In this document: one piece after another, positions 1 to 64,000 of the stretch
Numbering within the stretch: position 1 is the first letter of the stretch
How the letters are laid out: every line of letters starts with the position of its first letter
Source: Myxococcales bacterium
GTDB lineage: Bacteria > Myxococcota_A > Polyangia > Polyangiales > Ga0077539
Direction: 5' to 3'
Assembly (NCBI GenBank): GCA_013298625.1
Contig: JAAFIF010000035.1
Span: 1-64,000, forward strand
Length of the DNA: 64,000 nucleotides
Translations under genes and position numbers: made by a program
Notes under the pieces: generated by a model
Seen by the model: the letters and a program-made list of their open reading frames with translations, nothing else
The model's database searches: none
What the model was told of the DNA's origin: nothing

Positions 1-201
1 GCAACACCGAGCGCGATCTCCGCGAAGTGACGGGCGACCGTCACGCGCGCCGCGGGCGCGGCCCTTCGCTCTCTGCAAAGAGGGCGATCGGCTGATCCCC
101 GCACAACACCATCGCGACCATGCAACGCCCGACGCGCGCTCACTCTTCACCGGTTGAGCTCCGCCGGGCGTTCGTGTTTCTCCTGCGGCGATCGCTGCGC
201 T

Positions 202-603
202 TCACGCGCCGAGCAGGTACGCCAGCGCCGCGCGCTCGTCGTCGAAGACAGTCGAGACGCCGCCGCGCTCTTTCTGAATCCTGTTCATCTGCAACTTGCC
301 CACGGCGGTCTTCACCAGCACGGCGCTGCGCTTGAACAGGGTCGAGAGCTCGGGGCCAGTGCCGCGCATGGTCTGCTCGAAGCCTTCGTCCGAGCGCATG
401 GGCCCTTCGCGCACGTCCATCAAGAACACGTGGTGATCCAGCGGCATCCCCGACGGCATCCGCTCGCGCGCCTTGCGCACGGATTCGCCGGCGGCCTCGA
501 GGGTCGGGTACGACTTCGCGAGCCGCTTGTACACGATGAGTCTGCGCTCGACGTCGTAGGTAACCGTAGAAAACTCGTCCTCGTGGATGACCCGAATAAC
601 CAT
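202..603 (-). CDS. STAS/SpoIIAA-like small protein
   Basis: A 133-residue cytosolic protein of alternating predicted beta-strands and helices that ends in a FDDERAALAYLL segment, a pattern common in SpoIIAA-like STAS proteins, which usually act as small regulatory or ligand-binding modules. No signal peptide or membrane segment is visible. It is transcribed divergently from uvrA, and the ~119 bp between them should hold both promoters. The family call rests on fold-like pattern only and no partner gene is adjacent. A second small protein of similar style lies at 56032-56472. Confidence 0.6.
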   Translation of the reverse strand: MVIRVIHEDEFSTVTYDVERRLIVYKRLAKSYPTLEAAGESVRKARERMPSGMPLDHHVFLMDVREGPMRSDEGFEQTMRGTGPELSTLFKRSAVLVKTAVGKLQMNRIQKERGGVSTVFDDERAALAYLLGA

Positions 604-722
604 TGCGATCTCGGAGGGATACGACCCGCCGTCCCCGAGGCAAGCGGGGTTGCGTGAAGTTTCGTAAACCTCGGGACGGGGGCGCTCGACCGCGCGCGGG
701 AGTGATACGCAGCGATGCAGTC

Positions 723-3584
723 ATGGCGAGAGAGCGAAGCGCGAGCAGCACCCGCGACGATGTGATCGAGATCGTCGGCGCGAAGGAGCACAACCTCCAC
801 GTTGATCACCTGGTGATCCCCAAGCACTCGCTGGTGGTCTTTACGGGGCCGTCGGGCTCGGGCAAGAGCTCGCTCGCGTTCGACACGCTCTACGCCGAGG
901 GGCAGCGGCGCTACGTCGAGTCGCTGAGCGCGTACGCGCGGCAGTTCTTGGGGCGCCTCGATCGTCCGGCGGTCGAGCGCATCCGAGGGCTCGCTCCGAC
1001 GATCGCGATCGAGCAGAAGTCCGCCAGCGGAAACCCTCGCTCGACGGTCGGCACCATCACCGAGGTCTACGACTACCTCCGCGTGCTCTACGCCAAAGCG
1101 GGCCGGCAGCACTGCACGACGTGCGGCAAAGAGGTGCGCGGGCGCTCGGTCGACGAGGTCGTCCGCGACGTGTTCTCCTTCGCCAAGGGCCAGAAGATCA
1201 CGGTGCTCGCGCCGCTGGCCGAGAACCGCAAGGGCGAGTTCAAAGACCTGCTCACGGGCTTCGAGGGGCGGGGCTTTACGCGGGTGCGCATCGACGGCGC
1301 GGTGCATCGGCTCGACGCGCTTCCTGCGGTGGACAAGAAGAAGAAGCACGACGTCGAGCTGGTGATCGACCGCGTGACGGCGAAGGACGACGATCGCAAG
1401 CGCGTCGCCGAGGCGGTCGAGCTCGCGCTCAAAGAGGCCAAGGGCGAGTGCCTGGTGTTGCCCGAGCTCGAGGGCGCCGCGCCGGTGCGCTTCAGCGAGT
1501 CGCGCTCGTGCTGCGGCGTCGCGTACCCCGAGCTGAGCCCGCAGAGCTTCTCGTTCAACTCGCCGCTCGGGATGTGCCCGTCGTGCAACGGCCTGGGGAC
1601 GCGGCTCGAAATGGACCCGAAGCTGATCATCCCCGACGCGAGCAAGAGCATCAACGACGGGGCGATCGCGCCGTGGGCGACCGCTGTGGACCGCGGCGAG
1701 GGATGGACGTTTCGCATCATCGAGGCGATGGCCAAGGCGACCGGCGTCGACCTGGACAAGCCGTGGAAGAAGCTCCCCGAGAAGCAACGACAGCAAGTGC
1801 TCTACGGCCTCGGCGACAAGCGCATGCGCGTGACGTGGGGCAAGGAGGGCTCAGAGAGCCACGGGTCGTGGGCGATCCGCTTTCACGGGGTGATTCCCAC
1901 GCTGATGCGTCGGTACCAAGAGACGAGCAGCGAGCGGATGCGCGAGGTGTACCGAAAGTACCTTCGCGACGTCCCCTGCGACGTGTGCGACGGACGCAGG
2001 CTGCGCGCCGAGAGCCGCGCGGTGAAGCTCTCGGGCAAGAGCATCGACGAGTTTACGGCGATGGCCGTCGACCGAGCGTCGCAGCACGCCGACACCCTCT
2101 CGCTCACGGAGAACGAGCTGAAGATCGCCGAAGGCGTGCTGCGTGAAGTGCGCGCGCGGCTCGGGTTCTTGCGCAACGTGGGGCTCGGGTACCTCACGCT
2201 CGACCGCGCGGGGCCGTCGCTCTCGGGCGGAGAAGCGCAGCGCATTCGGCTCGCGAGCCAGCTCGGCAGCGAGCTCACGGGGGTGCTCTACGTGCTCGAC
2301 GAGCCGTCGATCGGGCTGCACCCGCGGGACAATCAACGGCTGCTCGAGGCGCTCGAAGGGCTGCGCGACCTCGGCAACAGCGTGCTGGTGGTCGAGCACG
2401 ACGAGGACACCATTCGCCGCGCGGATCACGTGGTCGAGTTCGGCCCTGGCGCGGGCCACCTCGGCGGCAAGGTCGTCTTCGAGGGAAAGCCCGCGCAGCT
2501 CGAGGCGCACGTCGGCAGCGCGACGGGCGATTTTCTCTCGGGGCGACGACGCATCGCGAGGCCGATCGAGCGCAGAAAACCCAAGGGAAAGCTCACCATC
2601 CGCGGCGCGCGCGAGAACAACCTCAAGGACGTCACCGTGGACATCCCGCTCGGGTGCCTCGTGGCCGTCACGGGCCCCTCGGGCGCGGGCAAGAGCTCGC
2701 TCGTGCAAGGGATTCTCTTGCCTGCGCTCTCGCGGGACCTGCACGGCGCGAGCGACTCTCCGGGAGCGCACGACGGCATCGACGGCGTCTCGCAGCTCGA
2801 CAAGATCATCGCGATCGACCAGCAGCCGATCGGCCGCACGCCGCGCTCGAACCCCGGGACGTACACCAAGCTCTTCGACGACATCCGCGAGGTGTTCGCG
2901 AACATGCCCGAGGCGCGCACGCGCGGCTTCGAAGCGTCGCGCTTCAGCTTCAACGTGAAGGGCGGCCGCTGCGAAGCGTGCCAGGGCGACGGGGTGGTGA
3001 AGGTCGAGATGCACTTTCTGTCGGACGTGTACGTCACGTGCGAGGTGTGCAAAGGCCTTCGGTACAACGACGCGACGCTGGCTGTTCGCTACAAGGGCAA
3101 GTCGATCTCGGACGTGCTCGAGCTGAGCGTGGACGAGTGCCACGCGCTGTTCTCTGCGCACCCGTCGGTGGCGCGCGGGCTGGCGACGCTGAAGGACGTG
3201 GGGCTCGGGTACATGAAGCTCGGCCAGCGCGCGACGACGCTCTCGGGCGGCGAGGCGCAGCGCGTGAAGCTCTCGCGCGAGCTCGCGCGCAAAGAGACGG
3301 GGCGCACGCTGTACGTGCTCGACGAGCCGACGACGGGGCTGCACTTCGTCGACGTCGAGAAGTTGCTCGCGGTGCTGCAGCGGCTCGTGGACCAGGGCAA
3401 CACCGTCCTGGTGATCGAGCACAACCTCGACGTGGTTCAGTGCGCGGACTGGGTGATCGACCTCGGCCCCGAGGGCGGGGACGCCGGCGGAAAGCTCATC
3501 GCCGAAGGCCCTCCCGAGCGGATCGCGAAGGCGAAGCACTCGCCGACGGCGCGCTTTCTCGACGAGCTGCTCTCGCGCGGCTGA
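723..3584 (+). CDS. uvrA: UvrABC system protein A (excinuclease ATPase subunit)
   Basis: UvrA is the DNA damage-sensing ABC ATPase that loads UvrB in nucleotide excision repair. The 953-residue product shows Walker A GPSGSGKSS at about 42-50 and a second GPSGAGKSS at about 651-659. Two ABC signatures LSGGEAQR, each followed by a DEP Walker B, are present. Zinc-finger CxxC pairs include CTTC, CPSC/CDVC and CEAC/CEVC, and the IDQQPIGRTPRSNP segment is characteristic. I start at ATG 723 because homology begins just after it (DDVIEIVGAKEHNL) and the length is then normal; the frame is open back to 603, where it would overlap the divergent gene. It converges with the kinase gene, with only 4 bp between the stops. 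Confidence 0.97.
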   Translation: MARERSASSTRDDVIEIVGAKEHNLHVDHLVIPKHSLVVFTGPSGSGKSSLAFDTLYAEGQRRYVESLSAYARQFLGRLDRPAVERIRGLAPTIAIEQKSASGNPRSTVGTITEVYDYLRVLYAKAGRQHCTTCGKEVRGRSVDEVVRDVFSFAKGQKITVLAPLAENRKGEFKDLLTGFEGRGFTRVRIDGAVHRLDALPAVDKKKKHDVELVIDRVTAKDDDRKRVAEAVELALKEAKGECLVLPELEGAAPVRFSESRSCCGVAYPELSPQSFSFNSPLGMCPSCNGLGTRLEMDPKLIIPDASKSINDGAIAPWATAVDRGEGWTFRIIEAMAKATGVDLDKPWKKLPEKQRQQVLYGLGDKRMRVTWGKEGSESHGSWAIRFHGVIPTLMRRYQETSSERMREVYRKYLRDVPCDVCDGRRLRAESRAVKLSGKSIDEFTAMAVDRASQHADTLSLTENELKIAEGVLREVRARLGFLRNVGLGYLTLDRAGPSLSGGEAQRIRLASQLGSELTGVLYVLDEPSIGLHPRDNQRLLEALEGLRDLGNSVLVVEHDEDTIRRADHVVEFGPGAGHLGGKVVFEGKPAQLEAHVGSATGDFLSGRRRIARPIERRKPKGKLTIRGARENNLKDVTVDIPLGCLVAVTGPSGAGKSSLVQGILLPALSRDLHGASDSPGAHDGIDGVSQLDKIIAIDQQPIGRTPRSNPGTYTKLFDDIREVFANMPEARTRGFEASRFSFNVKGGRCEACQGDGVVKVEMHFLSDVYVTCEVCKGLRYNDATLAVRYKGKSISDVLELSVDECHALFSAHPSVARGLATLKDVGLGYMKLGQRATTLSGGEAQRVKLSRELARKETGRTLYVLDEPTTGLHFVDVEKLLAVLQRLVDQGNTVLVIEHNLDVVQCADWVIDLGPEGGDAGGKLIAEGPPERIAKAKHSPTARFLDELLSRG

Positions 3585-3588
3585 GCGC

Positions 3589-5553
3589 TCACTCGTCGCC
3601 CTTGTCCGCGCTCTGCCACTCGCCGAAGAGGATCTTTCTCGTGCGCGCGCGCAGCGCGGCGCGGCGCTCTTGAATCCGCTCGCGGTCTTGCTGCGGCAGC
3701 CAGAGCCGCACGATGACCAGCGTGAAGACCAGGTTGCTCGCGCTCATGAGCCAGAGCGTCGCGCTCGGGACGTGGGCCGAGAGCGAGAAGCACAACAAAT
3801 CAAGCGCGGCGAGCCCGAGAAACCAGCGCTCGATCCACACGGCGACGAGCAGCTTGGTGAGCGCCCAGGTGAGCACGAAGAGGGACATCACGCGCGGGGC
3901 AGAGAGCTGCATGGTGGGCGCGGCGACGAGCAGCGCGAACTGCGCGAGGATCTGCACGGCGAGCGTGGCGGCCATGCCGCGGTTGATCTGGGTTTTGCCT
4001 AGTGAATCGCGGGCCCAGACGCGAAAGAGCGCGCCGAGCACGGCGAAGGCGCCCATGGTCCAGCCGATCGATCCGAGCGTGACGGGGAGTCCGCGCAGCT
4101 CGTTGATGGCGCCGACCAGCGGGATCAGGGTCCACGTGACGCCCATCATGACGCCGAGGACCATGCGGGTGCGCGTTCCGGCTTCGCGGTCGTAGTCGTC
4201 GGCGAGGCGACGGAGTCGTTCGTCTTCGGCGCTCCTGGCGGTGACCGCGCGCGCGACGCGATCGTCGAGGGCGGGGTCTGGCGCGCTCACCTCGCGCAAG
4301 AGCGTCTGCGCGGCGAACGCGTCGCCCTCGGACAGCTCTGCTTCGACCACGGCGACGAGCGCTCGGTCGAGGCCCTGTCGCGCAGAGGCGTTCTCGGGCC
4401 ACGCCTCGAGCGCCGCGCGGTAGCCGAAGCGGCACTCGCCGAGCAGGTTGAACACCGAGGCCGATCGCGCCGGGCCAGCCGGCTCGGTCGCGAGCACGTC
4501 GAGCAAGCGATCGAGGCTCTTTCGCGCGTGAAAAGCCAGCTTGCGCGAGCCTCGGTGCCGCAGGTACCCCTCGATCGCGGCCTTGAGCGCCGCCGCGCTC
4601 TCGAAGCGCTCGTCTTGGGGTCGCGCCATCGCGCGCTCTGCGATCGCCCGCGCCTCCGCAGGAAACCCGGGGCCGAAATAGAAGCTCGCCTCGATGATGC
4701 TCGCGAACACCTGCTGCATGTTGTCTCCGCGGTGCGGAGGCACGCCGGCGAACACTTCGTAGAGCATCGCGCCCAGCAGAAAGACGTCGGTGCGCGCGGT
4801 GAGCAGCGACGGCTCTTGCATGAGCTGCTCGGGGGCCATGTACGAGGGAGTTCCTGCGATTTCGCTGGCCGTCGAGAGGTCTGGCAAGCGCCCGCTCGGG
4901 TCTGGCTCGGTGCAGACCGCGATGCCCCAGTCGAGGACGTACACCTCGCCGAACGTCCCGATCATCACGTTGTCGGGCTTGAGGTCTCTGTGGATGATCG
5001 AGCGCGAGTGCGCGAAGTGCACGGCGTCGCACACGCTCTCGAGCACGCGCAGGTGCCACTCGATCGGATCGCGGCTGTCGAAGCGCTCGCGCACCAGGTC
5101 GGCGTCCGCGAGAAAATGGCTCCACGGCCTGCCCTCGATGCGCTTCATCACGATCACCGGCGCGCCGTCGTCCGCGATCGCCACGTCGTACACCGGAACG
5201 ATGTTCGGGTGCTCGATCGCGCCCGTCACCCACGCTTCTCGCAGCGCGCGCAGCGTCGCGTCCGCCGTACGCGCGCCCTCGCGCAGCGTCTTGACCGCGA
5301 CGTCGCGGCCCATGCTTCGCTGCTCTGCGAGTCGCACGACGCCCATCCCCCCTTCGCCGAGCGTCTGCTTCACGACGAGTCGCTCGTCGACGGGGCGCGC
5401 TGCGAGCGCCTGCAGCGCTGCGAGCGCGGCTTCTCCGCCGGCAGGGCGCTGCGCGGGTTCGATCGTCGCCGACGGGCGATTCTGCAGCGTGGCCGCGAAG
5501 TCGAGCTCGTCGGTCGTGGTCGTGCGTTGCGGCTCTTGCGTCCCGTCGCTCAT
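3589..5553 (-). CDS. Membrane-bound Ser/Thr protein kinase
   Basis: A 654-residue bacterial Hanks-type kinase. The glycine loop GEGGMGVV lies at about 66-73, the ATP-binding Lys in VAVK at about 88, catalytic HRDLKPDN at about 188-195, and an APE segment (MAPEQL) follows. The DFG motif reads DWG (about 208-210), a substitution seen in other bacterial kinases that keeps the metal-binding Asp. A helical linker of about 150 residues follows, then about six hydrophobic segments from residue ~465 to ~630, so the kinase should be anchored in the inner membrane with the catalytic domain in the cytoplasm. Substrates are not indicated by neighbours. The start at ATG 5553 gives a Thr-rich N-terminus before the kinase fold. 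Confidence 0.93.
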   Translation of the reverse strand: MSDGTQEPQRTTTTDELDFAATLQNRPSATIEPAQRPAGGEAALAALQALAARPVDERLVVKQTLGEGGMGVVRLAEQRSMGRDVAVKTLREGARTADATLRALREAWVTGAIEHPNIVPVYDVAIADDGAPVIVMKRIEGRPWSHFLADADLVRERFDSRDPIEWHLRVLESVCDAVHFAHSRSIIHRDLKPDNVMIGTFGEVYVLDWGIAVCTEPDPSGRLPDLSTASEIAGTPSYMAPEQLMQEPSLLTARTDVFLLGAMLYEVFAGVPPHRGDNMQQVFASIIEASFYFGPGFPAEARAIAERAMARPQDERFESAAALKAAIEGYLRHRGSRKLAFHARKSLDRLLDVLATEPAGPARSASVFNLLGECRFGYRAALEAWPENASARQGLDRALVAVVEAELSEGDAFAAQTLLREVSAPDPALDDRVARAVTARSAEDERLRRLADDYDREAGTRTRMVLGVMMGVTWTLIPLVGAINELRGLPVTLGSIGWTMGAFAVLGALFRVWARDSLGKTQINRGMAATLAVQILAQFALLVAAPTMQLSAPRVMSLFVLTWALTKLLVAVWIERWFLGLAALDLLCFSLSAHVPSATLWLMSASNLVFTLVIVRLWLPQQDRERIQERRAALRARTRKILFGEWQSADKGDE

Positions 5554-5607
5554 CGCTTCGCGCGCGATGGTCTCACAGCGGCGCGAGCGTGACCCGAGCG
5601 CCGTTGC

Positions 5608-6165
5608 CTATGTGCGCCAGTGCACAGTGAGCACCGCGCCGTCGCTGGTGCGCTCGGTCTTGACGCGCACCGCGCGGCGGCCGAGCTCGGTGAGCAGCGC
5701 TTCGACGGTGAAGGCCATGCCCCGCAACAAGTACTCGGAGGTGTGGCCGAAGTCCGACACGCGCACGACGGCGCTCGTGGGCGTGGTGCTCTCGGTGTGG
5801 ATTCGCCCAGGGCGATACGTGCGCGACCAGAGCGTACCGATGCGCGAGAGCACGAGCTCGGACGAGAGCGCCCTCGCGAACACCCGCCAGATGCCCGAGA
5901 GCACGTCGCGCGTCGTGGTGAAGACCATCTCTTTTTGCAGCGCTTCGACGGTGCGGCCGCTCGCTTCGGCGACGGCGCTGACGACGGACTCGATCACCGT
6001 GAACGGAACCCATCCGATCGCGCCGCTCGCGTCGACGGCGAGCTGCGCGCTGGCGTCGAGCTTCGCGATGGCCGCGTTGAAGCTCGCGTCCCCGACGATC
6101 TGCCGAAGGACTCGCATGTGTGCGTGAAAGATCGTTCCGGCGACGGACGGCTCGGTGGAGTCCAT
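5608..6165 (-). CDS. Uncharacterised myxobacterial-type protein (DUF2378/TIGR02265-like, tentative)
   Basis: A 185-residue protein without signal or membrane segments. I start at ATG 6165 (MDSTEP), 7 bp behind the MFS gene stop, so the two are probably one transcript; the frame extends to 6261 but that would overlap the MFS gene. The C-terminal half (VLSGIWRVF, a Thr-rich strand, then a closing hydrophobic strand ending VHW) matches in layout the product of 9356-10003 (VLSGIYRSF, ending IRW), so I infer the two are paralogues. That layout resembles the Myxococcus paralogous family TIGR02265/DUF2378, whose function is unknown. Confidence 0.55.
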   Translation of the reverse strand: MDSTEPSVAGTIFHAHMRVLRQIVGDASFNAAIAKLDASAQLAVDASGAIGWVPFTVIESVVSAVAEASGRTVEALQKEMVFTTTRDVLSGIWRVFARALSSELVLSRIGTLWSRTYRPGRIHTESTTPTSAVVRVSDFGHTSEYLLRGMAFTVEALLTELGRRAVRVKTERTSDGAVLTVHWRT

Positions 6166-6172
6166 GGCGAGC

Positions 6173-7399
6173 TCACAAGTACGAGAGCAGCGGGTCTTTC
6201 TTCTGCGGGCGACGGCGCAAGACGCGCAGCCAGCCCGCGGCTCCCATCGCGAGGATCGCATAGGCGAGCACCGCGAGCACGCCCGTCGCGCGCAGCGCCT
6301 GGTGCAACGACGCGCTCTCTGCCGCGCGTCCGAAGAGGGCGCTCGCCAGCGCGAAGAGCACCTTTCGCCCAGCGCTCTCGATGGAGAACAGCGTCGCTCG
6401 CTCGCTCGAACGCTGGATCGCCGAGTGCACCAGCTTGCGCGCCAGCGGCTGAAACAGCCCGAAGAGCCCCGCGGCGCCGAGCATCGTCGCCACGCACGCC
6501 ACGTCGCCCGCGGCGCCCATCACGAAGAACAGCGTCATCGTCGCGACCGAGATCGCCCCCACGACCACCGCGGCGCGCACGCGCGCGAAGAGCGCGCCGG
6601 ACGACGCCGCGCTGAGGGCGGTCAACAGCTCTTTGGCCGACGCGAGCGCGCCGAGGGCGAGGGCCATCTCGCCGGGGTTGGTCCCGCGGACGTGCAACGG
6701 AAGGTGCGCCGCGTCCGTGAAGAGCGTGAGCTGCAACAGCGTGAAGGTGACCGCGGCGAAGCTCATCGCGAGCAGCAGCCTTCCGTCGTGCGCGACCGTG
6801 CTGGCAGCGCGCCGAAGGTCCTGAAAGATGCCCCGCCGCCGCGGCTCGTGCGGGGTCTCGGGCAGCGTGTTGGCCACGACCGCCGAGAGCAGCGTGAGCG
6901 CTCCCGACAGCACGAAGGGCGCGGCGGTCGAGAGCGAGAACACGATGCCCGCGAGCGCGATGGCGACGACGTTTCCGAGGGATTTTGCGGCGTTTGCGTA
7001 GCCCTCGAGGCGCTGGTACCGATGCTCGTCACGCGCGCCGTCGGTCGACTCGTAGAGCCACGTCGAGTCCGCCGCGGTCGAGAGCGCCATCGAGAGCGCG
7101 CACAGGGCGTTGGCCGCGGCGAACCACAGAAAGCCCCGGCCCACGATGAAGAGCGCGCTCGCCAAGGTCATCGTGAGCCCCGCGAGCACCATCGAGCGCG
7201 TGCGCCCCTGTCGATCCGCGAAGAGCCCCGCAGGGATCTCCGCGGCCATGCTCGCCAGGATGAACACGACGTTCAGGTCGAAGACCGCCGAGAGCGTGAG
7301 CCCGCGGCCCTGCAAGAACACGAGCAAGAACGGGACGTACGCGCGAATCGACAGCGCTCGGTACGCGAGAAATCGTGTGTGTGCTCGGGCGTCGCTCAT
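6173..7399 (-). CDS. MFS family transporter
   Basis: A 408-residue integral membrane protein with roughly 12 hydrophobic helices. It carries the MFS loop 2-3 signature form (GLFADRQGRTRSM) and a central hydrophilic loop (PETPHEPRRRG) between the two six-helix halves. MFS proteins move small solutes or drugs across the inner membrane by proton-coupled exchange; the substrate cannot be read from the sequence. The start is taken at ATG 7399 (MSDARAHTRF), because upstream in-frame codons would overlap the divergent gene's promoter region. It probably forms a two-gene operon with the small protein at 5608-6165. Confidence 0.85.
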   Translation of the reverse strand: MSDARAHTRFLAYRALSIRAYVPFLLVFLQGRGLTLSAVFDLNVVFILASMAAEIPAGLFADRQGRTRSMVLAGLTMTLASALFIVGRGFLWFAAANALCALSMALSTAADSTWLYESTDGARDEHRYQRLEGYANAAKSLGNVVAIALAGIVFSLSTAAPFVLSGALTLLSAVVANTLPETPHEPRRRGIFQDLRRAASTVAHDGRLLLAMSFAAVTFTLLQLTLFTDAAHLPLHVRGTNPGEMALALGALASAKELLTALSAASSGALFARVRAAVVVGAISVATMTLFFVMGAAGDVACVATMLGAAGLFGLFQPLARKLVHSAIQRSSERATLFSIESAGRKVLFALASALFGRAAESASLHQALRATGVLAVLAYAILAMGAAGWLRVLRRRPQKKDPLLSYL

Positions 7400-7445
7400 C
7401 GGCTCGCAAAACCGCGGACCCAACGAGTACCCTGTGTTGCCCGCG

Positions 7446-8756
7446 ATGGACACCCCAGAGAAGCGCGCGCTCATCGACGAAGCCGCCACGCGATTTCAAA
7501 CGCTGCTCGACGAGCGAGGACGGCAGCCCGCCGTGACGGTCTCGAGCTTTCGTGCGCCGTACTACCTGCCCTCGCAGGGGCTGTGCGCGCGCGTCACGCT
7601 GTACGACAACAGCACGTATCAGGGGCCGAGCGGCGACTTCGTCGTCGTGCCGAGCGCTGCGCTGATGGACCCCTCGGCGCTGTGGCCGGCGCTCGAAGCG
7701 AAGCTCGTCGCGCTCGAAGCCCGCGGCGTCGCTGCGGTCGCGGATCCGCTCTCCGAGACGCTGGGTCTAGCCGAGCTCGTGCCGTCCGAAGAGCTCTTCG
7801 CAGACCCGCTGCAAGAGGCTCGGAGGCGAGCGTCGCTCGACAAGATGCTCTCGCGCTTCGACGCCGTGTCCGCGCAGTTTCGAGCGCACTTTGCGCTGCG
7901 GTTGCCGCGGTGGATGGCGGTGCTCGCCGCGTTTGTCGACAGCGCGAGCGACCTCGAGCGCCTCGGCCTCGAGTCCATCGGCCGAGGGCCCGGCGGAGCG
8001 CTCGGGTACTTCGAAGACGGCGGGCTCGAACGCGCGACGATCAACGGGCTCGACCCGCGCTTGGAGATGCGCTTTCGCTGCGACCCGCCCGAGATGGTCT
8101 CGTTCTTGTGGGGCGACAGCGACGGGCTGCACTACGGGATGTTCTACGACGATCCCGCAGACCTTCCGGGCGCGATCGTCTACAACTGGGCTCGCGACAG
8201 CGCCGAGACGTGGGCGGCCGAGCAGACCACGGGCGTGAGCTTGCTCGCCGCGCGCGTGAGAGAGCGCTTCACGGATCAGTACCGAGAAGAAGAGCCCGGC
8301 GTCGCCGAGTGGGCGCTCCGCGCGGCGCTGCGCTGGTTCGCCGAGGCTGATCGGCGGGCAGTCGACGAGGACGGAATCGTGCGCTACCGAGGCGTCAAGC
8401 GAGAGTCGATGCTCGGCGCGGTGAGCGCGGCGCTGCCCAAAACGGCGGGCAACCCGCGGCTCTCGCGAGAGAAGGTCGAGGCTCGACAGCTCGAGTACCG
8501 CAAGAAGCGCACGCCGAAGATCGTACGCGAGTGGATCGCCGAGGCGCGCGACGAGCTCGCGAAGTCGAAGCCCGCGTTCGCCTACACGCTCGGCCGCGAG
8601 CTGCACTGGCTCGACAGCGATTTGTACCGAGCCGTGAGCGAAGAGCTGCTCGTCGCCGCGTACGAGGCCCTCGGTCGAAGGGCGCTCGCGGACATCCTGC
8701 GCGTGCACGTGGCCAAGCGCGACCTGCCGATGGTCACGGTGTTCGAGCGCGGCTGA
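7446..8756 (+). CDS. HPF1-like (DUF2228) ADP-ribosylation factor homologue
   Basis: A 436-residue soluble protein whose second half resembles human HPF1 (C4orf27), the cofactor that completes the PARP1/2 active site for serine ADP-ribosylation. Visible correspondences, with HPF1 recalled from memory, are: DPPE at 213-216 and a following HYGMFYDDP stretch (HPF1 DPPE, HMGYFRDSP); YR at 314-315 (HPF1 Y238/R239, used for PARP contact); ARDE at 367-370 (HPF1 ANDE, containing catalytic E284); and a C-terminal helical run ELLVAAYEALGRRALADIL matching LLPLAYNLLKRNLFAEII. HPF1's F280 is not conserved (Glu here). The gene is divergent from the MFS gene by 46 bp. No PARP-like gene is in the window, so the partner is unknown. 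Confidence 0.75.
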   Translation: MDTPEKRALIDEAATRFQTLLDERGRQPAVTVSSFRAPYYLPSQGLCARVTLYDNSTYQGPSGDFVVVPSAALMDPSALWPALEAKLVALEARGVAAVADPLSETLGLAELVPSEELFADPLQEARRRASLDKMLSRFDAVSAQFRAHFALRLPRWMAVLAAFVDSASDLERLGLESIGRGPGGALGYFEDGGLERATINGLDPRLEMRFRCDPPEMVSFLWGDSDGLHYGMFYDDPADLPGAIVYNWARDSAETWAAEQTTGVSLLAARVRERFTDQYREEEPGVAEWALRAALRWFAEADRRAVDEDGIVRYRGVKRESMLGAVSAALPKTAGNPRLSREKVEARQLEYRKKRTPKIVREWIAEARDELAKSKPAFAYTLGRELHWLDSDLYRAVSEELLVAAYEALGRRALADILRVHVAKRDLPMVTVFERG

Positions 8757-8780
8757 GACGCGATCACTTGATTGTGTGTG

Positions 8781-9149
8781 TCAGTCGATGTGCCGCTTGC
8801 ACGCGATGCCGCGGGGCAGGCGGTCCGGCGCGGCTCCGCTGGCGCCGTCGGCGCGAACGTTGAGCGCGACGCTCACCAAGGCTTCGGCGGACTCGCGGCT
8901 CGCGTCGAGCTCGTCGAACACGACGCGCGCGCCCTCGCGAGGCAGGATCGCGGCCGAGCACGAGCGCGCGCAGCGGGCGAGGCAGTGGATCGGGAGGACT
9001 GCGATTTTGCTCTGCAAACCGCGGTCGCGGACGACGCGCTCGACCTCGCCCACGAGCAGCGAGCCGGGGCGGGGGCCGTTCGCGTTCCACCCCAGGGGGC
9101 GGCACGAGCGGCAGACGAAGAGGGCGATGTGGCCGGCCGAATCGATCAC
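8781..9149 (-). CDS. DUF1636 family Cys-rich metal/iron-sulfur-type protein
   Basis: A 122-residue protein with a CRSC pair at 13-16 and a CLARCARSC cluster with Cys at 56, 60 and 64. This is the arrangement of DUF1636 proteins, which are predicted thioredoxin-fold, ferredoxin-like metal-binding proteins often found near cobalamin or metal-handling genes. No such neighbours occur here. It converges on the HPF1-like gene with 24 bp between stops. The reaction is unknown; the family call comes from the Cys spacing and length. Confidence 0.75.
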   Translation of the reverse strand: MIDSAGHIALFVCRSCRPLGWNANGPRPGSLLVGEVERVVRDRGLQSKIAVLPIHCLARCARSCSAAILPREGARVVFDELDASRESAEALVSVALNVRADGASGAAPDRLPRGIACKRHID

Positions 9150-9355
9150 TTCGACCGAATCACCGTCGCGCTTCGCCTCTGCGTCGGACTTGGTTTCGTG
9201 TGTGTCTTCGCGGCTCAGGGCAGTTGCTCAGAGCGTAGCGCACGAATTCAAGCCGCGCCCGAGTAGATCCCCTTACCAAATCATGTAGGGTGCCACCCCA
9301 CAAGACGAGCCAACTGCCGTCAGCGAACCGCAAGAGGCCTGGTGGGTGCCACTCC

Positions 9356-10003
9356 GTGTTGACCGTCCGTGAGCCGAGTATCGAACAGATCGCCGTCGCG
9401 CCCGGCGCCAGCCCGTTTCGGATCAAGGGCCTCGCGTGGCGCGACACGATCGCTCGCCACGAAGAGCTTCCGGGCGGGTGCGCTGCGGTCTCGGCGCTGC
9501 TTCCGACGGACGCGCATCGGCGCTTCTACGAGCAGTCGTTTCTCGCAACGGCCTGGTACGACGTGATGCCCATGCTCTTCGTCGACGCCGCCGCTGCGTC
9601 GGTGCAGGGCCTCACGCTCGAGCAATCGCTGCGCACGGGCACGCGTCGGCAAGCGCACCGCGTGCTCTCGGGGATCTATCGCAGCTTCGTGAAGCTCATG
9701 GTGCCCTCGGCCGTCGCGTGGGCCATCCCGCGGCTCGCCGCGAACTACTACGACTTCGGCACGGTCACCACCGAGCGCGTGAGCGTCCAGCACGTGCGCG
9801 GCGTGGTCGCGGGAGTCCCCGTCCTGTTGGCAGACTGGTACGCGATCACCTCGCTCGAGTTCGTGCTGGTCGCGCTCGAGCTGTGCGGCTGCGTTCGGCC
9901 GACGCTCGAGTGGGTGATTCCCGCGAGTTCGGCGACGCGCGAGGGCTTCGCCCTGACGAACCTCGAGTTCGACATCCGGTGGGTCGGGACGCGGGAGGCT
10001 TGA
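9356..10003 (+). CDS. Uncharacterised protein, paralogue of the 5608-6165 product (DUF2378-like, tentative)
   Basis: A 215-residue soluble protein of alternating helices and strands with no signal peptide. I use GTG 9356, which sits behind a GGTGGG purine stretch; ATG 9290 is an alternative that would add 22 Pro/Lys/Arg-rich residues unlikely to be real. The middle VLSGIYRSF and the closing IRW strand parallel the product of 5608-6165 (VLSGIWRVF, VHW), which suggests a shared family, perhaps TIGR02265/DUF2378. The function is unknown. The 206 bp upstream to the divergent DUF1636 gene contains a short direct repeat at 9288-9299 and 9344-9355. Confidence 0.6.
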   Translation: MLTVREPSIEQIAVAPGASPFRIKGLAWRDTIARHEELPGGCAAVSALLPTDAHRRFYEQSFLATAWYDVMPMLFVDAAAASVQGLTLEQSLRTGTRRQAHRVLSGIYRSFVKLMVPSAVAWAIPRLAANYYDFGTVTTERVSVQHVRGVVAGVPVLLADWYAITSLEFVLVALELCGCVRPTLEWVIPASSATREGFALTNLEFDIRWVGTREA

Positions 10004-10041
10004 CGCCCTCGCCCCCGTGCGAGAACCATCCCAGCGTTTCA

Positions 10042-10869
10042 ATGCGTCATCGCGTCCGTCCAGCAGTTCTCGCCGCCCTCGCGTCCACCTCCCTGTTGAT
10101 CGTCCTCGGCAACGCCGCGGTCGCGCAGCGCCGAGCGCCTCGCGGCAACACGGCCAACGCTGACGGCGGCGCGAGCGCTGACGCCGCCAGCTCGGACGCT
10201 GCCGCGCGCGCCGCGACCGACGCCGCGCCGAGCGCCGACGGCGGATCGAGCGCGAGCATGGACGCGAGCGCCTCCGCCGTGCGCGCGGCGCCCACTGCGT
10301 TCGACCTCCCGATGAACCAGCGCGGAAACGGCGCGCTCGTGCACTACCCGATCCTCGAGCAGCTCGCCCGCAACGACGTTCCTGTGTTTGCGCAGGTCCG
10401 CTCGTCGGCGCCGATCGACCACGTCTCGATGTTCTTTCGCTCCGCGGGCGCCACGCGCTACCGCGAGACCCGTATGAACTCGATGGGCCACGACCTCGGG
10501 TTGCCCGGCGGTTACGGCGCGCAGATCCCCTGCGAAGACGCGTTTCCTCCGGCGCTCGAGTACTACGTGCAGGTGGTCGATACGTCCGGTGAGGTCATCG
10601 GCCACGCGGGATCGGCCACGCAGCCCGTGCGGATCCCGATCGTGACCGCGCGCACGCGCAACATCGTCCCGACGCTGCCCGGACAGCCGCCGCCCCGCAA
10701 CTGCGGCTCGATCACCGGCATGTCGACGCAGTCGCAAGTGCGCGACTCGGGCGTCGAAGAGCGCGGGACCAACGACCTCGGCGAGCCGTGCGCCCGCGAC
10801 AACGACTGCCGTCGTGGTCTGCGCTGCGGCTCTTCGCGCACCTGCGTGTTCGTGAGCGCGCCGCGGTGA
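10042..10869 (+). CDS. Exported protein with Ala/Asp-rich linker and C-terminal Cys motif
   Basis: A 275-residue protein with an N-terminal signal peptide (about residues 1-28, ending AVAQ). An Ala/Asp/Ser-rich linker runs to about residue 85, followed by a beta-rich domain of about 130 residues (LVHYPILEQLARNDVPVFAQV and on), and it ends in a C-x5-C-x4-C-x5-C Cys cluster (EPCARDNDCRRGLRC...TC). This is the typical layout of secreted myxobacterial proteins. It ends 193 bp before gspC and could be a passenger of, or just a neighbour to, the secretion operon. No enzymatic motif was recognised. Confidence 0.75.
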   Translation: MRHRVRPAVLAALASTSLLIVLGNAAVAQRRAPRGNTANADGGASADAASSDAAARAATDAAPSADGGSSASMDASASAVRAAPTAFDLPMNQRGNGALVHYPILEQLARNDVPVFAQVRSSAPIDHVSMFFRSAGATRYRETRMNSMGHDLGLPGGYGAQIPCEDAFPPALEYYVQVVDTSGEVIGHAGSATQPVRIPIVTARTRNIVPTLPGQPPPRNCGSITGMSTQSQVRDSGVEERGTNDLGEPCARDNDCRRGLRCGSSRTCVFVSAPR

Positions 10870-11062
10870 CCTGCAGGCTCTTCGCGCCGCCGACGAACCC
10901 CTCGGGGTGTCAGTCGGGCGGCGTACGGAGCGGGTCGAGACATTTTGGCAAACGATCCGACGGGGGAGGATCGAGCGCGCGGCACTCAAGACCGGGTCAG
11001 GTCCGAGAAGGGTCGCTGGCACGGCTGCCGCAAGAGCAGCGTGTGATCGAGGACATGGAGTG

Positions 11063-12070
11063 ATGCAGAAGCTCTGGTCGTATGTGGAGTTGATCCTTCG
11101 AAGGCATCCCTGGGCGGTCACGCTCGTGGCGATGATCCCGTGCGCGTTCTTCAGCGCGGCGATGGTCAACAACGTGCTCGCGGCCAACGTGTTCAAGGCG
11201 GACGTCGCGTCGCTCTCTCGTCCGGGCGGGTCGGTGCCCTTCGAAGCGCAGCAGCGCTCGGGTTCGCAGACGTTTCGCTCGCGCGACACCGACGGAATCC
11301 TTCGTCGCAACCTGTTCGACGCGGACTCTGGGTGCTTGAACTGCCCGCCGCCGATCCCCGAGACGCCCGACGCTGGCCCCGAGGCGGACGACACCAGCCC
11401 GCCGATGCCCTGCGACGGCACCGTCAAGATCATGGGCGCGGTCGAGTCGGACGACCCGACGTGGTCGTTTATCTTCGCTGCGACCGCGGCCGGCGCGCCG
11501 ACGATGCCCTTTCGCCTCGGGCAGACGTTGGACACGAAGACCGTGGCCTCGATCGGCTGGGCGCAGGACTACGGCGCGTACGTGATCCTTCGGCCAGGCA
11601 GCGGACCGCGCTGCTTCTACGCGCAGGTGATGCCGCCACGGCAAGCGACGCCTGCGCCGGTGGCCGTGGCGACCGCCGTCGCGACCGCGGCGGAGCCGGG
11701 CGACAGCCTCTCGCAGATCCTCGAGTCGGGGATCACCCGCGACGGGCCCAACCAGTTTTCTCTCCGTCGAAACACGGTCGATCGCATCCTCGAGAACCAG
11801 GCCGAGCTCATGCGCACGACGCGCGTGATGCCGCACACCGAGGGCGGGCGCATCGTGGGTCTCACGATGTTCGGGGTCCGGCAGAACAACCTGCTCGGTC
11901 GCATCGGCATGCAAAACGCCGACGTTCTCACGCGGATCAACGGGCTCGAGATCGCCTCGCCAGACAAGGCGCTCGAGGCGTACGCGCGCCTGCGCTCGGC
12001 GGATCGACTGACCATCTCGGTGCTGCGCAACGGCCAGCCCGTGAACATCGACTTCAATATTCGTCCCTGA
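11063..12070 (+). CDS. gspC: Type II secretion protein GspC
   Basis: GspC links the inner-membrane platform to the outer-membrane secretin. The 335-residue product has a short cytoplasmic N-terminus, one membrane helix at about 14-38 and a periplasmic HR-type domain (VKIMGAVESDDPTWSFIFA...) at about 115-190. A C-terminal PDZ domain at about 255-335 includes IVGLTMFGVRQNNLLGRIGM and ILTRINGLEI-like strands. ATG 11063 is chosen because homology starts there; the frame is open to 10907 with no plausible protein. It is the first gene of the gsp operon, so the promoter should lie in 10870-11062. The Cys pair CLNC in the linker may form a disulfide. Confidence 0.9.
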   Translation: MQKLWSYVELILRRHPWAVTLVAMIPCAFFSAAMVNNVLAANVFKADVASLSRPGGSVPFEAQQRSGSQTFRSRDTDGILRRNLFDADSGCLNCPPPIPETPDAGPEADDTSPPMPCDGTVKIMGAVESDDPTWSFIFAATAAGAPTMPFRLGQTLDTKTVASIGWAQDYGAYVILRPGSGPRCFYAQVMPPRQATPAPVAVATAVATAAEPGDSLSQILESGITRDGPNQFSLRRNTVDRILENQAELMRTTRVMPHTEGGRIVGLTMFGVRQNNLLGRIGMQNADVLTRINGLEIASPDKALEAYARLRSADRLTISVLRNGQPVNIDFNIRP

Positions 12071-12118
12071 AAATCCAGGCAATTCTCACTCTTACGAGAA
12101 CTCTCAAGGACTGGAACT

Positions 12119-14614
12119 GTGAAGCTCCGAACCGCTGCCGCCCTCGTGCTCGTCTCGCTGATGACCTTTGTCGCGAGCCTGTCCGTGGCGCAGACCCGAC
12201 CCCGACCCGGGCAGATCCTGCCTGGCCTTCGCCCCAACAACACGCTGCCGCCGCTCTCGCAGTTTACGCAGGGCGCCGCAGGCGCGAGCGGCGCTGCGGG
12301 CGGCACAGCCCCTGCGGGCACCGGCGTGGCAGGGCAGCCGAACCTCCGCGAGTTCGAAGGCGGAATCGACTACCAGCCGCTGCCCGCGGGCGCGCGCATC
12401 ACGTTCAACCTTCAGGACGCGGACCTGCCCGACCTGGTGCGCGCGATCGGTAATATCACCGGTCGTCGCTTCATCATTTCGGGCAAGGCGCGGTCGATCA
12501 AGGCGACGATCTACTCGCCGACGAAGGTCTCTCCCGCCGAGGCGTACCAGGCGTTCTTGAGCGTCTTGTCGACGAACGGGATGACCGTGGTCCCTTCGGG
12601 CCGCTACCTGAAGATCGAAGACAGCGCGGGCATCGCGACGCAGCCGGTCCCGCTGTACGGCGCGGGCGAGCAGGCGCCGAGCGAGGATCGCTTCGTCACG
12701 CGCATCCACCGGTTGCGCAACATGACCGCTGAAAACGCCGCGCAGCTGCTGGGCCACTTCAAGTCTCAAGCGGGCGACATCACGCCGTACGCGGCGAGCA
12801 ACACCGTGGTGATCACGGACACGGGCGCGAACATCCGCCGCATGATGCAGATCCTCGCCGAGGTGGACTCTCCCTCGATCGGCGAGCAGATCTGGGTCGA
12901 GCGCTTGCAGTACATCGCCGCGAGCGAGGCCGTTCAGCGCATCAACGAGATCCTCGGGACGACCGCCGGCGCGGCCGCGGCCGCGGCGACGGGGCCGGGC
13001 TCGGACAACAGGCTCGTGCGGCTCGTGGCCGAAGAGCGCAGCAACTCGCTGATGATCGTGGCGACCGAGCGGATGTACCAGCGGGTGCTCGAGCTGATTC
13101 GCGTGCTCGATCGTCCGAGCGCCCAAGAGGGCGGAAACATCCACGTGTACGCCGTGCAGCACGCGGACGCCGAAGAGCTCGCGAACACGGTGAACAACAT
13201 CGTGTCGGGCGGTCGTCAGGCAGGCCAGGCCGCCGGGCAGCGCGGCGCGGCGACGGTGTTCGAAGGGGCGATCCGCATCACGGCGGACAAGCGCACCAAC
13301 TCGATCATCGTGACGAGCACCGAGCGCGACTTCATTGAAGTGCGGGTGATCCTCGAGAGGCTCGATCGTTCGCGGCGGCAGGTGTTCATCGAGGCCGCGG
13401 TGATGGAGCTCGAGGTCACCAACGGAAACCAGTTCGGCGTGAGCTTTCACGGCGGCGGGCAGCTGACGAACTTCTTGGGCATCCCTGGCGCGACCATCCC
13501 GCTCGGCGGATTTCAAGCGCAGAACTCCATCGCGTTTCCCGCGTCGCAAGAGCTGTTGACGGGCCTCGCGCTCGGCGTGCGCGGCCCGGCGATCCCCAAC
13601 CTCAACCTCGGAATCCCTGGATTTACCCTGGGTATCCCCGCGTTCGGCATCGTCCTGCGCGCGCTCGCCGAGAGCGGCGACGCCGACGTGCTCGCGACGC
13701 CGTCGATCATCGCGACCGACAACGAGCCGGCGGACATCAACGTCGGCGCCAACATCGCGCTGCAGAACAACGTCGGCGGCGGAAACCTGGCGGGCGCCGC
13801 TGGTCAGGCGGGCGCAGCGGGGCTCGGGTTGCTCGGCGCGTTCGGCGGCTTCTCTGCGCCGCGCGGCGACGTCGGGACGAAGATCCGCATCGTCCCGCAC
13901 ATCAACGACTCGAACGAAGTGCGCTTGGAGATCGACGAAGAGATCTCTGAAGCGGGCGCGGCCGAAGGCGCGCTGGGCGTCGTTCCGATCAACCGACGCA
14001 CGGCCAAGACCAAGGTGGTCGTGCAGGACCAGCAGACGGTCGTGATCGGCGGGCTCATCCGCAACTCGGTCCGCCGCAGCACGACGCGCATCCCGATCCT
14101 CGGCGACCTCCCGTTGATCGGCGCGCTGTTTCGCACGGAGAACCGCCGCGTCGAGCGCCGCAACCTCCTGCTCTTCATGACCCCGTACGTGATCCGCGAC
14201 CAGAGCGACCTGCGGCGCATCTTCGAGCGCAAGATGCGCGAGCGTCAGGAGTTTCTCGATCGCTACTTCGTGATGTCCTCCAACTCCGAAGTGCGCCCCG
14301 AGGTGGACTACTCGCGCACCAACGGCCTGGTCGAAGAGATCCGTCAGGCGATTCGGCAACAGCGCGAAGAGCAAGAGCGCGAGCTGCTGAGCCTCGAGCG
14401 CGCGCCGCCTCCGCATCGACCGGCCGCGCCGCTCGAGCTGCCGCCCGGGCCCCTCGGCGCGAGCGGCGGCGCAGCGGCGGGGCCGTCGGTGTCCGCGACC
14501 ACGACGCTCGCGCCCGACGTCAACGGCTCGACCAGCGTGAGCACCACCGCGCCTGCGGCGCTCCCGATTCGACTCCCGCTTCTGCGCGGACCAGCGGCGC
14601 CTCCGCCTCGCTGA
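12119..14614 (+). CDS. gspD: Type II secretion secretin GspD
   Basis: GspD forms the multimeric outer-membrane channel through which folded proteins leave the cell. The 831-residue product starts at GTG 12119 behind AAGGA and has a signal peptide ending near AVAQ-type residues (SLSVAQT). A Gly/Ala linker follows, then the N0 domain (ITFNLQDADLPDLVRAIG), three N-domain repeats and a secretin core from about residue 440 with VVIGGLIRNSV, IPILGDLPLIGALF and LLLFMTPYVI. The C-terminus is a Pro/Ala/Ser-rich tail of about 85 residues. No pilotin gene is nearby. Confidence 0.95.
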   Translation: MKLRTAAALVLVSLMTFVASLSVAQTRPRPGQILPGLRPNNTLPPLSQFTQGAAGASGAAGGTAPAGTGVAGQPNLREFEGGIDYQPLPAGARITFNLQDADLPDLVRAIGNITGRRFIISGKARSIKATIYSPTKVSPAEAYQAFLSVLSTNGMTVVPSGRYLKIEDSAGIATQPVPLYGAGEQAPSEDRFVTRIHRLRNMTAENAAQLLGHFKSQAGDITPYAASNTVVITDTGANIRRMMQILAEVDSPSIGEQIWVERLQYIAASEAVQRINEILGTTAGAAAAAATGPGSDNRLVRLVAEERSNSLMIVATERMYQRVLELIRVLDRPSAQEGGNIHVYAVQHADAEELANTVNNIVSGGRQAGQAAGQRGAATVFEGAIRITADKRTNSIIVTSTERDFIEVRVILERLDRSRRQVFIEAAVMELEVTNGNQFGVSFHGGGQLTNFLGIPGATIPLGGFQAQNSIAFPASQELLTGLALGVRGPAIPNLNLGIPGFTLGIPAFGIVLRALAESGDADVLATPSIIATDNEPADINVGANIALQNNVGGGNLAGAAGQAGAAGLGLLGAFGGFSAPRGDVGTKIRIVPHINDSNEVRLEIDEEISEAGAAEGALGVVPINRRTAKTKVVVQDQQTVVIGGLIRNSVRRSTTRIPILGDLPLIGALFRTENRRVERRNLLLFMTPYVIRDQSDLRRIFERKMRERQEFLDRYFVMSSNSEVRPEVDYSRTNGLVEEIRQAIRQQREEQERELLSLERAPPPHRPAAPLELPPGPLGASGGAAAGPSVSATTTLAPDVNGSTSVSTTAPAALPIRLPLLRGPAAPPPR

Positions 14615-14673
14615 CCGCACCGATTCACCTCGTCGTTCGTCTCTGACCTTCTCTCGTCCACGAAGCCGTCGCC

Positions 14674-16470
14674 ATGCAACAGAACCTTCGATTCGTCGGA
14701 GAAATCCTCAAGCGCGCGGGAACGATCGACCCCGAGGCGATCGACGAGCTCGTCTCGAGCCTCGAGCGCGAGGGCCGCGGCGCGCGCCTGTCCGACGCCC
14801 TGGTGCGCTCGGGCAAGAGCGACGAAGAGACCATCGCGCAGGCGCTCGGCGAGGGCTTCGGGATGCGCGTGCAGCTCGAAGTGCAGAACGAGAAGATCCC
14901 GCTGAATTTCCTCACTGAAAAAGCGCTCGACTTCGGCTTCGCCCGCGCGCACCAGATGCTCCCGCTCTACTTCGAGGGAGACCTCGTCGTCGTGGGCGTC
15001 GCGGATCCGCTCGACACCTGGGGCTTGGACGACCTGCGCGAGCGGCTCGGGTTCGAGCTCGACCCAGTCGTGGTCCCGGCCACGAAGCTCATGGACTTGA
15101 TTTCGTGGGCGCAGACGCAGATCGAGCGCGCCGGCCACCTGCAGGACGACGGCAGCAACGCCGAGCCTGACGAGATCCGCCAAGAGATCCTCGAGAGCGA
15201 CGACGACGCGCAGATCATCCGCTGGGTGAATTCGCTCTTCGTCGAGGCGCTCAAGGACCGCGCGACGGACATCCACGTGCAGCCGGACGACAATCAAGTG
15301 ACGGTGCGCTTTCGCGTGGACGGCGATCTTCGAGAGGTCCGCACGACGCCGAGGCGGTTTCTTCCGGCGCTGGTCGCGCGCATCAAGGTGCTCTCGGGGC
15401 TCAACATCGCCGAGAAGCGGCTGCCGCAAGACGGGCGCTACGGCTTCAAGATGGGCGGCAAAAACGTGGACATCCGCGTCTCGACGATCCCCATCGGCAA
15501 CGAGCGCGGCGAGCGCGTCGTGATGCGAATCCTCAACAAGTCGTCGATCCAGCTCAGCCTGACGGACCTCGGCTTCTCGCCGGACCGCCTCTCGCTGATC
15601 CACAGCTTGATCGAGCAGCCGCACGGGATCGTGCTGGTCACGGGGCCGACGGGCTCGGGCAAGACGACGACGCTGTACGCTTGCTTGAACCGCATCAACC
15701 GCGCGGATTTGAACATCCTGACCGCCGAGGACCCGATCGAGTACGACCTGCGCGGGATCTCGCAGATGCAGGTCAACTCGAAGATCGGACTGACGTTCGC
15801 CTCGTGCTTGCGCGCGTTCTTGAGGCAAGACCCGGACGTGATCATGGTCGGCGAGATCCGCGACAAAGAGACCGCTGAGATCGCGGTGCAAGCGTCGCTG
15901 ACGGGCCACCTCGTGCTCTCGACCATTCACACCAACGACTCTGCGGGAGCGCTCACGCGCCTGGCGGAGATGGGGATCGAGAGCTTTCACATCGCTTCGA
16001 CGCTGCAGGCGGCGCTCGCGCAGCGGCTCGTTCGCACGCTGTGCCCGCACTGCAAAGAGCGGTATCTCACGAGCGAGCAGGACTGGGCGCGGCTGGGCTT
16101 GGACCGCGCGCGGGCGATTCAGCGCGTCACGGCGGCGCGCACGAAGTACGGCGCGAGCGCGTTCGGCGGATCTCCCGCGGGCGCGTTGCTGCACGAGATG
16201 GCGGAGGGGCGTCGCGTGACGGCGTTTCGCGCGGTCGGGTGCCCGAAGTGCCAGGGCGTAGGGTTCTCGGGGCGCACAGGGATCTACGAGCTGTTGCTCG
16301 TGACCGACGCGGTGCGCGGGCTGGCGTTGAAGAGCGCTGACAGCGTGACGATGCGCCGCGCGGCGGTCGAAGAGGGCATGGACACCTTGCGCGACGACGG
16401 CGCGCGCAAGGTGCTCGAGGGAACGACCACGATCGAAGAGGTCCTCGCGGCGACGCAGGACGAGCACTGA
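14674..16470 (+). CDS. gspE: Type II secretion ATPase GspE
   Basis: GspE is the hexameric cytoplasmic ATPase that powers pseudopilus assembly. The 598-residue product has an N-terminal T2SSE_N domain, a central PAS-like region, Walker A GPTGSGKTTT at about 324-333, an Asp box, Walker B (VIMVGEIRDKETAEIA) and the His box. The tetracysteine zinc motif is present as CPHC and, after an unusually long insertion of roughly 55 residues, CPKC followed by GRTGIYELL. It starts 60 bp after gspD. Confidence 0.96.
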   Translation: MQQNLRFVGEILKRAGTIDPEAIDELVSSLEREGRGARLSDALVRSGKSDEETIAQALGEGFGMRVQLEVQNEKIPLNFLTEKALDFGFARAHQMLPLYFEGDLVVVGVADPLDTWGLDDLRERLGFELDPVVVPATKLMDLISWAQTQIERAGHLQDDGSNAEPDEIRQEILESDDDAQIIRWVNSLFVEALKDRATDIHVQPDDNQVTVRFRVDGDLREVRTTPRRFLPALVARIKVLSGLNIAEKRLPQDGRYGFKMGGKNVDIRVSTIPIGNERGERVVMRILNKSSIQLSLTDLGFSPDRLSLIHSLIEQPHGIVLVTGPTGSGKTTTLYACLNRINRADLNILTAEDPIEYDLRGISQMQVNSKIGLTFASCLRAFLRQDPDVIMVGEIRDKETAEIAVQASLTGHLVLSTIHTNDSAGALTRLAEMGIESFHIASTLQAALAQRLVRTLCPHCKERYLTSEQDWARLGLDRARAIQRVTAARTKYGASAFGGSPAGALLHEMAEGRRVTAFRAVGCPKCQGVGFSGRTGIYELLLVTDAVRGLALKSADSVTMRRAAVEEGMDTLRDDGARKVLEGTTTIEEVLAATQDEH

Positions 16471-16478
16471 GGGCAGCG

Positions 16479-17807
16479 ATGGCGGTCTTCGCGTACACCG
16501 GCGTCAACGACAAGGGACGCACCGTCCGAGGGACGATCGACGCGGACAGCGAGAAGTCCGTGCGTCAGCTCTTGCGCAAGCAGGGCGTGTACGTCGAAGA
16601 GACCCGCGCGCTCGCCGGCGACGGAAAGAAAGCGGCCAGCGCCGCGGCTGCCGCTGCGTCGAGCGCCGCTGCGAAGTCCAAGATCGGCGGCGCGCGCGCG
16701 CTCGCTGCGCTGGGCGCGGTGTCGAGCACGCCCACCATCGAGGCCATCGTCAGCGCGATCAAGAAGGCGGCGTCGAGCGCGCAGCGGCACGTGGCCGTGG
16801 CGACCCGGCAGCTCGCGACCCTGCTGAAGGCAGGGATTCCGCTGCCCGAAGCGCTCTCTGCGGTGACCGAGCAGATCGATCACAAAGAGCTGCAAGCGGC
16901 CTTCGAGCTGGTGGGGACGAAGGTGCGCGAGGGCATCTCCTTCGCGAAGGCGCTCGAGGAGCACCCGAACTTCTTCGAGCCGCTGTTCATCAACATGGTG
17001 GCGGCGGGCGAGGCGTCGGGCAACCTCGAGGGCGTCCTCGCGCGGCTCGCGGAGTTCATCGAAGCGCAGGTGAAGCTCAAGGGAAAGATCACAGGCGCCA
17101 TGGCCTACCCGGCCTTCATGGCGATGTTCGGCTCGCTGATCATCGGCGTGCTGATGGTGGTCGTGGTGCCGAAGGTGTCCGCGATCTTCTCGGATTTTCA
17201 GAAGACCCTGCCCTGGTACACCGAGCTGCTCATCGCCGTGTCCGGCTTCTTGGGCCGCTGGTGGTGGCTGCTCATGCTCTTGGCGATGGTGGGCTTGGGC
17301 TTCTTCATCCGCTGGAAGCGCACGCCCGAGGGCGCCTACCGCTGGGACGAGATCGTCCTGCGTCTGCCGATGTTCGGCGAGCTGGCCAAGCTCGTGGCGG
17401 TCACTCGCTTCACGCGCACCCTGGCGACGCTGCTCGCCTCGGGCGTGCAGCTCGTGAAGGCCATGGAGATCGTGAAGAACGTCCTCGGAAACCGCGTGCT
17501 CGAAGCAGTGGTGACCGACGCGACGGTGAGCATCAAAGAGGGCGAGAGCATTTCTGAGCCGCTCAAGCGCTCGGGGCGCTTCCCCAAGCTCGTCGTGCAA
17601 ATGATCGCGATCGGCGAGCGCTCGGGCGACCTCGAGGGCATGCTGGTGGCGGTGAGCGACAACTACGACGGGATCATCGACGCGCGAGTGACGCTGCTGA
17701 CGAGCATGCTCGAGCCCATGATGATCGCCGCCATGGGAGGGACCGCCGCGGCTGTGGCGTTCTCGATCTTGATGCCCCTGATGCAGCTCAACGAGTTCGT
17801 GCAGTGA
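16479..17807 (+). CDS. gspF: Type II secretion inner-membrane platform protein GspF
   Basis: GspF is the polytopic platform protein that couples GspE to pseudopilin insertion. The 442-residue product starts with the usual FAYTGVNDKGRTVRGTIDADS segment, carries two GspF domains and has three strong membrane helices (about 215-240, 255-275 and near the C-terminus 410-430). It is longer than the usual ~405 residues because of an Ala/Lys/Ser-rich insertion at about residues 48-105 between the N-terminal segment and the first GspF domain. It is 9 bp behind gspE. Confidence 0.95.
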   Translation: MAVFAYTGVNDKGRTVRGTIDADSEKSVRQLLRKQGVYVEETRALAGDGKKAASAAAAAASSAAAKSKIGGARALAALGAVSSTPTIEAIVSAIKKAASSAQRHVAVATRQLATLLKAGIPLPEALSAVTEQIDHKELQAAFELVGTKVREGISFAKALEEHPNFFEPLFINMVAAGEASGNLEGVLARLAEFIEAQVKLKGKITGAMAYPAFMAMFGSLIIGVLMVVVVPKVSAIFSDFQKTLPWYTELLIAVSGFLGRWWWLLMLLAMVGLGFFIRWKRTPEGAYRWDEIVLRLPMFGELAKLVAVTRFTRTLATLLASGVQLVKAMEIVKNVLGNRVLEAVVTDATVSIKEGESISEPLKRSGRFPKLVVQMIAIGERSGDLEGMLVAVSDNYDGIIDARVTLLTSMLEPMMIAAMGGTAAAVAFSILMPLMQLNEFVQ

Positions 17808-17816
17808 GCGTGGGTG

Positions 17817-18239
17817 ATGGCGAAGCGAAGCGAGTCACGACTGTTGTTTCCGTGGGAGACGCCCGGCGAGGGCGCGCTTCGACGGGCGCGTCGTGCGGCG
17901 CGGCCGGCGCTGATCGTGGGCGCGCTGCTCTTCGCGCTGTACTCGCTGGGCAACGTGCACCGTCAGCATCGGGCCGAGTTCGCGACGCGCGCGGCGATCT
18001 CGACGGTGCTTCGCGCGGTCGAAGCGTATCGGGCGGATCACGGCGGGCGGTGCCCCGCGAGCCCGGACATGCTCGTGGCGCCGCCGGACGGCGTGCAGCC
18101 GTACCTGCGCAAGGTCCCCAACGACGGCTGGGGTCGGCCGCTGCGCGTGCTCTGTCCCGGGCGCAAGAACCCAGAGATCGCCGACGTCACGTCGGCCGGG
18201 CCCACGGGCAGCTTCGAGGATCCCAGGCAGGTCGAGTAG
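17817..18239 (+). CDS. GspG-like protein lacking the prepilin processing site
   Basis: A 140-residue protein with one membrane helix at about 29-47. Its periplasmic part aligns by eye with the following GspG: AVEAYRADHGGRCP against LAQQYYTEHRDSCP, NDGWGRPLRVLC against TDEWGKPFVIVC, and DVTSAGP against DVTSSGP. There is no Gly-x4-Glu prepilin peptidase site before the helix, and the N-terminus (LLFPWETPGEG) is unlike any pilin leader, so it should stay anchored in the inner membrane. GTG 17814 is an alternative start. It lies between gspF (10 bp) and gspG in the same operon. The role is inferred: an accessory to the pseudopilus or platform. Confidence 0.75.
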   Translation: MAKRSESRLLFPWETPGEGALRRARRAARPALIVGALLFALYSLGNVHRQHRAEFATRAAISTVLRAVEAYRADHGGRCPASPDMLVAPPDGVQPYLRKVPNDGWGRPLRVLCPGRKNPEIADVTSAGPTGSFEDPRQVE

Positions 18240-18347
18240 CAGAGACTTGAAAACGTGTGTCAGCGCGGAGAACCCAGGAATCGACGGCGATCCCCGCGCG
18301 TGAATAGAACAGTGAAAACGCTGATGGATACGCAAGGAGACATGTCG

Positions 18348-18794
18348 ATGAACACTGCGAAGAGCACGGCGCGCGAGCGGGCGCGCAAGGGAGCGCGTCG
18401 GATCCGCAAGCTGCTGCTGAGCAAGGCGCGCGCGGGCCTCACGCTCATCGAGATCATGATCGTGATCGCGATCATCGCGATGATCGGCGGCGGCGTGACG
18501 TTCGCGTTTCAGCAGCAGCGTCGGGCGCAGGCCAAGACGACGAAGACCAACGCGATGCAGCTTCGCTCGCTGGCGCAGCAGTACTACACCGAGCATCGCG
18601 ACTCGTGTCCGACGGTGCAGGCGCTGATCTCTGCGGGCGAGATGGACACGCGGTCGAAGACCACGGACGAGTGGGGCAAGCCCTTCGTGATCGTGTGCAA
18701 CGGCGAAGATCTCGACGTGACCAGCAGCGGCCCGGACGGGCAGCAGGGCACGGGCGACGACATCACCACCGCGGCGCGCCCCGCGGCGAACTGA
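18348..18794 (+). CDS. gspG: Type II secretion major pseudopilin GspG
   Basis: GspG is the main pseudopilus subunit, processed by prepilin peptidase. The product has a long basic leader, the cleavage motif ARAG followed by LTLIEIMIVIAII (Glu at +5), one hydrophobic helix, and the globular GspG domain with a Cys pair (DSCP, VIVC) and a DDITT C-terminus typical of the calcium-binding loop region. I choose ATG 18348, 8 bp behind AGGAG; ATG 18342 and upstream in-frame codons are alternatives. The 108 bp between the previous gene and this start may hold an internal promoter, as the major pilin is needed in excess. Confidence 0.93.
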   Translation: MNTAKSTARERARKGARRIRKLLLSKARAGLTLIEIMIVIAIIAMIGGGVTFAFQQQRRAQAKTTKTNAMQLRSLAQQYYTEHRDSCPTVQALISAGEMDTRSKTTDEWGKPFVIVCNGEDLDVTSSGPDGQQGTGDDITTAARPAAN

Positions 18795-18813
18795 GCGGAC
18801 GAAGGCCCATCCA

Positions 18814-19587
18814 ATGATCCCCCGCGCGCGAACGAGCGAGACGACGAGCAGAGCCCGAGGCGGCTCTCTGTCGTCGCTGCGCGCGCGGTGGCTGGGTCGG
18901 TCGCGGGGGCGGTCGCGGGCGGGCATGACGCTGATCGAGATCATGATCGTCGTGGCGATCATGGGGATGCTCGCCTCGGGCGTGCTCTTCGGGCAGGGCG
19001 CGCTGCCGCGGGCGCGGCTGCGCACGAGCTGCATGCGGCTCGCGGCGGCGTATCGCTTCGCCTACGTGCACGCGCTGACGAGCGGAAAGACCACGCGCGT
19101 GAGCTTTCCCCTCGGCGGCGCGCGGATCAGCGTCGAAGAGAGCGACGACGCGATGCAGCTCGACCCGCGCGACCCGCTGCGTGCGGGCGGCGCCGAGGCG
19201 ATCGAAGCCGCTGCGGTGCAGCAAGCGGACGCGATTCAGAACCTTCGTCCCAGGGCTCCGCGCGCGCAGTTTACGGCGATTTCGGGGGCGCGCTTTCGTC
19301 CGCGGGACCTCGACGAGGGCATCACCGTCGCGCGGCTCTACAGCCAGCACGACGAAGAGGCGCGCACCGAAGGCTCGGGCCACGTGTACTTCTTCGCCGG
19401 CGGTCAGGCGGAGCGCGCGGTGGTTCACCTTCGCAACGGACGCGGCGATGTCTTCTCGATCGTGCTCGACCCGATGACGGGCCGCGCCGAGGTCTTCGAC
19501 CGCGCCGTCGAGCCGCCGGCTCCAGAAGAGCGCGAAGAGAACGAGACGGACTCGCGCGAGCGAGTGTTTCGCGAGGTGTCGCAGTGA
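18814..19587 (+). CDS. gspH: Type II secretion minor pseudopilin GspH
   Basis: A 257-residue pseudopilin with a long Arg/Ser-rich leader of 37 residues and cleavage motif SRAG followed by MTLIEIMIVVAIMG (Glu at +5). The beta-rich globular domain includes FPLGGARISVEES and a GHVYFFAGGQAERAVVHL strand pair typical of GspH/FimT domains. It is longer than the usual ~170-190 residues because of the leader and an acidic C-terminal tail. The stop overlaps the gspI GTG start, so translation is coupled. Confidence 0.9.
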   Translation: MIPRARTSETTSRARGGSLSSLRARWLGRSRGRSRAGMTLIEIMIVVAIMGMLASGVLFGQGALPRARLRTSCMRLAAAYRFAYVHALTSGKTTRVSFPLGGARISVEESDDAMQLDPRDPLRAGGAEAIEAAAVQQADAIQNLRPRAPRAQFTAISGARFRPRDLDEGITVARLYSQHDEEARTEGSGHVYFFAGGQAERAVVHLRNGRGDVFSIVLDPMTGRAEVFDRAVEPPAPEEREENETDSRERVFREVSQ

Positions 19588-20459
19588 TCCCCGCGCGCGA
19601 CGAAGAGCGAGAGGCGGCGCTGCGCGACCGCGTGCGCGCGCGGCGCAAGGCGCTCGGCGTGACGGTGCTCGGCTTCACGCTGCTCGAGGTGATGATCGCG
19701 ACGGCCATCTTGGCGATGGGGCTCGCGTCGGTGTTCGGCAGCAACGTGATCGCGGCGCGGCGCGTTGCGCACGGCCGAATGATCACGCAAGCCACGTTGG
19801 TCGGTCAGTGCCGGATGACACAGGTCGAGGCGTGGCTGCGTAAGAACCAGCTTCCGCAGACCGATCAGCGCGTGGACGATCCGCCGGACATGGGCGGGGC
19901 GCGCTGCTGCGAGGCCCCGTTCACGTGCGAGGCCAACGTCGACAAGATCGAGCTGCCGAGCCCGCCCCAGGTCAACGCCGACGCGACGAGCCAGCTCATG
20001 AACACCGCGTCGAGCGCCCTCTCGGGGACGCAGTTCGGCGGCGCCGGCGGCGCAGCGGGCGGGGCTGCGGCCAACCCGTTGACGGCGCTCGCGGGTGCCC
20101 TCGGCGGCTTGGGCGGCGCGGGCGGCGCGGCGCCGGGGCAGGGCGCGATGGGCTCGGGCTCGGGCGCGCCAGACATGCGCGGTGCGCAGGGCGCGATCCT
20201 CGCGGGGATCTACCCGTCGCTCAAGCCGCTGCTCGAAGGCGCGATCCGTCGCGTGACCGTGCGCGTGGCCTGGCAAGAGGGGGCGCGAGATTTCTCCTTT
20301 GATCTCGTGCAGTACGTGACCAACCCGGGGCAGACGTTGCAGTCGGGCGCGGCGATGCCGGGAGTCCCGCAGGACGCGCTCAACGGATTGCTCAACGCCG
20401 CGGGCGGGGCTGCGGGCGGGGCTGCGGGCAGCGCGGTGCCAGGGATGGGGATCCGATGA
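19584..20459 (+). CDS. gspI: Type II secretion minor pseudopilin GspI, enlarged
   Basis: A 291-residue pseudopilin. The leader ends in LG, followed by FTLLEVMIATAILAMG (Glu at +5), then the typical AARRVAHGRMITQATLVGQCRM segment. The usual GspI is ~120-130 residues. Here the globular domain is split by a Cys-rich patch (RCCEAP, FTCE) and a Gly/Ala-rich low-complexity stretch (about residues 150-200), and the protein ends in a second Gly/Ala-rich tail. The conserved strand VRVAWQEGARDFSFDLVQYV lies after the insertion. It starts at GTG 19584 inside the gspH stop and overlaps gspJ by 4 bp. Confidence 0.88.
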   Translation: MIPARDEEREAALRDRVRARRKALGVTVLGFTLLEVMIATAILAMGLASVFGSNVIAARRVAHGRMITQATLVGQCRMTQVEAWLRKNQLPQTDQRVDDPPDMGGARCCEAPFTCEANVDKIELPSPPQVNADATSQLMNTASSALSGTQFGGAGGAAGGAAANPLTALAGALGGLGGAGGAAPGQGAMGSGSGAPDMRGAQGAILAGIYPSLKPLLEGAIRRVTVRVAWQEGARDFSFDLVQYVTNPGQTLQSGAAMPGVPQDALNGLLNAAGGAAGGAAGSAVPGMGIR

Positions 20460-21190
20460 AGACCACGCGACTTGAAAACGTGGGTCTCGTGAAGCGACGC
20501 GCGCGCGCGGGCATGACCCTGCTCGAAGTGATCGTCGCGACCGCGGTCTTCGCGATGATGGGCTTGATGTTGCTCACGGCGTTTACGCACACCGGGCGGA
20601 TGCGCGACCGGTTGAGCTCGCGCATGGATCGAGACCACCAGGCGCGCACGGCGGTGATGCGCTTGTCGCGCGACCTGCGCGGGGCGTTTCTGTCCGCGCA
20701 CGTCAACGGCGTGAACCCTGGGCAGAACAACGTGCTGACGGCGTTCGTGGCGCGCGAGGGGCTCAACGGGGACAACCTCGAGCTGACGGCGTTTACCCAT
20801 CGCCGGCTGCGTCGCGGCGCGCACGAAGGGGACGCGTGCGAGGTCGGCTACAGGGTGATGGAGCGCCGCGGCGCGCAGCGGACGACGTACGACCTGATGC
20901 GCCGCGAGACGACGCGGATCGACAACGAGCCGCAGCGGGGCGGCGCGCTCGACGTGCTCGCGCAGGACGTCACGCTGTTCGACCTGAAATTCTACGACGA
21001 GACCTCCACCCAGTGGATCGAGAGCTGGAACACCACCAGCGCCACCGGCCAGCCCGCGCGCCTCCCGCAGCGCGTGCGCATCACGATCGAGCTGCGGGAC
21101 GAGGGCGAGCGTCGGCGTCGCTACAGCACCGAGACGCCGGTGATGATCCAGTCGATGTTGCGCTTCGGGCTCGGGCTCGATTGGCGCTGA
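20456..21190 (+). CDS. gspJ: Type II secretion minor pseudopilin GspJ
   Basis: A 244-residue pseudopilin with leader KRRARAG followed by MTLLEVIVATAVFAMMG (Glu at +5). The GspJ domain has an ARTAVMRLSRDLRGAF segment and several beta-strands ending PQRVRITIELRDEGER. GspJ helps start pseudopilus assembly at the tip with GspI and GspK. The ATG overlaps the gspI stop (ATGA), and gspK follows 12 bp later. Confidence 0.92.
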   Translation: MKTTRLENVGLVKRRARAGMTLLEVIVATAVFAMMGLMLLTAFTHTGRMRDRLSSRMDRDHQARTAVMRLSRDLRGAFLSAHVNGVNPGQNNVLTAFVAREGLNGDNLELTAFTHRRLRRGAHEGDACEVGYRVMERRGAQRTTYDLMRRETTRIDNEPQRGGALDVLAQDVTLFDLKFYDETSTQWIESWNTTSATGQPARLPQRVRITIELRDEGERRRRYSTETPVMIQSMLRFGLGLDWR

Positions 21191-21202
21191 GAATCTACGG
21201 AC

Positions 21203-22705
21203 ATGTTGAATACTGAGCACCACGACCCAGCGCCGGACACGGCCCCCGCGACGAGCGTCGTTCGCGCGGGGCGCGGGCGCGCGCGGCGGGCCAAGGCGCG
21301 CAAGCGTCGGGCCCGCAGCGAGCGCGGCGTGGCGCTGCTCATGGTGCTCACCTCCGTGGCGCTCTTGTACGTGATGGCGCAGCAGACGCGGGACGAGGTC
21401 GAGGTCTCGTACGCCGCCGCGGCGACGGGGCGCGATCAGCTTATCGCGCACTACGAAGCGAAGAGCGGGATCAACCTCGCGCGCTTGCTGTTGCACGCAG
21501 AGCCCACGATTCGCCGCGCGATCATGGTGTCGCTCGGGCCGCTGATGGCGATGTTCGGCGGGCCGCCGGGGCAGATCCCTGTGTGGGAGCAAGCGGACAC
21601 GCTGTTCGGAGCGTTTCGTCGCGAGGGCGGGACGCGCGCGCTCGTCGAGAGCTTCGGCGTGAGCGAGCAGGGCGCGAAGAACCTGGGCGGACTGCGCGGC
21701 GCCGATCCGATCTTGATCGTCGACGAGGACTCGAAGATCAACGTCAACGGCTCGTATCGCGGCGCCGAAGTGTCTCGACGCGAGGCCGCGCGCCTCGTGG
21801 GCCTCACGGCCAACCCCGGCTACGAGCCGCTGTTTTCGCAGCGCGACGCGGACGGGCAGTTCACCGATCGCTCGACGCTCTTGCGCGAGATCATCGATTA
21901 CTCGGACGCTGACCAGACCGGCTTCGACATCGGTCAGCTGCTCACCAACAACGTCGCTGGACCGAGCGCGGGCGGCCCCGAGGACAACTTCTATTCTTCT
22001 CTGCGGCCGAGCTATCCCCGAAAGAACGCGCCGTTCGACTCGGTCAACGAGCTGCGGATGGTGCGCGGCCTCGGCGACGACGACCTGTGGAGCGCGATCG
22101 TCGATCCCGATCCGAGCAACCCGCGCCGTCGCAACCTGACCGTGTGGGGCTCTGGGCAGGTCAACGTCAACACGGCCAACGCGCAGACGCTGCTCGCGCT
22201 CATCTGCGCCTTCGGCCGAACGAACCTCGCGTGCACGGACCCCACGGCGGCGCGGCGCTTCACCACGGGCATCACCATGGTGCAGGGCTTCACGCTCTCG
22301 ATGGGGCTGCCGATCTTCGGCTCGGCGCAGATGTTCACGGCGACGCTGCAAGGGCGCGGGATGCTCGGGCAGCTGTTCAAGACCATGGCGGGCGATCAGC
22401 CCATCGTGATCGCCGACGCGGCGGGGCTCGAGCGAGCGATCACCGTCGAGTCCAAGGTGTTCAGCGTGTTCGCCTCGGCGCGCGTGGGGCTGTCGTACAC
22501 GCGCATCCACGCGGTGATCGACATGCGCCCGCAGCCGCAGATCGACAGCACGTTTCTTCGAGTGACGACGGGCGGGAGCGATGTTCCGCAGACCGCGCCG
22601 GTCGTCGATGCCACGCGCAACAACGGTCTGGTGCAGGGGCCCGCGGGCTCGGTGCAGCAGGTCGACGAGCGCGGCGGCACCATCATCTACTGGCGAGAGG
22701 ACTGA
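21203..22705 (+). CDS. gspK: Type II secretion pseudopilus tip protein GspK
   Basis: A 500-residue protein with a basic leader ending SERG, then a hydrophobic helix (VALLMVLTSVALLYVMAQQ). It lacks the +5 Glu, as is typical of GspK, which caps the pseudopilus. The large alpha-helical domain follows (IAHYEAKSGINLARLLL, DSKINVN, FDSVNELRMVRGLGDDDLW), with a helix-hairpin-like FNS...ELR region and VNVNTANAQTLLALI. It is longer than the usual ~320 residues, with added sequence in the middle (MAMFGGPPGQIPV) and C-terminus. It sits between gspJ and gspL. Confidence 0.92.
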   Translation: MLNTEHHDPAPDTAPATSVVRAGRGRARRAKARKRRARSERGVALLMVLTSVALLYVMAQQTRDEVEVSYAAAATGRDQLIAHYEAKSGINLARLLLHAEPTIRRAIMVSLGPLMAMFGGPPGQIPVWEQADTLFGAFRREGGTRALVESFGVSEQGAKNLGGLRGADPILIVDEDSKINVNGSYRGAEVSRREAARLVGLTANPGYEPLFSQRDADGQFTDRSTLLREIIDYSDADQTGFDIGQLLTNNVAGPSAGGPEDNFYSSLRPSYPRKNAPFDSVNELRMVRGLGDDDLWSAIVDPDPSNPRRRNLTVWGSGQVNVNTANAQTLLALICAFGRTNLACTDPTAARRFTTGITMVQGFTLSMGLPIFGSAQMFTATLQGRGMLGQLFKTMAGDQPIVIADAAGLERAITVESKVFSVFASARVGLSYTRIHAVIDMRPQPQIDSTFLRVTTGGSDVPQTAPVVDATRNNGLVQGPAGSVQQVDERGGTIIYWRED

Positions 22706-22717
22706 GAAGGCTCGGCG

Positions 22718-24226
22718 ATGGCCCTGTATCTCGGAATCGAATTGAGTGAAGGACAGCTCCGCGTCGTGAGACTGCGCGGGCAGTACCGAAAGCTCGCGAT
22801 CGAGGCGATCTACCGCCTCCCGCGCGAGCCCGGCCCCGACGGCATCACCATGGCTGCGCAAGCCATCCGCGCCTCGCTCCCGCAGACGCCCGACGGAGTC
22901 TTCGTCGCCGTCCAAGGCAGCGACGTCTCCTTGCGCCCGCTCTCTCTGCCCAAGGCGCTCTTGCGCCGCGGACCGAAGGTGCTCGCGGCCGAGCTCGACG
23001 GGCAAATCCCCTTCGAAATCGACTCTGCCGTCATGGACGCGCAGGTCGTTCGCGACGGAGAAGTGTCCGAGCTCATCGCCGCTGCGACCCGCGTCGAGCG
23101 CGTTCGAGCCGTCATCGACGCCTTCAAAGCCGCCGACCTCGAGCCGCGCGAAGTGGGCGTGATGCCCCTCGCGCTCGGCGAGCTCTCGTCGGCCTTCGTC
23201 GAGCTCAACTCCGCGGACCCCATCCTGCTCTTGCACGCGTACGAAGGCCGCGCGGACGTGTGCGTGATCGCCAACGGACGCACGCAGTTCGCAAGGACCA
23301 TCACAGGGCAGAACACCCCCGCCGTCCGCGAGCGCTCGGTCCGTCAGTCCCTCGGCGCGCACCTCGCGTCCGGCGGCAGCTCCGTCGTCACCGCGTACCT
23401 GTTCGGCGAAGACGGCCACTTGTTTCAAGAAGCCGTCGAGAAGGCCTCGGGGCTCGATGTCACCGCGGTGCGCATGTACCCGCCGGCGGGCACCGTCGCG
23501 CTCGCTCCCGAGGTCAACCCCGAAGAGCTTCGCCTGGTGCCCACGGCGCTCGCGCTCGCCATGCGAGGCGTGTCCAAAGCGTCCCGCATCGACCTTCGCA
23601 AAGGCCCCCTCGAGCTCAAGGGCAACACCACCATCCTGCGCGAGCGCGCGCCGATGTTGGCCATGCTCGCCGGCGCGGTGATGCTCACGTGGGTGGGCGC
23701 GACCGCGGCTCGCTACTACGCCAGCGCCTCCGAGCGCGACCGGCTCACGTCCGCGCTCGCGCTCGTCACGCAAGAGGTCTTCGAAGAGCGCATCACCGAC
23801 CCGCAGCAAGCCATCGCAAAGGCCCGCGGAACTGGCGAAATGCTGCAAGACCCGCTGCCGCCAGCGGACGCCTTCGACGTCATCGGGACCATCTCGTCGA
23901 AGATCCCCGAAGGCACACGAAATCATGACATCACGCAGCTCGAGGTCAGCGACGAGCGCGTGCAAGTGCAGGGAATCGCGGCGACCGTGCAGGACCGAGA
24001 CAGCATCGTCGAGGCGCTCAAGACGTACGAGTGCTTTCCCACGGTGACGCCGGGGCGCACGCAGGCGAACCCCGGCGACGGTCGACAGCAATACACGTTG
24101 GACGTCGAGTTTCGCTGCCCCGGCCGCGCGTCGAGCGCGCGCAGGCCCGGCGCTGCGGCGGCCACCACCGCTGGCAACAACACGGGCTCGAGCAGCGGCG
24201 CGGGAGGCTCCAGTGGCAGCAACTGA
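22718..24226 (+). CDS. gspL: Type II secretion platform protein GspL (PilM-like)
   Basis: GspL recruits GspE to the membrane. The 502-residue product has an actin-like cytoplasmic domain (MALYLGIELSEGQLRVVRLRG at the start; LLHAYEGRADVCVIANG in the middle), one membrane helix at about 310-332 (MLAGAVMLTWVGATAARYY) and a periplasmic ferredoxin-like domain. A Gly/Ser-rich tail closes it. It overlaps gspM by 14 bp, in keeping with the L-M pair acting together. Confidence 0.9.
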   Translation: MALYLGIELSEGQLRVVRLRGQYRKLAIEAIYRLPREPGPDGITMAAQAIRASLPQTPDGVFVAVQGSDVSLRPLSLPKALLRRGPKVLAAELDGQIPFEIDSAVMDAQVVRDGEVSELIAAATRVERVRAVIDAFKAADLEPREVGVMPLALGELSSAFVELNSADPILLLHAYEGRADVCVIANGRTQFARTITGQNTPAVRERSVRQSLGAHLASGGSSVVTAYLFGEDGHLFQEAVEKASGLDVTAVRMYPPAGTVALAPEVNPEELRLVPTALALAMRGVSKASRIDLRKGPLELKGNTTILRERAPMLAMLAGAVMLTWVGATAARYYASASERDRLTSALALVTQEVFEERITDPQQAIAKARGTGEMLQDPLPPADAFDVIGTISSKIPEGTRNHDITQLEVSDERVQVQGIAATVQDRDSIVEALKTYECFPTVTPGRTQANPGDGRQQYTLDVEFRCPGRASSARRPGAAAATTAGNNTGSSSGAGGSSGSN

Positions 24227-24860
24227 TTCACTTCGCGCAGCGGTCGCGGGCCTCTCGGAGAAAGACAAGCGGCAGCTCTCGATCCTCGGCGCGGTCCTCG
24301 CGCTCGGGCTCGTGTTCGGTTTGTGGCTCTTGTCCTACGCGCTGCTCAGCAACCTCGAGTCCGAGCGCTCTGCGACGCTCGACGCGCTGCGGGTGATCCG
24401 CACCGAGCGCGCGCGGATTCGGCAACGCCAGCAGTCGCGGGCGCAGATCCTCTCGCGCTACGAGCAGCACGCGCCTGCGCTCGGCGGCTTCATCGAGCAA
24501 GCCGCGCGAACGGCGCAGGTGACGGTGAGCGAGACCAACGACCGCCCTGTGCAGCGCGTAGACGCGGGCCGCTTCGAGCGCCGATCGGTCTCGATCCGCG
24601 TGCGCAGCGTGACGCTGCAGGCGCTCGTGGCGTTCATGGCGCAGATCGACAACGCGCCGTTTCCCGTGGCGATCACGACGCTGCGGCTGCGCAAGCGCTT
24701 CAACGAGAGCAACAACTACGACGTCGACGAGATGGTGATCACGACGTTCGATCGCGTCGTGCGCGCAGGCGAGCGACGCGCGGGAGCGGACGGCGGCGTC
24801 GCGGCGCCCGCGAGCAGGCCGACGGTCGTGGCCATTCCATCCGCGGGAGCTGCACGGTGA
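24213..24860 (+). CDS. gspM: Type II secretion platform protein GspM
   Basis: A 215-residue protein with a short cytoplasmic N-terminus, one membrane helix at about 24-45 (ILGAVLALGLVFGLWLLSYALL), a coiled-coil-like stretch rich in Arg/Gln and a small periplasmic domain ending in a strand that contains DEMVITTFDRV. This matches GspM, which stabilises GspL at the platform. The start overlaps gspL and the stop overlaps the gspN GTG. Confidence 0.87.
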   Translation: MAATDSLRAAVAGLSEKDKRQLSILGAVLALGLVFGLWLLSYALLSNLESERSATLDALRVIRTERARIRQRQQSRAQILSRYEQHAPALGGFIEQAARTAQVTVSETNDRPVQRVDAGRFERRSVSIRVRSVTLQALVAFMAQIDNAPFPVAITTLRLRKRFNESNNYDVDEMVITTFDRVVRAGERRAGADGGVAAPASRPTVVAIPSAGAAR

Positions 24861-25906
24861 ACGAGCGCACTCGAGAGATCGCGATGAAGGCGCTGCGGTA
24901 CCTGGGGTACCCGGCGTTCTTCTTCTTTTTCTTTCTGCTCTTTGTGTACTGGACGTTTCCGTACGACCGGCTCAAAGAGTTCATCATTCACCAGGCAGAA
25001 GCGCCGCGCGCGACCGGGGCAGGGACCGTCGCGCCGTCGAACATGCAGCTCGAGATCGACGAGCTCGGACCCACGTTCTTCCCGGGCCTGAGCGCGCGCG
25101 GGGTGCGCCTCACGTGGCTCCCGCAGCAGGCAGGGCAGCGGCCGATCACCGCGCGCATGGAGCGCGTGACCGCGCACGTGAGCTTGTTCGGTCTGCTCTT
25201 CGGCCGCGCCAACGGAGACCTGTCGATCGAGGGCATGGGCGGCACGGTCGAAGCGAGCTTTCAGAGCACGTTCAGCGGGACGCGCCCTGGGCTTCGCAAG
25301 CTCAAGCTCGAGATGAAGGGCGTGCGCGCCAACGAGGTCGGGCCGCTCGTTCAGGCGATCGGGCTGCCCGTCCAGGGACGGCTCGACACCACGATCGAGC
25401 TCGAGGTGCCCGACGGTCAGGTCAACCGCGCGTCCGGGACCGCGTCGCTCTCGATCGCTGGCCTCAAGATCGGCGACAACGTCGCGCAGTTTCAGATCCC
25501 AGGCTTCGGCGGCGTGACCATCGCCCAGATCGACGCCGGAACGCTCGCCGGTCAGGTCTCGATCCGCGACGGCAACGCCAACATCGAGCGCATCGGCGCG
25601 CGCTCGCGCGACCTCAACCTCGCGCTGAGCGGCCGCGTCGAGCTGCGCCCGGACCCCGCACAAACGGGCATCAACCTGCTGACGCGGTTTCAGCTCACCG
25701 ACGCGTTTCGCACGAAGAACGAGCAGGCGGGGCGAATCATGATGGTTCTCGACATGGTTCCCGACCTGCGCGCGGCGCGGGGCGCGGACGGGATGATCGC
25801 GCTTCGGTGCCGCGGCACCGCGGGGCGCGGCGTTCGATGCGCGGCCGAAGGGGCGAGCGGCGCGGCCGAAGCGGGCGGCTTCGGCGAGCCTCGTCGCGGG
25901 TTCTGA
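24857..25906 (+). CDS. gspN: Type II secretion protein GspN (delta-proteobacterial type)
   Basis: A 349-residue protein starting at GTG 24857 within the gspM stop. It has one N-terminal membrane helix of unusual Phe-rich make-up (about residues 18-34, FFFFFFLLFVYW) followed by FPYDRLKEFI, the usual GspN opening. A long periplasmic beta-rich domain follows with MQLEIDELGPTFFPGLSARGVRL and repeated AsmA-like strands. GspN is an accessory subunit in delta-proteobacterial secretion operons. It is the last gene of the operon and converges on 25915-26745, 8 bp away. Confidence 0.88.
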   Translation: MNERTREIAMKALRYLGYPAFFFFFFLLFVYWTFPYDRLKEFIIHQAEAPRATGAGTVAPSNMQLEIDELGPTFFPGLSARGVRLTWLPQQAGQRPITARMERVTAHVSLFGLLFGRANGDLSIEGMGGTVEASFQSTFSGTRPGLRKLKLEMKGVRANEVGPLVQAIGLPVQGRLDTTIELEVPDGQVNRASGTASLSIAGLKIGDNVAQFQIPGFGGVTIAQIDAGTLAGQVSIRDGNANIERIGARSRDLNLALSGRVELRPDPAQTGINLLTRFQLTDAFRTKNEQAGRIMMVLDMVPDLRAARGADGMIALRCRGTAGRGVRCAAEGASGAAEAGGFGEPRRGF

Positions 25907-25914
25907 ACGGCGAT

Positions 25915-26745
25915 TCAGCGAGCCGACATCGCGAGCAAGGCTGCGTCCGAGCCGAAGGACATCAGCAGATATCCTCGCTCCCACAGCGCGATCAGCGGCG
26001 CAAACGGGTCTCGCAGCGTCGTGAAGCGCTCGCCTCGAACGCCCGCAGGAGCCGCGTACGCGAGCCCGCCGAGCAGCCCAGAGGACAACGACCCTGGGAC
26101 GCGAGCGTCTGCGTCGACGGCCCGCCGCCACGCGCGCGCGCCGAGGACGAACGGCGCTGCGCGCTCCATGAGCACTGTGCTCACGCCGACGGTCGGCGCC
26201 CATCCGTCTCGTTGCTCTGCGGTCCAGTCTTCGCCTCCCGCGGCGCGCGCAGCGTCGTGGGCAGCGAGCGCTCCGCCGAGGTTGAACGGCGCTGCGCTCG
26301 ACAACAGCGACTCGCGCGTCGACGATTGCCACACGACGCGCGAGGGCGGCGGCTTGCCGGTCTCGCACCAGGGCCACAGCGCTGCGGCGGCGTCGAGCGC
26401 GAGCGCTTCTGCCGCCAGCGCGCCTGCGACGTCGGCCGCGAGCGCCGCGGCGAAGGCGGGCTTCGGCGCGAAGCGAATCGCGCGCACTGGCGAGCCGTGC
26501 CACTGCGCGGCGAGCGGCTCGATCTCGTCGGGCGCGAGCTCATCGAGCGCCTTGAAAATGCGAAATCTCCGGTGAACGTCGGTCAAAAACGAGGTCGGTA
26601 GCAGTCCGCGCGACACCAAGAGCTCCCACGCTGCGCGCGGCGACCGTTCGCCACGGACCGCGGCGAGCGCTGCCGCGAGGTTGGGCCGCTCGGCGGTGAG
26701 CGTGCGCGAAGCCAGGGCGCGGAGGCGGTCGTCGATGGTGCTCAT
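25915..26745 (-). CDS. Uncharacterised Ala-rich soluble protein
   Basis: A 276-residue protein with no signal peptide and no recognisable motif. It opens with a helical region (DDRLRALASRTLTAERPNLAAALAAV), then has LLPTSFLTDVHRRFRIFKALDEL and several Trp-containing segments. The start is set at ATG 26745 (MSTIDDRLRAL), because upstream residues in the frame are Arg-rich and implausible. It is convergent with gspN and divergent from the first Cys-rich lipoprotein (170 bp apart). Nothing in the context suggests a function. Confidence 0.6.
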   Translation of the reverse strand: MSTIDDRLRALASRTLTAERPNLAAALAAVRGERSPRAAWELLVSRGLLPTSFLTDVHRRFRIFKALDELAPDEIEPLAAQWHGSPVRAIRFAPKPAFAAALAADVAGALAAEALALDAAAALWPWCETGKPPPSRVVWQSSTRESLLSSAAPFNLGGALAAHDAARAAGGEDWTAEQRDGWAPTVGVSTVLMERAAPFVLGARAWRRAVDADARVPGSLSSGLLGGLAYAAPAGVRGERFTTLRDPFAPLIALWERGYLLMSFGSDAALLAMSAR

Positions 26746-26915
26746 CGCGGAGGTGTCGAGGGCGCGACGTGCTGTACGTCGAGTGCTGCAGTGTGCGTCG
26801 GTGAGCGATGCGCTTCGCCGACCCCTCCGTCGCGAGAGACCAGCATCGCAAACGCACCGAGAGCGTGCCGGCGAATTCGGGGGACACGGACGGGTGCGGT
26901 AGAGTCTGTTTCGCG

Positions 26916-29225
26916 ATGCTAACAGGACATGACTCATCGCTGCGCAGATGCGCGCTAGCGATCACCGCGCTCGTGGCGCTCGCGGGGTGCTCTCCGCCCG
27001 CGCCACCCCAACCGGACGCCAACGTGCCCATGGACGCGAGCGTCTCGATGGACGCCGCTTCGAACTGTCCCGCCGGCCAGAGCTCGTGCTCGGGATCGTG
27101 TGCGGATTTGCAGACGGATCGACGCAACTGCGGCGCGTGCGGCGCGGCTTGCGCCGGCGCGTCGGTGTGCGCCGCCGGCCGCTGCGTTCCGACGTGCCCG
27201 ATGGGGCAATCGGCGTGCGGCGACCAGTGCGTGAGCACCGCGAGCGACCCCTTGAATTGTGGTGCTTGCGGCACGCGCTGCCCTGCCGGGCAGGTGTGCT
27301 CGCGGGGCGTCTGCGACGTCGTGTGCGCGGCGACGCTCACGCTCTGCACCGCGTCGAGCGGCGGGGCCGATGGCGGCGCGGGCGACGGCGGCGGGCTCGA
27401 GCTGTGCGTCGACACGCGGACCGACGATCGGCACTGCGGGATGTGCGGTCGTTCGTGCGCCGCGGGTGAGTCGTGCGTCGGCGGCAGCTGTCAGGTGCGC
27501 TGCGCGGCTGGGCAGACGACGTGCTCGGGGCGCTGCGCGAACCTTCAGAGCGACCCCCAAAACTGCGGAACCTGCGGGATGACCTGCACGGGCACGCAGT
27601 CCTGCGTCTCGGGCGTGTGCCGCGCGGGCTGCCCGATGGGGCAATCGACCTGCTCGAGCGCGTGCGTGGACCTGCAAAATGACCCGCGCAACTGCGGCTC
27701 GTGCGCGCGGGCCTGCACGGCCTCGCAGGTCTGTCAGGCGGGTGTGTGCGCGACGCGCTGCCCGGCGAGCCAGACGCTCTGCACCGATCGCTGCGTCGAT
27801 TCGAACACCGACACTGCCAACTGCGGCGGCTGCGGCCGCGCGTGCGCCGCTGGACAGCTGTGCATCGCCGGCGCGTGCGCGAACCAGTGCGTGATGGGCA
27901 ACGTGCTCTGCGCTGGGCGCTGCGTGGACACGAGCGCGGACCCGCGCAACTGCGGAGCGTGCGGGACGAGCTGCCCTGCGGGCGCGTTCTGCAGCGGCGG
28001 AGCGTGCGCGACCTCGTGCACGGCGGGCGCGATGATGTGCGGCGGGACGTGCGTCGACGTCTCGAGCGACAACAGCCACTGCGGCGCGTGCATGAACGCG
28101 TGCGGCGCTGGCCGTAGCTGCGTCGCCGGCGTGTGCCAGACGCTCGCGATGGTGGACGGAGGTTGCTCTCCGCCGAGCTTGTTGTGCGGCGGGACGTGCG
28201 CGGATCCGCGGACGTCCAACGATCACTGCGGTCGCTGCGGCAACGCGTGCAGCGCCGATCGCACCTGCGTCAACGGCGCGTGCGTCGCGCCGTGTGCTGC
28301 GGGCGAGACCCGCTGCGGCGCGGCGGGGACGTGCACGGACGTGCAGCGAGACAGCCGCAACTGCGGCCGCTGCGGCGTGAGCTGCGCGAGCGGCGAGTCG
28401 TGCGTGCTCGGCGCGTGCGTCCCCGACCCGAGCTTTCGCATGACGATGTTCTCGAACGCGACGGCGGATTGCCGGATTTCGCCGGACGTTCAAGCGATGG
28501 CTGCTGGTGACCAGGGCAGCGGAATGGTCGCTGTCGCCTCGACGGTCTTCTACAACGGAGACACGTCGACGGTGGTCTTGCCTGCGCTCGACCTCGCGAC
28601 GAGCACCGCGGTCAGCCCGATGGCCAACTATGAGCAGCTCGCCGCAGACCTTCGAGGAAACGTCGCCTACGTGATGGTCACGGCTACGGACACCTCGCTG
28701 TCCTTCGGCGCGAGCGGCACCATCACCCAGCTCCGCGCGATCAACGCGACCGGGGCGTTCTCGGGCGTGCGCGTGATGCTCTCTCGTCCGATCGCGTTCA
28801 GCGGATCGAACTACGGCATCTACAGCGGCTACGGCCGAATCATCGTGTACATGGGCGCCGGGGCCGACATGGGCTACTGGCAGATCGAGATGCCCTCGGG
28901 CGTGGTGACGCGCCTCACGGGCAGCACGGCGCCGTCGATGCCGGCCGGCTGCGAGCGCACGGGGCACTGGGGCATCGCGGAGTTCTTCGGCGGCGATCAG
29001 CACATCGTGTTCATCAACTCGACGGGCATCGTGCGTCAGCGCGTGCGCGACGGAATGACCACGACGCTGCTCACCGCGGGCTTCGGCGACGCGTGCACCC
29101 TCGCGTTCTCTGCTGCGCGCAACCGTTGGTTCGCCCAATACGAAGCTGCGCCGAGCTGGGCGCCGATGGGCATGGGCTTCGGTGAGTTCATCGTCTCGTG
29201 CCCCGGCACGTGGGAATTGCCATGA
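26916..29225 (+). CDS. Cys-rich repeat lipoprotein, copy 1
   Basis: A 769-residue predicted lipoprotein (signal about 1-24, lipobox LAGC). An Asp/Ala linker is followed by ten repeats of ~45 residues built around C-x-G-x-C-x-D-x-N-C-G-x-C-G-x-x-C-x-x-G, so over 80 Cys probably form disulfides. A C-terminal globular beta-rich domain of ~265 residues (from about FRMTMFSNATADC) has Ser/Thr/Gly-rich propeller-like strands and no repeat. Such Cys-rich repeats are common on myxobacterial surface proteins, and some have been mislabelled as tryptophan synthase in databases. The stop overlaps the start of copy 2 (ATGA). Confidence 0.85.
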   Translation: MLTGHDSSLRRCALAITALVALAGCSPPAPPQPDANVPMDASVSMDAASNCPAGQSSCSGSCADLQTDRRNCGACGAACAGASVCAAGRCVPTCPMGQSACGDQCVSTASDPLNCGACGTRCPAGQVCSRGVCDVVCAATLTLCTASSGGADGGAGDGGGLELCVDTRTDDRHCGMCGRSCAAGESCVGGSCQVRCAAGQTTCSGRCANLQSDPQNCGTCGMTCTGTQSCVSGVCRAGCPMGQSTCSSACVDLQNDPRNCGSCARACTASQVCQAGVCATRCPASQTLCTDRCVDSNTDTANCGGCGRACAAGQLCIAGACANQCVMGNVLCAGRCVDTSADPRNCGACGTSCPAGAFCSGGACATSCTAGAMMCGGTCVDVSSDNSHCGACMNACGAGRSCVAGVCQTLAMVDGGCSPPSLLCGGTCADPRTSNDHCGRCGNACSADRTCVNGACVAPCAAGETRCGAAGTCTDVQRDSRNCGRCGVSCASGESCVLGACVPDPSFRMTMFSNATADCRISPDVQAMAAGDQGSGMVAVASTVFYNGDTSTVVLPALDLATSTAVSPMANYEQLAADLRGNVAYVMVTATDTSLSFGASGTITQLRAINATGAFSGVRVMLSRPIAFSGSNYGIYSGYGRIIVYMGAGADMGYWQIEMPSGVVTRLTGSTAPSMPAGCERTGHWGIAEFFGGDQHIVFINSTGIVRQRVRDGMTTTLLTAGFGDACTLAFSAARNRWFAQYEAAPSWAPMGMGFGEFIVSCPGTWELP

Positions 29226-31543
29226 GCAGGAGCTCCAACATGCTGCGAATCAACAAGCGAACGTTCGCTCAGACCCTCGGCCCTGCGCTCCTCTCGGTGA
29301 CCGCGGCGCTCTCGGCCGCGTGCTCTCCGCCCGTGCTCACGAGGCCCGACGCCGCTCCGATGGTCGACGCCTCGGCGACGATGGACACCGGCGTGAACAC
29401 CATGTGCGGCGCGATGCAGACCCGCTGCGCGAGCGGCTGCGTCGACACGCGAACGGACCGTGAAAACTGCGGCGGATGCGCGGTCGCGTGCGGCAGCGGC
29501 GAGGCCTGCGTCTCTGGCGCGTGCACGCTGCGCTGCCCGAGCGGGCAGAACCTCTGCGGCCGCGAGTGCGCGACGCTCGGCGCGGACCCCAACCACTGCG
29601 GCGCCTGCGGTCGCGCGTGCGCCGCGGGTGAGCTCTGCTCAGCCGGTCGCTGCACGACGACCTGCGCGACGGGCCTCACCGTGTGCGGCGGCGACGGCGG
29701 TCTGCGCTTGTGCGTCGACACGACCTCGGACTCGCGCCACTGCGGCGGCTGCGGAATGGCGTGCGGCGCAGGCCAATCGTGTCAGGCAGGCGCCTGCGTG
29801 GCGACGTGCTCGGCCGGACAGACCATGTGCGCCGCGGGCTGCGCTGACCTTCAGCGCGACCCGGCGAACTGCGGCGCCTGCGGGACCGCGTGCCCCGCGG
29901 GGCAGGTGTGCGGCGCGGGCATGTGCTCGATGTCGTGCCCCGCAGGGCAGGCCGCGTGCGCAGGCGGCTGCGTCAACACAGCGGTCGACGCGCGCAACTG
30001 CGGCGCGTGCGGGACCGCGTGCGCTGCGGGCGAGTCGTGCCAGTCGGGCATGTGCCGACCGGCGTGCGCCGCGGGACAGACGGCGTGCTCGGGCCTGTGC
30101 GTCAACGTGCAGACGGACCGCTTGAATTGTGGTGCGTGCGGCACCGCGTGCCCGTCCGGCCAGGCGTGCGTCGCGGGCGCGTGCGCCGTCGCGTGCTCGA
30201 TGGGGCAAGCGGTGTGCGGCGGGCGCTGCGTGGACCTGTCGAGCGACCGCGGCAACTGCGGGCGCTGCGGGACCGCGTGCGCCGCGGGGCAGCTGTGCAA
30301 CGCGGGCGTGTGCGCCGCGGCGTGCAGCGCGGGGCAGACCGAGTGCGCAGGGCGCTGCGTGAACACCACGACGGACGTGGCCAACTGCGGCGCGTGCGGC
30401 AACGCGTGCCCGATGGGGTACGCGTGCGTGACGGGCGGGTGCTTTCCGCTCGTGGGGACGGACGCGGGCGCGTGCACGCCGCCGAGCTTGCAGTGCGGCG
30501 CAGCGTGCACCGACGTGCGCAGCGACAACGTCAACTGCGGTCGCTGCGGCAACGCGTGCAGCGCCGATCGAACGTGCTTCAGCGGGATGTGCCTGCCGCC
30601 GTGCGTCGCGGGCGAGACCCGCTGCGGCGCGGCTGGGGCGTGCACCGACGTGCAACGTGACAGCCGCAACTGCGGCCGCTGCGGCGTGAGCTGCGCGAGC
30701 GGCGAGTCGTGCGTGCTCGGCGCGTGCGTGCCGGACCCGAGCTTTCGCATCGCCTCGCTCTCGAACGCTGTGGCGGACTGCCGAGTCTCGGGAGACGTCG
30801 AGTCGATGTCCGCTGGCGATCAGGGCAGCGGCATGGTCGCGATCGCCTCGACGGTCTTCTACAACGGAGACTCGTCGACGGTGGTCTTGCCCGCGCTCGA
30901 CCTCTCGTCGGTCACGGCGGTCAGCCCGACGGCCAACTACGAGCAGCTCGCCGCGGACATGCGTGGAAACACCGCGTACGTGATGGCGACGGCGACGGAC
31001 ACCTCCGTTCCGTCGTTTGGCACGGGCACGATCACGCAGCTCCGCGCGATCAACGCGACCGGGGCGTTTACGGGCGTGCGCGTGATGCTCTCTCGTCCGA
31101 TCGCGTTCAGCGGCTCGACGTGGGGCATCTACAGCGGGTACGGCCGAATCATCGTGTACATGGGCGCCGGAGCGGACATGGGCTACTGGCAGATCGAGGT
31201 CCCCTCGGGCGTGGTGACGCGCCTCGCGGGGAGCACGGCGCCGGTCTCGCCGGTCGGCTGCGAGCGCTCGGGCAACTGGGGCATCGCGGAGTTCTTCGGC
31301 GGCGATCACTACATCGTGTACGTGCGCTCTTCGCCCGCAGGAATCGTGCGTCAGCGCGTTCGTGACGGCATGTCCACGGTGATCCTGATGCTCCCGGACG
31401 TGGGCGACGCGTGCACGCTGGCGTTCTCGTCGGCGCGCAACCGTTGGTTCGCCCAATACGAAGCTGCGCCGAGCTGGGCGCCGCCTGCCATGGGCTTCGG
31501 CGAGTTCATCGTCTCGTGCCCCGGCACGTGGGAACTCCCCTGA
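29222..31543 (+). CDS. Cys-rich repeat lipoprotein, copy 2
   Basis: A 773-residue paralogue of the upstream gene with the same plan: signal peptide with lipobox LSAAC, Asp/Ala linker, ten NCG-x-CG Cys repeats and the same C-terminal domain (FRIASLSNAVADC onward). The C-terminal ~300 residues are nearly identical between the copies, while the repeat region has diverged, with Gly/Ala substitutions and different cysteine loops. The copies are translationally coupled (ATGA) and probably arose by tandem duplication. ATG 29222 is chosen over 29198, which lies inside the previous gene. Cell-surface location is inferred from the lipobox. Confidence 0.85.
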   Translation: MSRSSNMLRINKRTFAQTLGPALLSVTAALSAACSPPVLTRPDAAPMVDASATMDTGVNTMCGAMQTRCASGCVDTRTDRENCGGCAVACGSGEACVSGACTLRCPSGQNLCGRECATLGADPNHCGACGRACAAGELCSAGRCTTTCATGLTVCGGDGGLRLCVDTTSDSRHCGGCGMACGAGQSCQAGACVATCSAGQTMCAAGCADLQRDPANCGACGTACPAGQVCGAGMCSMSCPAGQAACAGGCVNTAVDARNCGACGTACAAGESCQSGMCRPACAAGQTACSGLCVNVQTDRLNCGACGTACPSGQACVAGACAVACSMGQAVCGGRCVDLSSDRGNCGRCGTACAAGQLCNAGVCAAACSAGQTECAGRCVNTTTDVANCGACGNACPMGYACVTGGCFPLVGTDAGACTPPSLQCGAACTDVRSDNVNCGRCGNACSADRTCFSGMCLPPCVAGETRCGAAGACTDVQRDSRNCGRCGVSCASGESCVLGACVPDPSFRIASLSNAVADCRVSGDVESMSAGDQGSGMVAIASTVFYNGDSSTVVLPALDLSSVTAVSPTANYEQLAADMRGNTAYVMATATDTSVPSFGTGTITQLRAINATGAFTGVRVMLSRPIAFSGSTWGIYSGYGRIIVYMGAGADMGYWQIEVPSGVVTRLAGSTAPVSPVGCERSGNWGIAEFFGGDHYIVYVRSSPAGIVRQRVRDGMSTVILMLPDVGDACTLAFSSARNRWFAQYEAAPSWAPPAMGFGEFIVSCPGTWELP

Positions 31544-31550
31544 CGTCACG

Positions 31551-31579
31551 CTGAGGGCCGCTATACTCGCGGCCCTCAG
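31551..31579 (+). terminator. Perfect 11-bp hairpin before the sulfatase start
   Basis: CTGAGGGCCGC and its exact complement GCGGCCCTCAG form an 11-bp, GC-rich stem around a 7-base loop (TATACTC). It starts 7 bases after the lipoprotein stop and ends 3 bases before the sulfatase ATG. No T-run follows, so intrinsic termination is uncertain; the stem would also cover the region where a ribosome binding site should lie. Confidence 0.5.
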
Positions 31580-31582
31580 CCA

Positions 31583-33055
31583 ATGACGAAACGCCCCAAC
31601 ATCCTGCTCGTCGTCTCGGATCAAGAGCGCTCGCGCGAGTGGCTTCCACCAGGGTTTTCACTGCCCAATCGCGATAGGCTCATCCGAGAGGGCGTCGAGT
31701 GCACGCGCTATTACACGCACACGAGCCCGTGCTCGCCGTCGCGCGCGACGCTGTTCACGGGGCGCTACGTCCCGCAGCACAACGTGCGCGAGAACGTGAT
31801 CTTCCCCGCGCACGCCGCGCTCGACACGTCCATTCAAACGCTGGGGCACCGCCTGCGAAACGCGGGCTATCGCACGGCGTACCTGGGCAAGTGGCACCTC
31901 GCGCACGGGCCGCACCCGGACATGCAGTCCTTCGGCTTCGGTGACTGGGAGGGCAACGACCAGCACTACATGGGCTGGGCGGGGACGGGCGTCGAGTACG
32001 ACCCCGTGATCGCCACACAGGCCGCGCAGTGGCTGAAGGCCAACGCGCAAGACCAGTCCAAACCCTGGTTTCTCGTCGTGGCGCTGGTCAATCCGCACGA
32101 CGTCATGTGGTTTCCCGCGGACCAGCCGAAGTATCAGCTCGAGCACGCCGACGAGGTCGAGCGATTCAAAGACCTCCTGCGCATGGCCAACTGGAAGGAC
32201 TCTGATCCGATCCCGCCCTTCACGCAGGAGTACCCCGAGCTGTTCGACAAGCTCCCGGCCAACTTCGAAGACGACCTGCACACCAAGCCCGCGGTCCAGC
32301 GCGAGTGGATGATCGAGCAGCAGAAGTCCTTCTGGGGGCGCATCGAGAAGGACGACCACAAGTCCTGGCTGCGTCAGCTCGACTACTACGCCGCGCTGCA
32401 CAAGCTCGCGGATCACAGCCTCGGCTCGATCTTGTCTGCGCTCGACGACTCTGGGCGCGCCGACGACACAGCGGTGTTCTTCACCAGCGACCACGGCGAC
32501 ATGTGCGGCTCGCACGGCCTGCGCTCGAAGGGGCCCTTCGTCTACGAAGAGATCATGAAGATCCCCATGTACGCGAAGGTCCCGGGCGTGACCAACGCCG
32601 GCGCGAAGAGCGCGTCGCTCGCGACGCACGCGGACCTCGCGCGCACCATCGTGAGCGTCGGCGGCGGCGACGTCGAAGGCATGTCCGGCGTCGACATGAC
32701 CCCGTCGCTGCGCGGAGAAAACGCAGGGCGCGAGTACGTTCTCTTCGCGCAGGACCAGGCCTGGTACGAGCGCTGTATCCACGTTCGCTACGCGATTCGC
32801 TCGGTGTTCGACGGGCGCTTCAAGTACGCGCGCTACTACGGCGTCGGCGGAAGCACCACGCAGTTCGGCCAGCGGTGGGACTGGGACAAGAAGGTTGGCG
32901 AGGACGCCTCGTTCGAAGAGCAAGACCACGAGCTGTACGACCTGCAAGAGGACCCGCACGAGCTCGTCAACCTCGCGATGGATCGCGGTCGTCGCGGTGA
33001 AGTTCGCCGGTGGTTCGAGCGTATGAGGGAGCTCGAGCGAAGTGACTTTCGTTGA
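31583..33055 (+). CDS. Sulfatase/alkaline phosphatase-superfamily hydrolase (formylglycine type)
   Basis: A 490-residue cytosolic-looking enzyme with no signal peptide. The formylglycine signature CSPSRATLFTGR has its catalytic Cys at residue 50. The first metal site is D13-Q14, as in phosphonate monoester hydrolases and some sulfatases, rather than the Asp-Asp of classical arylsulfatases. The second metal site SDHGDM, followed by SKGPFVYEEIMKIP, completes the pocket. It should cleave sulfate or phosphonate/phosphate esters after Cys-to-formylglycine conversion; the activating enzyme is not in the window. The start codon lies 3 bp behind a hairpin, so translation initiation is unusual. Confidence 0.93.
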   Translation: MTKRPNILLVVSDQERSREWLPPGFSLPNRDRLIREGVECTRYYTHTSPCSPSRATLFTGRYVPQHNVRENVIFPAHAALDTSIQTLGHRLRNAGYRTAYLGKWHLAHGPHPDMQSFGFGDWEGNDQHYMGWAGTGVEYDPVIATQAAQWLKANAQDQSKPWFLVVALVNPHDVMWFPADQPKYQLEHADEVERFKDLLRMANWKDSDPIPPFTQEYPELFDKLPANFEDDLHTKPAVQREWMIEQQKSFWGRIEKDDHKSWLRQLDYYAALHKLADHSLGSILSALDDSGRADDTAVFFTSDHGDMCGSHGLRSKGPFVYEEIMKIPMYAKVPGVTNAGAKSASLATHADLARTIVSVGGGDVEGMSGVDMTPSLRGENAGREYVLFAQDQAWYERCIHVRYAIRSVFDGRFKYARYYGVGGSTTQFGQRWDWDKKVGEDASFEEQDHELYDLQEDPHELVNLAMDRGRRGEVRRWFERMRELERSDFR

Positions 33056-33076
33056 CAGCCTGACAAGAGGTGCCCT

Positions 33077-33676
33077 GTGAAGACTGTGAGCCAGCGCGGC
33101 GTTGTTCTCTCGATGACCTGTGTTTTTGCAGCGAGAATCGCGCTGGGGCAGACCGCTCCCGACGCGGGCGCGGCGCGGGCGCCGGTCGCGCAGCCGACGC
33201 CTGTGCAGGCTCCCGTCCCGCCGCCGGTCGTCGTCTCGCCGTTCAACGGCGTGTGGCGCTACGCGGGCGGCGACGGCGAGCGCAGGGCGTTCGAGGCGTC
33301 GGTCACGCGCACCGTGCAAGGGATGGGCTTCTTCGTCGAGGGCATTGCGGCCGCGCGGCTCCGCGATCGCAGCCCGCTGCCCGAGGTGATCACCATCCGC
33401 GTGCAGGGCAACCAGATCGAGTTCACGGGCGTACGCGGAAGGCTCTTTCGCACGCCCGCCGACGGCACGCCCATTCAGACGCAGAACCCGCAAGGCGAGC
33501 CGATCACGCTCTCGACGCGCATCAACGGAAACCAAATGGTGCGCCACGGCTCGCGCCCCGACGGCGCCCGTCGCGAGGTGATCACGGTCAACGGAAACAC
33601 CCTCGTGCTCGAAGGCACGGTCACGTCCCCGCGCTTGCCGCGGCCGTTGACGTATCGGTTTACCTTTCGCCGCTGA
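33077..33676 (+). CDS. Small exported beta-rich protein
   Basis: A 199-residue protein with a signal peptide (about 1-25, ending IALGQ), an Ala/Pro linker and a domain of ~140 residues starting FNGVWRYAGGDGE. It consists of successive short beta-strands ending LTYRFTFRR, suggesting a lipocalin-like or DUF barrel. It starts at GTG 33077, 21 bp after the sulfatase stop, and may be co-transcribed with it. No catalytic motif is visible. Confidence 0.7.
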   Translation: MKTVSQRGVVLSMTCVFAARIALGQTAPDAGAARAPVAQPTPVQAPVPPPVVVSPFNGVWRYAGGDGERRAFEASVTRTVQGMGFFVEGIAAARLRDRSPLPEVITIRVQGNQIEFTGVRGRLFRTPADGTPIQTQNPQGEPITLSTRINGNQMVRHGSRPDGARREVITVNGNTLVLEGTVTSPRLPRPLTYRFTFRR

Positions 33677-33801
33677 GCGAGCGCGGACTGCGGTCCGCAC
33701 TCGGGTGGGGACAACGCTCAGCACTCGCGGTGCATCGTCGCGGGATCTCCTGCCATTCAGCGGACCACGACGGCGGCACACGCGCTGCTTGGTGTTCGAG
33801 C

Positions 33802-35004
33802 ATGAGAGACTTGCAGCGATTCAGCGCTCGTTGGGCGCTCGGCGTGGGGATGTGCGTCGCGGCGGGCTGTGGGGGCGCAGGCGCGCGTGATGGCGGCGAG
33901 CAGGACGCCCTCGCGACGCTCGATGGCGGCGCAGCGGACGACGCTGCTGCGCGCGACGACGTGACGATGGCCTCGGACGCGGATGCTGCGGCGGTCGTCG
34001 CCGACGCGGGTGCTGCGTGCTCTGCGGACAACCGCGCGGCGTGCGCGTATCGGCCGGCGCGAACGTATGGCGCGCAGCCGGTGCTCACGCAGACGCTCTC
34101 GTACACGGACGCGACGGGGGCGCAGCGCTCGATCGAAGTGGCGATTCGTCGACCGATGGGCGCGCCGCAGCCGTGGCCGGTGGTGCTGTGGTCCCACGGC
34201 GGCGCGAGCGGACAGATGAGCGCGAACGGCGCTGGCGACGAGTGGTCGAGGGTGTTCAACGCGGCGGGCTATTTGTTCGTCGCGATCGCGCACGCGCCTC
34301 GCAGCGACGCTTCGCGGGCGGCGCTGTGCGCGCACGTGGGGATCACGGTCGCTGCGGACTGCGCGCGGTTCAAGTATCTGCACTGGGATCGGCCGTACGA
34401 CGTGCGACGGACGCTCGATTGGATGGAGGAGCAGTCGCGCGGGATGTTCGCGGGCGTCGTCGATTTGCAGCGGCTGTTGTACGCGGGGCACTCGGCGGGC
34501 GCGGGCGCGACGTCGATGGTGGCAGGGGCGAGCCGAGAGATGGGCGGCGTGGCGCGGGTCGCTCCGGACCCACGGCCGAGGGCGTTTATCGGCTTCTCGA
34601 TCGAGGGGCCTGGCGACGATGGGTTCACCGACGCGTCGTTTGCGGCGATCACGCGGCCGCAGATGAGCGTGACAGGCATCGGGGATCGCAGGCCCGAAAC
34701 CGACTCGCTGCCGCGACGACGCCCCTTCGAGCTCATGGCCCCCGGCAACAAGTACCGCTTCTGGAACACCGACGAGGCCTCGCTCCACGGCACGTTCGAT
34801 CACAACGTCGGTCCGTGCGAGGACTACCAGATGCGCAACAGCGCGCCCGTGGCGCGGTGCGCGGCGTTCTACGCGTGGATGGAGTCCGCGGCGCTCGCCT
34901 TTACCGATGCGCACTTGCGCGAGCGGCCCGAGGCGATCGCGTGGCTCGCGTCGGACAACATGACGATCCTGTCGAGCGGCGCGGTCGAGTGGCGTCGCCG
35001 CTGA
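33802..35004 (+). CDS. Lipoprotein alpha/beta hydrolase (putative esterase/lipase)
   Basis: A 400-residue predicted lipoprotein (lipobox VAAGC) with an Asp/Ala/Gly-rich linker to about residue 75. The alpha/beta-hydrolase fold includes the oxyanion-type SHGGASG, nucleophile elbow GHSAG with Ser at about 231 and a C-terminal His-containing LHGTFDHNVGPC. This resembles the chlorophyllase/PHB depolymerase-like or PAF-acetylhydrolase-like group of exported esterases. The substrate is unknown. It converges on the epimerase gene, with a hairpin between them. Confidence 0.8.
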   Translation: MRDLQRFSARWALGVGMCVAAGCGGAGARDGGEQDALATLDGGAADDAAARDDVTMASDADAAAVVADAGAACSADNRAACAYRPARTYGAQPVLTQTLSYTDATGAQRSIEVAIRRPMGAPQPWPVVLWSHGGASGQMSANGAGDEWSRVFNAAGYLFVAIAHAPRSDASRAALCAHVGITVAADCARFKYLHWDRPYDVRRTLDWMEEQSRGMFAGVVDLQRLLYAGHSAGAGATSMVAGASREMGGVARVAPDPRPRAFIGFSIEGPGDDGFTDASFAAITRPQMSVTGIGDRRPETDSLPRRRPFELMAPGNKYRFWNTDEASLHGTFDHNVGPCEDYQMRNSAPVARCAAFYAWMESAALAFTDAHLRERPEAIAWLASDNMTILSSGAVEWRRR

Positions 35005-35012
35005 GCGCTCGT

Positions 35013-35034
35013 CGCGCGGTCCCCGATCCGCGCG
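35013..35034. terminator. Candidate bidirectional hairpin terminator
   Basis: CGCGCGG and CCGCGCG form a perfect 7-bp stem with an 8-base loop in the 36 bp between two convergent genes. There is no T-run on either side, so it is a weak but well-placed terminator candidate. Confidence 0.35.
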
Positions 35035-35040
35035 GGCGGC

Positions 35041-36027
35041 TCACATCCAGCCGTTGTCTCGGTACCACTTCGCGGTGACCTTCGCGCCGTCGGCGAAGGT
35101 CACCTTGGGGCTCCATCCGAGCTCGTCGCGCGTGGCCGAGAGGTCGAAGTCGAAGTGCTTGATCGCGAGCTCGTTCACTTTGTCCTGCGTGAACATCATC
35201 GCTTTGTTCGTGGCCTTTCCGAACGCTTCAGAGAAGCGCGCGGCGACGCGCAGGACGGGGATCGGGACCACGGGGCGGGCCCACAGCTCGACCTCGAGCG
35301 AACGGGCGATGGCGTCGGCCATGGCGTCGAAGCTGCGCGGCTCGCCGTCGTGCACGAAGAACGTGCTGCCCGAGGGGATCGACTGGTTGTCGATCGCGCG
35401 GATGCACGCGTCCGCGCAGTCTTCGCCGAACACGACGACCATCTCGTCGAAGCCGCCGCCCATCTTGATGGCGAGGCCGTACGAGACCATCTGAAAGAAC
35501 GCGAACATCTCGTTGTCGCGCGGGCCATAAATCGCAGGCGGTCGAAGGACCGTGATGGGGAGCTTGTCCTTGAGCGCGAGCACCGCGCGCTCGCCGCGGA
35601 GCTTGCTGCGGCCGTACTCCGTGACGGGGTTGGGCTCGGCGTCGCGGGCGCGCTTCTGCCCTGGCTCACCAGGGCCCATGAGCGCCGCGGTGGAGATGTG
35701 AACGAAGCGTTGGAGGGTGGGGTTGTGCTCGACCGCGGCGAGCGCGAGGGCCTCGGATCCCTTGTGATTGACCGCGTCGAACTCTTCGGCGTCCCGCGCT
35801 TTGACGAGCCCTGCGCAGTGGATGATCGCGTCGACGCCCTTCACGGCTTCGGGCAGGGTGTCGTGCTGGTCGATCGCGCCGTAGGCGAGCTCGACGCCGA
35901 GCTTGTCGAGAAACTTCGTGTTCGACGATTTGCGCACGAGGCAGCGGACGGAGTCTCCGCGAGCCCTCAAGCGCTCGGCGACGTGCGAGCCGAGAAAACC
36001 AGAGGCGCCAGTGACGAGGACCTTCAT
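35041..36027 (-). CDS. NAD-dependent epimerase/dehydratase (extended SDR)
   Basis: A 328-residue extended short-chain dehydrogenase. The N-terminal Rossmann motif GASGFLG lies at about 7-13, with a catalytic Ser in the HISTAALM segment and YGRSK as the YxxxK pair at about 142-146. The C-terminal substrate-binding region (PVVPIPVLRVAARFSEAFG) resembles the 3-beta-hydroxysteroid dehydrogenase/dihydroflavonol reductase branch. The exact substrate is not determined. It lies 43 bp upstream of the GNAT-like gene's end, and both are on the minus strand. Confidence 0.9.
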   Translation of the reverse strand: MKVLVTGASGFLGSHVAERLRARGDSVRCLVRKSSNTKFLDKLGVELAYGAIDQHDTLPEAVKGVDAIIHCAGLVKARDAEEFDAVNHKGSEALALAAVEHNPTLQRFVHISTAALMGPGEPGQKRARDAEPNPVTEYGRSKLRGERAVLALKDKLPITVLRPPAIYGPRDNEMFAFFQMVSYGLAIKMGGGFDEMVVVFGEDCADACIRAIDNQSIPSGSTFFVHDGEPRSFDAMADAIARSLEVELWARPVVPIPVLRVAARFSEAFGKATNKAMMFTQDKVNELAIKHFDFDLSATRDELGWSPKVTFADGAKVTAKWYRDNGWM

Positions 36028-36070
36028 GGGAGCGATCTGAGCCTTCAGAGAGGGGAAGAGGAGCGTTGGG

Positions 36071-37201
36071 TCAGAGAGACTTTTCGTAGACGCGATAGGT
36101 CTTGTAGGGCTTCGCGCCCATGGCCTTGATCGCGACGTTGACGGGCGCGTTGTCTTCGAGCGTCCAGCCGAGCTCGCCGTGGGTCATGCCGAGCTCGCGG
36201 CCGCGGTTGTTCATCATGACGTAGAGGGCGACGCTGAGCGGCATCCACTTTTTCTGGTCGCGGTACTTCTTGCGGACGCCGAGGAGGATGAGCCGGCCGG
36301 ACTTGGTTCCGCTCACCTTGAGGCGCCAGAGAAACTTGGCCCAGCCGAAGGGAAACATGCTGCCGCCCAGGTCGCGCGCGGCCTCGTTGAGGTTGGGCAG
36401 CGCGATGGCGATGGCCGCGGGCTCTCCGTCGATCTCGGCGATGAGCGCGATCTTCGGCTGCAAGATGAGCTTGAAGTCCTCGACGGTCTTCTTGAGCTCT
36501 CCCTCGGTCATGGGGACGAAGCCCCAGTTGTTGCTCCACGTGTCGTTGAAGATGTCCATCACGATGCGCATGTCGCGATCGGCCTGCTTGAGATCCACCT
36601 CGCGGATCTTGAGCGACGGCTCAGCGATCATCTGATCGTGCGCGCGTTGGGCGCGCGCGGGCACGTCGCCGACGGCGTACGACCATGCGAAGACGTCCTT
36701 GGCCTTCGCGAAGCCCTGTCCTTCGATGAGCCCGCCCTGATAGGGCCGGTGGTGGGGCATCATCATGAAGGGCGGCGAGTCGAAGCCGTTGACCAGGCAC
36801 CCGAGCTCTTCGTTGATCGAGAGCGAGACGGGGCCGCGGATGGTCTTCATGCCGCGCTCGCGGAGCCAGTCGGACGCGGCGTCGAGGAGCGCCTTGGCCA
36901 CTTCGGGGTCTTCGATGGTGTCGAAGAAGCCGAAGAATCCAACGGCGTCGCTGTAGCGCTTCTGGTGCTCGTGATCGATCTGAGCCGTGCAGCGACCTAC
37001 GAGCTTTCCGTCTCGTTTGGCGACGAAATACGTCGCTTCGGCGTGCTCGAAGAAGGGGTTCTTCTTCGGGTCGAGCTGCTCTTTGAAGAGCATTCCGAGC
37101 GGCGCGATCCAGTGTGGATCGCCCTGGTAAACGATGTGCGGAACCTTCAAAAACTCCGAGACGCTCTCGCCCGGGGTGATGCGCTTGATCTCGACGGCCA
37201 T
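36071..37201 (-). CDS. GNAT-superfamily-like acyltransferase
   Basis: A 376-residue soluble protein. The opening KVPHIVYQGDPHWIAPL, the core FEHAEATYFVAKRDGKLVGRCTAQID, and the later VDLKQADRDMRIVMDIFNDTW and FVPMTEGELK segments match the long double-domain GNAT-like family found in many bacteria near lipid or envelope genes. I start at ATG 37201 (MAVEIKRI); upstream codons to 37249 add only Ala-rich residues in the divergent promoter. No acetyl donor or acceptor can be assigned. Confidence 0.8.
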   Translation of the reverse strand: MAVEIKRITPGESVSEFLKVPHIVYQGDPHWIAPLGMLFKEQLDPKKNPFFEHAEATYFVAKRDGKLVGRCTAQIDHEHQKRYSDAVGFFGFFDTIEDPEVAKALLDAASDWLRERGMKTIRGPVSLSINEELGCLVNGFDSPPFMMMPHHRPYQGGLIEGQGFAKAKDVFAWSYAVGDVPARAQRAHDQMIAEPSLKIREVDLKQADRDMRIVMDIFNDTWSNNWGFVPMTEGELKKTVEDFKLILQPKIALIAEIDGEPAAIAIALPNLNEAARDLGGSMFPFGWAKFLWRLKVSGTKSGRLILLGVRKKYRDQKKWMPLSVALYVMMNNRGRELGMTHGELGWTLEDNAPVNVAIKAMGAKPYKTYRVYEKSL

Positions 37202-37284
37202 GACGGCCGCGGAGGATGCGCAGCGTAGGGCGCGAGACGCAAGCGCCACGGATGCGGTATGCTCCGCGATCGCGGGAGCAATCG

Positions 37285-38538
37285 ATGAAGCGAGCGACTC
37301 TGATCGGTGCGTTGATGGCTGCGGTGACGACAGCCCCCATGGCGGCGAGCGCCCAAGCCGAGCCGACCCTCGAGCAACGGCGCGAGGCCCAAATGGCTTA
37401 TTCGCGCGCGCAGGCGCTGCGGGCGGGCACGCAGCACTCTGAAGCTGCCGCGCTCTTCGAGACGGCCGATCGCCTCGCGCCCAGCGTGCAGGCCCTCGGC
37501 AACGCGATCCGCGCGCACAAGGACTGTCGGACTCCGGACCACGACGCGCGGGCTGCGACGCTCGCGCTGCGGTTGCAGGTCCGCTACGGCAACGACGCTC
37601 GCTATTCGAGCTTCGCAGAGCAGGTGATCAACGAGCTGCGCGCGTCGCTCGTGCGGGTGACGGTGACGTGCGAGGGGTGCGAAGCCGAGGCGGACGGGTC
37701 GCTGCAGCCGGGGACGGAGTTCTTCGTTCCACCGGGAAATCACCGGATCGTCGCGCACTGGCCCGGCGGTCGGTCCCGCGAGCACCGGATGAACAACGCC
37801 CGCGCAGGCGTCGCCGAAAACGTGACCCTTCAGGCTCCGCCCGAAGTGCGCCCCGCGGGCAACACGGGCGGCGGTGATCCCAACGCCAACACGGGCACCT
37901 CGGGTACGTCAGGCACCTCGGGCTCATCGGGCTCGTCGGGCTCATCGGGTTCGTCTGGCTCATCGGGCACGTCCGGCTCATCAGGCGTTGGAACCAGCGG
38001 CACGAGCGGCACGGGCACGAGCGGCACAGGCTCCGCTGGAGATTCGGGCAGCTCTGGAAGCTCCGGCACCTCTGGCACCTCTGGCACCAGCGGCACTTCT
38101 GGCACCTCGGGTGACGGATCGGGTACTGGCGATTCCAACAGCGGAAACACTGGGGATCCCGGCGCGGGGCTCGTGCGCCCTCCGCCTTCGCGCGGCGGTC
38201 TGCACCCGGCGATCTTCATCACCACCGCGGTCTTGGCCGCGGGCGCGGGTGGCGTGCTGGCCTGGTCTGGCGTCGATACGCTCAATGGAGTCCCTGCGTA
38301 CCAGATGGCCGCGCAACAGGGGGACCGCGCGCAGGCTGAAGCGCTGCTGGCCGATGGCCAAGGCCGCGAGCTGCGCACCAACATTCTCATCGGGGTCACA
38401 TCGGGCCTCGGCGCCGCTGCTGTGGGGACGCTGATCTTCACCCGCTGGGGCGCGCCCCGCGCCGAACAAGCGCCGACCGCCATGCTGGTTCCTGTCTTTG
38501 GGCCGTTGCCGAGCGTTGCACTCTGGGGGAGATTCTAA
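37285..38538 (+). CDS. TPR/PEGA-like membrane protein with Gly-Thr-Ser-rich linker
   Basis: A 417-residue protein: signal peptide (about 1-24), a TPR-like helical unit (AYSRAQALRAGTQHSEAAALFETAD), a PEGA-type beta domain with CEGC and FFVPPGNHRIVAHW, a Gly-Thr-Ser repeat linker of ~80 residues, then two C-terminal membrane helices separated by a short loop. The start ATG 37285 sits behind GGGAG. It ends 2 bp before the kinase, and TPR/PEGA proteins next to Ser/Thr kinases are a recurring myxobacterial pair, so I infer a sensor or regulated partner of the kinase. Confidence 0.78.
   Translation: MKRATLIGALMAAVTTAPMAASAQAEPTLEQRREAQMAYSRAQALRAGTQHSEAAALFETADRLAPSVQALGNAIRAHKDCRTPDHDARAATLALRLQVRYGNDARYSSFAEQVINELRASLVRVTVTCEGCEAEADGSLQPGTEFFVPPGNHRIVAHWPGGRSREHRMNNARAGVAENVTLQAPPEVRPAGNTGGGDPNANTGTSGTSGTSGSSGSSGSSGSSGSSGTSGSSGVGTSGTSGTGTSGTGSAGDSGSSGSSGTSGTSGTSGTSGTSGDGSGTGDSNSGNTGDPGAGLVRPPPSRGGLHPAIFITTAVLAAGAGGVLAWSGVDTLNGVPAYQMAAQQGDRAQAEALLADGQGRELRTNILIGVTSGLGAAAVGTLIFTRWGAPRAEQAPTAMLVPVFGPLPSVALWGRF
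37891..38115 (+). repeat. In-frame GTSG/GSSG low-complexity repeat
   Basis: A tandem array of 9-12 base units (ggcacctcg, ggctcatcg, ggcacgagc and variants) encoding Gly-Thr-Ser-Gly-Ser-Ser repeats inside the TPR/PEGA-like gene. Units vary at third positions, so it is not a recent exact microsatellite. It forms a flexible, probably length-variable linker. Confidence 0.85.
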
Positions 38539-38540
38539 AC

Positions 38541-40754
38541 GTGGCAAACGAGGCACCCATCGGGCACCAGCCCACCGTCGAGCGGCTCGGCCGCTACGAG
38601 ATTCTCGGCGAGATCGCGTCCGGAGGGATGGCGACCGTCTTCCTCGGGCGCGTGACGGGCGCGAAGGGCTTTCAACGGCTGGTCGCGATCAAGCGACTGC
38701 ATCCGCACCTCGAGAGCGAAGAAGAGTTCGTCTCGATGTTCCTCGACGAGGCGCGGCTCGCAGCGAAGATCCGACACCCCAACGTCGTCGGCACCCTCGA
38801 CGTCGAAGACGACGAGCATTTGTACCTGGTGATGGAGTACGTCGAGGGCGATCGCCTCCTCGCGCTGCTTCGCCACTCGGCCAAGACCGGCGAGAAGATC
38901 CCGCCCGCCGTCGCCGTGCGCATCTCGATGGACACGCTCGCGGGCCTGCACGCCGCGCACGAGCTGTGCGACGACGACGGCTCGCCGATCGGCCTCGTCC
39001 ATCGCGACGTGTCGCCGCAGAACATCCTGGTCTCCGTCGATGGCTCGGTGAAGCTCGTCGACTTCGGCATCGCCAAGGCGTCCGCGCGCTTGAGCGTCAC
39101 GCGCGACGGTCAGCTCAAAGGCAAGATCGCATACATGGCCCCCGAGCAGACCAAGCGCTCGGAGATCGACCGCCGCGTCGACGTGTTCGCCATGGGGATC
39201 ATCACGTGGGAGATGCTCACGGCGAAGAAGCTCTTCAACGGCGAGTCCGACGTCGAAGTGCTCAACCAGCTGCTCTTCGAGCCCATCCCGCGCCTGCGCG
39301 AAGTCGCGCCGACCGTGCCGGCGTCGCTCGATTCAGTGGTCGCTCGCTCGCTCGAGAGAGACCCGGCCAAGCGCTTCTCGACCGCCGCTGAGTTCGCAGA
39401 CGCCCTCGAGCGCGCGAGCAAGATCTTCGGCGGACCCGCGGCGACCAAGACCATCGCCGCGCATTTGCAGAAGGTCTCTGGCGACAAGATCGCCAAGGAC
39501 CGCGCGCGCGTGCTCGCCGGCGCTCCCCCGGTGCCCGACAACGGCGCGACCCCGTCGGGCGTCAAGCGCCGCGCGACCGGGCAATTCTCGGTTCCTTCGT
39601 TTACGAACCCGGGCGCGCCCATCTCGCCCGCGCCCGCGCCGTCGCCCGCCGCACCACCGCCGCGCAAAGCCACGATGGTCGGACTGGGGGGAGCGCTTCC
39701 CCCTCCGCCTCCGTCTCGTCCGTCCACGCCCTCGTTCGACGCAGGGCCCTCGTTGCTCGACGACGACGAAGACGTCCCGACGTCCGCCATCGTCCGCGCC
39801 GATGTGAGCAAGTCGCTCGCTGCGATGATGGGCCCGCCCAAGCCCTCGAGCGCTTCAGCGTTGTACGGTGTGGATTCGCTCGACGACGAGCCGACTGCGT
39901 TCGAGCCGGTCGCCGTCGTCGCAGAGCCCACGAGCACCGCGCGCGACGCTGTCAGCGCAGCGCCCGTGATGACCCCCGGCGCCTCGCTCCTCGCGCCCAC
40001 CGCGAGCCCGCGCGCGATGACGCAACAGCTCCCTGCCGTCGGCGCGCCCGTCATTGGCCCTCCGCCCGTGGCGACCGTCCCTGCGCCGTCCCCGAGCGCG
40101 ATCTCCATCGAGACACCGTTCGAAGTGCCCGCGCCGAGGGCCGAAGCGCCCAAGTCGAAGGCGGGCCTGTTCGTCGGCGTCGCGGCTGCCCTCTTGCTGC
40201 TCGGCGGCGGTGGCGCTGCGGCGGTCATGAAGATCACCCGACAAAACGCGGTCGCTCCGACGGCCACCGTCGTCTCGACCCCGCCCTCGACCCCGGTCGA
40301 CACTCAACCTCGCAACAACGGCACCCCTGTCGAGACCGCGCCGCCAGCGACCAACAACGGGGCCACGGCGCAGCCCGCCACGCAGCCCGCCACGCCCGGT
40401 GCTGAGAGTGCCGCGAACAACGGCGCTGCGAACAACGGCGCGGTGGCGCCGAACAACGCTCCAGCGGGCACTGGCGCGGTGGAGCCGACGGCGGATCCCA
40501 CGCAGGCTGCCGCTGCGAATCCGCCAGCGAATCCGCCAGCGAACACCACGACGCCCGTCGCGGGTAACGCCGCCAACCCCGCCGCCAACACCAACACCAC
40601 CGCCACGGCCAACGCGAACCCGTCGCAGGGCTCGACGCCGAGCGCCGGCTCGACGACGCCTCGTCGACGGACGGGCCGTCGCACGGGTGGCACTGGCACG
40701 GGCTCGAGCCCCGGTGGTGGCGGCGACGACCTCTTCGGCGGAACGCCCTACTGA
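38541..40754 (+). CDS. Ser/Thr protein kinase with Pro-rich and Asn/Ala/Thr-rich tail
   Basis: A 737-residue Hanks-type kinase. It has glycine loop GEIASGGMATV at about 23-33, Lys51 in VAIK, HRDVSPQN at about 154-161, DFG at about 174-176 and APEQ. A ~260-residue Pro/Ala-rich cytoplasmic linker is followed by one membrane helix at about 541-563 and an extracytoplasmic Asn/Thr/Pro/Ala-rich tail ending in a Gly-rich stretch. The layout suggests a receptor kinase with the tail as sensor. GTG 38541 is directly behind the TPR/PEGA-like gene, and the two are probably co-translated. Confidence 0.95.
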   Translation: MANEAPIGHQPTVERLGRYEILGEIASGGMATVFLGRVTGAKGFQRLVAIKRLHPHLESEEEFVSMFLDEARLAAKIRHPNVVGTLDVEDDEHLYLVMEYVEGDRLLALLRHSAKTGEKIPPAVAVRISMDTLAGLHAAHELCDDDGSPIGLVHRDVSPQNILVSVDGSVKLVDFGIAKASARLSVTRDGQLKGKIAYMAPEQTKRSEIDRRVDVFAMGIITWEMLTAKKLFNGESDVEVLNQLLFEPIPRLREVAPTVPASLDSVVARSLERDPAKRFSTAAEFADALERASKIFGGPAATKTIAAHLQKVSGDKIAKDRARVLAGAPPVPDNGATPSGVKRRATGQFSVPSFTNPGAPISPAPAPSPAAPPPRKATMVGLGGALPPPPPSRPSTPSFDAGPSLLDDDEDVPTSAIVRADVSKSLAAMMGPPKPSSASALYGVDSLDDEPTAFEPVAVVAEPTSTARDAVSAAPVMTPGASLLAPTASPRAMTQQLPAVGAPVIGPPPVATVPAPSPSAISIETPFEVPAPRAEAPKSKAGLFVGVAAALLLLGGGGAAAVMKITRQNAVAPTATVVSTPPSTPVDTQPRNNGTPVETAPPATNNGATAQPATQPATPGAESAANNGAANNGAVAPNNAPAGTGAVEPTADPTQAAAANPPANPPANTTTPVAGNAANPAANTNTTATANANPSQGSTPSAGSTTPRRRTGRRTGGTGTGSSPGGGGDDLFGGTPY

Positions 40755-40794
40755 CGCATCGCGCGCTCGTCGCGGCGCGTCGCGTGGGCGCCGT

Positions 40795-41130
40795 TCAGCG
40801 GTACACGCCGGCAGCCGCTTCGAGCTGAATGCCGTCTTCGGTGTCGCGCAGGGGGCTCTCGCGCAGCTGCCAGAGCACGACGGCTCCGCGCCGGCAGCCC
40901 TCGTCCATGAGCAATCGTTCGCAGCGCGCGCGGTCGGCGGCGATGTCGCCGGTGCAGCGGGCGCGGACGTTGGAGAGCAGTCGGACGCTCTGCGTGGGGA
41001 TTCCCTCGCGCATGAGCTCGATGGCGCAGCCGTTTTCGCGAGGCGTTGCGGCGTTGCTGTTCGATTGGCTCGTGGCGCACGAGGACGAGACGAGCGCGCA
41101 AAGGAGGGTCGCTGCGATGCGTGGCTTCAC
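40795..41130 (-). CDS. Small Cys-containing exported or lipoprotein-like protein
   Basis: About 111 residues with an N-terminal hydrophobic segment (IAATLLCALV) ending SSSC, a weak lipobox, followed by a short linker and a conserved-looking NGCAIELMREGIPTQSVRLLSNVRARCTG segment with four Cys. GTG 41130 is the likely start; ATG 41163 is an alternative that adds 11 residues. No RBS is clear. It is convergent with the kinase gene and divergent from the sigma factor gene. Unknown function. Confidence 0.55.
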   Translation of the reverse strand: MKPRIAATLLCALVSSSCATSQSNSNAATPRENGCAIELMREGIPTQSVRLLSNVRARCTGDIAADRARCERLLMDEGCRRGAVVLWQLRESPLRDTEDGIQLEAAAGVYR

Positions 41131-41316
41131 GGTCGGCAGCGTACCATCGCGCGGCGCCGTCACAGATCATCGAAGAATCATCGGGCGTCTCGCGCAGACG
41201 GCGATCGGCTGCAATAAACGCAGCGGCTTGCGAAAATCAGCGGCGAGGGTGAGCCGATTCTCGGCGCCCGAGCGCTCTCATCAACGGGTCGTCCATTGGT
41301 TGTTCGAGGCTCCTCC

Positions 41317-41859
41317 GTGACAGTGCTAGCGATCGACGACGCGAGTCTCGTCGAGCAGGCGCGCGCGGGCGACGACCGGGCGTTCGTCGCGCTCTTCAAG
41401 CGCTACGCGCGGTACGTCGCGGGGATCGCGTATCGGCTCATGGGCGAGCGCGACGAGGTCGAGGACGTCGTGCAAGAGACGTTCACCGACGCGTCGATGA
41501 ACCTCGGGCAGCTGCGCGATCCCGCGGGCTTCAAGAGCTGGCTCGTGACGATTTGCGTGCGGCGCGTGCACAAGCGCCTCGCGCGTCGGCGTCGGTGGCG
41601 GTGGTTCGTCGCCGAGGCTGTTCACTACGAGCCGACCGCGTCGGACCCCGAGCAACGAGCGCAGCTCGTCGCGCTCTACCAGGCGCTCGAGAGCGTCGCG
41701 GTGGACGAGCGCGTGGCGTGGGTCCTTCATCACGTCGAGGGCGAGACGTTGCCTGTCGTCGCCGAGCAGTGCGGCGTGTCGCTCGCGACCGTCAAGCGCC
41801 GCATCGCGCGGGCCGAAGAGAAGATCGAGAGGAGGCTCCATGAACACGGAGCTCGGTGA
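41317..41859 (+). CDS. ECF-type RNA polymerase sigma factor
   Basis: A 180-residue sigma-70 family protein of the extracytoplasmic-function type. Region 2 (ALFKRYARYVAGIAYRLMGERDEVEDVVQETF) lies at about 24-60 and region 4 helix-turn-helix (LPVVAEQCGVSLATVKRRI) at about 138-160. GTG 41317 is used because of the GAGG stretch 8 bp upstream; ATG 41296 is an alternative. It overlaps the FecR-like gene by 20 bp, the usual arrangement of a sigma factor with its membrane anti-sigma, so it likely drives the genes downstream. Confidence 0.92.
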   Translation: MTVLAIDDASLVEQARAGDDRAFVALFKRYARYVAGIAYRLMGERDEVEDVVQETFTDASMNLGQLRDPAGFKSWLVTICVRRVHKRLARRRRWRWFVAEAVHYEPTASDPEQRAQLVALYQALESVAVDERVAWVLHHVEGETLPVVAEQCGVSLATVKRRIARAEEKIERRLHEHGAR

Positions 41860-42916
41860 ACAAGCGCGCGTCGCCTTCGAGGCGCCGTGGTCCGACGAGG
41901 CCGAGCAGCGCGTGCTCGCGAAGGTGTTGGACGCCCGAAAGAGCGTTCGAGCTGCGAAGCCGTCGGCGCCTTCTGCGGCGCGGTGGCGCGCGGCGGCGGT
42001 CTCGGTCGCGGCCGTCGCGCTGATGGGCGTGGCGGCGCTCGGGCTGCGTTCGTTCGCTCGCCCATCGGGCACGGTCGCGGCGATCGGAGCGGCGTCGGCG
42101 GGCGCGAGGCTGGCGCTGCCCGACGGGTCCGAGGCGAGGATGAGCCAGGACGGGCAGGTGCAGCTCGAGCTCGCGTCCGCGCAGCGTGTCCTGCTTCGCC
42201 AGCAGCGAGGCAGCGTGACCTACCGCGTCCGTCGCAACCCTGCGCGCTCGTTCGAAGTGATGGCAGGCTCGGTGCGCGTCCTCGTCCGCGGAACGACCTT
42301 CGAAGTCTCCATGCGCTCTGGCTCCGTCGAGGTCTCGGTCACCGAAGGGCGCGTGCTCGTCGAGGACGACCGGACGAGGGTCGAGCTCGCTCCGGGCGAG
42401 CACGTGAGCCTGCGTCGCGCGGACGCGGACGCGCTGGTCGTCCCCGATGGCGCAGTCTCCGACGCGAGCGCGTTGACCGCAGAGAACGCTGCTGATTCGT
42501 CGGTGCTCGCGCCGGAGCCTCGCCGCGCGGCGCCGGCGCCGCAAGCGCTCGAGTCCGTCGCGACGCTGCTCGATCGCGTCGACGCCGCGCGCTCGTCGGG
42601 CGACCACGACGGGGCCGCGGCGGTGCTGCGCCGGTTGCTCGCGCGCGACCTCTCGCCCTCGCAGCGCGTCTCGGCGAGCTTCACCCTCGCGCGCGTCGAG
42701 CGGGCGCGGGGCCAGCATCGAGCCGCAGCAGAAGCGCTGGCCGAGTGCGTCGCGCGCAGCCCCGACGGCCCTCTCGCGGAGGACGCGATGGCCGAGCAGG
42801 CGCTCGCGTGGGAGCGCGTCGGAGACCGAGCGCGCGCCGAGCGCGCGGCGAGGCAATACGTGGCCCGATGGCCAGGCGGCGCGCACCTCGCGCGGCTGAG
42901 GCACCTGGCTCCATGA
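41840..42916 (+). CDS. FecR-domain anti-sigma/sensor protein
   Basis: A 358-residue protein with a short cytoplasmic N-terminus, one membrane helix at about 50-71 (AVSVAAVALMGVAALGLRSF) and a periplasmic FecR domain at about 90-185 (ARLALPDGSEARMSQDGQVQL, GSVTYRV, VMAGSVRVLVRGTTFEV, VTEGRVLVE). A helical TPR-like C-terminus follows (ASFTLARVERARGQHRAAAEAL). It should hold the sigma factor inactive until an envelope signal arrives. It overlaps the sigma factor gene by 20 bp and the next gene by 4 bp (ATGA). Confidence 0.85.
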   Translation: MNTELGEQARVAFEAPWSDEAEQRVLAKVLDARKSVRAAKPSAPSAARWRAAAVSVAAVALMGVAALGLRSFARPSGTVAAIGAASAGARLALPDGSEARMSQDGQVQLELASAQRVLLRQQRGSVTYRVRRNPARSFEVMAGSVRVLVRGTTFEVSMRSGSVEVSVTEGRVLVEDDRTRVELAPGEHVSLRRADADALVVPDGAVSDASALTAENAADSSVLAPEPRRAAPAPQALESVATLLDRVDAARSSGDHDGAAAVLRRLLARDLSPSQRVSASFTLARVERARGQHRAAAEALAECVARSPDGPLAEDAMAEQALAWERVGDRARAERAARQYVARWPGGAHLARLRHLAP

Positions 42917-43866
42917 CGCGCGCGCTGGCCGCGGTCGCGTCGATCGCGTGGCTCTGCCCCAGCGTCGCCTTCGCGCAGCGCGCGGGCGCGACGGGCTGCG
43001 AGCAGCTGCAGCTCACGGAGTACGATCGATTGCTCGCGATCGAGTGGCGCGACCCTTCGATCGGCGGGACGCCGGCGGGGCGCTCGACCGTCGAGCTCGC
43101 GTGCGACCCGCGCTCGGTGCACGTCACGGTGCGCTCGGAGGATGGGTCGATCGTGCGCGACCGCGCGGTGGACGTGGCCGAGCGCGAGTGGAGCGTCGCG
43201 CCGAGGATCGTCGCGCTCGTGACGGCGCAGCTCGTCGCGGCGGTCGAGCGCGAGCGCGAAGAGCGCGTCCGCAGCGCGAACGAAGAACGCAGCCGCGTCG
43301 CCGAAGCGCCCGCGCGCCCGGCGGTCGTCGCGCCGCGACCGCGTCTCGAAGAGCGACTGTGGATCGAGGGCGGGGCCTCGGTGCGCGTGCGGCAGTTCGA
43401 CGCGCTGTGGTGGTCGCTGGGGCCGCGGCTCGCGCTCGCGCTGCGGGTGCGCTCGACGCCGCTGTGGCTGGGGCTGCTCGCCGAAGGCGAGGCGAGCGTG
43501 CGCGGGTTTTCTCTGGGCGATGTGCGCTTCGCGCGCGTTCACGCGGGGCCCTCTGTGACCCTCGCGAGCGCGCGCCACGCGCCGGTGTCCTTCGTGGCTC
43601 GAGGCGCGTTGCTGCTCGGCGCGCAGTCGCTGTGGGCGACGACTGATCGCGCGACGGTCGAGGCCAACGCGCTCGTCGCCGCTTCGCTCACGGCGAGCTT
43701 CACCGCCGCGCTGGCGTTGCGGCTGAGCCCCTCGCTCTCGCTCACGCTCGGCGCGGACGCCGCGGCCGAGCTCGTCTCGCTCGCGGGGTCGGTCGACGCG
43801 ATGCCCGACGTGCGGACCGACGGGCTGTCGCTGGGCGGGTCGCTCTCGTTGCTCTGGCGCTCGTGA
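42913..43866 (+). CDS. Exported protein with C-terminal beta-barrel-like domain
   Basis: A 317-residue protein with signal peptide (about 1-21, ending AFAQ), an N-terminal region with two Cys, a Glu/Arg-rich helix at about 110-140 and then a C-terminal run of amphipathic strands (RLALALRVRST, ARHAPVSFVARGALLL, SLTASFTAALALRLS) typical of outer-membrane barrels. It is translationally coupled to the FecR gene (ATGA) and is probably a target of, or partner in, the sigma/FecR response. Confidence 0.72.
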   Translation: MTRALAAVASIAWLCPSVAFAQRAGATGCEQLQLTEYDRLLAIEWRDPSIGGTPAGRSTVELACDPRSVHVTVRSEDGSIVRDRAVDVAEREWSVAPRIVALVTAQLVAAVEREREERVRSANEERSRVAEAPARPAVVAPRPRLEERLWIEGGASVRVRQFDALWWSLGPRLALALRVRSTPLWLGLLAEGEASVRGFSLGDVRFARVHAGPSVTLASARHAPVSFVARGALLLGAQSLWATTDRATVEANALVAASLTASFTAALALRLSPSLSLTLGADAAAELVSLAGSVDAMPDVRTDGLSLGGSLSLLWRS

Positions 43867-43971
43867 GCGCGGTCGCGTGGCGCTCGGCGCCTTCGATGCG
43901 CGCGGAGCGCTGGTAGGCCATCCGGCCTATCGCCCCATCGTGGCTGCGCGCCTACGGTGCGGGCGCTCACG

Positions 43972-44679
43972 ATGCCACACCGAACGCTCTTGGTTTCTGC
44001 GCTGGCTTGCGGCGCGTCCCTGGCTCCGTCGCCCGCGCTCGCGCAGCGCGCTGCGTACGCCGCGCTCGACGAGCTGCCGAGCGAGCCCATCGGGCTCTCG
44101 CTCGACGTGTCGTTGGGCGCTCGATACCAACGCGTGCTCTCTGTGGGGCGCATCGGCGACGTGCAGAACATCGGCGAGCTCGCGCTGAGGACGCGGGTGC
44201 TGCTCGGCGCGCGCGTGGCGTACGCCGCGGGGCTCGACGCTTCGATCGGCGGCGCGGAGGCCGGGATGTCGTACAGCGCCAACGCGTTCGTCGCTGGCGT
44301 GGCGGTGCGCTACGGCGACGCGAGCGCCGTCGCGCTGAGCGGAGGCGTGGGCGCGAGCGCGGTGGGCGCGGCCGTTCCGATCGCGCTGATGGTGCCCGCC
44401 GAGCTGCGGTGGACGCAGAGCGCCGGGCCGCTGCGGCTCGCGCTGTGGATGCAGTGGTCCTGGGCGTTCGCAAACGAGCTGCGAAGACACGGATCGTCGA
44501 CGCTCTCGTTCGTCGACGAAGCGGAGGTCGGCTTGTCTGTTCGCGCAGGACGACAGCAGCGCTATTGGCGCGGGTACAGCGGCGGCGCAGGCCCCGCGCT
44601 CGGCGTCTCGTACCGCGAGTCGATGGGCGCGCGCGTGCTGGGGCTCTCGCTCTGCTTCGACCTGGCGGGCGCGCGATGA
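43972..44679 (+). CDS. Exported outer-membrane barrel-like protein
   Basis: A 235-residue protein with signal peptide (about 1-24, ending ALAQ) followed by repeated amphipathic beta-strands (GLSLDVSLGARYQRVLSVG, LRTRVLLGARVAYAAGLDASIGG, VAVRYGDASAVALSGGVG, GLSVRAGRQ) and a C-terminal GLSLCFDLAGAR. This layout fits a small outer-membrane barrel. ATG 43972 is chosen over GTG 43957. The stop overlaps the lipase-like gene start (ATGA). Confidence 0.7.
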   Translation: MPHRTLLVSALACGASLAPSPALAQRAAYAALDELPSEPIGLSLDVSLGARYQRVLSVGRIGDVQNIGELALRTRVLLGARVAYAAGLDASIGGAEAGMSYSANAFVAGVAVRYGDASAVALSGGVGASAVGAAVPIALMVPAELRWTQSAGPLRLALWMQWSWAFANELRRHGSSTLSFVDEAEVGLSVRAGRQQRYWRGYSGGAGPALGVSYRESMGARVLGLSLCFDLAGAR

Positions 44680-45611
44680 GCTGGCGAACGAAGGCGCTGC
44701 TGGCAGCGTTGGCGACGAGCGCGTGTGCGCCGCCCGCGTGGCGCGACGCGCGACCGGTGCAAGCGACGGTCGGCGCGGTGACGCATCGAACGGCGACGAT
44801 CGAGACGCGCGACGGCGCGCGGCTCTTCGAGCAATCGTGGCACGCGACAGCGCCGCGCGGTGCGCTGGTGATCCACCACGGGCTGCGCAGCTACAGCGCG
44901 CACTACGGTGATTTTGCAGCGCACCTCGCGGCGCGCGGCGTGAGCACCTACGCGTACGACATGCGCGGCCACGGGCGCTCTTCGGGCCATCGCGCGACGC
45001 TCTCGAGCTTCGATCCGCTGCTCGACGACCTCGATCGGTTCATCGCGTCGGTGCGCCAACGCGAGCCGGGGCGACCGATCTTTCTCTTGGGCCACAGCGT
45101 TGGTGGCGCGGTGGTGTCGTTGTACGTCGCCGAGCGCAGGCCCGCGCTCGCGGGGCTCATCGTGCTGGCGCCCGCGCTGCGCATCGATCGTTCGCTCATC
45201 GAGCTGGCCGCGACGCCGTCGGCGGGGGCGCTGGCTCCCTACGCGGGGCTGCTCGAGACGCCCAACAGCGCGTTCTCGCGGGACCCCGCGGTGGTGCGAG
45301 AGATGGACGCCGACCCGTTGATCTATCAGCAGAATGGGCCGGCGATCACCGGTGTCTCGTTGCTCGCCGCGCTCGCTCGGGTGTGGGCGAGGGTCGACGC
45401 GATCGACGTTCCGGTGCTCGGGGTGCACGGCACCGCGGACACGCTGACCGACCCGAGGGGAACGCTGGAGTTCATCGAGCGCGTTCGCAGCGCCGACCGA
45501 CGGCTGGTGCTCTACCGCGGACTCTTTCACGACTTGCTTCGCGAGCCCGAGCGCGGCCAGGTCGAACAAGACTTGTCGCGCTGGATCGAAGCGCGGCTGC
45601 CGCAGCGGTGA
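44676..45611 (+). CDS. Lipoprotein alpha/beta hydrolase, monoacylglycerol lipase-like
   Basis: A 311-residue protein with an N-terminal signal and lipobox-like TSAC. The hydrolase fold includes HHGLRSYSAHYGDFAAHLAARG, YDMRGHGRSSGHR, nucleophile elbow GHSVGG with Ser at about 141, an Asp in LGVHGTADTLTD and a catalytic His in RGLFHDLLREP. This is the serine aminopeptidase/MAG-lipase (Hydrolase_4) pattern. As the last gene of the sigma/FecR operon, I infer it is an envelope lipid hydrolase under that control. Confidence 0.85.
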   Translation: MSWRTKALLAALATSACAPPAWRDARPVQATVGAVTHRTATIETRDGARLFEQSWHATAPRGALVIHHGLRSYSAHYGDFAAHLAARGVSTYAYDMRGHGRSSGHRATLSSFDPLLDDLDRFIASVRQREPGRPIFLLGHSVGGAVVSLYVAERRPALAGLIVLAPALRIDRSLIELAATPSAGALAPYAGLLETPNSAFSRDPAVVREMDADPLIYQQNGPAITGVSLLAALARVWARVDAIDVPVLGVHGTADTLTDPRGTLEFIERVRSADRRLVLYRGLFHDLLREPERGQVEQDLSRWIEARLPQR

Positions 45612-45710
45612 ACGATCCCGAGCGCTGCTGCTCTTCGGTCTTTACGCGCCGTCCTCGAGCGCCGCGCTCGGCGTGACCGCGACCCCGGTGTCTCGATACC
45701 GTCGAGCGCC

Positions 45711-48659
45711 ATGCGAACGCTACGCTCCCTGACGGCGAAGACGCCCTCGCAGTGCCTCTGGACCGCGCGAGGCTCGGCCTGCGCGATCGCCGCGCACGAG
45801 GGCCTCGTGCTCGTCGGCTGCATCGACGGATCGCTGCGCGCCTACACAGCGGACGGATCCCTCGTGGCATCGCGCCTCGCGCACAACGGCGCGGTGATCG
45901 CCGTGGGCTTCGCGCGCGACCCCGCCACAGGCGCGGCGCGCGTCGTGTCCGTGGGCCTCGATCGTCGCGCGGTCGTCAGCGATCTCGCGCTCGTCCAGAG
46001 GCAGACCCTCGCGCTGCCGGCAGCTCCGAAGTGGCTCGCGACGAGCGCGCGATCGTCGCGCGTCGCCATGGTGCTCGCAGAGGGCCCGGTGCTGTCGTGG
46101 ACGCTCGACGATGCGCCGCGCCCGTGGAGCGCTTCGACCCACGAGCCCATCACCGGGCTGGTCGCGATCGACGCGGCCGAGCGGTTCGTCCTCTCGACGC
46201 TCGGCGCGCTCTGGATCACCGACGCGCACGGCGAGCTGCTTCGCAGCATCGAGGGCTATGTCTTCGCGTCGGACCAGCTGCACAGCGTGTCCGTGTGCCC
46301 GCACCCCGACGGTCGTCGAGTCATCGTCGACGCCTCGGGAGAAGCGATGAGCCTCTACACCACGCGCGACGTGTGGGCGCTCGACGTGGACAGCGACGAG
46401 CGCACGAGGCTCGGGGACGGCTCGTCCTACGGGACGCCGTGGGTCGCGATGGACGCCAAGCCCATCGAGTTCGTCCAGCGCCCCAGCGCGTCGACGACGG
46501 AGATGCATCGCGTGCTCGCGCCGGGCTCCCCCGTGAAGGCGTGCGCGGTGAGCGATCATGATTCGGTGTTCACCATTCACGTTGATCAGTCGTTGAAGCG
46601 GTATTCTCTGCGGCCGGTCGAGCAGAAGGCGCCTGCCGCTGGGGTGTTCGTGGGCGGGTTCGACCGCGTCGCTGGCGAGCTCTGCACGTGGGATCGCGCG
46701 ACCCGCTCGGTGCATCGCTTCGACGCGAGCGACGGCGCGTGGCTCCGCAGCGCGCGAGGCAAACACCTCGAGCACGAGCAGCTCGTGCTCTGCGAAGACG
46801 GCTCGATCCTCGTCGCGAGCGCGCCAGAGACGCCGCTCGTCGCCGCGACGATCGAGCGATCCGACGCCCTCGGCGCGGTGACCTTTCGCGGCGACGGAGA
46901 CTACGAGCTTCCTCGGGGCGGCACAGTCAATCGCAGCGGAACGCACGCCGCCGCGGTCGCGCAGTTTCACGGGCTGCAGCTCTTCTCTGCGAGAGAATCC
47001 AAGGTGTACTCGAGAGACACGCCGCACCGCACGTGGGGTGGCGCCGCGTGCGTGCGAGACGACCGCGTCGTCAGCTTCGACCGAGAGGGACTGGTCGTCG
47101 GGTGGGCTCCGGACTCGATCGCGCCGGTGTTCTCGGTGCGCGTCGAGAAGACGCCGTGCGCGATCGTCGGGTGTCGCGACGGGCGGTCCTTCGCGCTGCT
47201 GCTCGAGCGAGGGTCGCGAGAGCTCGAGCTGCTCTGGCTCGACGCGGACACGGGCGCGGTGCTGCAGCGCTCGCAGCGCGCCGAGGCATCGATCGGCTCG
47301 ACGCTGGTCGAACGCGAGGACCAGAGCGTCGCGAGCGCGGGCGTCCCTCCGGTGGTGTTCGATCGCGCGACGGGCGCGGCGCGCGCAGCGAAGAGCGTAG
47401 GCCCAGCGTATTGCGCGCACCTCGACGCGCGCGGTCGCTACGCGCTCGTGCAGAGCTTCGAGCACGACTACTCGGTGCTCGACCTCGAGGCCGACGTTCT
47501 GCGGCGACTGCCCGACTCCCAGACGAGCGCTGTCTACGCTGTGACGAGCTACCCGACGTCCGACGGCGTGCGCTTCGTCGCGACGGGGCTCGGCGGCGAA
47601 GCCTTCGTCATCGACGCGGTCGCCGCGCGCGTGATCGAGCGACGAGAGCTCCATCCGGGCCGTGTGCTGGCGCTCGCCTCCACGCGAGACGGCGCGCGGG
47701 TGCTCTCGGCGGGCACGGACGGGGTGGTTCGCGTGTACGACGGCGAGACCTTCACGGTGACGAGCGAGCACCCGGGCCCGCGGAGCGCGGTGTTCGTCGC
47801 GGGCATCGACGAGGCGAGCGCGCCTGCGCAGACCGCGTTCGTGTGGGGCAGCGACGAGCGCGACGGCCACGGGCTGTGGGCGTACGACCTCGCGCGCAGC
47901 GGATCGTGTGAGCGTCGCGCGATCATCCGCGGCGGAGACTGCGCGCGCTCGTCCGAGCGCCCGCAGCGCGGACGGTGGTCGCTGTCGTCGTCGACGCGCG
48001 CGGTTCGATTCGATCTTCGTCGAGAGCGGCTCGACGCCGTCGTCCCTGTCACGGGGCGACACGTGCAGCGCAGTCTGCTCTCGAACTGCGGGCGGTGGCT
48101 GGTGCTGACGGACGTGGTCCATTCGTGGCTCGTGGACCTCGAGCGCGGGACCGAGCGCGCGCTCGGCAAGATGTGGGGCCGTCGATCGCCGAGCGCGATC
48201 GCCGAGCGTGCGCGTGTCGGGTCGCTTGTGATGGCCATCGACGGGACGCTGCGGGCGGTGGCGCTCGAGGACGGCGCAGAACGGTTCTACGCTGCGCTCG
48301 CGGACGCCCCGGCGAAGATCGAGCAGCTCGCGATCGCCCTCGATGCGCTGGTGATTTGCGCGGTGGCGAGCAGCGCTGAGCCTCGCGCAGCGCGATGGAT
48401 CGAGGCGCGCTCGCTCGACGACGGATCGTGCGTGTGGAAGCGCGCGCTCGGGCAGCACGCGGTCACCGCGCTGGCGGTCGACCACGGTCGCGTCGCGTGC
48501 GGCGACGGTGACGGGCGCGTGTGCGTGTTCGACGCGGGCAACGGCGAGGCGCTCAGCGAGTGGGACACGACCGAGCGCATCGAAGACCTGGGGATTCTCG
48601 ACGCGAAGCGGCTCGCTGCGATCGACGGCGCGGGGCAGCTCTACGTGCTGACCGAGTGA
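45711..48659 (+). CDS. Large WD40/PQQ-like beta-propeller protein
   Basis: A 982-residue soluble protein without a signal peptide, built of repeated four-strand blades (GLVLVGCIDGSLRAYTADGS, RVLSAGTDGVVRVYDGETF, GRVACGDGDGRVCVFDAGNGE). These mix WD40-like and PQQ-like units, giving two or more propellers, probably a protein-interaction platform. There are no kinase, HTH or protease domains, and no TPR. It starts at ATG 45711 with a basic N-terminus. It is not clearly in an operon. The function cannot be named. Confidence 0.75.
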   Translation: MRTLRSLTAKTPSQCLWTARGSACAIAAHEGLVLVGCIDGSLRAYTADGSLVASRLAHNGAVIAVGFARDPATGAARVVSVGLDRRAVVSDLALVQRQTLALPAAPKWLATSARSSRVAMVLAEGPVLSWTLDDAPRPWSASTHEPITGLVAIDAAERFVLSTLGALWITDAHGELLRSIEGYVFASDQLHSVSVCPHPDGRRVIVDASGEAMSLYTTRDVWALDVDSDERTRLGDGSSYGTPWVAMDAKPIEFVQRPSASTTEMHRVLAPGSPVKACAVSDHDSVFTIHVDQSLKRYSLRPVEQKAPAAGVFVGGFDRVAGELCTWDRATRSVHRFDASDGAWLRSARGKHLEHEQLVLCEDGSILVASAPETPLVAATIERSDALGAVTFRGDGDYELPRGGTVNRSGTHAAAVAQFHGLQLFSARESKVYSRDTPHRTWGGAACVRDDRVVSFDREGLVVGWAPDSIAPVFSVRVEKTPCAIVGCRDGRSFALLLERGSRELELLWLDADTGAVLQRSQRAEASIGSTLVEREDQSVASAGVPPVVFDRATGAARAAKSVGPAYCAHLDARGRYALVQSFEHDYSVLDLEADVLRRLPDSQTSAVYAVTSYPTSDGVRFVATGLGGEAFVIDAVAARVIERRELHPGRVLALASTRDGARVLSAGTDGVVRVYDGETFTVTSEHPGPRSAVFVAGIDEASAPAQTAFVWGSDERDGHGLWAYDLARSGSCERRAIIRGGDCARSSERPQRGRWSLSSSTRAVRFDLRRERLDAVVPVTGRHVQRSLLSNCGRWLVLTDVVHSWLVDLERGTERALGKMWGRRSPSAIAERARVGSLVMAIDGTLRAVALEDGAERFYAALADAPAKIEQLAIALDALVICAVASSAEPRAARWIEARSLDDGSCVWKRALGQHAVTALAVDHGRVACGDGDGRVCVFDAGNGEALSEWDTTERIEDLGILDAKRLAAIDGAGQLYVLTE

Positions 48660-48694
48660 GCGCTGCCGGGTTGGCGTCGGGGAGAGAGGGCCGG

Positions 48695-48766
48695 TCTGTG
48701 AAATACGTCTAACAGTCGCGTTATGGGAAATTTGCTGGCGAGCTGAGGGGGGATTTTGAAAATTGA
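48695..48766 (+). promoter_or_regulatory. AT-rich patch upstream of the catalase-related gene
   Basis: In a region otherwise very rich in GC, about 70 bases are much AT-richer (runs such as GAAATACG, GGGAAATTT, ATTTTGAAAATT) in the 206-bp gap before the catalase-related gene. This is where a promoter is expected, but I cannot assign exact -35/-10 boxes. Confidence 0.3.
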
Positions 48767-48865
48767 CGCGCAGCGTTGTTGCCTCGGCGCGTCGGCGCGA
48801 GCGCGTGGCGCATACTCGTCGGCCGCGATGGCGCGCGGCGCGCGGTCGCGAGGAGCAGTCGGTCG

Positions 48866-49882
48866 ATGGGAACGTGGCAAGAGAAGATCGCGCCGGGCGA
48901 AGAGGAGCTCTTCGAGCGACTCGCGCGCACGTTGGTCGAGGGGCGTTCGGGCGAAGGGCGCACGCTGCATCGCTACTCGCAGGTCGGGCTCGAGGGGCGG
49001 TTGGTGGTGCCGAGCGGCGTCGCTGCGACGCACGCGCACGGGCTGTTCGCCAAGCCGGCCACGTACGAGTGCTACGTTCGCTTCTCATCCGGCGCAGGAA
49101 AATCGCAGTCCGATCGCACCACCGACGTCCGCGGCGTCGCCGTGAAGGTCGTCGGCGTCCCTGGCGAGAAGGTGATCGCGCCGCTCGCCGCCGCGCAGAC
49201 GCAGGACTTTCTCGCGATCCTCAGCAGCACGTTCGCGATCCCCGACGCCGAGACCTTCGTGGGCATCGTGCAGGCGGCGCCGGGGGGACCGCTGAAGATC
49301 CTTCGGTACCTCATCGGCCGCGTGGGTTTCTTCGGCGCGCTGCGCCTCGTCGGCGCGCTCGCGAAGGCGCAAGACAAGGGCAAGGTCAGCCTCGCAGAGC
49401 GGACGTTCTTCGCGCCGCTGCCTATCCGCTGGGGCGATCACGCGGCGAAGATGCGCTTTCGACCCGTGGATCTGCCCGCGACGCCCGCGGTCGTCGCCGC
49501 AGGAGAGCGCGGTCTCACCGAGGCGCTGCGCGCGCGCGTGCGTTCGTCGCCGCTCACGTTCGCGGTCGAAGCGCAGCTCTTCGTCGACGAGCAGCGCACG
49601 CCCATCGAAGACGGCGCGGTCGAGTGGCTCGAGTCTGTCTCGCCCTTCGTCGAGGTCGCGCGCCTCGAGATCGCCGCGCAAGACCCAGAGAGCGCGCGCG
49701 GACAGCTCCTGCAATCGACCTGTGAAGCGATGAGCTTCGACCCGTGGCACGCGCTCGTCGAGCACCGCCCGCTCGGCTCGATCATGCGCGCGCGCAACGC
49801 CGCGTACCGCGTGAGCACCGCGGCGCGCAAGGCGACCTCCGAGCTCGACGTGCGTCCGCCCTCTGCGCTCACCGCAGGCTGA
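48866..49882 (+). CDS. Catalase-related heme peroxidase-like protein
   Basis: A 338-residue protein of the catalase superfamily's short branch. The candidate distal His is H35 in the LHRYSQVGLEG segment. TYECYVRFSSG and DVRGVAVKVVGV match the catalase RFS and DPRG-type motifs, and R310-x-x-x-Y314 (RNAAY) fits the proximal heme-ligand motif. The usual distal Asn segment is not recognisable, and the protein is much shorter than ~480-residue monofunctional catalases, so peroxidase rather than catalase activity is likely. ATG 48866 lies 10 bp behind AGGAG. Confidence 0.82.
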   Translation: MGTWQEKIAPGEEELFERLARTLVEGRSGEGRTLHRYSQVGLEGRLVVPSGVAATHAHGLFAKPATYECYVRFSSGAGKSQSDRTTDVRGVAVKVVGVPGEKVIAPLAAAQTQDFLAILSSTFAIPDAETFVGIVQAAPGGPLKILRYLIGRVGFFGALRLVGALAKAQDKGKVSLAERTFFAPLPIRWGDHAAKMRFRPVDLPATPAVVAAGERGLTEALRARVRSSPLTFAVEAQLFVDEQRTPIEDGAVEWLESVSPFVEVARLEIAAQDPESARGQLLQSTCEAMSFDPWHALVEHRPLGSIMRARNAAYRVSTAARKATSELDVRPPSALTAG

Positions 49883-49994
49883 CGTCGCGCGCAGCGCTCG
49901 TTCACTTTGCGTGAGAACGACGAGAGGGCGCGCCCAATACCTCCAGAGCAAGTACGCGCGCGCCAGAGCGGCGCGGCAACAGAAGGGCTCGTGG

Positions 49995-50492
49995 ATGACA
50001 GTCGCGACACATCGTTGGTTCTCTCTCTTGGTCTCGCTCGGGCTCGCAACGGCCTGCAGCCCGAGTCCTGCGGCCGTCGGTGACAGCGGTGGCGCGGACG
50101 CGATGGCCTCGCCCGACGTGGTCGCGGTGAGCGACGCGTCGGCGGTGAGCGACGCGACGGGCAGCGTTCCTGGGGCGGATGCGGCGGCGGACGGCGGCCC
50201 GAGCACGGGGCCGCGCTGCGGTCTCGCTGGCTCGAGCTGCGGCGCGGGGCAGGTCTGCTGCGCCTCGAGCGGACCGGACAGCCCCGAGCGCTGCGTGGCT
50301 GCCGACGCGTGCACCCGCGTGCGCTGCGACGCCACCGAGCACTGCCCCGCTGGCAGCTATTGCTGCACGGACGGGATCCAGAGCACGTGCGCTCGCACCG
50401 AACGCTGCGGCGACCGCGCGTGCCGCACCGCCGCGGACTGCCCCGAAGGACAGATGTGCACGCCGTTCGGCCAGACGCGCGTGTGCCGATAG
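49995..50492 (+). CDS. Small Cys-rich lipoprotein
   Basis: A 165-residue predicted lipoprotein (signal MTVATHRWFSLLVSLG, lipobox ATAC). An Asp/Ala/Ser linker is followed by a Cys-rich domain with twelve or more Cys (CGLAGSSCGAGQVCC, CVAADACTRVRC, CPAGSYCC, CRTAADCPEGQMC). The C-x4-C-x4-CC pattern recurs twice, suggesting a duplicated disulfide module. GTG 49911 is an upstream in-frame start that would place the signal too far in. No operon partner is obvious. Confidence 0.68.
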   Translation: MTVATHRWFSLLVSLGLATACSPSPAAVGDSGGADAMASPDVVAVSDASAVSDATGSVPGADAAADGGPSTGPRCGLAGSSCGAGQVCCASSGPDSPERCVAADACTRVRCDATEHCPAGSYCCTDGIQSTCARTERCGDRACRTAADCPEGQMCTPFGQTRVCR

Positions 50493-50554
50493 CGCGTCGC
50501 GCCTCGGACAGGGCGACGGTCTGTGCTACGTGATCGCATCGAAAGGAGCACTTG

Positions 50555-51325
50555 ATGCTCGGCTTCGATGTGCACGGAGGGGGCGACCACCACGTGATGG
50601 TCCTCAACGATTGGCTGTGCGACACCTCGACGTGGGACGCCGCGCGGCCGTACTTGGACACGGCGACGTTTGCGTGGGTTTTTGCTGATCTTCGCGGCTA
50701 CGGGCGCTCGCGCGCGCTGCGGGGCGAGTGCACGGTCGAAGAGGCAGCGGGCGACGTGCTCGAGCTCGCGGACGCGCTTCGCTGGGAGCGCTTCTCGATC
50801 ATCGGCCATTCGATGAGCACGCTGGTGGCGTCGCACCTCGCGCAGACCGCCGCGGCGCGCATAGCGAGCGCGGTGCTGCTGACGCCGCCGCCGCCGAGCT
50901 CGTTTGCGTACGACGCCGCGACGCACGAGGCCCTGCGCGCGGTGGCGCTCGGCGACGACGCACGCCGCGCGAAGGCGCTCGAAGTGATGCTCGGCGGGCG
51001 GCTCTCTGCGGGGTGGCGCAGGTTCAAGATCGACCGTTGGCGCGCGACGTCCGAGCCCGCGATGGTCGCCGAGTACCTCGCGATGTTCGGCGTTCGGGGG
51101 CTTCCGGATCGGGCTACGGCGATCACGCGGCCGGTGCTCGCGCTCACGGGCGAAGAGGACGCGCCGCCGATGAGGCGAGCCTCGGTCGAGCGGCTGTTCG
51201 CGGCGCTGTGCCCGGCGCTCGAGCTCGCGTCGATCACCGAGTGCGGCCATTATCCCATGCAAGAGAGCCCTCCAAGGTTGGTCGCCTTGGTCGAGGACTT
51301 TCTGCGACGCAGCGCGGGCCGCTGA
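50555..51325 (+). CDS. Alpha/beta hydrolase
   Basis: A 256-residue cytosolic alpha/beta hydrolase. FADLRGYGRSRA follows the oxyanion region, the nucleophile elbow is GHSMS with Ser at about 86, an acidic residue lies in ALTGEEDAPP, and catalytic His is in TECGHYPMQESP. ATG 50555 has a strong AAAGGAG 7 bp upstream. It resembles small esterases and haloperoxidase-like hydrolases; the substrate is unknown. It converges on the nucleotidyltransferase gene. Confidence 0.88.
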   Translation: MLGFDVHGGGDHHVMVLNDWLCDTSTWDAARPYLDTATFAWVFADLRGYGRSRALRGECTVEEAAGDVLELADALRWERFSIIGHSMSTLVASHLAQTAAARIASAVLLTPPPPSSFAYDAATHEALRAVALGDDARRAKALEVMLGGRLSAGWRRFKIDRWRATSEPAMVAEYLAMFGVRGLPDRATAITRPVLALTGEEDAPPMRRASVERLFAALCPALELASITECGHYPMQESPPRLVALVEDFLRRSAGR

Positions 51326-51340
51326 CGAGCCGCTGGGGCG

Positions 51341-51366
51341 CAATTGAACTATTGAACACCGTCCCT
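51341..51366 (+). repeat. Dispersed palindromic repeat, copy A
   Basis: Core ATTGAACTATTGAAC followed by ACCGTCCCT. It lies at the end of the minus-strand nucleotidyltransferase gene, whose last codons and TAG stop it supplies (reverse strand GACGGTGTTCAATAG, reading D-G-V-Q-stop). It belongs to a four-member family with copies B, C and D. Confidence 0.85.
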
Positions 51367-52359
51367 CGGCGGTGTGGCGACGATCCGCGCGCGCAGCAGG
51401 TCGATCGTCAGGCCTTCGGCGCGGTCGGGGTACTCGCTGACGAAGTTGTCCCAGTCGACGAACTTGCTGCCCGAGAGCTGCAGTCTCCAGTCGCGCGTCG
51501 CCTCGACGTTGGCGGCCGGGGCGTCTTCGAGCGCGCTCGCGAACACCTTGGCGACCAGCGCTTCGTCGACGGCGACGCGCTCTCGCAAGAGGGCTGCGTC
51601 GAAGAGGTCTTTGCCTTGCGGGTACGCGTCGGTGACGAGCCAGAGCAGCTTCCACGCGAGGGACTCTTCGGGCGTGGCGACGAGGCATCGCTCGGGCGGC
51701 GCTCCGGTGATGCTGAGGGGCTCATCGATCGGCGCAGTGAAGAGCGGCTCGTTGAAGACCAGGTCCACGCGCGCGACGCCCGCGGGGACGCCCGCGACCT
51801 TCCACGGGATCGAGATCCTTCGGCCCGGAACCCTGTCGTACGTCCAGATGTAGTCTCGCTCGACGCGGTCGGGCATGAGCATCACGTCGCCGACCCGCGG
51901 CCGCGCTGCGACCGCGCGCACGATCGCGTCTTCGATGGCCCGCGCTTCTCGTGACTCGATGCTGAGGTCCGTCGGTCGCAGCACGAAATCGAGGTCTTTG
52001 GGCTCCCGCGCGCGCGCGCCGAACCAGGACGCGAGCGTCGCGCTCCCGCGCAGCACGAGCTGCTCGCGATAGCCCGTGCTGCACGCGCAGCGGAGCACGT
52101 GCTGCAGCGCCTCGCGGTTGCTTTCTCGAAATCGCGCGCGCGCTTGCTCGGACGCGACCGCGGGCTCTGGCGCGACGAACGCATTCGGATAGTGCTTGGT
52201 CGCCGGGTCGAACACGGCGCGCTCTCGGTCGCCGGGTCCGTAGGTCTTGGGATAGAAATCGGCGTCGCTGCGCTCGGGGGCGTCAGGGTCGTCGAGCTCA
52301 CCCGACGCGATCCTGCGAACGCGCTTGTGCACGCCCAGGGTTCTGTTTGGAATCACCAT
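51349..52359 (-). CDS. AbiEii/AbiGii-type nucleotidyltransferase
   Basis: A 336-residue protein with the minimal nucleotidyltransferase motif: LRGSATL (Gly105-Ser106) followed by DLD (Asp122, Asp124). A later EESLAWKLLWLV and GKDLFDAALL give the Lys and KDxxD pattern of the AbiEii toxin family. AbiEii proteins transfer nucleotides to RNA (such as tRNA acceptor ends) in abortive-infection toxin-antitoxin systems. The usual AbiEi helix-turn-helix antitoxin is absent; instead a protein with two HxT motifs is coupled upstream (7-bp overlap). The C-terminus PPRDGVQ is provided by repeat copy A. Confidence 0.8.
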   Translation of the reverse strand: MVIPNRTLGVHKRVRRIASGELDDPDAPERSDADFYPKTYGPGDRERAVFDPATKHYPNAFVAPEPAVASEQARARFRESNREALQHVLRCACSTGYREQLVLRGSATLASWFGARAREPKDLDFVLRPTDLSIESREARAIEDAIVRAVAARPRVGDVMLMPDRVERDYIWTYDRVPGRRISIPWKVAGVPAGVARVDLVFNEPLFTAPIDEPLSITGAPPERCLVATPEESLAWKLLWLVTDAYPQGKDLFDAALLRERVAVDEALVAKVFASALEDAPAANVEATRDWRLQLSGSKFVDWDNFVSEYPDRAEGLTIDLLRARIVATPPRDGVQ

Positions 52360-53015
52360 GTCGTCTCTCCGTGCGCTGTCGTCACCGCCTCGTCGCCGCC
52401 TGCGGGCAACCACCGATGATCGAGCTCGAGGTTGCTGTCGAACACCACGTATTCGCTCTGCGAGCTGAGCACGACGATCCCCGCGTCGAGCAGCGCGTCG
52501 TCGAGCGATCGCGCGCGTGACGCAGCGAACGCCCTGCGAACGTCCCGCTGCCGCAGCGTCAAGAACCGCGCTTCTCCGCGATCGTCGCGGGCGAACGCGT
52601 TGCGAGAGGCGCGGGCGCCGTGTCGGGCTGCGATCGCCTCGGCCGCTCGCCGCTCGGGCTCGTCTCGCAGCAGCACCTTCGTGTGGTGCTCGAAGTACCT
52701 TCCGGCGCGGCTCGCCGCCAGGCCGTCTTCGTCCTCGACGAGCTCGACGCAGTCGAGGTCGCCCTCGATCTTCACGCGAGCGACGTCGATCCCGTCGCGC
52801 GCGAGCGCCGCTGCGAGGCGTCGCGCTGCTTCGTGCGCGTCCGAGAGCGTGGGGCCGGCGCGCGCGGTCAGCATGGGCTGCGAGCGATGGGCTCCTGCGT
52901 CGAGGACGATGTGCACCGAGCGCGCGCCAGCCGCGTCTCCGACCGCTTCTACGCGCGCGCGGTCGCACGGTTCGCGCTGCGCGATGGTGACGTGCACTTC
53001 GTAGCGGCCGCCCAT
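52353..53015 (-). CDS. Uncharacterised protein with two HxT motifs (2H phosphoesterase-like, tentative)
   Basis: A 220-residue soluble protein. It opens with a strand carrying H8-V-T10 (YEVHVTI), and after ~100 residues a second strand carries H110-x-T112 (FEHHTKVL). Two HxT motifs on strands are the signature of 2H (LigT-like) phosphoesterases, but the spacing and flanks are not clearly those of a known subfamily, so the call is tentative. It overlaps the nucleotidyltransferase start by 7 bp, implying translational coupling and joint function. Divergent from 53101 by 85 bp. Confidence 0.55.
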   Translation of the reverse strand: MGGRYEVHVTIAQREPCDRARVEAVGDAAGARSVHIVLDAGAHRSQPMLTARAGPTLSDAHEAARRLAAALARDGIDVARVKIEGDLDCVELVEDEDGLAASRAGRYFEHHTKVLLRDEPERRAAEAIAARHGARASRNAFARDDRGEARFLTLRQRDVRRAFAASRARSLDDALLDAGIVVLSSQSEYVVFDSNLELDHRWLPAGGDEAVTTAHGETTW

Positions 53016-53100
53016 GGCAACGCTCGATGAGAGCACCGTCTCTGCGCGCGCACCAGCGCGCGAGAGGATTGCGCTACGCTCGCGCGCACGGAGTGAAGTG

Positions 53101-54204
53101 ATGCAGGCGCCCGGGCCAGTCGATGCTAGTTCGCGTCCAGCGCGGGCCGTGGTGTTGCCGGACGACGAGCTGGCGACGCTCTTCGTCGAGCGAGGCGACG
53201 AGCTCGAGGCGCGGGGGCCGGTCGGCGTCGATCGCGACGCGCCGTGGGTGGCTGACTCGTCGGCGGACGTGCTCGCGTGGGCACGTGAGCGCGACGTGTT
53301 CGTGTGGCGCGGGCTGTTTGCGGAGGACCCGACGCTCGACGAGCCGCTGACGCTTCCTGCGCACATCGACGCGCGGTCGCGTCGCCTCGCGTCGGTCACC
53401 GCGTTGGCGCTCGCGCAGAGCGTGCTCTTCGCGACGTGCGATGGCGCGGCGCTCTGGGGCGGATGGGACCTGTCGGCCCCTGGGCGACCGTGGTTCGATG
53501 CGCCAGAGCACGAGCCTCTCGGCGGCGCGCGGATGCTGGCGCTCGGGGGTGACGTGTTGAGCGTGCTCTTCTCGCGCGGTCGAGCGCAGTTCGACGTGAG
53601 CGACCCGCGGCGGCCGCGCGTGATCAGCGCGGCGAGGGCGGGGCTCGATGAGGCGCGGTGGGGGGCGATTCGATCGATCGCTGCGGGCGAGTGGGTGATC
53701 ACCATCGAGTCGAAGCGCGCGCGCGATGGTTCGAGCGATGACGACGCCTCGACGATCGAGCTGCGTCCGGCGGTGTACTCGCTCGCGGTGTACCGCTGCC
53801 CTGGCCTGACCTTCGCGGGGCGTGTGTTGTTGGCCACCGACGCTCGAGAGGAGGGGTGCGTTCCGGCGATCGACGCCGTCGATGAGCGGCTGTTGCTGGT
53901 GGATCGGCGCAGCGTGCGGCTGATCGACCTACGCGCGCTCGATCGGCTGATGCGCGACGCGCAGGAGCCGCTGGCGTCCATGGCGGCGATCGCGCACGCG
54001 ATCATGGTCGGGGGAGCGCTCGACGCGGACGCGCTCGACGCGCGGCTCTACGGCGGCGCGAGCGCTGCGGTGTCAGTGTTGCGAGCGACGAGCGACGAGC
54101 GGCTCGCCAGGCTCGAAGCGCGGCGCAACCCTTGGGAGCCGAGCGGCGTCGCGATGCCGAGAGCGCAGATCGTGAGGCTCTCGTTCGCCGACAGCGGCGA
54201 TTGA
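53101..54204 (+). CDS. Uncharacterised propeller-like protein
   Basis: A 367-residue soluble protein. ATG 53101 follows GGAG by 7 bp, while the frame is open from 53014, inside the divergent gene. Repeated segments pair a Ser/Gly turn with short strands (LAQSVLFATCDGAALWGGWDL, MLALGGDVLSVLFSRGRAQFDVSDP, IAAGEWVITIESKRA, VDERLLLVDRRSVRLIDL), suggesting a beta-propeller related to LVIVD-type repeats. No enzymatic motif was seen. It converges on the MITE-like segment. Confidence 0.6.
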   Translation: MQAPGPVDASSRPARAVVLPDDELATLFVERGDELEARGPVGVDRDAPWVADSSADVLAWARERDVFVWRGLFAEDPTLDEPLTLPAHIDARSRRLASVTALALAQSVLFATCDGAALWGGWDLSAPGRPWFDAPEHEPLGGARMLALGGDVLSVLFSRGRAQFDVSDPRRPRVISAARAGLDEARWGAIRSIAAGEWVITIESKRARDGSSDDDASTIELRPAVYSLAVYRCPGLTFAGRVLLATDAREEGCVPAIDAVDERLLLVDRRSVRLIDLRALDRLMRDAQEPLASMAAIAHAIMVGGALDADALDARLYGGASAAVSVLRATSDERLARLEARRNPWEPSGVAMPRAQIVRLSFADSGD

Positions 54205-54258
54205 GTGTGAGTGAGCGTGAGCGGGTCGGTGCTGAAAAAGCTCAGTGATTTCGTGACT

Positions 54259-54280
54259 GGGGACGGTGTTCAATAGTTCA
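54259..54280 (-). repeat. Dispersed palindromic repeat, copy D
   Basis: GGGGACGGTGTTCAATAGTT followed by CA, the reverse complement of the core shared with copies A-C. It is in inverted orientation relative to copy B and lacks the AGGGAC arm next to it. Confidence 0.85.
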
Positions 54281-54418
54281 CGAACGGGCGGAGGGGACCG
54301 ACGGGAGGGGCTGCGACGTCGCGTTGCGGGAGCGCGTTCGAGCGTGGCGGTGTCGGCGGCGGCCCGGGATCGGCTGGGGCACCCGCTGCTGCCAGCGCTG
54401 CTCGCCCGAGCGACGCGG

Positions 54419-54449
54419 AGGGACCATTGAACTATTGAACGGCGTCCCT
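54419..54449 (+). repeat. Dispersed palindromic repeat, copy B
   Basis: AGGGAC, then CATTGAACTATTGAAC, then GGCGTCCCT: inverted AGGGAC/GTCCCT arms around the core, with two changes from copies A and C (GGC for ACC). It supplies the C-terminal D-A-V-Q and TAG stop of the minus-strand 494-residue protein. Confidence 0.85.
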
Positions 54450-55916
54450 CGGCGGCTCCATCCACGGGAGCTCGCGCCCGTCGGGCAACGTCGCGCGTAC
54501 GGCTGCCACGAGCGCCGCTGCCTGCGCAGATGGCGTCGAGATGCGCTCTGCGAGCGCGAGCGCTCCGCTGAAGTCTCCGAGCCGCGCGAACGCTGTCACC
54601 AGCGGCGGGACACACGCGTCGCGCTTGAGCTTCGCCGTGCACTTGCGCAGCGCGGCGAGCGCGACGGGATACGCTTCTGCCCGCGTCGCGTACGCGCACA
54701 CCTGCTCGAGCGCGTCTGAGCGCAACCTGCCTCGCTCGGTCCGAGGCAGCGCGTCGGCGAGCGCGAGCGCCTCGGTCAGCAGCCCTTCGCCGCGGGCGCG
54801 CCAGCCCATCGCGCAGAGCGCGTAGCTGAGCTCGCAGAGGACTCTGGCGCGCTCGTGTTCGCGAGAGACCGCGCGCGCGAGCGCCTCGACGCGGTCGAGC
54901 CACGCGTCGCTGTCGTCGCCGCCTCGCACCCGGAGCACCCGAACGGCTGCGACGAGCGAGCGTTGAAGGTTCCAAGCGTCGCCGAGCGTGTTCGCGACTT
55001 CGTCGAACGTGCTGGCGTCACCGCGAGCGATCGCCAGCGCGAGGCGGTGTCGCGATCGGACTGTGGGATCGACCTGGGCGCGCGCGGGGCCGGCGAAGAT
55101 CGCCGCGACGATCGCCGCGTCGACGTCGTCGAGCCTCGGGGCGAGCGCTGCGAGCGCCGCTCGGTCCTCCGGCGTCGCCGCGGCGAGCACGGCGAGAAAG
55201 CACTTTCGCAGCATGGCGTCGGGCAGCGCGGCCAGCGCTTCTCCCGCCGTCGCTTCGGCCGCGGGCACGAGCGCGAGGCGAATCTTGATCGGGCCGAGAA
55301 ACATATCGTCCATCGCCACGTAGCACGCTGCGAGCGCGGCGAGCCGGTCCCAGCGCCGCTCTCTCGCGATCCACCGCGGGATGCTCATCCCCAGCGCGTC
55401 GTTGTGCACGGTGAGGCGAAACACGGCAAAGCCCACGCCCTCGCGCCACAATCCGTGCTCTCGAATCAGCGCGAACGCTTCGTCGCCACGGCCGAGCGCG
55501 ACCAGCGTTCGAAACAGCATGCGCGCCGCGTTGCTGTCGCCGAGCGGCGGCGGCGACGAGCCTGCGTCGACGCCAGCCAGCGCGCAAGCGCACCAACCCA
55601 GCACGCGCTCGGATCGGTGCGGCTTGCTCGGGTCGAGGCTCGCCGCGTACGCGCTCCACGCAGCGCGCACTTCGTCGCCCGCTGCTGCTCCCGCGGCTCG
55701 TGTGAGCCAGGCGAGCTGCAGCACCCTCTCGGGGGGATTCAGCAGCGCGCCGAGCGCGCGCGCTGCCTCGACGCGTCCGACTCGAGCGAGCTGGGTGGCG
55801 GCCTCGCAGCGGTCCCAGCCGGGCGGCAGCGATGAGGCTCGCTCGGCGAGCGCGTCGTACAGCAGGTCAACGGTGCCTGCGGATCGGGCCGCAGGGGCGC
55901 TGGGGATTCGGGCCAT
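54432..55916 (-). CDS. Alpha-helical repeat protein (TPR/ARM-like)
   Basis: A 494-residue soluble, Ala/Arg-rich protein of paired amphipathic helices (DLLYDALAERASSLPPGWDRCEAATQLARVGRVEAARALG, ALALADALPRTERGRLRSDALEQVCAYATRAEAYPVALAALRKC), the pattern of TPR- or ARM-type scaffolds. No catalytic motif. ATG 55916 is chosen over 55982, which adds an Arg-rich segment from the intergenic repeat. The last residues (PPRDAVQ) come from repeat copy B. No function can be assigned. Confidence 0.65.
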   Translation of the reverse strand: MARIPSAPAARSAGTVDLLYDALAERASSLPPGWDRCEAATQLARVGRVEAARALGALLNPPERVLQLAWLTRAAGAAAGDEVRAAWSAYAASLDPSKPHRSERVLGWCACALAGVDAGSSPPPLGDSNAARMLFRTLVALGRGDEAFALIREHGLWREGVGFAVFRLTVHNDALGMSIPRWIARERRWDRLAALAACYVAMDDMFLGPIKIRLALVPAAEATAGEALAALPDAMLRKCFLAVLAAATPEDRAALAALAPRLDDVDAAIVAAIFAGPARAQVDPTVRSRHRLALAIARGDASTFDEVANTLGDAWNLQRSLVAAVRVLRVRGGDDSDAWLDRVEALARAVSREHERARVLCELSYALCAMGWRARGEGLLTEALALADALPRTERGRLRSDALEQVCAYATRAEAYPVALAALRKCTAKLKRDACVPPLVTAFARLGDFSGALALAERISTPSAQAAALVAAVRATLPDGRELPWMEPPRDAVQ

Positions 55917-55974
55917 TCTGTCGGCCACGATAGTCCGAGCGCGGCCCTGGCGGACTCGCGTCCGAGCGGCGCGG

Positions 55975-56005
55975 AGGGACAATTGAACTATTGAACACCG
56001 TCCCT
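55975..56005 (+). repeat. Dispersed palindromic repeat, copy C
   Basis: AGGGAC, then AATTGAACTATTGAAC, then ACCGTCCCT. Intergenic, between the helical-repeat gene's start and the 3' end of the next minus-strand gene, just 26 bp past that gene's stop. It is the best-formed palindrome of the family. Confidence 0.85.
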
Positions 56006-56031
56006 ATTGGCGAAACGAATGACTTTTTGCC

Positions 56032-56472
56032 TTACGGCATCCCCGCCGCGGTGAGCGCAGCGCGCAGCTGCGCCGTCGAGCCCGGCAGCTCGCTGGCGAG
56101 CTCGGTGAGCATCGCGTCGACCGAGTCGAGCACGAGCACGCGCGAGACGTTGGCGCCGGCGATGCGCGCGACGGTCAGCATGCTGCGGATCCCCGTTCGG
56201 TGTAGCGAGCCCGCGATGCCCTGGGCGGCCACGATCACGCAGAACCGATCGCAGCTGCGCGCGAGCTCCATCCCGCGGTCGATGATCACGCGCGAGACCG
56301 CCCGATCGGGCAGCGGCGTGTCGTCGTACTGCACGCCCGCGTAGACGATCTTGCGGCCCTCCCTCGCTTCGATCTGCCGCGCGCGCGCCACGACGAGCTC
56401 GAGGTCCTCTGCCGTCACCGCGCCCCAGCGCGCGCAGAGAAGGTGCTTGTTCTCGTAGAGGCGCACGGTCAT
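56032..56472 (-). CDS. STAS-like small protein
   Basis: A 146-residue soluble protein. Short strands alternate with helices (RLYENKHLLCARWGAVTAEDLELVVARARQI, VIVAAQGIAGSLHRTGIRSMLTVARIAG, VSRVLVLDSVDAMLTELASELPG), a STAS/SpoIIAA-like pattern. It resembles the product of 202-603 in style rather than in clear sequence identity. ATG 56472. No partner kinase or phosphatase is adjacent. Confidence 0.58.
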   Translation of the reverse strand: MTVRLYENKHLLCARWGAVTAEDLELVVARARQIEAREGRKIVYAGVQYDDTPLPDRAVSRVIIDRGMELARSCDRFCVIVAAQGIAGSLHRTGIRSMLTVARIAGANVSRVLVLDSVDAMLTELASELPGSTAQLRAALTAAGMP

Positions 56473-56533
56473 GGCTGCCCACGCTACACCGTTTTGCTGC
56501 GACCCCGGAATCGACGTGGACTCGTCGCGCTCG

Positions 56534-56926
56534 CTACGCGGTCCCGTCGCTCGCGGTCATGCACGCGACGCCCCAGCCGTGTCCGTCCGGGTCGAAGAAG
56601 CTCCAGTCGTACATGAACCCGTGCTCGGTGGGCTTGTCCTCGGTGGTCGCCCCGTGCGCGAGCGCGCGCTGGACGAGCTCGTCGACCTCCGCGCGGCTGT
56701 CGCACGAGAGCGCGAAGAGCGCCTGCAGGTGCGTCGAGCGATCGCCGATCGCGCGCGTCGTCAGCGACGTGAACACGGCCTCGCTCACCATCATCACGCG
56801 GGTGCGCTCGTTGATCACGAGACACGCGCCGCTGTCGCTGCTCATCGTGGGATCCAGCGAAAATCCAAGCGCTTCGTAGAACGCCCTCGAGCGCGCCACG
56901 TCGCGCACGGGCAACGTCACGAACAT
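56534..56926 (-). CDS. Glyoxalase/bleomycin resistance-type VOC protein
   Basis: A 130-residue vicinal oxygen chelate (VOC) protein. It opens MFVTLPVRDVARSRAFYEALGFSL, has DSGACLVINERTRVMMVSE in the middle and ends FMYDWSFFDPDGHGWGVACM, the DPDGHxW C-terminal signature. VOC proteins bind a metal and act as lyases, dioxygenases or resistance proteins; this small single-domain form most resembles the extradiol/bleomycin-resistance-like proteins of unknown substrate. ATG 56926 is chosen by homology; ATG 57055 upstream gives an unlikely leader. Confidence 0.85.
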   Translation of the reverse strand: MFVTLPVRDVARSRAFYEALGFSLDPTMSSDSGACLVINERTRVMMVSEAVFTSLTTRAIGDRSTHLQALFALSCDSRAEVDELVQRALAHGATTEDKPTEHGFMYDWSFFDPDGHGWGVACMTASDGTA

Positions 56927-57146
56927 GCTTCGGTCTTGCACGAGCTCTCTCTTCTTGCGCGCGAGCCAGCGGCTCGGCGCTCGATGAGTACCCAGAGAAC
57001 ACAGCTGCGTCGAAGTTTCGTCGATCCCGCGCGCGAGTTCGAAGCGCTCGCTCACCGTGAGGCGACGACGCCGATGCTTCGAAGGTGCTCACGCGAGAGC
57101 AGCGCGAGGGGGATCGCGCGCTTCGCGCACGCCTGCTGCGCTCGCT

Positions 57147-57878
57147 TCAGGCGCGGATTCGCGGCCGCGCGCGCACGAGCGCCTCTGCCCACTGATCGTA
57201 CGCGGCCGCCGATGGATGCAGCCCGTCCGGGGCCCACATCGCTTGATCTGCTTGGGATCGCATCAACGATGTCAGGTCCAGCCACGCGCCGCGGACGCGC
57301 TCGACCTCTTCGCGCAAGATGCTGTTGAATCCACGGACGCGCGCCAGCGTCGCGTCGGGGGCCCCGAAGGTCGCTCCCGTCGGCGAGCGCGGCCACTCGG
57401 GCTGCGGCAGGGCGACGATGTTCTGCGCGAGCGTCTCTGCAGCGAGCACGCGCTCGAGGATCGCGCGCACGTCCCGGCGGTACGCCTCGTCCGTCCCGCC
57501 GCGAACGATGTTGTTCGCGCCGATGGCGAGCGTGACGAACGACGGGCGAACCCGCGAGAGCACTGGCAGCTCGCGGTCGATCACATCCGCCGTCGTGAAG
57601 CCGTTGACCGCAGGATTCTCGAGCTCGATCGACAGCCCGAGCGCTCTCCATCGGTCCGCTGCGCGCGCGGCGAAGCTCTCGGCCGGCGTCGCGCCGGTGC
57701 CCGCGGTAAACGAGTCTCCGAGCGAGACGTAGCGCTCGATCGTCGCGCTCGAAGCGTCTCCGCTGCTGTGGCTGTCCTCGACGAGCGCGGCGTCCGAGGG
57801 CGCGACGACGTTGGGGCGACACGCGAGCGAACCGAGCCCCAACACAGCGAGCACCGAGCGACGAGAGAAGCGCTGCAC
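57147..57878 (-). CDS. SGNH/GDSL hydrolase lipoprotein
   Basis: A 243-residue predicted exported enzyme. The N-terminus has FSRRSVLAVLGLGSLAC, a Tat-like RR followed by a lipobox (Cys20). The GDSL motif YVSLGDSFTAG has catalytic Ser56, block III is GANN (oxyanion Asn), and the C-terminal DGLHPS contains the catalytic Asp/His pair. It should hydrolyse esters of small or lipid substrates at the cell envelope. GTG 57878 is the best start, as upstream in-frame ATG 58010 would overlap the divergent promoter. It is divergent from the RCC1-like lipoprotein by 155 bp. Confidence 0.87.
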   Translation of the reverse strand: MQRFSRRSVLAVLGLGSLACRPNVVAPSDAALVEDSHSSGDASSATIERYVSLGDSFTAGTGATPAESFAARAADRWRALGLSIELENPAVNGFTTADVIDRELPVLSRVRPSFVTLAIGANNIVRGGTDEAYRRDVRAILERVLAAETLAQNIVALPQPEWPRSPTGATFGAPDATLARVRGFNSILREEVERVRGAWLDLTSLMRSQADQAMWAPDGLHPSAAAYDQWAEALVRARPRIRA

Positions 57879-58033
57879 GATTGTGACGCTCGGGTACGCC
57901 TGGCCGCGCCGATCGGATGGGATGTGTCGCGCGATCGCCACAGCGCTGGGGTGCGCGGGCGACAGTTCGGCCCCTTCGCGTGGGCTTCGACGCGCTCTTC
58001 GCCTCGGCACGCTCGCTGCAGGATGCGCGGGCC

Positions 58034-59155
58034 ATGCGCGCCATCATCGCTCTCTCGCTCACGGCTTCGCTCGTCTCGGGGTGCTTGTTCGCCACGTCTG
58101 CGAACGACGCCGAGTGTCGAACGCCTGCCTCTACGTCGAAGCTCGTCCGCGAGATCGCGGCCGCGTCCTCAGAAGTGTGCGCGCTGTACACGGACGGAAC
58201 CGTGAGCTGCATGCGCGCTCGCTACGCGGCCGCTCCGACGCGGGTGAACATCACCGCGCCGACGACGTTCGATCACATCGCGGCGGGCGCGAGCTTCGCG
58301 TGCGGATGGCGCGACGACGGCCAAGCATTTTGCTGGGGAAACTCGGACTCGGGCAGGCTCGGGCGCGGCGTGATCGACGGCGCGTCCCCGGTGATCGTGG
58401 ACACCGCTGCGCCGGTGCTCGGCCTCGCTCGCGTGCGAGGCATGGGCTTGGGCGGCTCGCACGCGTGCGCCTTCGAAGACGGCGGCGCGACGTCGTGTTG
58501 GGGCTCGAACTTCTGGGCGCAGCTCGGCACCGGCGACACCGCGGATCGCTACGCGCCTGCGACGAACCTGCACGTCGCGTCGTCGACGAGCCTGGCGTTG
58601 ACCTCGCAGGACTCGTGCGCGCTGCAGAGCAACGGCGATGTCCGCTGCTGGGGCCGCGCGATCGCGGCGAACGTCGGCAGGGGCTTCTACGTCGAAGACA
58701 GCGGCCCTGCCGCGGTGGTCCTCAAGCGAGCGCGGCTGCTCTCGGCGGGCTCCGATCGCGCGTGCGCCCTCGACTTGGACGGGGCTGTCTGGTGCTGGGA
58801 CCTCAACCCCGCGGCTGGCGCCGGCAACGACTCGACGCGGCGACCGACGCGGGTGCAGGGGATTCCGCGGATGCGATCGATGGACGTGGGCGACTGGAGA
58901 ACCGCGTGCGGCGTGACCGAGCTGGGCGCGGTGTGGTGTTGGGGGTTTCAGTCGACGGTGTCCGACCCGACGCCGAGGCCCGTCGACGGGCTCACCGACG
59001 TCACGCAGCTCGCGCTCGGCGACTACTACGCCTGCGCCCTGCGCACGGACGGAAAGGTGCTCTGCTGGCAAAACGACCCCGTCGGAAGCAGCTTGTATCC
59101 CGCGGCTTGCACGGGCTCGAGCAGCGCTCCGACGCCGCGCGACGCTGGCTTCTGA
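58034..59155 (+). CDS. RCC1-like repeat lipoprotein
   Basis: A 373-residue predicted lipoprotein (signal 1-18, lipobox VSGC). Six or seven RCC1/BNR-type units repeat CALxxxGxVxCWG with SAGSDRACALDLDGAVWCWD, GDYYACALRTDGKVLCW and similar, each contributing two Cys. Together they should form one disulfide-rich propeller on the surface. ATG 58034 gives the proper signal peptide. A second, larger RCC1-like protein lies at 59858-61069 on the other strand. Confidence 0.82.
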   Translation: MRAIIALSLTASLVSGCLFATSANDAECRTPASTSKLVREIAAASSEVCALYTDGTVSCMRARYAAAPTRVNITAPTTFDHIAAGASFACGWRDDGQAFCWGNSDSGRLGRGVIDGASPVIVDTAAPVLGLARVRGMGLGGSHACAFEDGGATSCWGSNFWAQLGTGDTADRYAPATNLHVASSTSLALTSQDSCALQSNGDVRCWGRAIAANVGRGFYVEDSGPAAVVLKRARLLSAGSDRACALDLDGAVWCWDLNPAAGAGNDSTRRPTRVQGIPRMRSMDVGDWRTACGVTELGAVWCWGFQSTVSDPTPRPVDGLTDVTQLALGDYYACALRTDGKVLCWQNDPVGSSLYPAACTGSSSAPTPRDAGF

Positions 59156-59175
59156 GCGCCCATCGCACAGACGCC

Positions 59176-59781
59176 TCAGTCGCGCATGCGATCGATGCGG
59201 TAGACGCTGGTGAGCTCGTAGTCGCGGTAGCGCCCTGGCGCTTCGCGGTTCTGTCCGGGGTAGCTCGCCGTGAGCGCCGTCGACGAGGCGCGATCGGTCC
59301 AGCCGATGAAGATCGCGCTGTGCGTGACGTTTCCGTACGAGTGATTGATGAAGTGAATCCAGTCGCCCGGTCGCAGCTGCTCTGCGCTCGCGTAGCGCCC
59401 GCGTCGGTCACCGCTGAACACCGTCGAGAACTGCCCGCCAGCCCGTCGATAGGTCGCGCTCAGCCACGTGTAGCAAGAGCCGCGAATCACCACCTCGTCG
59501 TCGATGAGCGTGCGCGCTGTGGTGAGCACCCTGCGCGCGCCGCCCGAGGATTGCTGCTCTGCCAACAGCACGCGGTCTCGCTCCGAGGGCGGCGGGGCGA
59601 TGGCTTCACGCGGCGGCGCGAGCGTGGGTTGCGCGACGATCACGAGGGGCTGCCGCGCTTGCTCGCGCTCCGCTGCGACGGTGTCCGAGACCCTCGGGCC
59701 GCTCGCGGCGGTGGTCGCCGCGCAGTGAGCGCTCGAGAGCGCGAAGACGAGCGTGAAGAGTCGACGGTGATCGAACCGCAC
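59176..59781 (-). CDS. Small exported Cys/His peptidase-like protein (NlpC/CHAP-like, tentative)
   Basis: A 201-residue protein with an N-terminal signal (HRRLFTLVFALSSAHC; weak lipobox), a Pro/Ala linker and a C-terminal domain with a GSCYTWLSATYRRAG segment carrying the only domain Cys, and GNVTHSAIFIGW with a His on a strand. A Cys at a helix start and a His on a following strand is the papain-like NlpC/P60 or CHAP pattern; the third residue is not obvious. It is 21 bp from the RCC1 lipoprotein's stop, convergent. It may act on peptidoglycan, but this is inference. Confidence 0.6.
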   Translation of the reverse strand: MRFDHRRLFTLVFALSSAHCAATTAASGPRVSDTVAAEREQARQPLVIVAQPTLAPPREAIAPPPSERDRVLLAEQQSSGGARRVLTTARTLIDDEVVIRGSCYTWLSATYRRAGGQFSTVFSGDRRGRYASAEQLRPGDWIHFINHSYGNVTHSAIFIGWTDRASSTALTASYPGQNREAPGRYRDYELTSVYRIDRMRD

Positions 59782-59857
59782 GAAGCTGCTTACGGTCGCG
59801 CGCGCCGGCTTCTCCCTTCGCGCGTGGCAACGAAGGCATGGCGCTCGACGCAGTGAA

Positions 59858-61069
59858 TTACCGCACGAGCGTGAACCGCGCGCGTCGATCGAGGTCGCCC
59901 ACCCCGAGTTGTCCTCGCGCGTTCTCTCCGGTGCAATAGCTCTGCGTGTCCTCGCCGAGGAGGCAGCTGTAGAAGCGTCCGAGCGCGAGCGTCGCCGCCG
60001 CGGACGAGAGCGTCACCAGCGTCGGAGCAGGCTGCGACACGGTGCTCCCGATCCCGAGCTGGCCTTCGTCGTTGCGCCCCCAGCAGTACAGCGCGCGCGT
60101 GGCCGAGCGCGTCGCGCACGCAGCGAAGGTCGAGACCGAGAGCGCAATCCAATCGCTCTCGACGCCGACGCGCGCGGGCGTTCGCGCGGTGCCGCCAGCG
60201 ATCGAGCTGCCAGAGCCCCAGCAGTACAGCTCTCCGCCCATGCGCAGGGCGCACGACTGGTCTTGCCCTGCGCTGAGCGCGGTCCATCCGTCGAGCGCGG
60301 CGACGCGTGTGGGCGTGCGCACTTGAATCGGTGTGCCGGCGCCGAGCGCGAGCTGTCCCTCTGTGTTGCGTCCCCAGCAGTAGAGCGCGCCAGGCTCGCG
60401 GATCGCGCACGTGTGTCCTTGCCCCGTGGCCACGGCGCGCCACGCGCCCGACGGGAGCACTTCGACGGGCTCGGTCGCGTTGCGCCCTGGATACTGGTCG
60501 CTCTGCCCGAGCTGCCCTTCGTCGTTGCGTCCCCAGCAGTACAAGCGCGCGTCGCCCGTCAGCGCGCAGAAGTGGTCGAACGTCCCGCTGATCGCCCGCG
60601 CGTCGCAGAGCGAAGCCGCCCGCGTTGGAGCGCTGCGCGGCGCGGTGTCCGCCGTCGCGAGCTGCCCCGAGCCGTTGGCGCCCCAGCACCACACGGCCCG
60701 TCGGTCGTCGATGGCGCAGGTGGACTCCGCGGCGGCTGCGACGGCGAGCCATCGACGCGATCCAGAGAGCTCTGCTGGCGCGTTGCGATCTGTCGTGTCG
60801 CCGGTGCCGAGCGCGCCTTCGTTGTTGGCGCCCCAGCACGAGAGGACCCCCGCGCGGATGCGGCACGAGTGCGATTGGCCTGAAGAAATGCTGTGAATCG
60901 CGCTGGTGTCCGCGGGCGCGCCGCACGCTTCGCCCGCTTCGGTCGCGCTGTCGGTCACGGGCGTGTCCGCGCGCGCGTCGCGCTCGGTGAGGAGCGTTCC
61001 TCGCACGGCGCAGCTGTGAGTGAGCGCGAAGGCGAGGGCGACGGTCGCGGTGCGAGGCGGTGTGCGCAA
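59858..61069 (-). CDS. RCC1-repeat exported protein
   Basis: A 403-residue protein with an N-terminal signal (MRTPPRTATVALAFALTHSC, possible lipobox) and an Asp/Ala-rich linker. Seven RCC1-type repeats each have a C-x-I/L/V...G-x-L-x-CWG-x-N-x-x-G-QLG core (HSCRIRAGVLSCWGANNEGALG, CAIREPGALYCWGRNTEGQLA, CALRMGGELYCWG). Seven units fit a complete RCC1 propeller. It is 25 bp downstream of the DUF1552 gene's stop on the same strand and 77 bp upstream of the Cys/His peptidase-like gene, so it may be co-transcribed with one or both. Confidence 0.85.
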   Translation of the reverse strand: MRTPPRTATVALAFALTHSCAVRGTLLTERDARADTPVTDSATEAGEACGAPADTSAIHSISSGQSHSCRIRAGVLSCWGANNEGALGTGDTTDRNAPAELSGSRRWLAVAAAAESTCAIDDRRAVWCWGANGSGQLATADTAPRSAPTRAASLCDARAISGTFDHFCALTGDARLYCWGRNDEGQLGQSDQYPGRNATEPVEVLPSGAWRAVATGQGHTCAIREPGALYCWGRNTEGQLALGAGTPIQVRTPTRVAALDGWTALSAGQDQSCALRMGGELYCWGSGSSIAGGTARTPARVGVESDWIALSVSTFAACATRSATRALYCWGRNDEGQLGIGSTVSQPAPTLVTLSSAAATLALGRFYSCLLGEDTQSYCTGENARGQLGVGDLDRRARFTLVR

Positions 61070-61094
61070 CGAGAGTCCGAACAGCGTAGCGCTG

Positions 61095-62630
61095 TCAGCG
61101 GCGAAGGTAGAGCAGCGGGTCGCTCAGGCCCGAGAGCGCCGCCGCGGGGTACATGCTGCGATAGCCGTCACCGACGAACGGGACCGCGTAGCCGCCGCCC
61201 ATCTCCTCCCACTGAGCGCGGGGGATGCCGATGATTTGCAGCGCGTTGGCGAGCCATTGGTTCCACGACAGGCCGCAGTAGCGCGGCTCGGGCGTGCCCT
61301 GAAAGCGCGAGCCCATCTCGCGGGACGTGTCGCGGTAGTCGATGAAGCTCCCGGTGCGCATCGCGCCGCCGGCGCCGCCGAAGGTCACGAGCGGCATCGA
61401 TTGGTTCTCGTGCGTGTGGTTGCCGGACTCTTGCGACCAGGCGAGCAGGGTGTTGTCGAGGACCGTTCCGCTCACGTCGGTGATGGCGTCGAGCTTGCGG
61501 GCGAGGTCGAGAAACACGTTCTCGAAGAAGAACTGGTGCGCTGCAGAGATGGTCATCTGCTCGGCCATCCCGGGCAGGTGCGCCTTGTGCGCGATGTCCT
61601 GGTGCCAGTCGCCCGAGAACGTGCTGTACGTCGTGTCCGCAGAGACCACCGCCACGCGCGACGCGCCGCAGGAGAACGCCAGCGCCACGACGTCGTTGTA
61701 GAGCCGAAACGCCTCTCCCTGCTTCATCGGGTTGAGCCCGAAATCACCGCTCTGAATGATCGGGATCGACCCCCGCGCGGGCCGCGTGAGCGAGCCGCAC
61801 GAGACCGTCGCGTTGAGCCTGCGCTCGAGCTCGCTCAGCCCCTGCATGTGCTCATCGAGCCGGCGACGGTCGCCGGTCGACAGCCGCGACGAGCCGCCGC
61901 GCAGCCGTCGGTAGTTCTCGATCACGCGGTCCACGATGGGCCTTCGCATGGGCCCAGGCGTGATCGGGCCGAACACTTGATCGAAGAGCTGCAGCGAGTC
62001 GCGCGTCCCGCTCACGGGCTGGATCACGCCGGTGCGCATCGAGGGGTTGGACCACCAGTACGAGTAGCGGTCGCCCACGACCATGACCCGCTGGCGAACA
62101 GAGGTCGGGTAGAACTCCGCGGACCAGCCCATGATCTGGTCGATCGTCGCGCGCGGCTGCGACTGGAGCATCATGCCGTCGCCGCCGTTGCCGTCGTTGC
62201 GCGCGTAGTTTCCCAGGTGCGCGCCGGTGTTGTGGGCGATGTAGAACGGGATGTCCAAGCCCGCGACGATGTTCATCTTCGCGACGAGCTCGGGCGTCAG
62301 CTGCGAGGCCGCCGCGCTCACGATCGGGCTCACCCCCACGCGCGCGCCCTGCGCTCCGAGCCGCAGGTCGCCCCTGCGCGCGGTGCGTCCCTTGAACGCC
62401 TGCTGCTCGGTCAGCATCGCCGCCGCAGGAAACATGTTCGCGTGCCACAGCCCGCCGTGGTTCGTGCACATCTGCGCGAAGCGCTTCTGCGACGGCATCC
62501 CCTGCGCGAGGACCTCTCTCGGCAACAGCGAAGGCAGCAGCGGAATCGCCAGCGCGAACCCGCCGAGGCCCTTCAAGAACTGACGTCGGTTGGGCCCTTC
62601 GCCCGTGGTGACGATCGGATCGCGGTTCAC
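61095..62630 (-). CDS. DUF1552 family Tat-exported protein
   Basis: A 511-residue protein with a twin-arginine signal (NRRQFLKGLGGFALAI, ending LAQ) and the DUF1552 domain (NHGGLWHANMFPA, HNTGAHLGNYARN, SYWWSNPSMR, DWHQDIAHK, LLAWSQESGNHTHENQSMPLVTFGG). DUF1552 proteins are found next to DUF1592-type heme-motif proteins in Planctomycetes and Myxococcota; their function is unknown. The start ATG overlaps the upstream gene's stop (ATGA), so the pair is translationally coupled. Confidence 0.95.
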   Translation of the reverse strand: MNRDPIVTTGEGPNRRQFLKGLGGFALAIPLLPSLLPREVLAQGMPSQKRFAQMCTNHGGLWHANMFPAAAMLTEQQAFKGRTARRGDLRLGAQGARVGVSPIVSAAASQLTPELVAKMNIVAGLDIPFYIAHNTGAHLGNYARNDGNGGDGMMLQSQPRATIDQIMGWSAEFYPTSVRQRVMVVGDRYSYWWSNPSMRTGVIQPVSGTRDSLQLFDQVFGPITPGPMRRPIVDRVIENYRRLRGGSSRLSTGDRRRLDEHMQGLSELERRLNATVSCGSLTRPARGSIPIIQSGDFGLNPMKQGEAFRLYNDVVALAFSCGASRVAVVSADTTYSTFSGDWHQDIAHKAHLPGMAEQMTISAAHQFFFENVFLDLARKLDAITDVSGTVLDNTLLAWSQESGNHTHENQSMPLVTFGGAGGAMRTGSFIDYRDTSREMGSRFQGTPEPRYCGLSWNQWLANALQIIGIPRAQWEEMGGGYAVPFVGDGYRSMYPAAALSGLSDPLLYLRR

Positions 62631-64000
62631 TGAAAGCTCCTCGTGCGAAAGGCCGGGTCCATCGCGACGACGCGAAGCACTTCTGCGAGCGGTCGACCCG
62701 CGAGCGCCGCGTCCGTCATGCGCTTGAGCGCGCAGTTATCGCGTCCGTCGCGCTCTTCGAGCCTGCCGAACGTGAAGCGAAAGTACTGCCGCGCGAAGCA
62801 CGTCTGCAGTCGGTTGCTCTCGACCATCATGCGCGTGAGCGTCACGGCGTCGGTCGACTCGCGGGTGTCGTCGACGGACACGAGCGGGATCGTTCGCGTG
62901 TTTACCGGCGCTTGCCCCACCACCATGCCCATCTCGTTGAAGAAGCGCTGTTGGCTGCGCACACGGCCGAGCGCGTCGAAGTTCTCCGTCGCGAACCCGA
63001 GCGGGTTGATGAGCGTCGTGTGGCACGCGGCGCAGGGCGTCCCGGGGGCTTCGGTGAGCGCTTCGACGACCTGGCGGGTGGTGCGCATGTCGAGCTGCGG
63101 GATGGGCGTGCCCGCCGCGTTGGCGGGCGGCGCAGGGATCGCGTCGCAGAGCATCCCGAGCCGGATGAACACGCCCTTGATGATCGGCCGCGTGTTGATC
63201 GTACCCGTGGACAGAAACGCCGCGCGCGTGAACAGCCCCGCGCGTTCGGGCTGCGAAAACAGCGGCGGTTCGCCCATCCCGTCCCACATCGGCGTTTGGT
63301 AGATCGTCGCCAGCGCCGCTTCGCGCGCGAAGGACCGACGGTTGGTCACGAAGCCCGTGAGCGACTCGTTGTTGCGCACGCTGTAGCGCGCGGCCGCGAG
63401 CACGTCGTCGATCATCGCCGTGCGCAGCGCGCCCGTCGGCGTGAGCTCTCCACGAAACGCGTCGAACACTGCGTCTCCCACGCGCGCGTGCAGCGTGGGC
63501 AGGGTGTCCAGCCAGAGGTACTCGCGAAAGAATCGGTTGAGCGACGCCTCGGTGCGCGCGTCGTTGAAGAGCCGCTCGGCCTGCCGCTGAAAGCCCGCCT
63601 CTGTCGCGAGCTCTCCGCTGCGCGCGCTCTCGCGCAGCATGTCGTCGGGAGGGGTCTGCCAGAAGTGATACGAGAGCCGATTGGCGAGCTCCCACGGGCT
63701 CAGGACGAACTGCGACGGCCTGCCGTCGGCGCTGTCACCGTGCTCGACGTGGTAGATGAACTGCGGGGCCGTGAAGAGCAGCGCGATCAGGTCCGCGAGG
63801 TCCGCGGGCGCGGTGCTGTTGTTGATCGAGCTCTTGTAGAACGTGCGGTCCTCGGCGGTGAGCGGCCGTCGCAGCGCGCGCGCGCCGAAGCCGTCGAGAA
63901 ACGCGTCGAGGCACATCCCGTCGTTGCTCGCGTTGCCGTCGGTCGCGCACGCGCCGAACACGCGGGTGATGCGCGCTGTGTCCAGCGTGAGCACTTGCCC
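62627..64000 (-). CDS. DUF1592/DUF1588-type cytochrome c-like protein, partial
   Basis: At least 455 residues; the gene runs off the window end, so its 5' part (probably a signal peptide, heme domain and DUF1587) is missing. Visible blocks are DFMDGFGARALRRPLT-like DUF1595, IALLFTAPQFIYHVEHGD (DUF1592), FREYLWLDTLPTL, FLSTGTINTRPIIKGVFIRLGMLC and the heme-type PCAACHTTLINPLGFATENFD (CxxCH, DUF1588). A DUF1585 region (TCFARQYFRFTFGRLE) closes it. It is coupled to the DUF1552 gene. These proteins are probably secreted or periplasmic, of unknown function. Confidence 0.93.
   Translation of the reverse strand, partial: GQVLTLDTARITRVFGACATDGNASNDGMCLDAFLDGFGARALRRPLTAEDRTFYKSSINNSTAPADLADLIALLFTAPQFIYHVEHGDSADGRPSQFVLSPWELANRLSYHFWQTPPDDMLRESARSGELATEAGFQRQAERLFNDARTEASLNRFFREYLWLDTLPTLHARVGDAVFDAFRGELTPTGALRTAMIDDVLAAARYSVRNNESLTGFVTNRRSFAREAALATIYQTPMWDGMGEPPLFSQPERAGLFTRAAFLSTGTINTRPIIKGVFIRLGMLCDAIPAPPANAAGTPIPQLDMRTTRQVVEALTEAPGTPCAACHTTLINPLGFATENFDALGRVRSQQRFFNEMGMVVGQAPVNTRTIPLVSVDDTRESTDAVTLTRMMVESNRLQTCFARQYFRFTFGRLEERDGRDNCALKRMTDAALAGRPLAEVLRVVAMDPAFRTRSFQ

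Follow-up and report, generated by a model that had tools for sequence, protein, structure and literature searches.

A conserved GspG paralogue without a prepilin cleavage site between gspF and gspG in type II secretion operons of a myxobacterial order

The gene at positions 17817-18239 of the window (the whole 64,000-nucleotide stretch of DNA that was analysed) encodes a paralogue of the major pseudopilin GspG that has no prepilin cleavage site. This protein, referred to as X below, is real, conserved and apparently undescribed within the open-access literature searched. Its lack of the motif is not a chance oddity; the gene is found repeatedly at this position in related type II secretion system (T2SS) operons. 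As to its function, the reading that we favour, with somewhat less than even confidence, is that the T2SS assembly platform of this order, and of some near families, contains X as a fixed subunit that derives from GspG and does not polymerise.

X is located within a complete T2SS operon with the gene order gspC-D-E-F-X-G-H-I-J-K-L-M-N and is flanked by gspF and gspG, in agreement with the initial annotation, which had placed it inside a secretion operon. The identities of the operon genes were taken from Pfam and NCBIfam; E, F, G, H, I, J, K, L and M are below the NCBIfam cut-offs, M being the weakest. The features are as follows (+, plus strand):

10907-12070 (+): gspC (NCBIfam GspC_delta over cut-off; the match begins at ORF residue 65 and the true start may lie downstream)
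12119-14614 (+): gspD, secretin (over cut-off)
14674-16470 (+): gspE, ATPase (609 bits, just below the curated cut-off of 630; Pfam)
16479-17807 (+): gspF, inner-membrane platform protein (Pfam; NCBIfam 411 bits, just below the cut-off of 424)
17817-18239 (+): X, GspG paralogue without prepilin cleavage site, 140 aa (ORF, Pfam T2SSG, ortholog alignment, fold)
17817-17894 (+): predicted cytosolic tail of X, aa 1-26, net positive (hydropathy, charge)
17850-17858 (+): conserved PWE motif of X, aa 12-14 (alignment of 28 orthologues)
17895-17951 (+): transmembrane segment of X, aa 27-45 (hydropathy; within helix 18-74 of the AlphaFold2 model)
17982-18212 (+): periplasmic GspG (T2SSG) domain of X, aa 56-132 (Pfam)
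18153-18182 (+): signature loop of X, aa 113-122, from C113-P114, with Pro at W+9 (models, alignment)
18348-18794 (+): gspG, true major pseudopilin, without the signature-loop proline (Pfam, NCBIfam)
18435-18452 (+): prepilin motif G-LTLIE of gspG (Pfam N_methyl; sequence)
18814-19587 (+): gspH-like minor pseudopilin with prepilin motif (Pfam, NCBIfam)
19584-20459 (+): gspI-like minor pseudopilin with prepilin motif (NCBIfam, Pfam)
20456-21190 (+): gspJ (Pfam, over cut-off)
21203-22705 (+): gspK (Pfam, over cut-off)
22718-24226 (+): gspL-like (below the curated cut-off)
24213-24860 (+): gspM-like (weak, E=0.0029)
24857-25906 (+): gspN (over cut-off)

By eye, the N-terminal cytosolic part of the GspF encoded at 16479-17807 contains an Ala-rich insertion of about 50 aa (residues ~50-95). 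Directly 3' of the operon and on the same strand, two tandem and very similar proteins of repeated Cys-rich units were seen by eye at 26808-29225 and 29198-31543 of the window; as a guess, these could be T2SS substrates.

The start of X is the ATG at 17817, with a GTG one codon upstream at 17814. Since the reading frame opens only 9 nt 5' of this ATG and gspF stops at 17807, which leaves 9 nt between the end of gspF and the start of X, no leader is hidden by the choice of start. A mis-annotated start or a frameshift masking a prepilin leader was rejected on the same ground, and the orthologues are of the same anatomy. In an alignment of 28 X orthologues, drawn from the best matches of one search, the N-terminus is net positive in all 28, with a single transmembrane segment, and it is more positive than the 15 residues following that segment in 25/28. 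Within the PWE motif, W13 is invariant (28/28), while P and E are each present in 26/28.

X was found to match the Pfam T2SSG family with E=3.8e-7 (30.6 bits, cut-off 21), and all 28 aligned orthologues give a T2SSG match (E 0.01). The NCBIfam GspG model TIGR01710 gave E=4.8e-7 and 29.9 bits for X, far below its cut-off of 88.85, which the true GspG of the operon likewise fails to reach with 37.5 bits. X and the neighbouring GspG are identical in 29 of 98 aligned columns (30%), including both Cys, the D-x-WG-x-P turn and DVTS-GP, the features by which the periplasmic part had earlier been aligned with GspG; that alignment is upheld, with T2SSG over its cut-off. An AlphaFold2 model of X, built with ten related X proteins, has a mean pLDDT of 82.9 and a pTM of 0.65 and contains one helix (residues 18-74) in which the transmembrane segment lies. 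When the model was compared with the PDB by Foldseek, the first 13 of the best 20 rows were GspG chains; the best match had E=1.2e-3 and prob 1.00, no row falling below 1e-3. VIA-align superposed the model on a Vibrio vulnificus pseudopilin with Z 10.1 over 90 residues at 2.2 Å; for a model of the operon's GspG made in the same way, Z was 10.5. A search of the PDB with a profile of 28 X proteins gave 11 matches, of which the best 8 are GspGs (top 1.5e-9). The predicted fold of X is that of GspG, a comparison that had been named beforehand as one by which the proposal could be refuted.

The Pfam N_methyl and NCBIfam TIGR02532 prepilin models match GspG, GspH, GspI and GspJ, but not X; they also fail on GspK of the same operon, so that a missing match proves little on its own. 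In an approximate register, obtained by ungapped counting back from the CP motif, positions +1 to +8 of the X orthologues hold 1-4 charged residues (R, K, H, D and E counted), mostly Arg, in 28/28, and their mean hydropathy is -0.97 compared with +2.06 in GspG seeds. Glutamate at +5 is present in 0/28 X orthologues versus 29/29 true GspG seeds, the latter having been chosen by a motif that itself requires E. A loose prepilin pattern was matched in 1/28 orthologues, as AWKAAE at residue 40 of the L018 protein; it is located at the far end of the transmembrane segment and was taken as a chance match. Two Peptidase_A24 genes are present in the same genome as X, indicating that prepilin processing was available. 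The absence of the Gly/Glu+5 motif and the replaced N-terminus, as first described, therefore stand (no E5 in 28/28, no prepilin-model match). The one transmembrane segment, the net positive N-terminus in 28/28 and the lack of E5 also speak for the earlier suggestion that X would stay in the membrane, and, as far as can be judged from sequence, X is probably uncleaved and membrane-retained.

The gene was matched in 54 of 57 close genomes. With the X profile at 1e-6, matches were obtained in 258/317 genomes of the class and in 214/377 of the phylum; outside the class, most of the matches listed start near profile position 30, and those inspected are true GspG. In the order, which we take to be the Polyangiales, about 168 of 183 genomes have X (a count of profile-search rows, with part of the 168 matches inspected individually), four are matched via GspG only and 11 are without a match. 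Among the 15 order genomes without an X match, nine are without a GspG match either, two (G193 and G211) have GspG at a contig edge, and three (G261, G272 and G286) have only GspG-like genes, with no operon neighbours in the stretch examined. In G035, a 99% complete genome of the order, gspF is directly followed by gspG with no X between them, which shows that X is not strictly required; the GspG of this genome (L072) is also without the loop proline discussed below. The protein of G286 (L078 1465-1890) is GspG-like and without a prepilin motif, with no gsp neighbour within the 3.4 kb stretch examined.

All 46 loci checked have the arrangement F-X-G on one strand; 39 of them belong to the order and 7 to three further families of the class. 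Absence of the gene from related operons had been put forward as a possible refutation, and these loci, together with the approximately 168 of 183 order genomes, show it to be present; X as a lineage-specific oddity was rejected, since it is conserved across the order. The survey covered one phylum, and the genomes read closely outside the order were a sample (28 and 24 genomes). The named carriers comprise Sandaracinaceae together with other MAGs of Myxococcales or Polyangia; at least some of the named loci, among them L038 (G055), belong to genomes already counted and are no extra evidence. The PWE tail is missing from X of families f26, f14 and f2 and of one f12 genus, and is hence not a general feature of X. 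In six pairwise comparisons among four close genomes, the dN/dS of X was 0.15-0.27, and the gene is under purifying selection; because upstream sequence from stop to stop was included for G, its dN/dS cannot be set against that of X.

A 'signature loop' with a conserved proline is described for GspG in a figure legend of PMC8134430, and alignment to PulG suggests that the loop bearing Pro at W+9 is the same one. This proline is present in X of 44/46 F-X-G operons and in the partner GspG of 0/46. It was found in 32/37 GspGs from operons without X (16/19 within the class) and in 4/4 from operons in which a motif-less copy lies 3' of gspG (F-G-X), together 36/41; the 48-aa row L057 was excluded from the loop counts. 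A second proline, at W-4, gives a less clean pattern: 36/46 in X, 0/46 in partner GspG, 21/37 in X-less GspG (7/19 within the class) and 4/4 in GspG of F-G-X operons. In the models, a ten-residue loop of X corresponds to a two-residue turn in the neighbouring GspG. The W+9 proline is also missing from 5/37 X-less GspGs, three of which (f23, f38 and f59) are from families where no X was seen, and from both f14 X proteins. As the rows are related and mostly from one clade, the counts represent few independent events. In F-G-X operons the proline is kept in both copies, which indicates that there is no division of labour via the signature loop in these operons. In the F-X-G operons, X thus retains conserved surface of GspG that was given up by the polymerising copy; the reciprocal loss of the loop suggests a division of labour, and this complementary loss names residues to mutate.

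Pseudopilus initiation and the hand-over of GspG from the membrane to the filament are poorly understood, and a conserved GspG that apparently cannot leave the membrane separates the recruitment surface from the polymerising part. In the reading that we favour, a gspG copy would have become X by losing its prepilin leader and its hydrophobic, E5-bearing start, and by gaining an Arg-rich cytosolic tail, with the PWE motif in most of the order. We infer that X goes uncleaved, stays in the membrane, takes up a basal position and has partners and a docking role there. It would stand in the inner membrane at the base of the pseudopilus, plausibly beside GspF, and its tail might dock on GspF, GspE or GspL, partners suggested by the gene order. 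The periplasmic domain of X would show the conserved GspG loop permanently, and could orient or recruit incoming GspG or hold another partner. X may thus serve as a fixed subunit for docking or orientation, having assumed a task that the GspG loop performs on the membrane side, and so have freed the piston GspG; according to this proposal, with the loop supplied by X, its loss from the operon's true GspG would have become possible.

Motif-less copies of GspG were also found in the F-G-X arrangement, in 4/41 other operons: L048 (family f16), L086 (f31), L127 (f44) and L049 (f48), of which L048 and L049 were picked because tandem matches had appeared. In this order, the copies are identical to their own GspG at 55/83, 38/80, 77/88 and 61/87 positions, and their identity to any core X is lower (29/83, 33/71, 25/73 and 31/78). 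In a 118-row tree, built without two truncated rows and nine near-duplicate loci, a branch with an SH-aLRT of 96, or 97 when only periplasmic columns were used, has all 37 included X proteins from F-X-G operons on the same side. A single origin of all motif-less copies was rejected, 41 X rows as one group being incompatible with the 118-row quick tree (p-AU 5e-39). On the 118-row quick trees, joining single copies to the core was not rejected (p 0.85 for L086, which is already beside the core on that tree, 0.40 for L048, 0.20 for L049 and 0.29 for L127), and neither was joining L048 when transmembrane columns were included (p 0.53); the quick search was too shallow, as some constrained trees outscored the free one. 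When a subset of 45 rows was analysed with a more careful method, each of the copies from f16, f44 and f48 formed a pair with the GspG of its own operon (100/92, 100/99 and 100/97, respectively). With this subset, joining to the core was rejected for L049 (p 0.0014) and L127 (p 0.0065) and was borderline for L048 (p 0.053), while neither the f31 copy (L086) nor the f14 X (L106) was settled as in or out of the core. X was united as one group in 0% of 200 bootstrap trees and needs 4-6 changes (bootstrap range); the tested groups were defined after the first tree had been seen. A separate origin of the f48 and f44 copies is shown, and that of the f16 copy is very likely. Hence, motif-less GspG copies have at least three origins in the phylum, probably four, and those of separate origin are natural replicates. 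These copies, the cytosolic PWE motif and the matching loop loss in the partner GspG go beyond the initial annotation.

The f48 copy (L049 5726-6172, genome G486), a tandem copy 3' of gspG, has GLTAVG at the processing site; a G-1-like leader is kept and E5 is replaced by G, which gives a hint of the way in which such genes arise. According to the title of Nivaskumar 2016, E5 is essential for recruitment by the platform. It is conceivable, although on the doubtful side, that the T2SS of this order has split GspG into a loop-stripped piston and a fixed, loop-bearing docking template, and that un-processable twins, having arisen at least three times and probably four or more in one phylum, reflect a general need, so far unrecognised, for a GspG that stays static at the base of the pseudopilus.

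Repeated origin would also fit the easy evolution of an antagonist, and X has been considered as a brake: resembling GspG but unable to polymerise, it would compete with GspG at the platform and restrict how long pseudopili grow or how often they are started. We regard this as unlikely. A GspG fold with neither E5 nor leader, the dispensability of X in G035 and the closeness of the F-G-X copies to their own GspG are all in line with it; however, a competitor should keep resembling its own GspG, and X and GspG are down to 30% identity and differ in the loop. Rather unlikely as well is a periplasmic adaptor, in which a tethered GspG domain would bind secreted substrates or connect GspC/GspD with the platform. 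The lineages with X secrete many proteins, and the periplasmic loop is kept in X and lost in GspG, but X is conserved at the same positions as GspG itself, with no added binding domain, and the cytosolic PWE motif would be left unexplained. Residues 16-136 of the X model align with residues 1-130 of PulG in the pseudopilus, and with its GspG fold X could be taken for a minor pseudopilin that enters the filament by an unusual route; this is very improbable, as the position of the buried N-terminus is Arg-rich and without E5 in 28/28, and judging from these residues entry of X into the filament is unlikely. Of the roles first proposed for X, to seed, cap or regulate the pseudopilus, a cap at the tip is unlikely too, since X has Arg-rich sequence in place of the segment with which pilins pack into the core of the filament. 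That X is a functionless, decaying relic of a gspG duplication, as its absence from G035 and the loss of the PWE tail in one f12 genus might suggest, is hardly credible in view of the order-wide conservation, the intact frames in the loci read, the low dN/dS and the invariant residues.

The fixed platform subunit proposed here can be compared with several known proteins. X is like GspG, PulG, EpsG and XcpT (PF08334, TIGR01710) in its periplasmic domain, its Cys, Pro, D-x-W and S-x-G positions, the signature loop, the fold and the place beside gspF, but differs in having no leader, no E5, an Arg-rich rather than hydrophobic N-terminus and a conserved cytosolic motif of its own. GspH-K are, like X, non-major subunits of the same operon with the pseudopilin fold; GspH, I and J here have prepilin motifs and K is without a model match, whereas in X both the leader and the hydrophobic start are missing. 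Cleavage of GspK takes place despite its lack of E5. The periplasmic domains of GspC, GspL and GspM are not known to be GspG-like; X, by contrast, is pseudopilin-derived. With these three proteins X shares a single-pass position in the inner membrane, as they are described as single-pass inner-membrane subunits of the T2SS platform in passages of PMC8134430 and in the platform list of PMC11981180. The mitochondrial T2SS, with GspG1 and GspG2, resembles the present case in having a second GspG paralogue (PMC8134430). The two were rejected as the same thing as X, since that paper states that the polar anchor and E+5 are retained in the GspGs of eukaryotes. No description of an un-processed GspG paralogue was found in the open-access literature, a weak negative result as subscription papers were mostly outside the search. 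Domain-based annotation of T2SS genes as 'GspG' can conceal proteins that are not pseudopilins.

Outside the operon, the genome that carries X also encodes, at G000:C85:86698-86868 (L002 1429-1923, minus strand), a protein with a GspG-like C-terminal domain and a lipoprotein-like signal (ATGAGC-K). It is absent from the T2SSG matches and is perhaps another repurposed GspG domain; further matches to it were found at G001:C78:142389 and G002:C452:2121.
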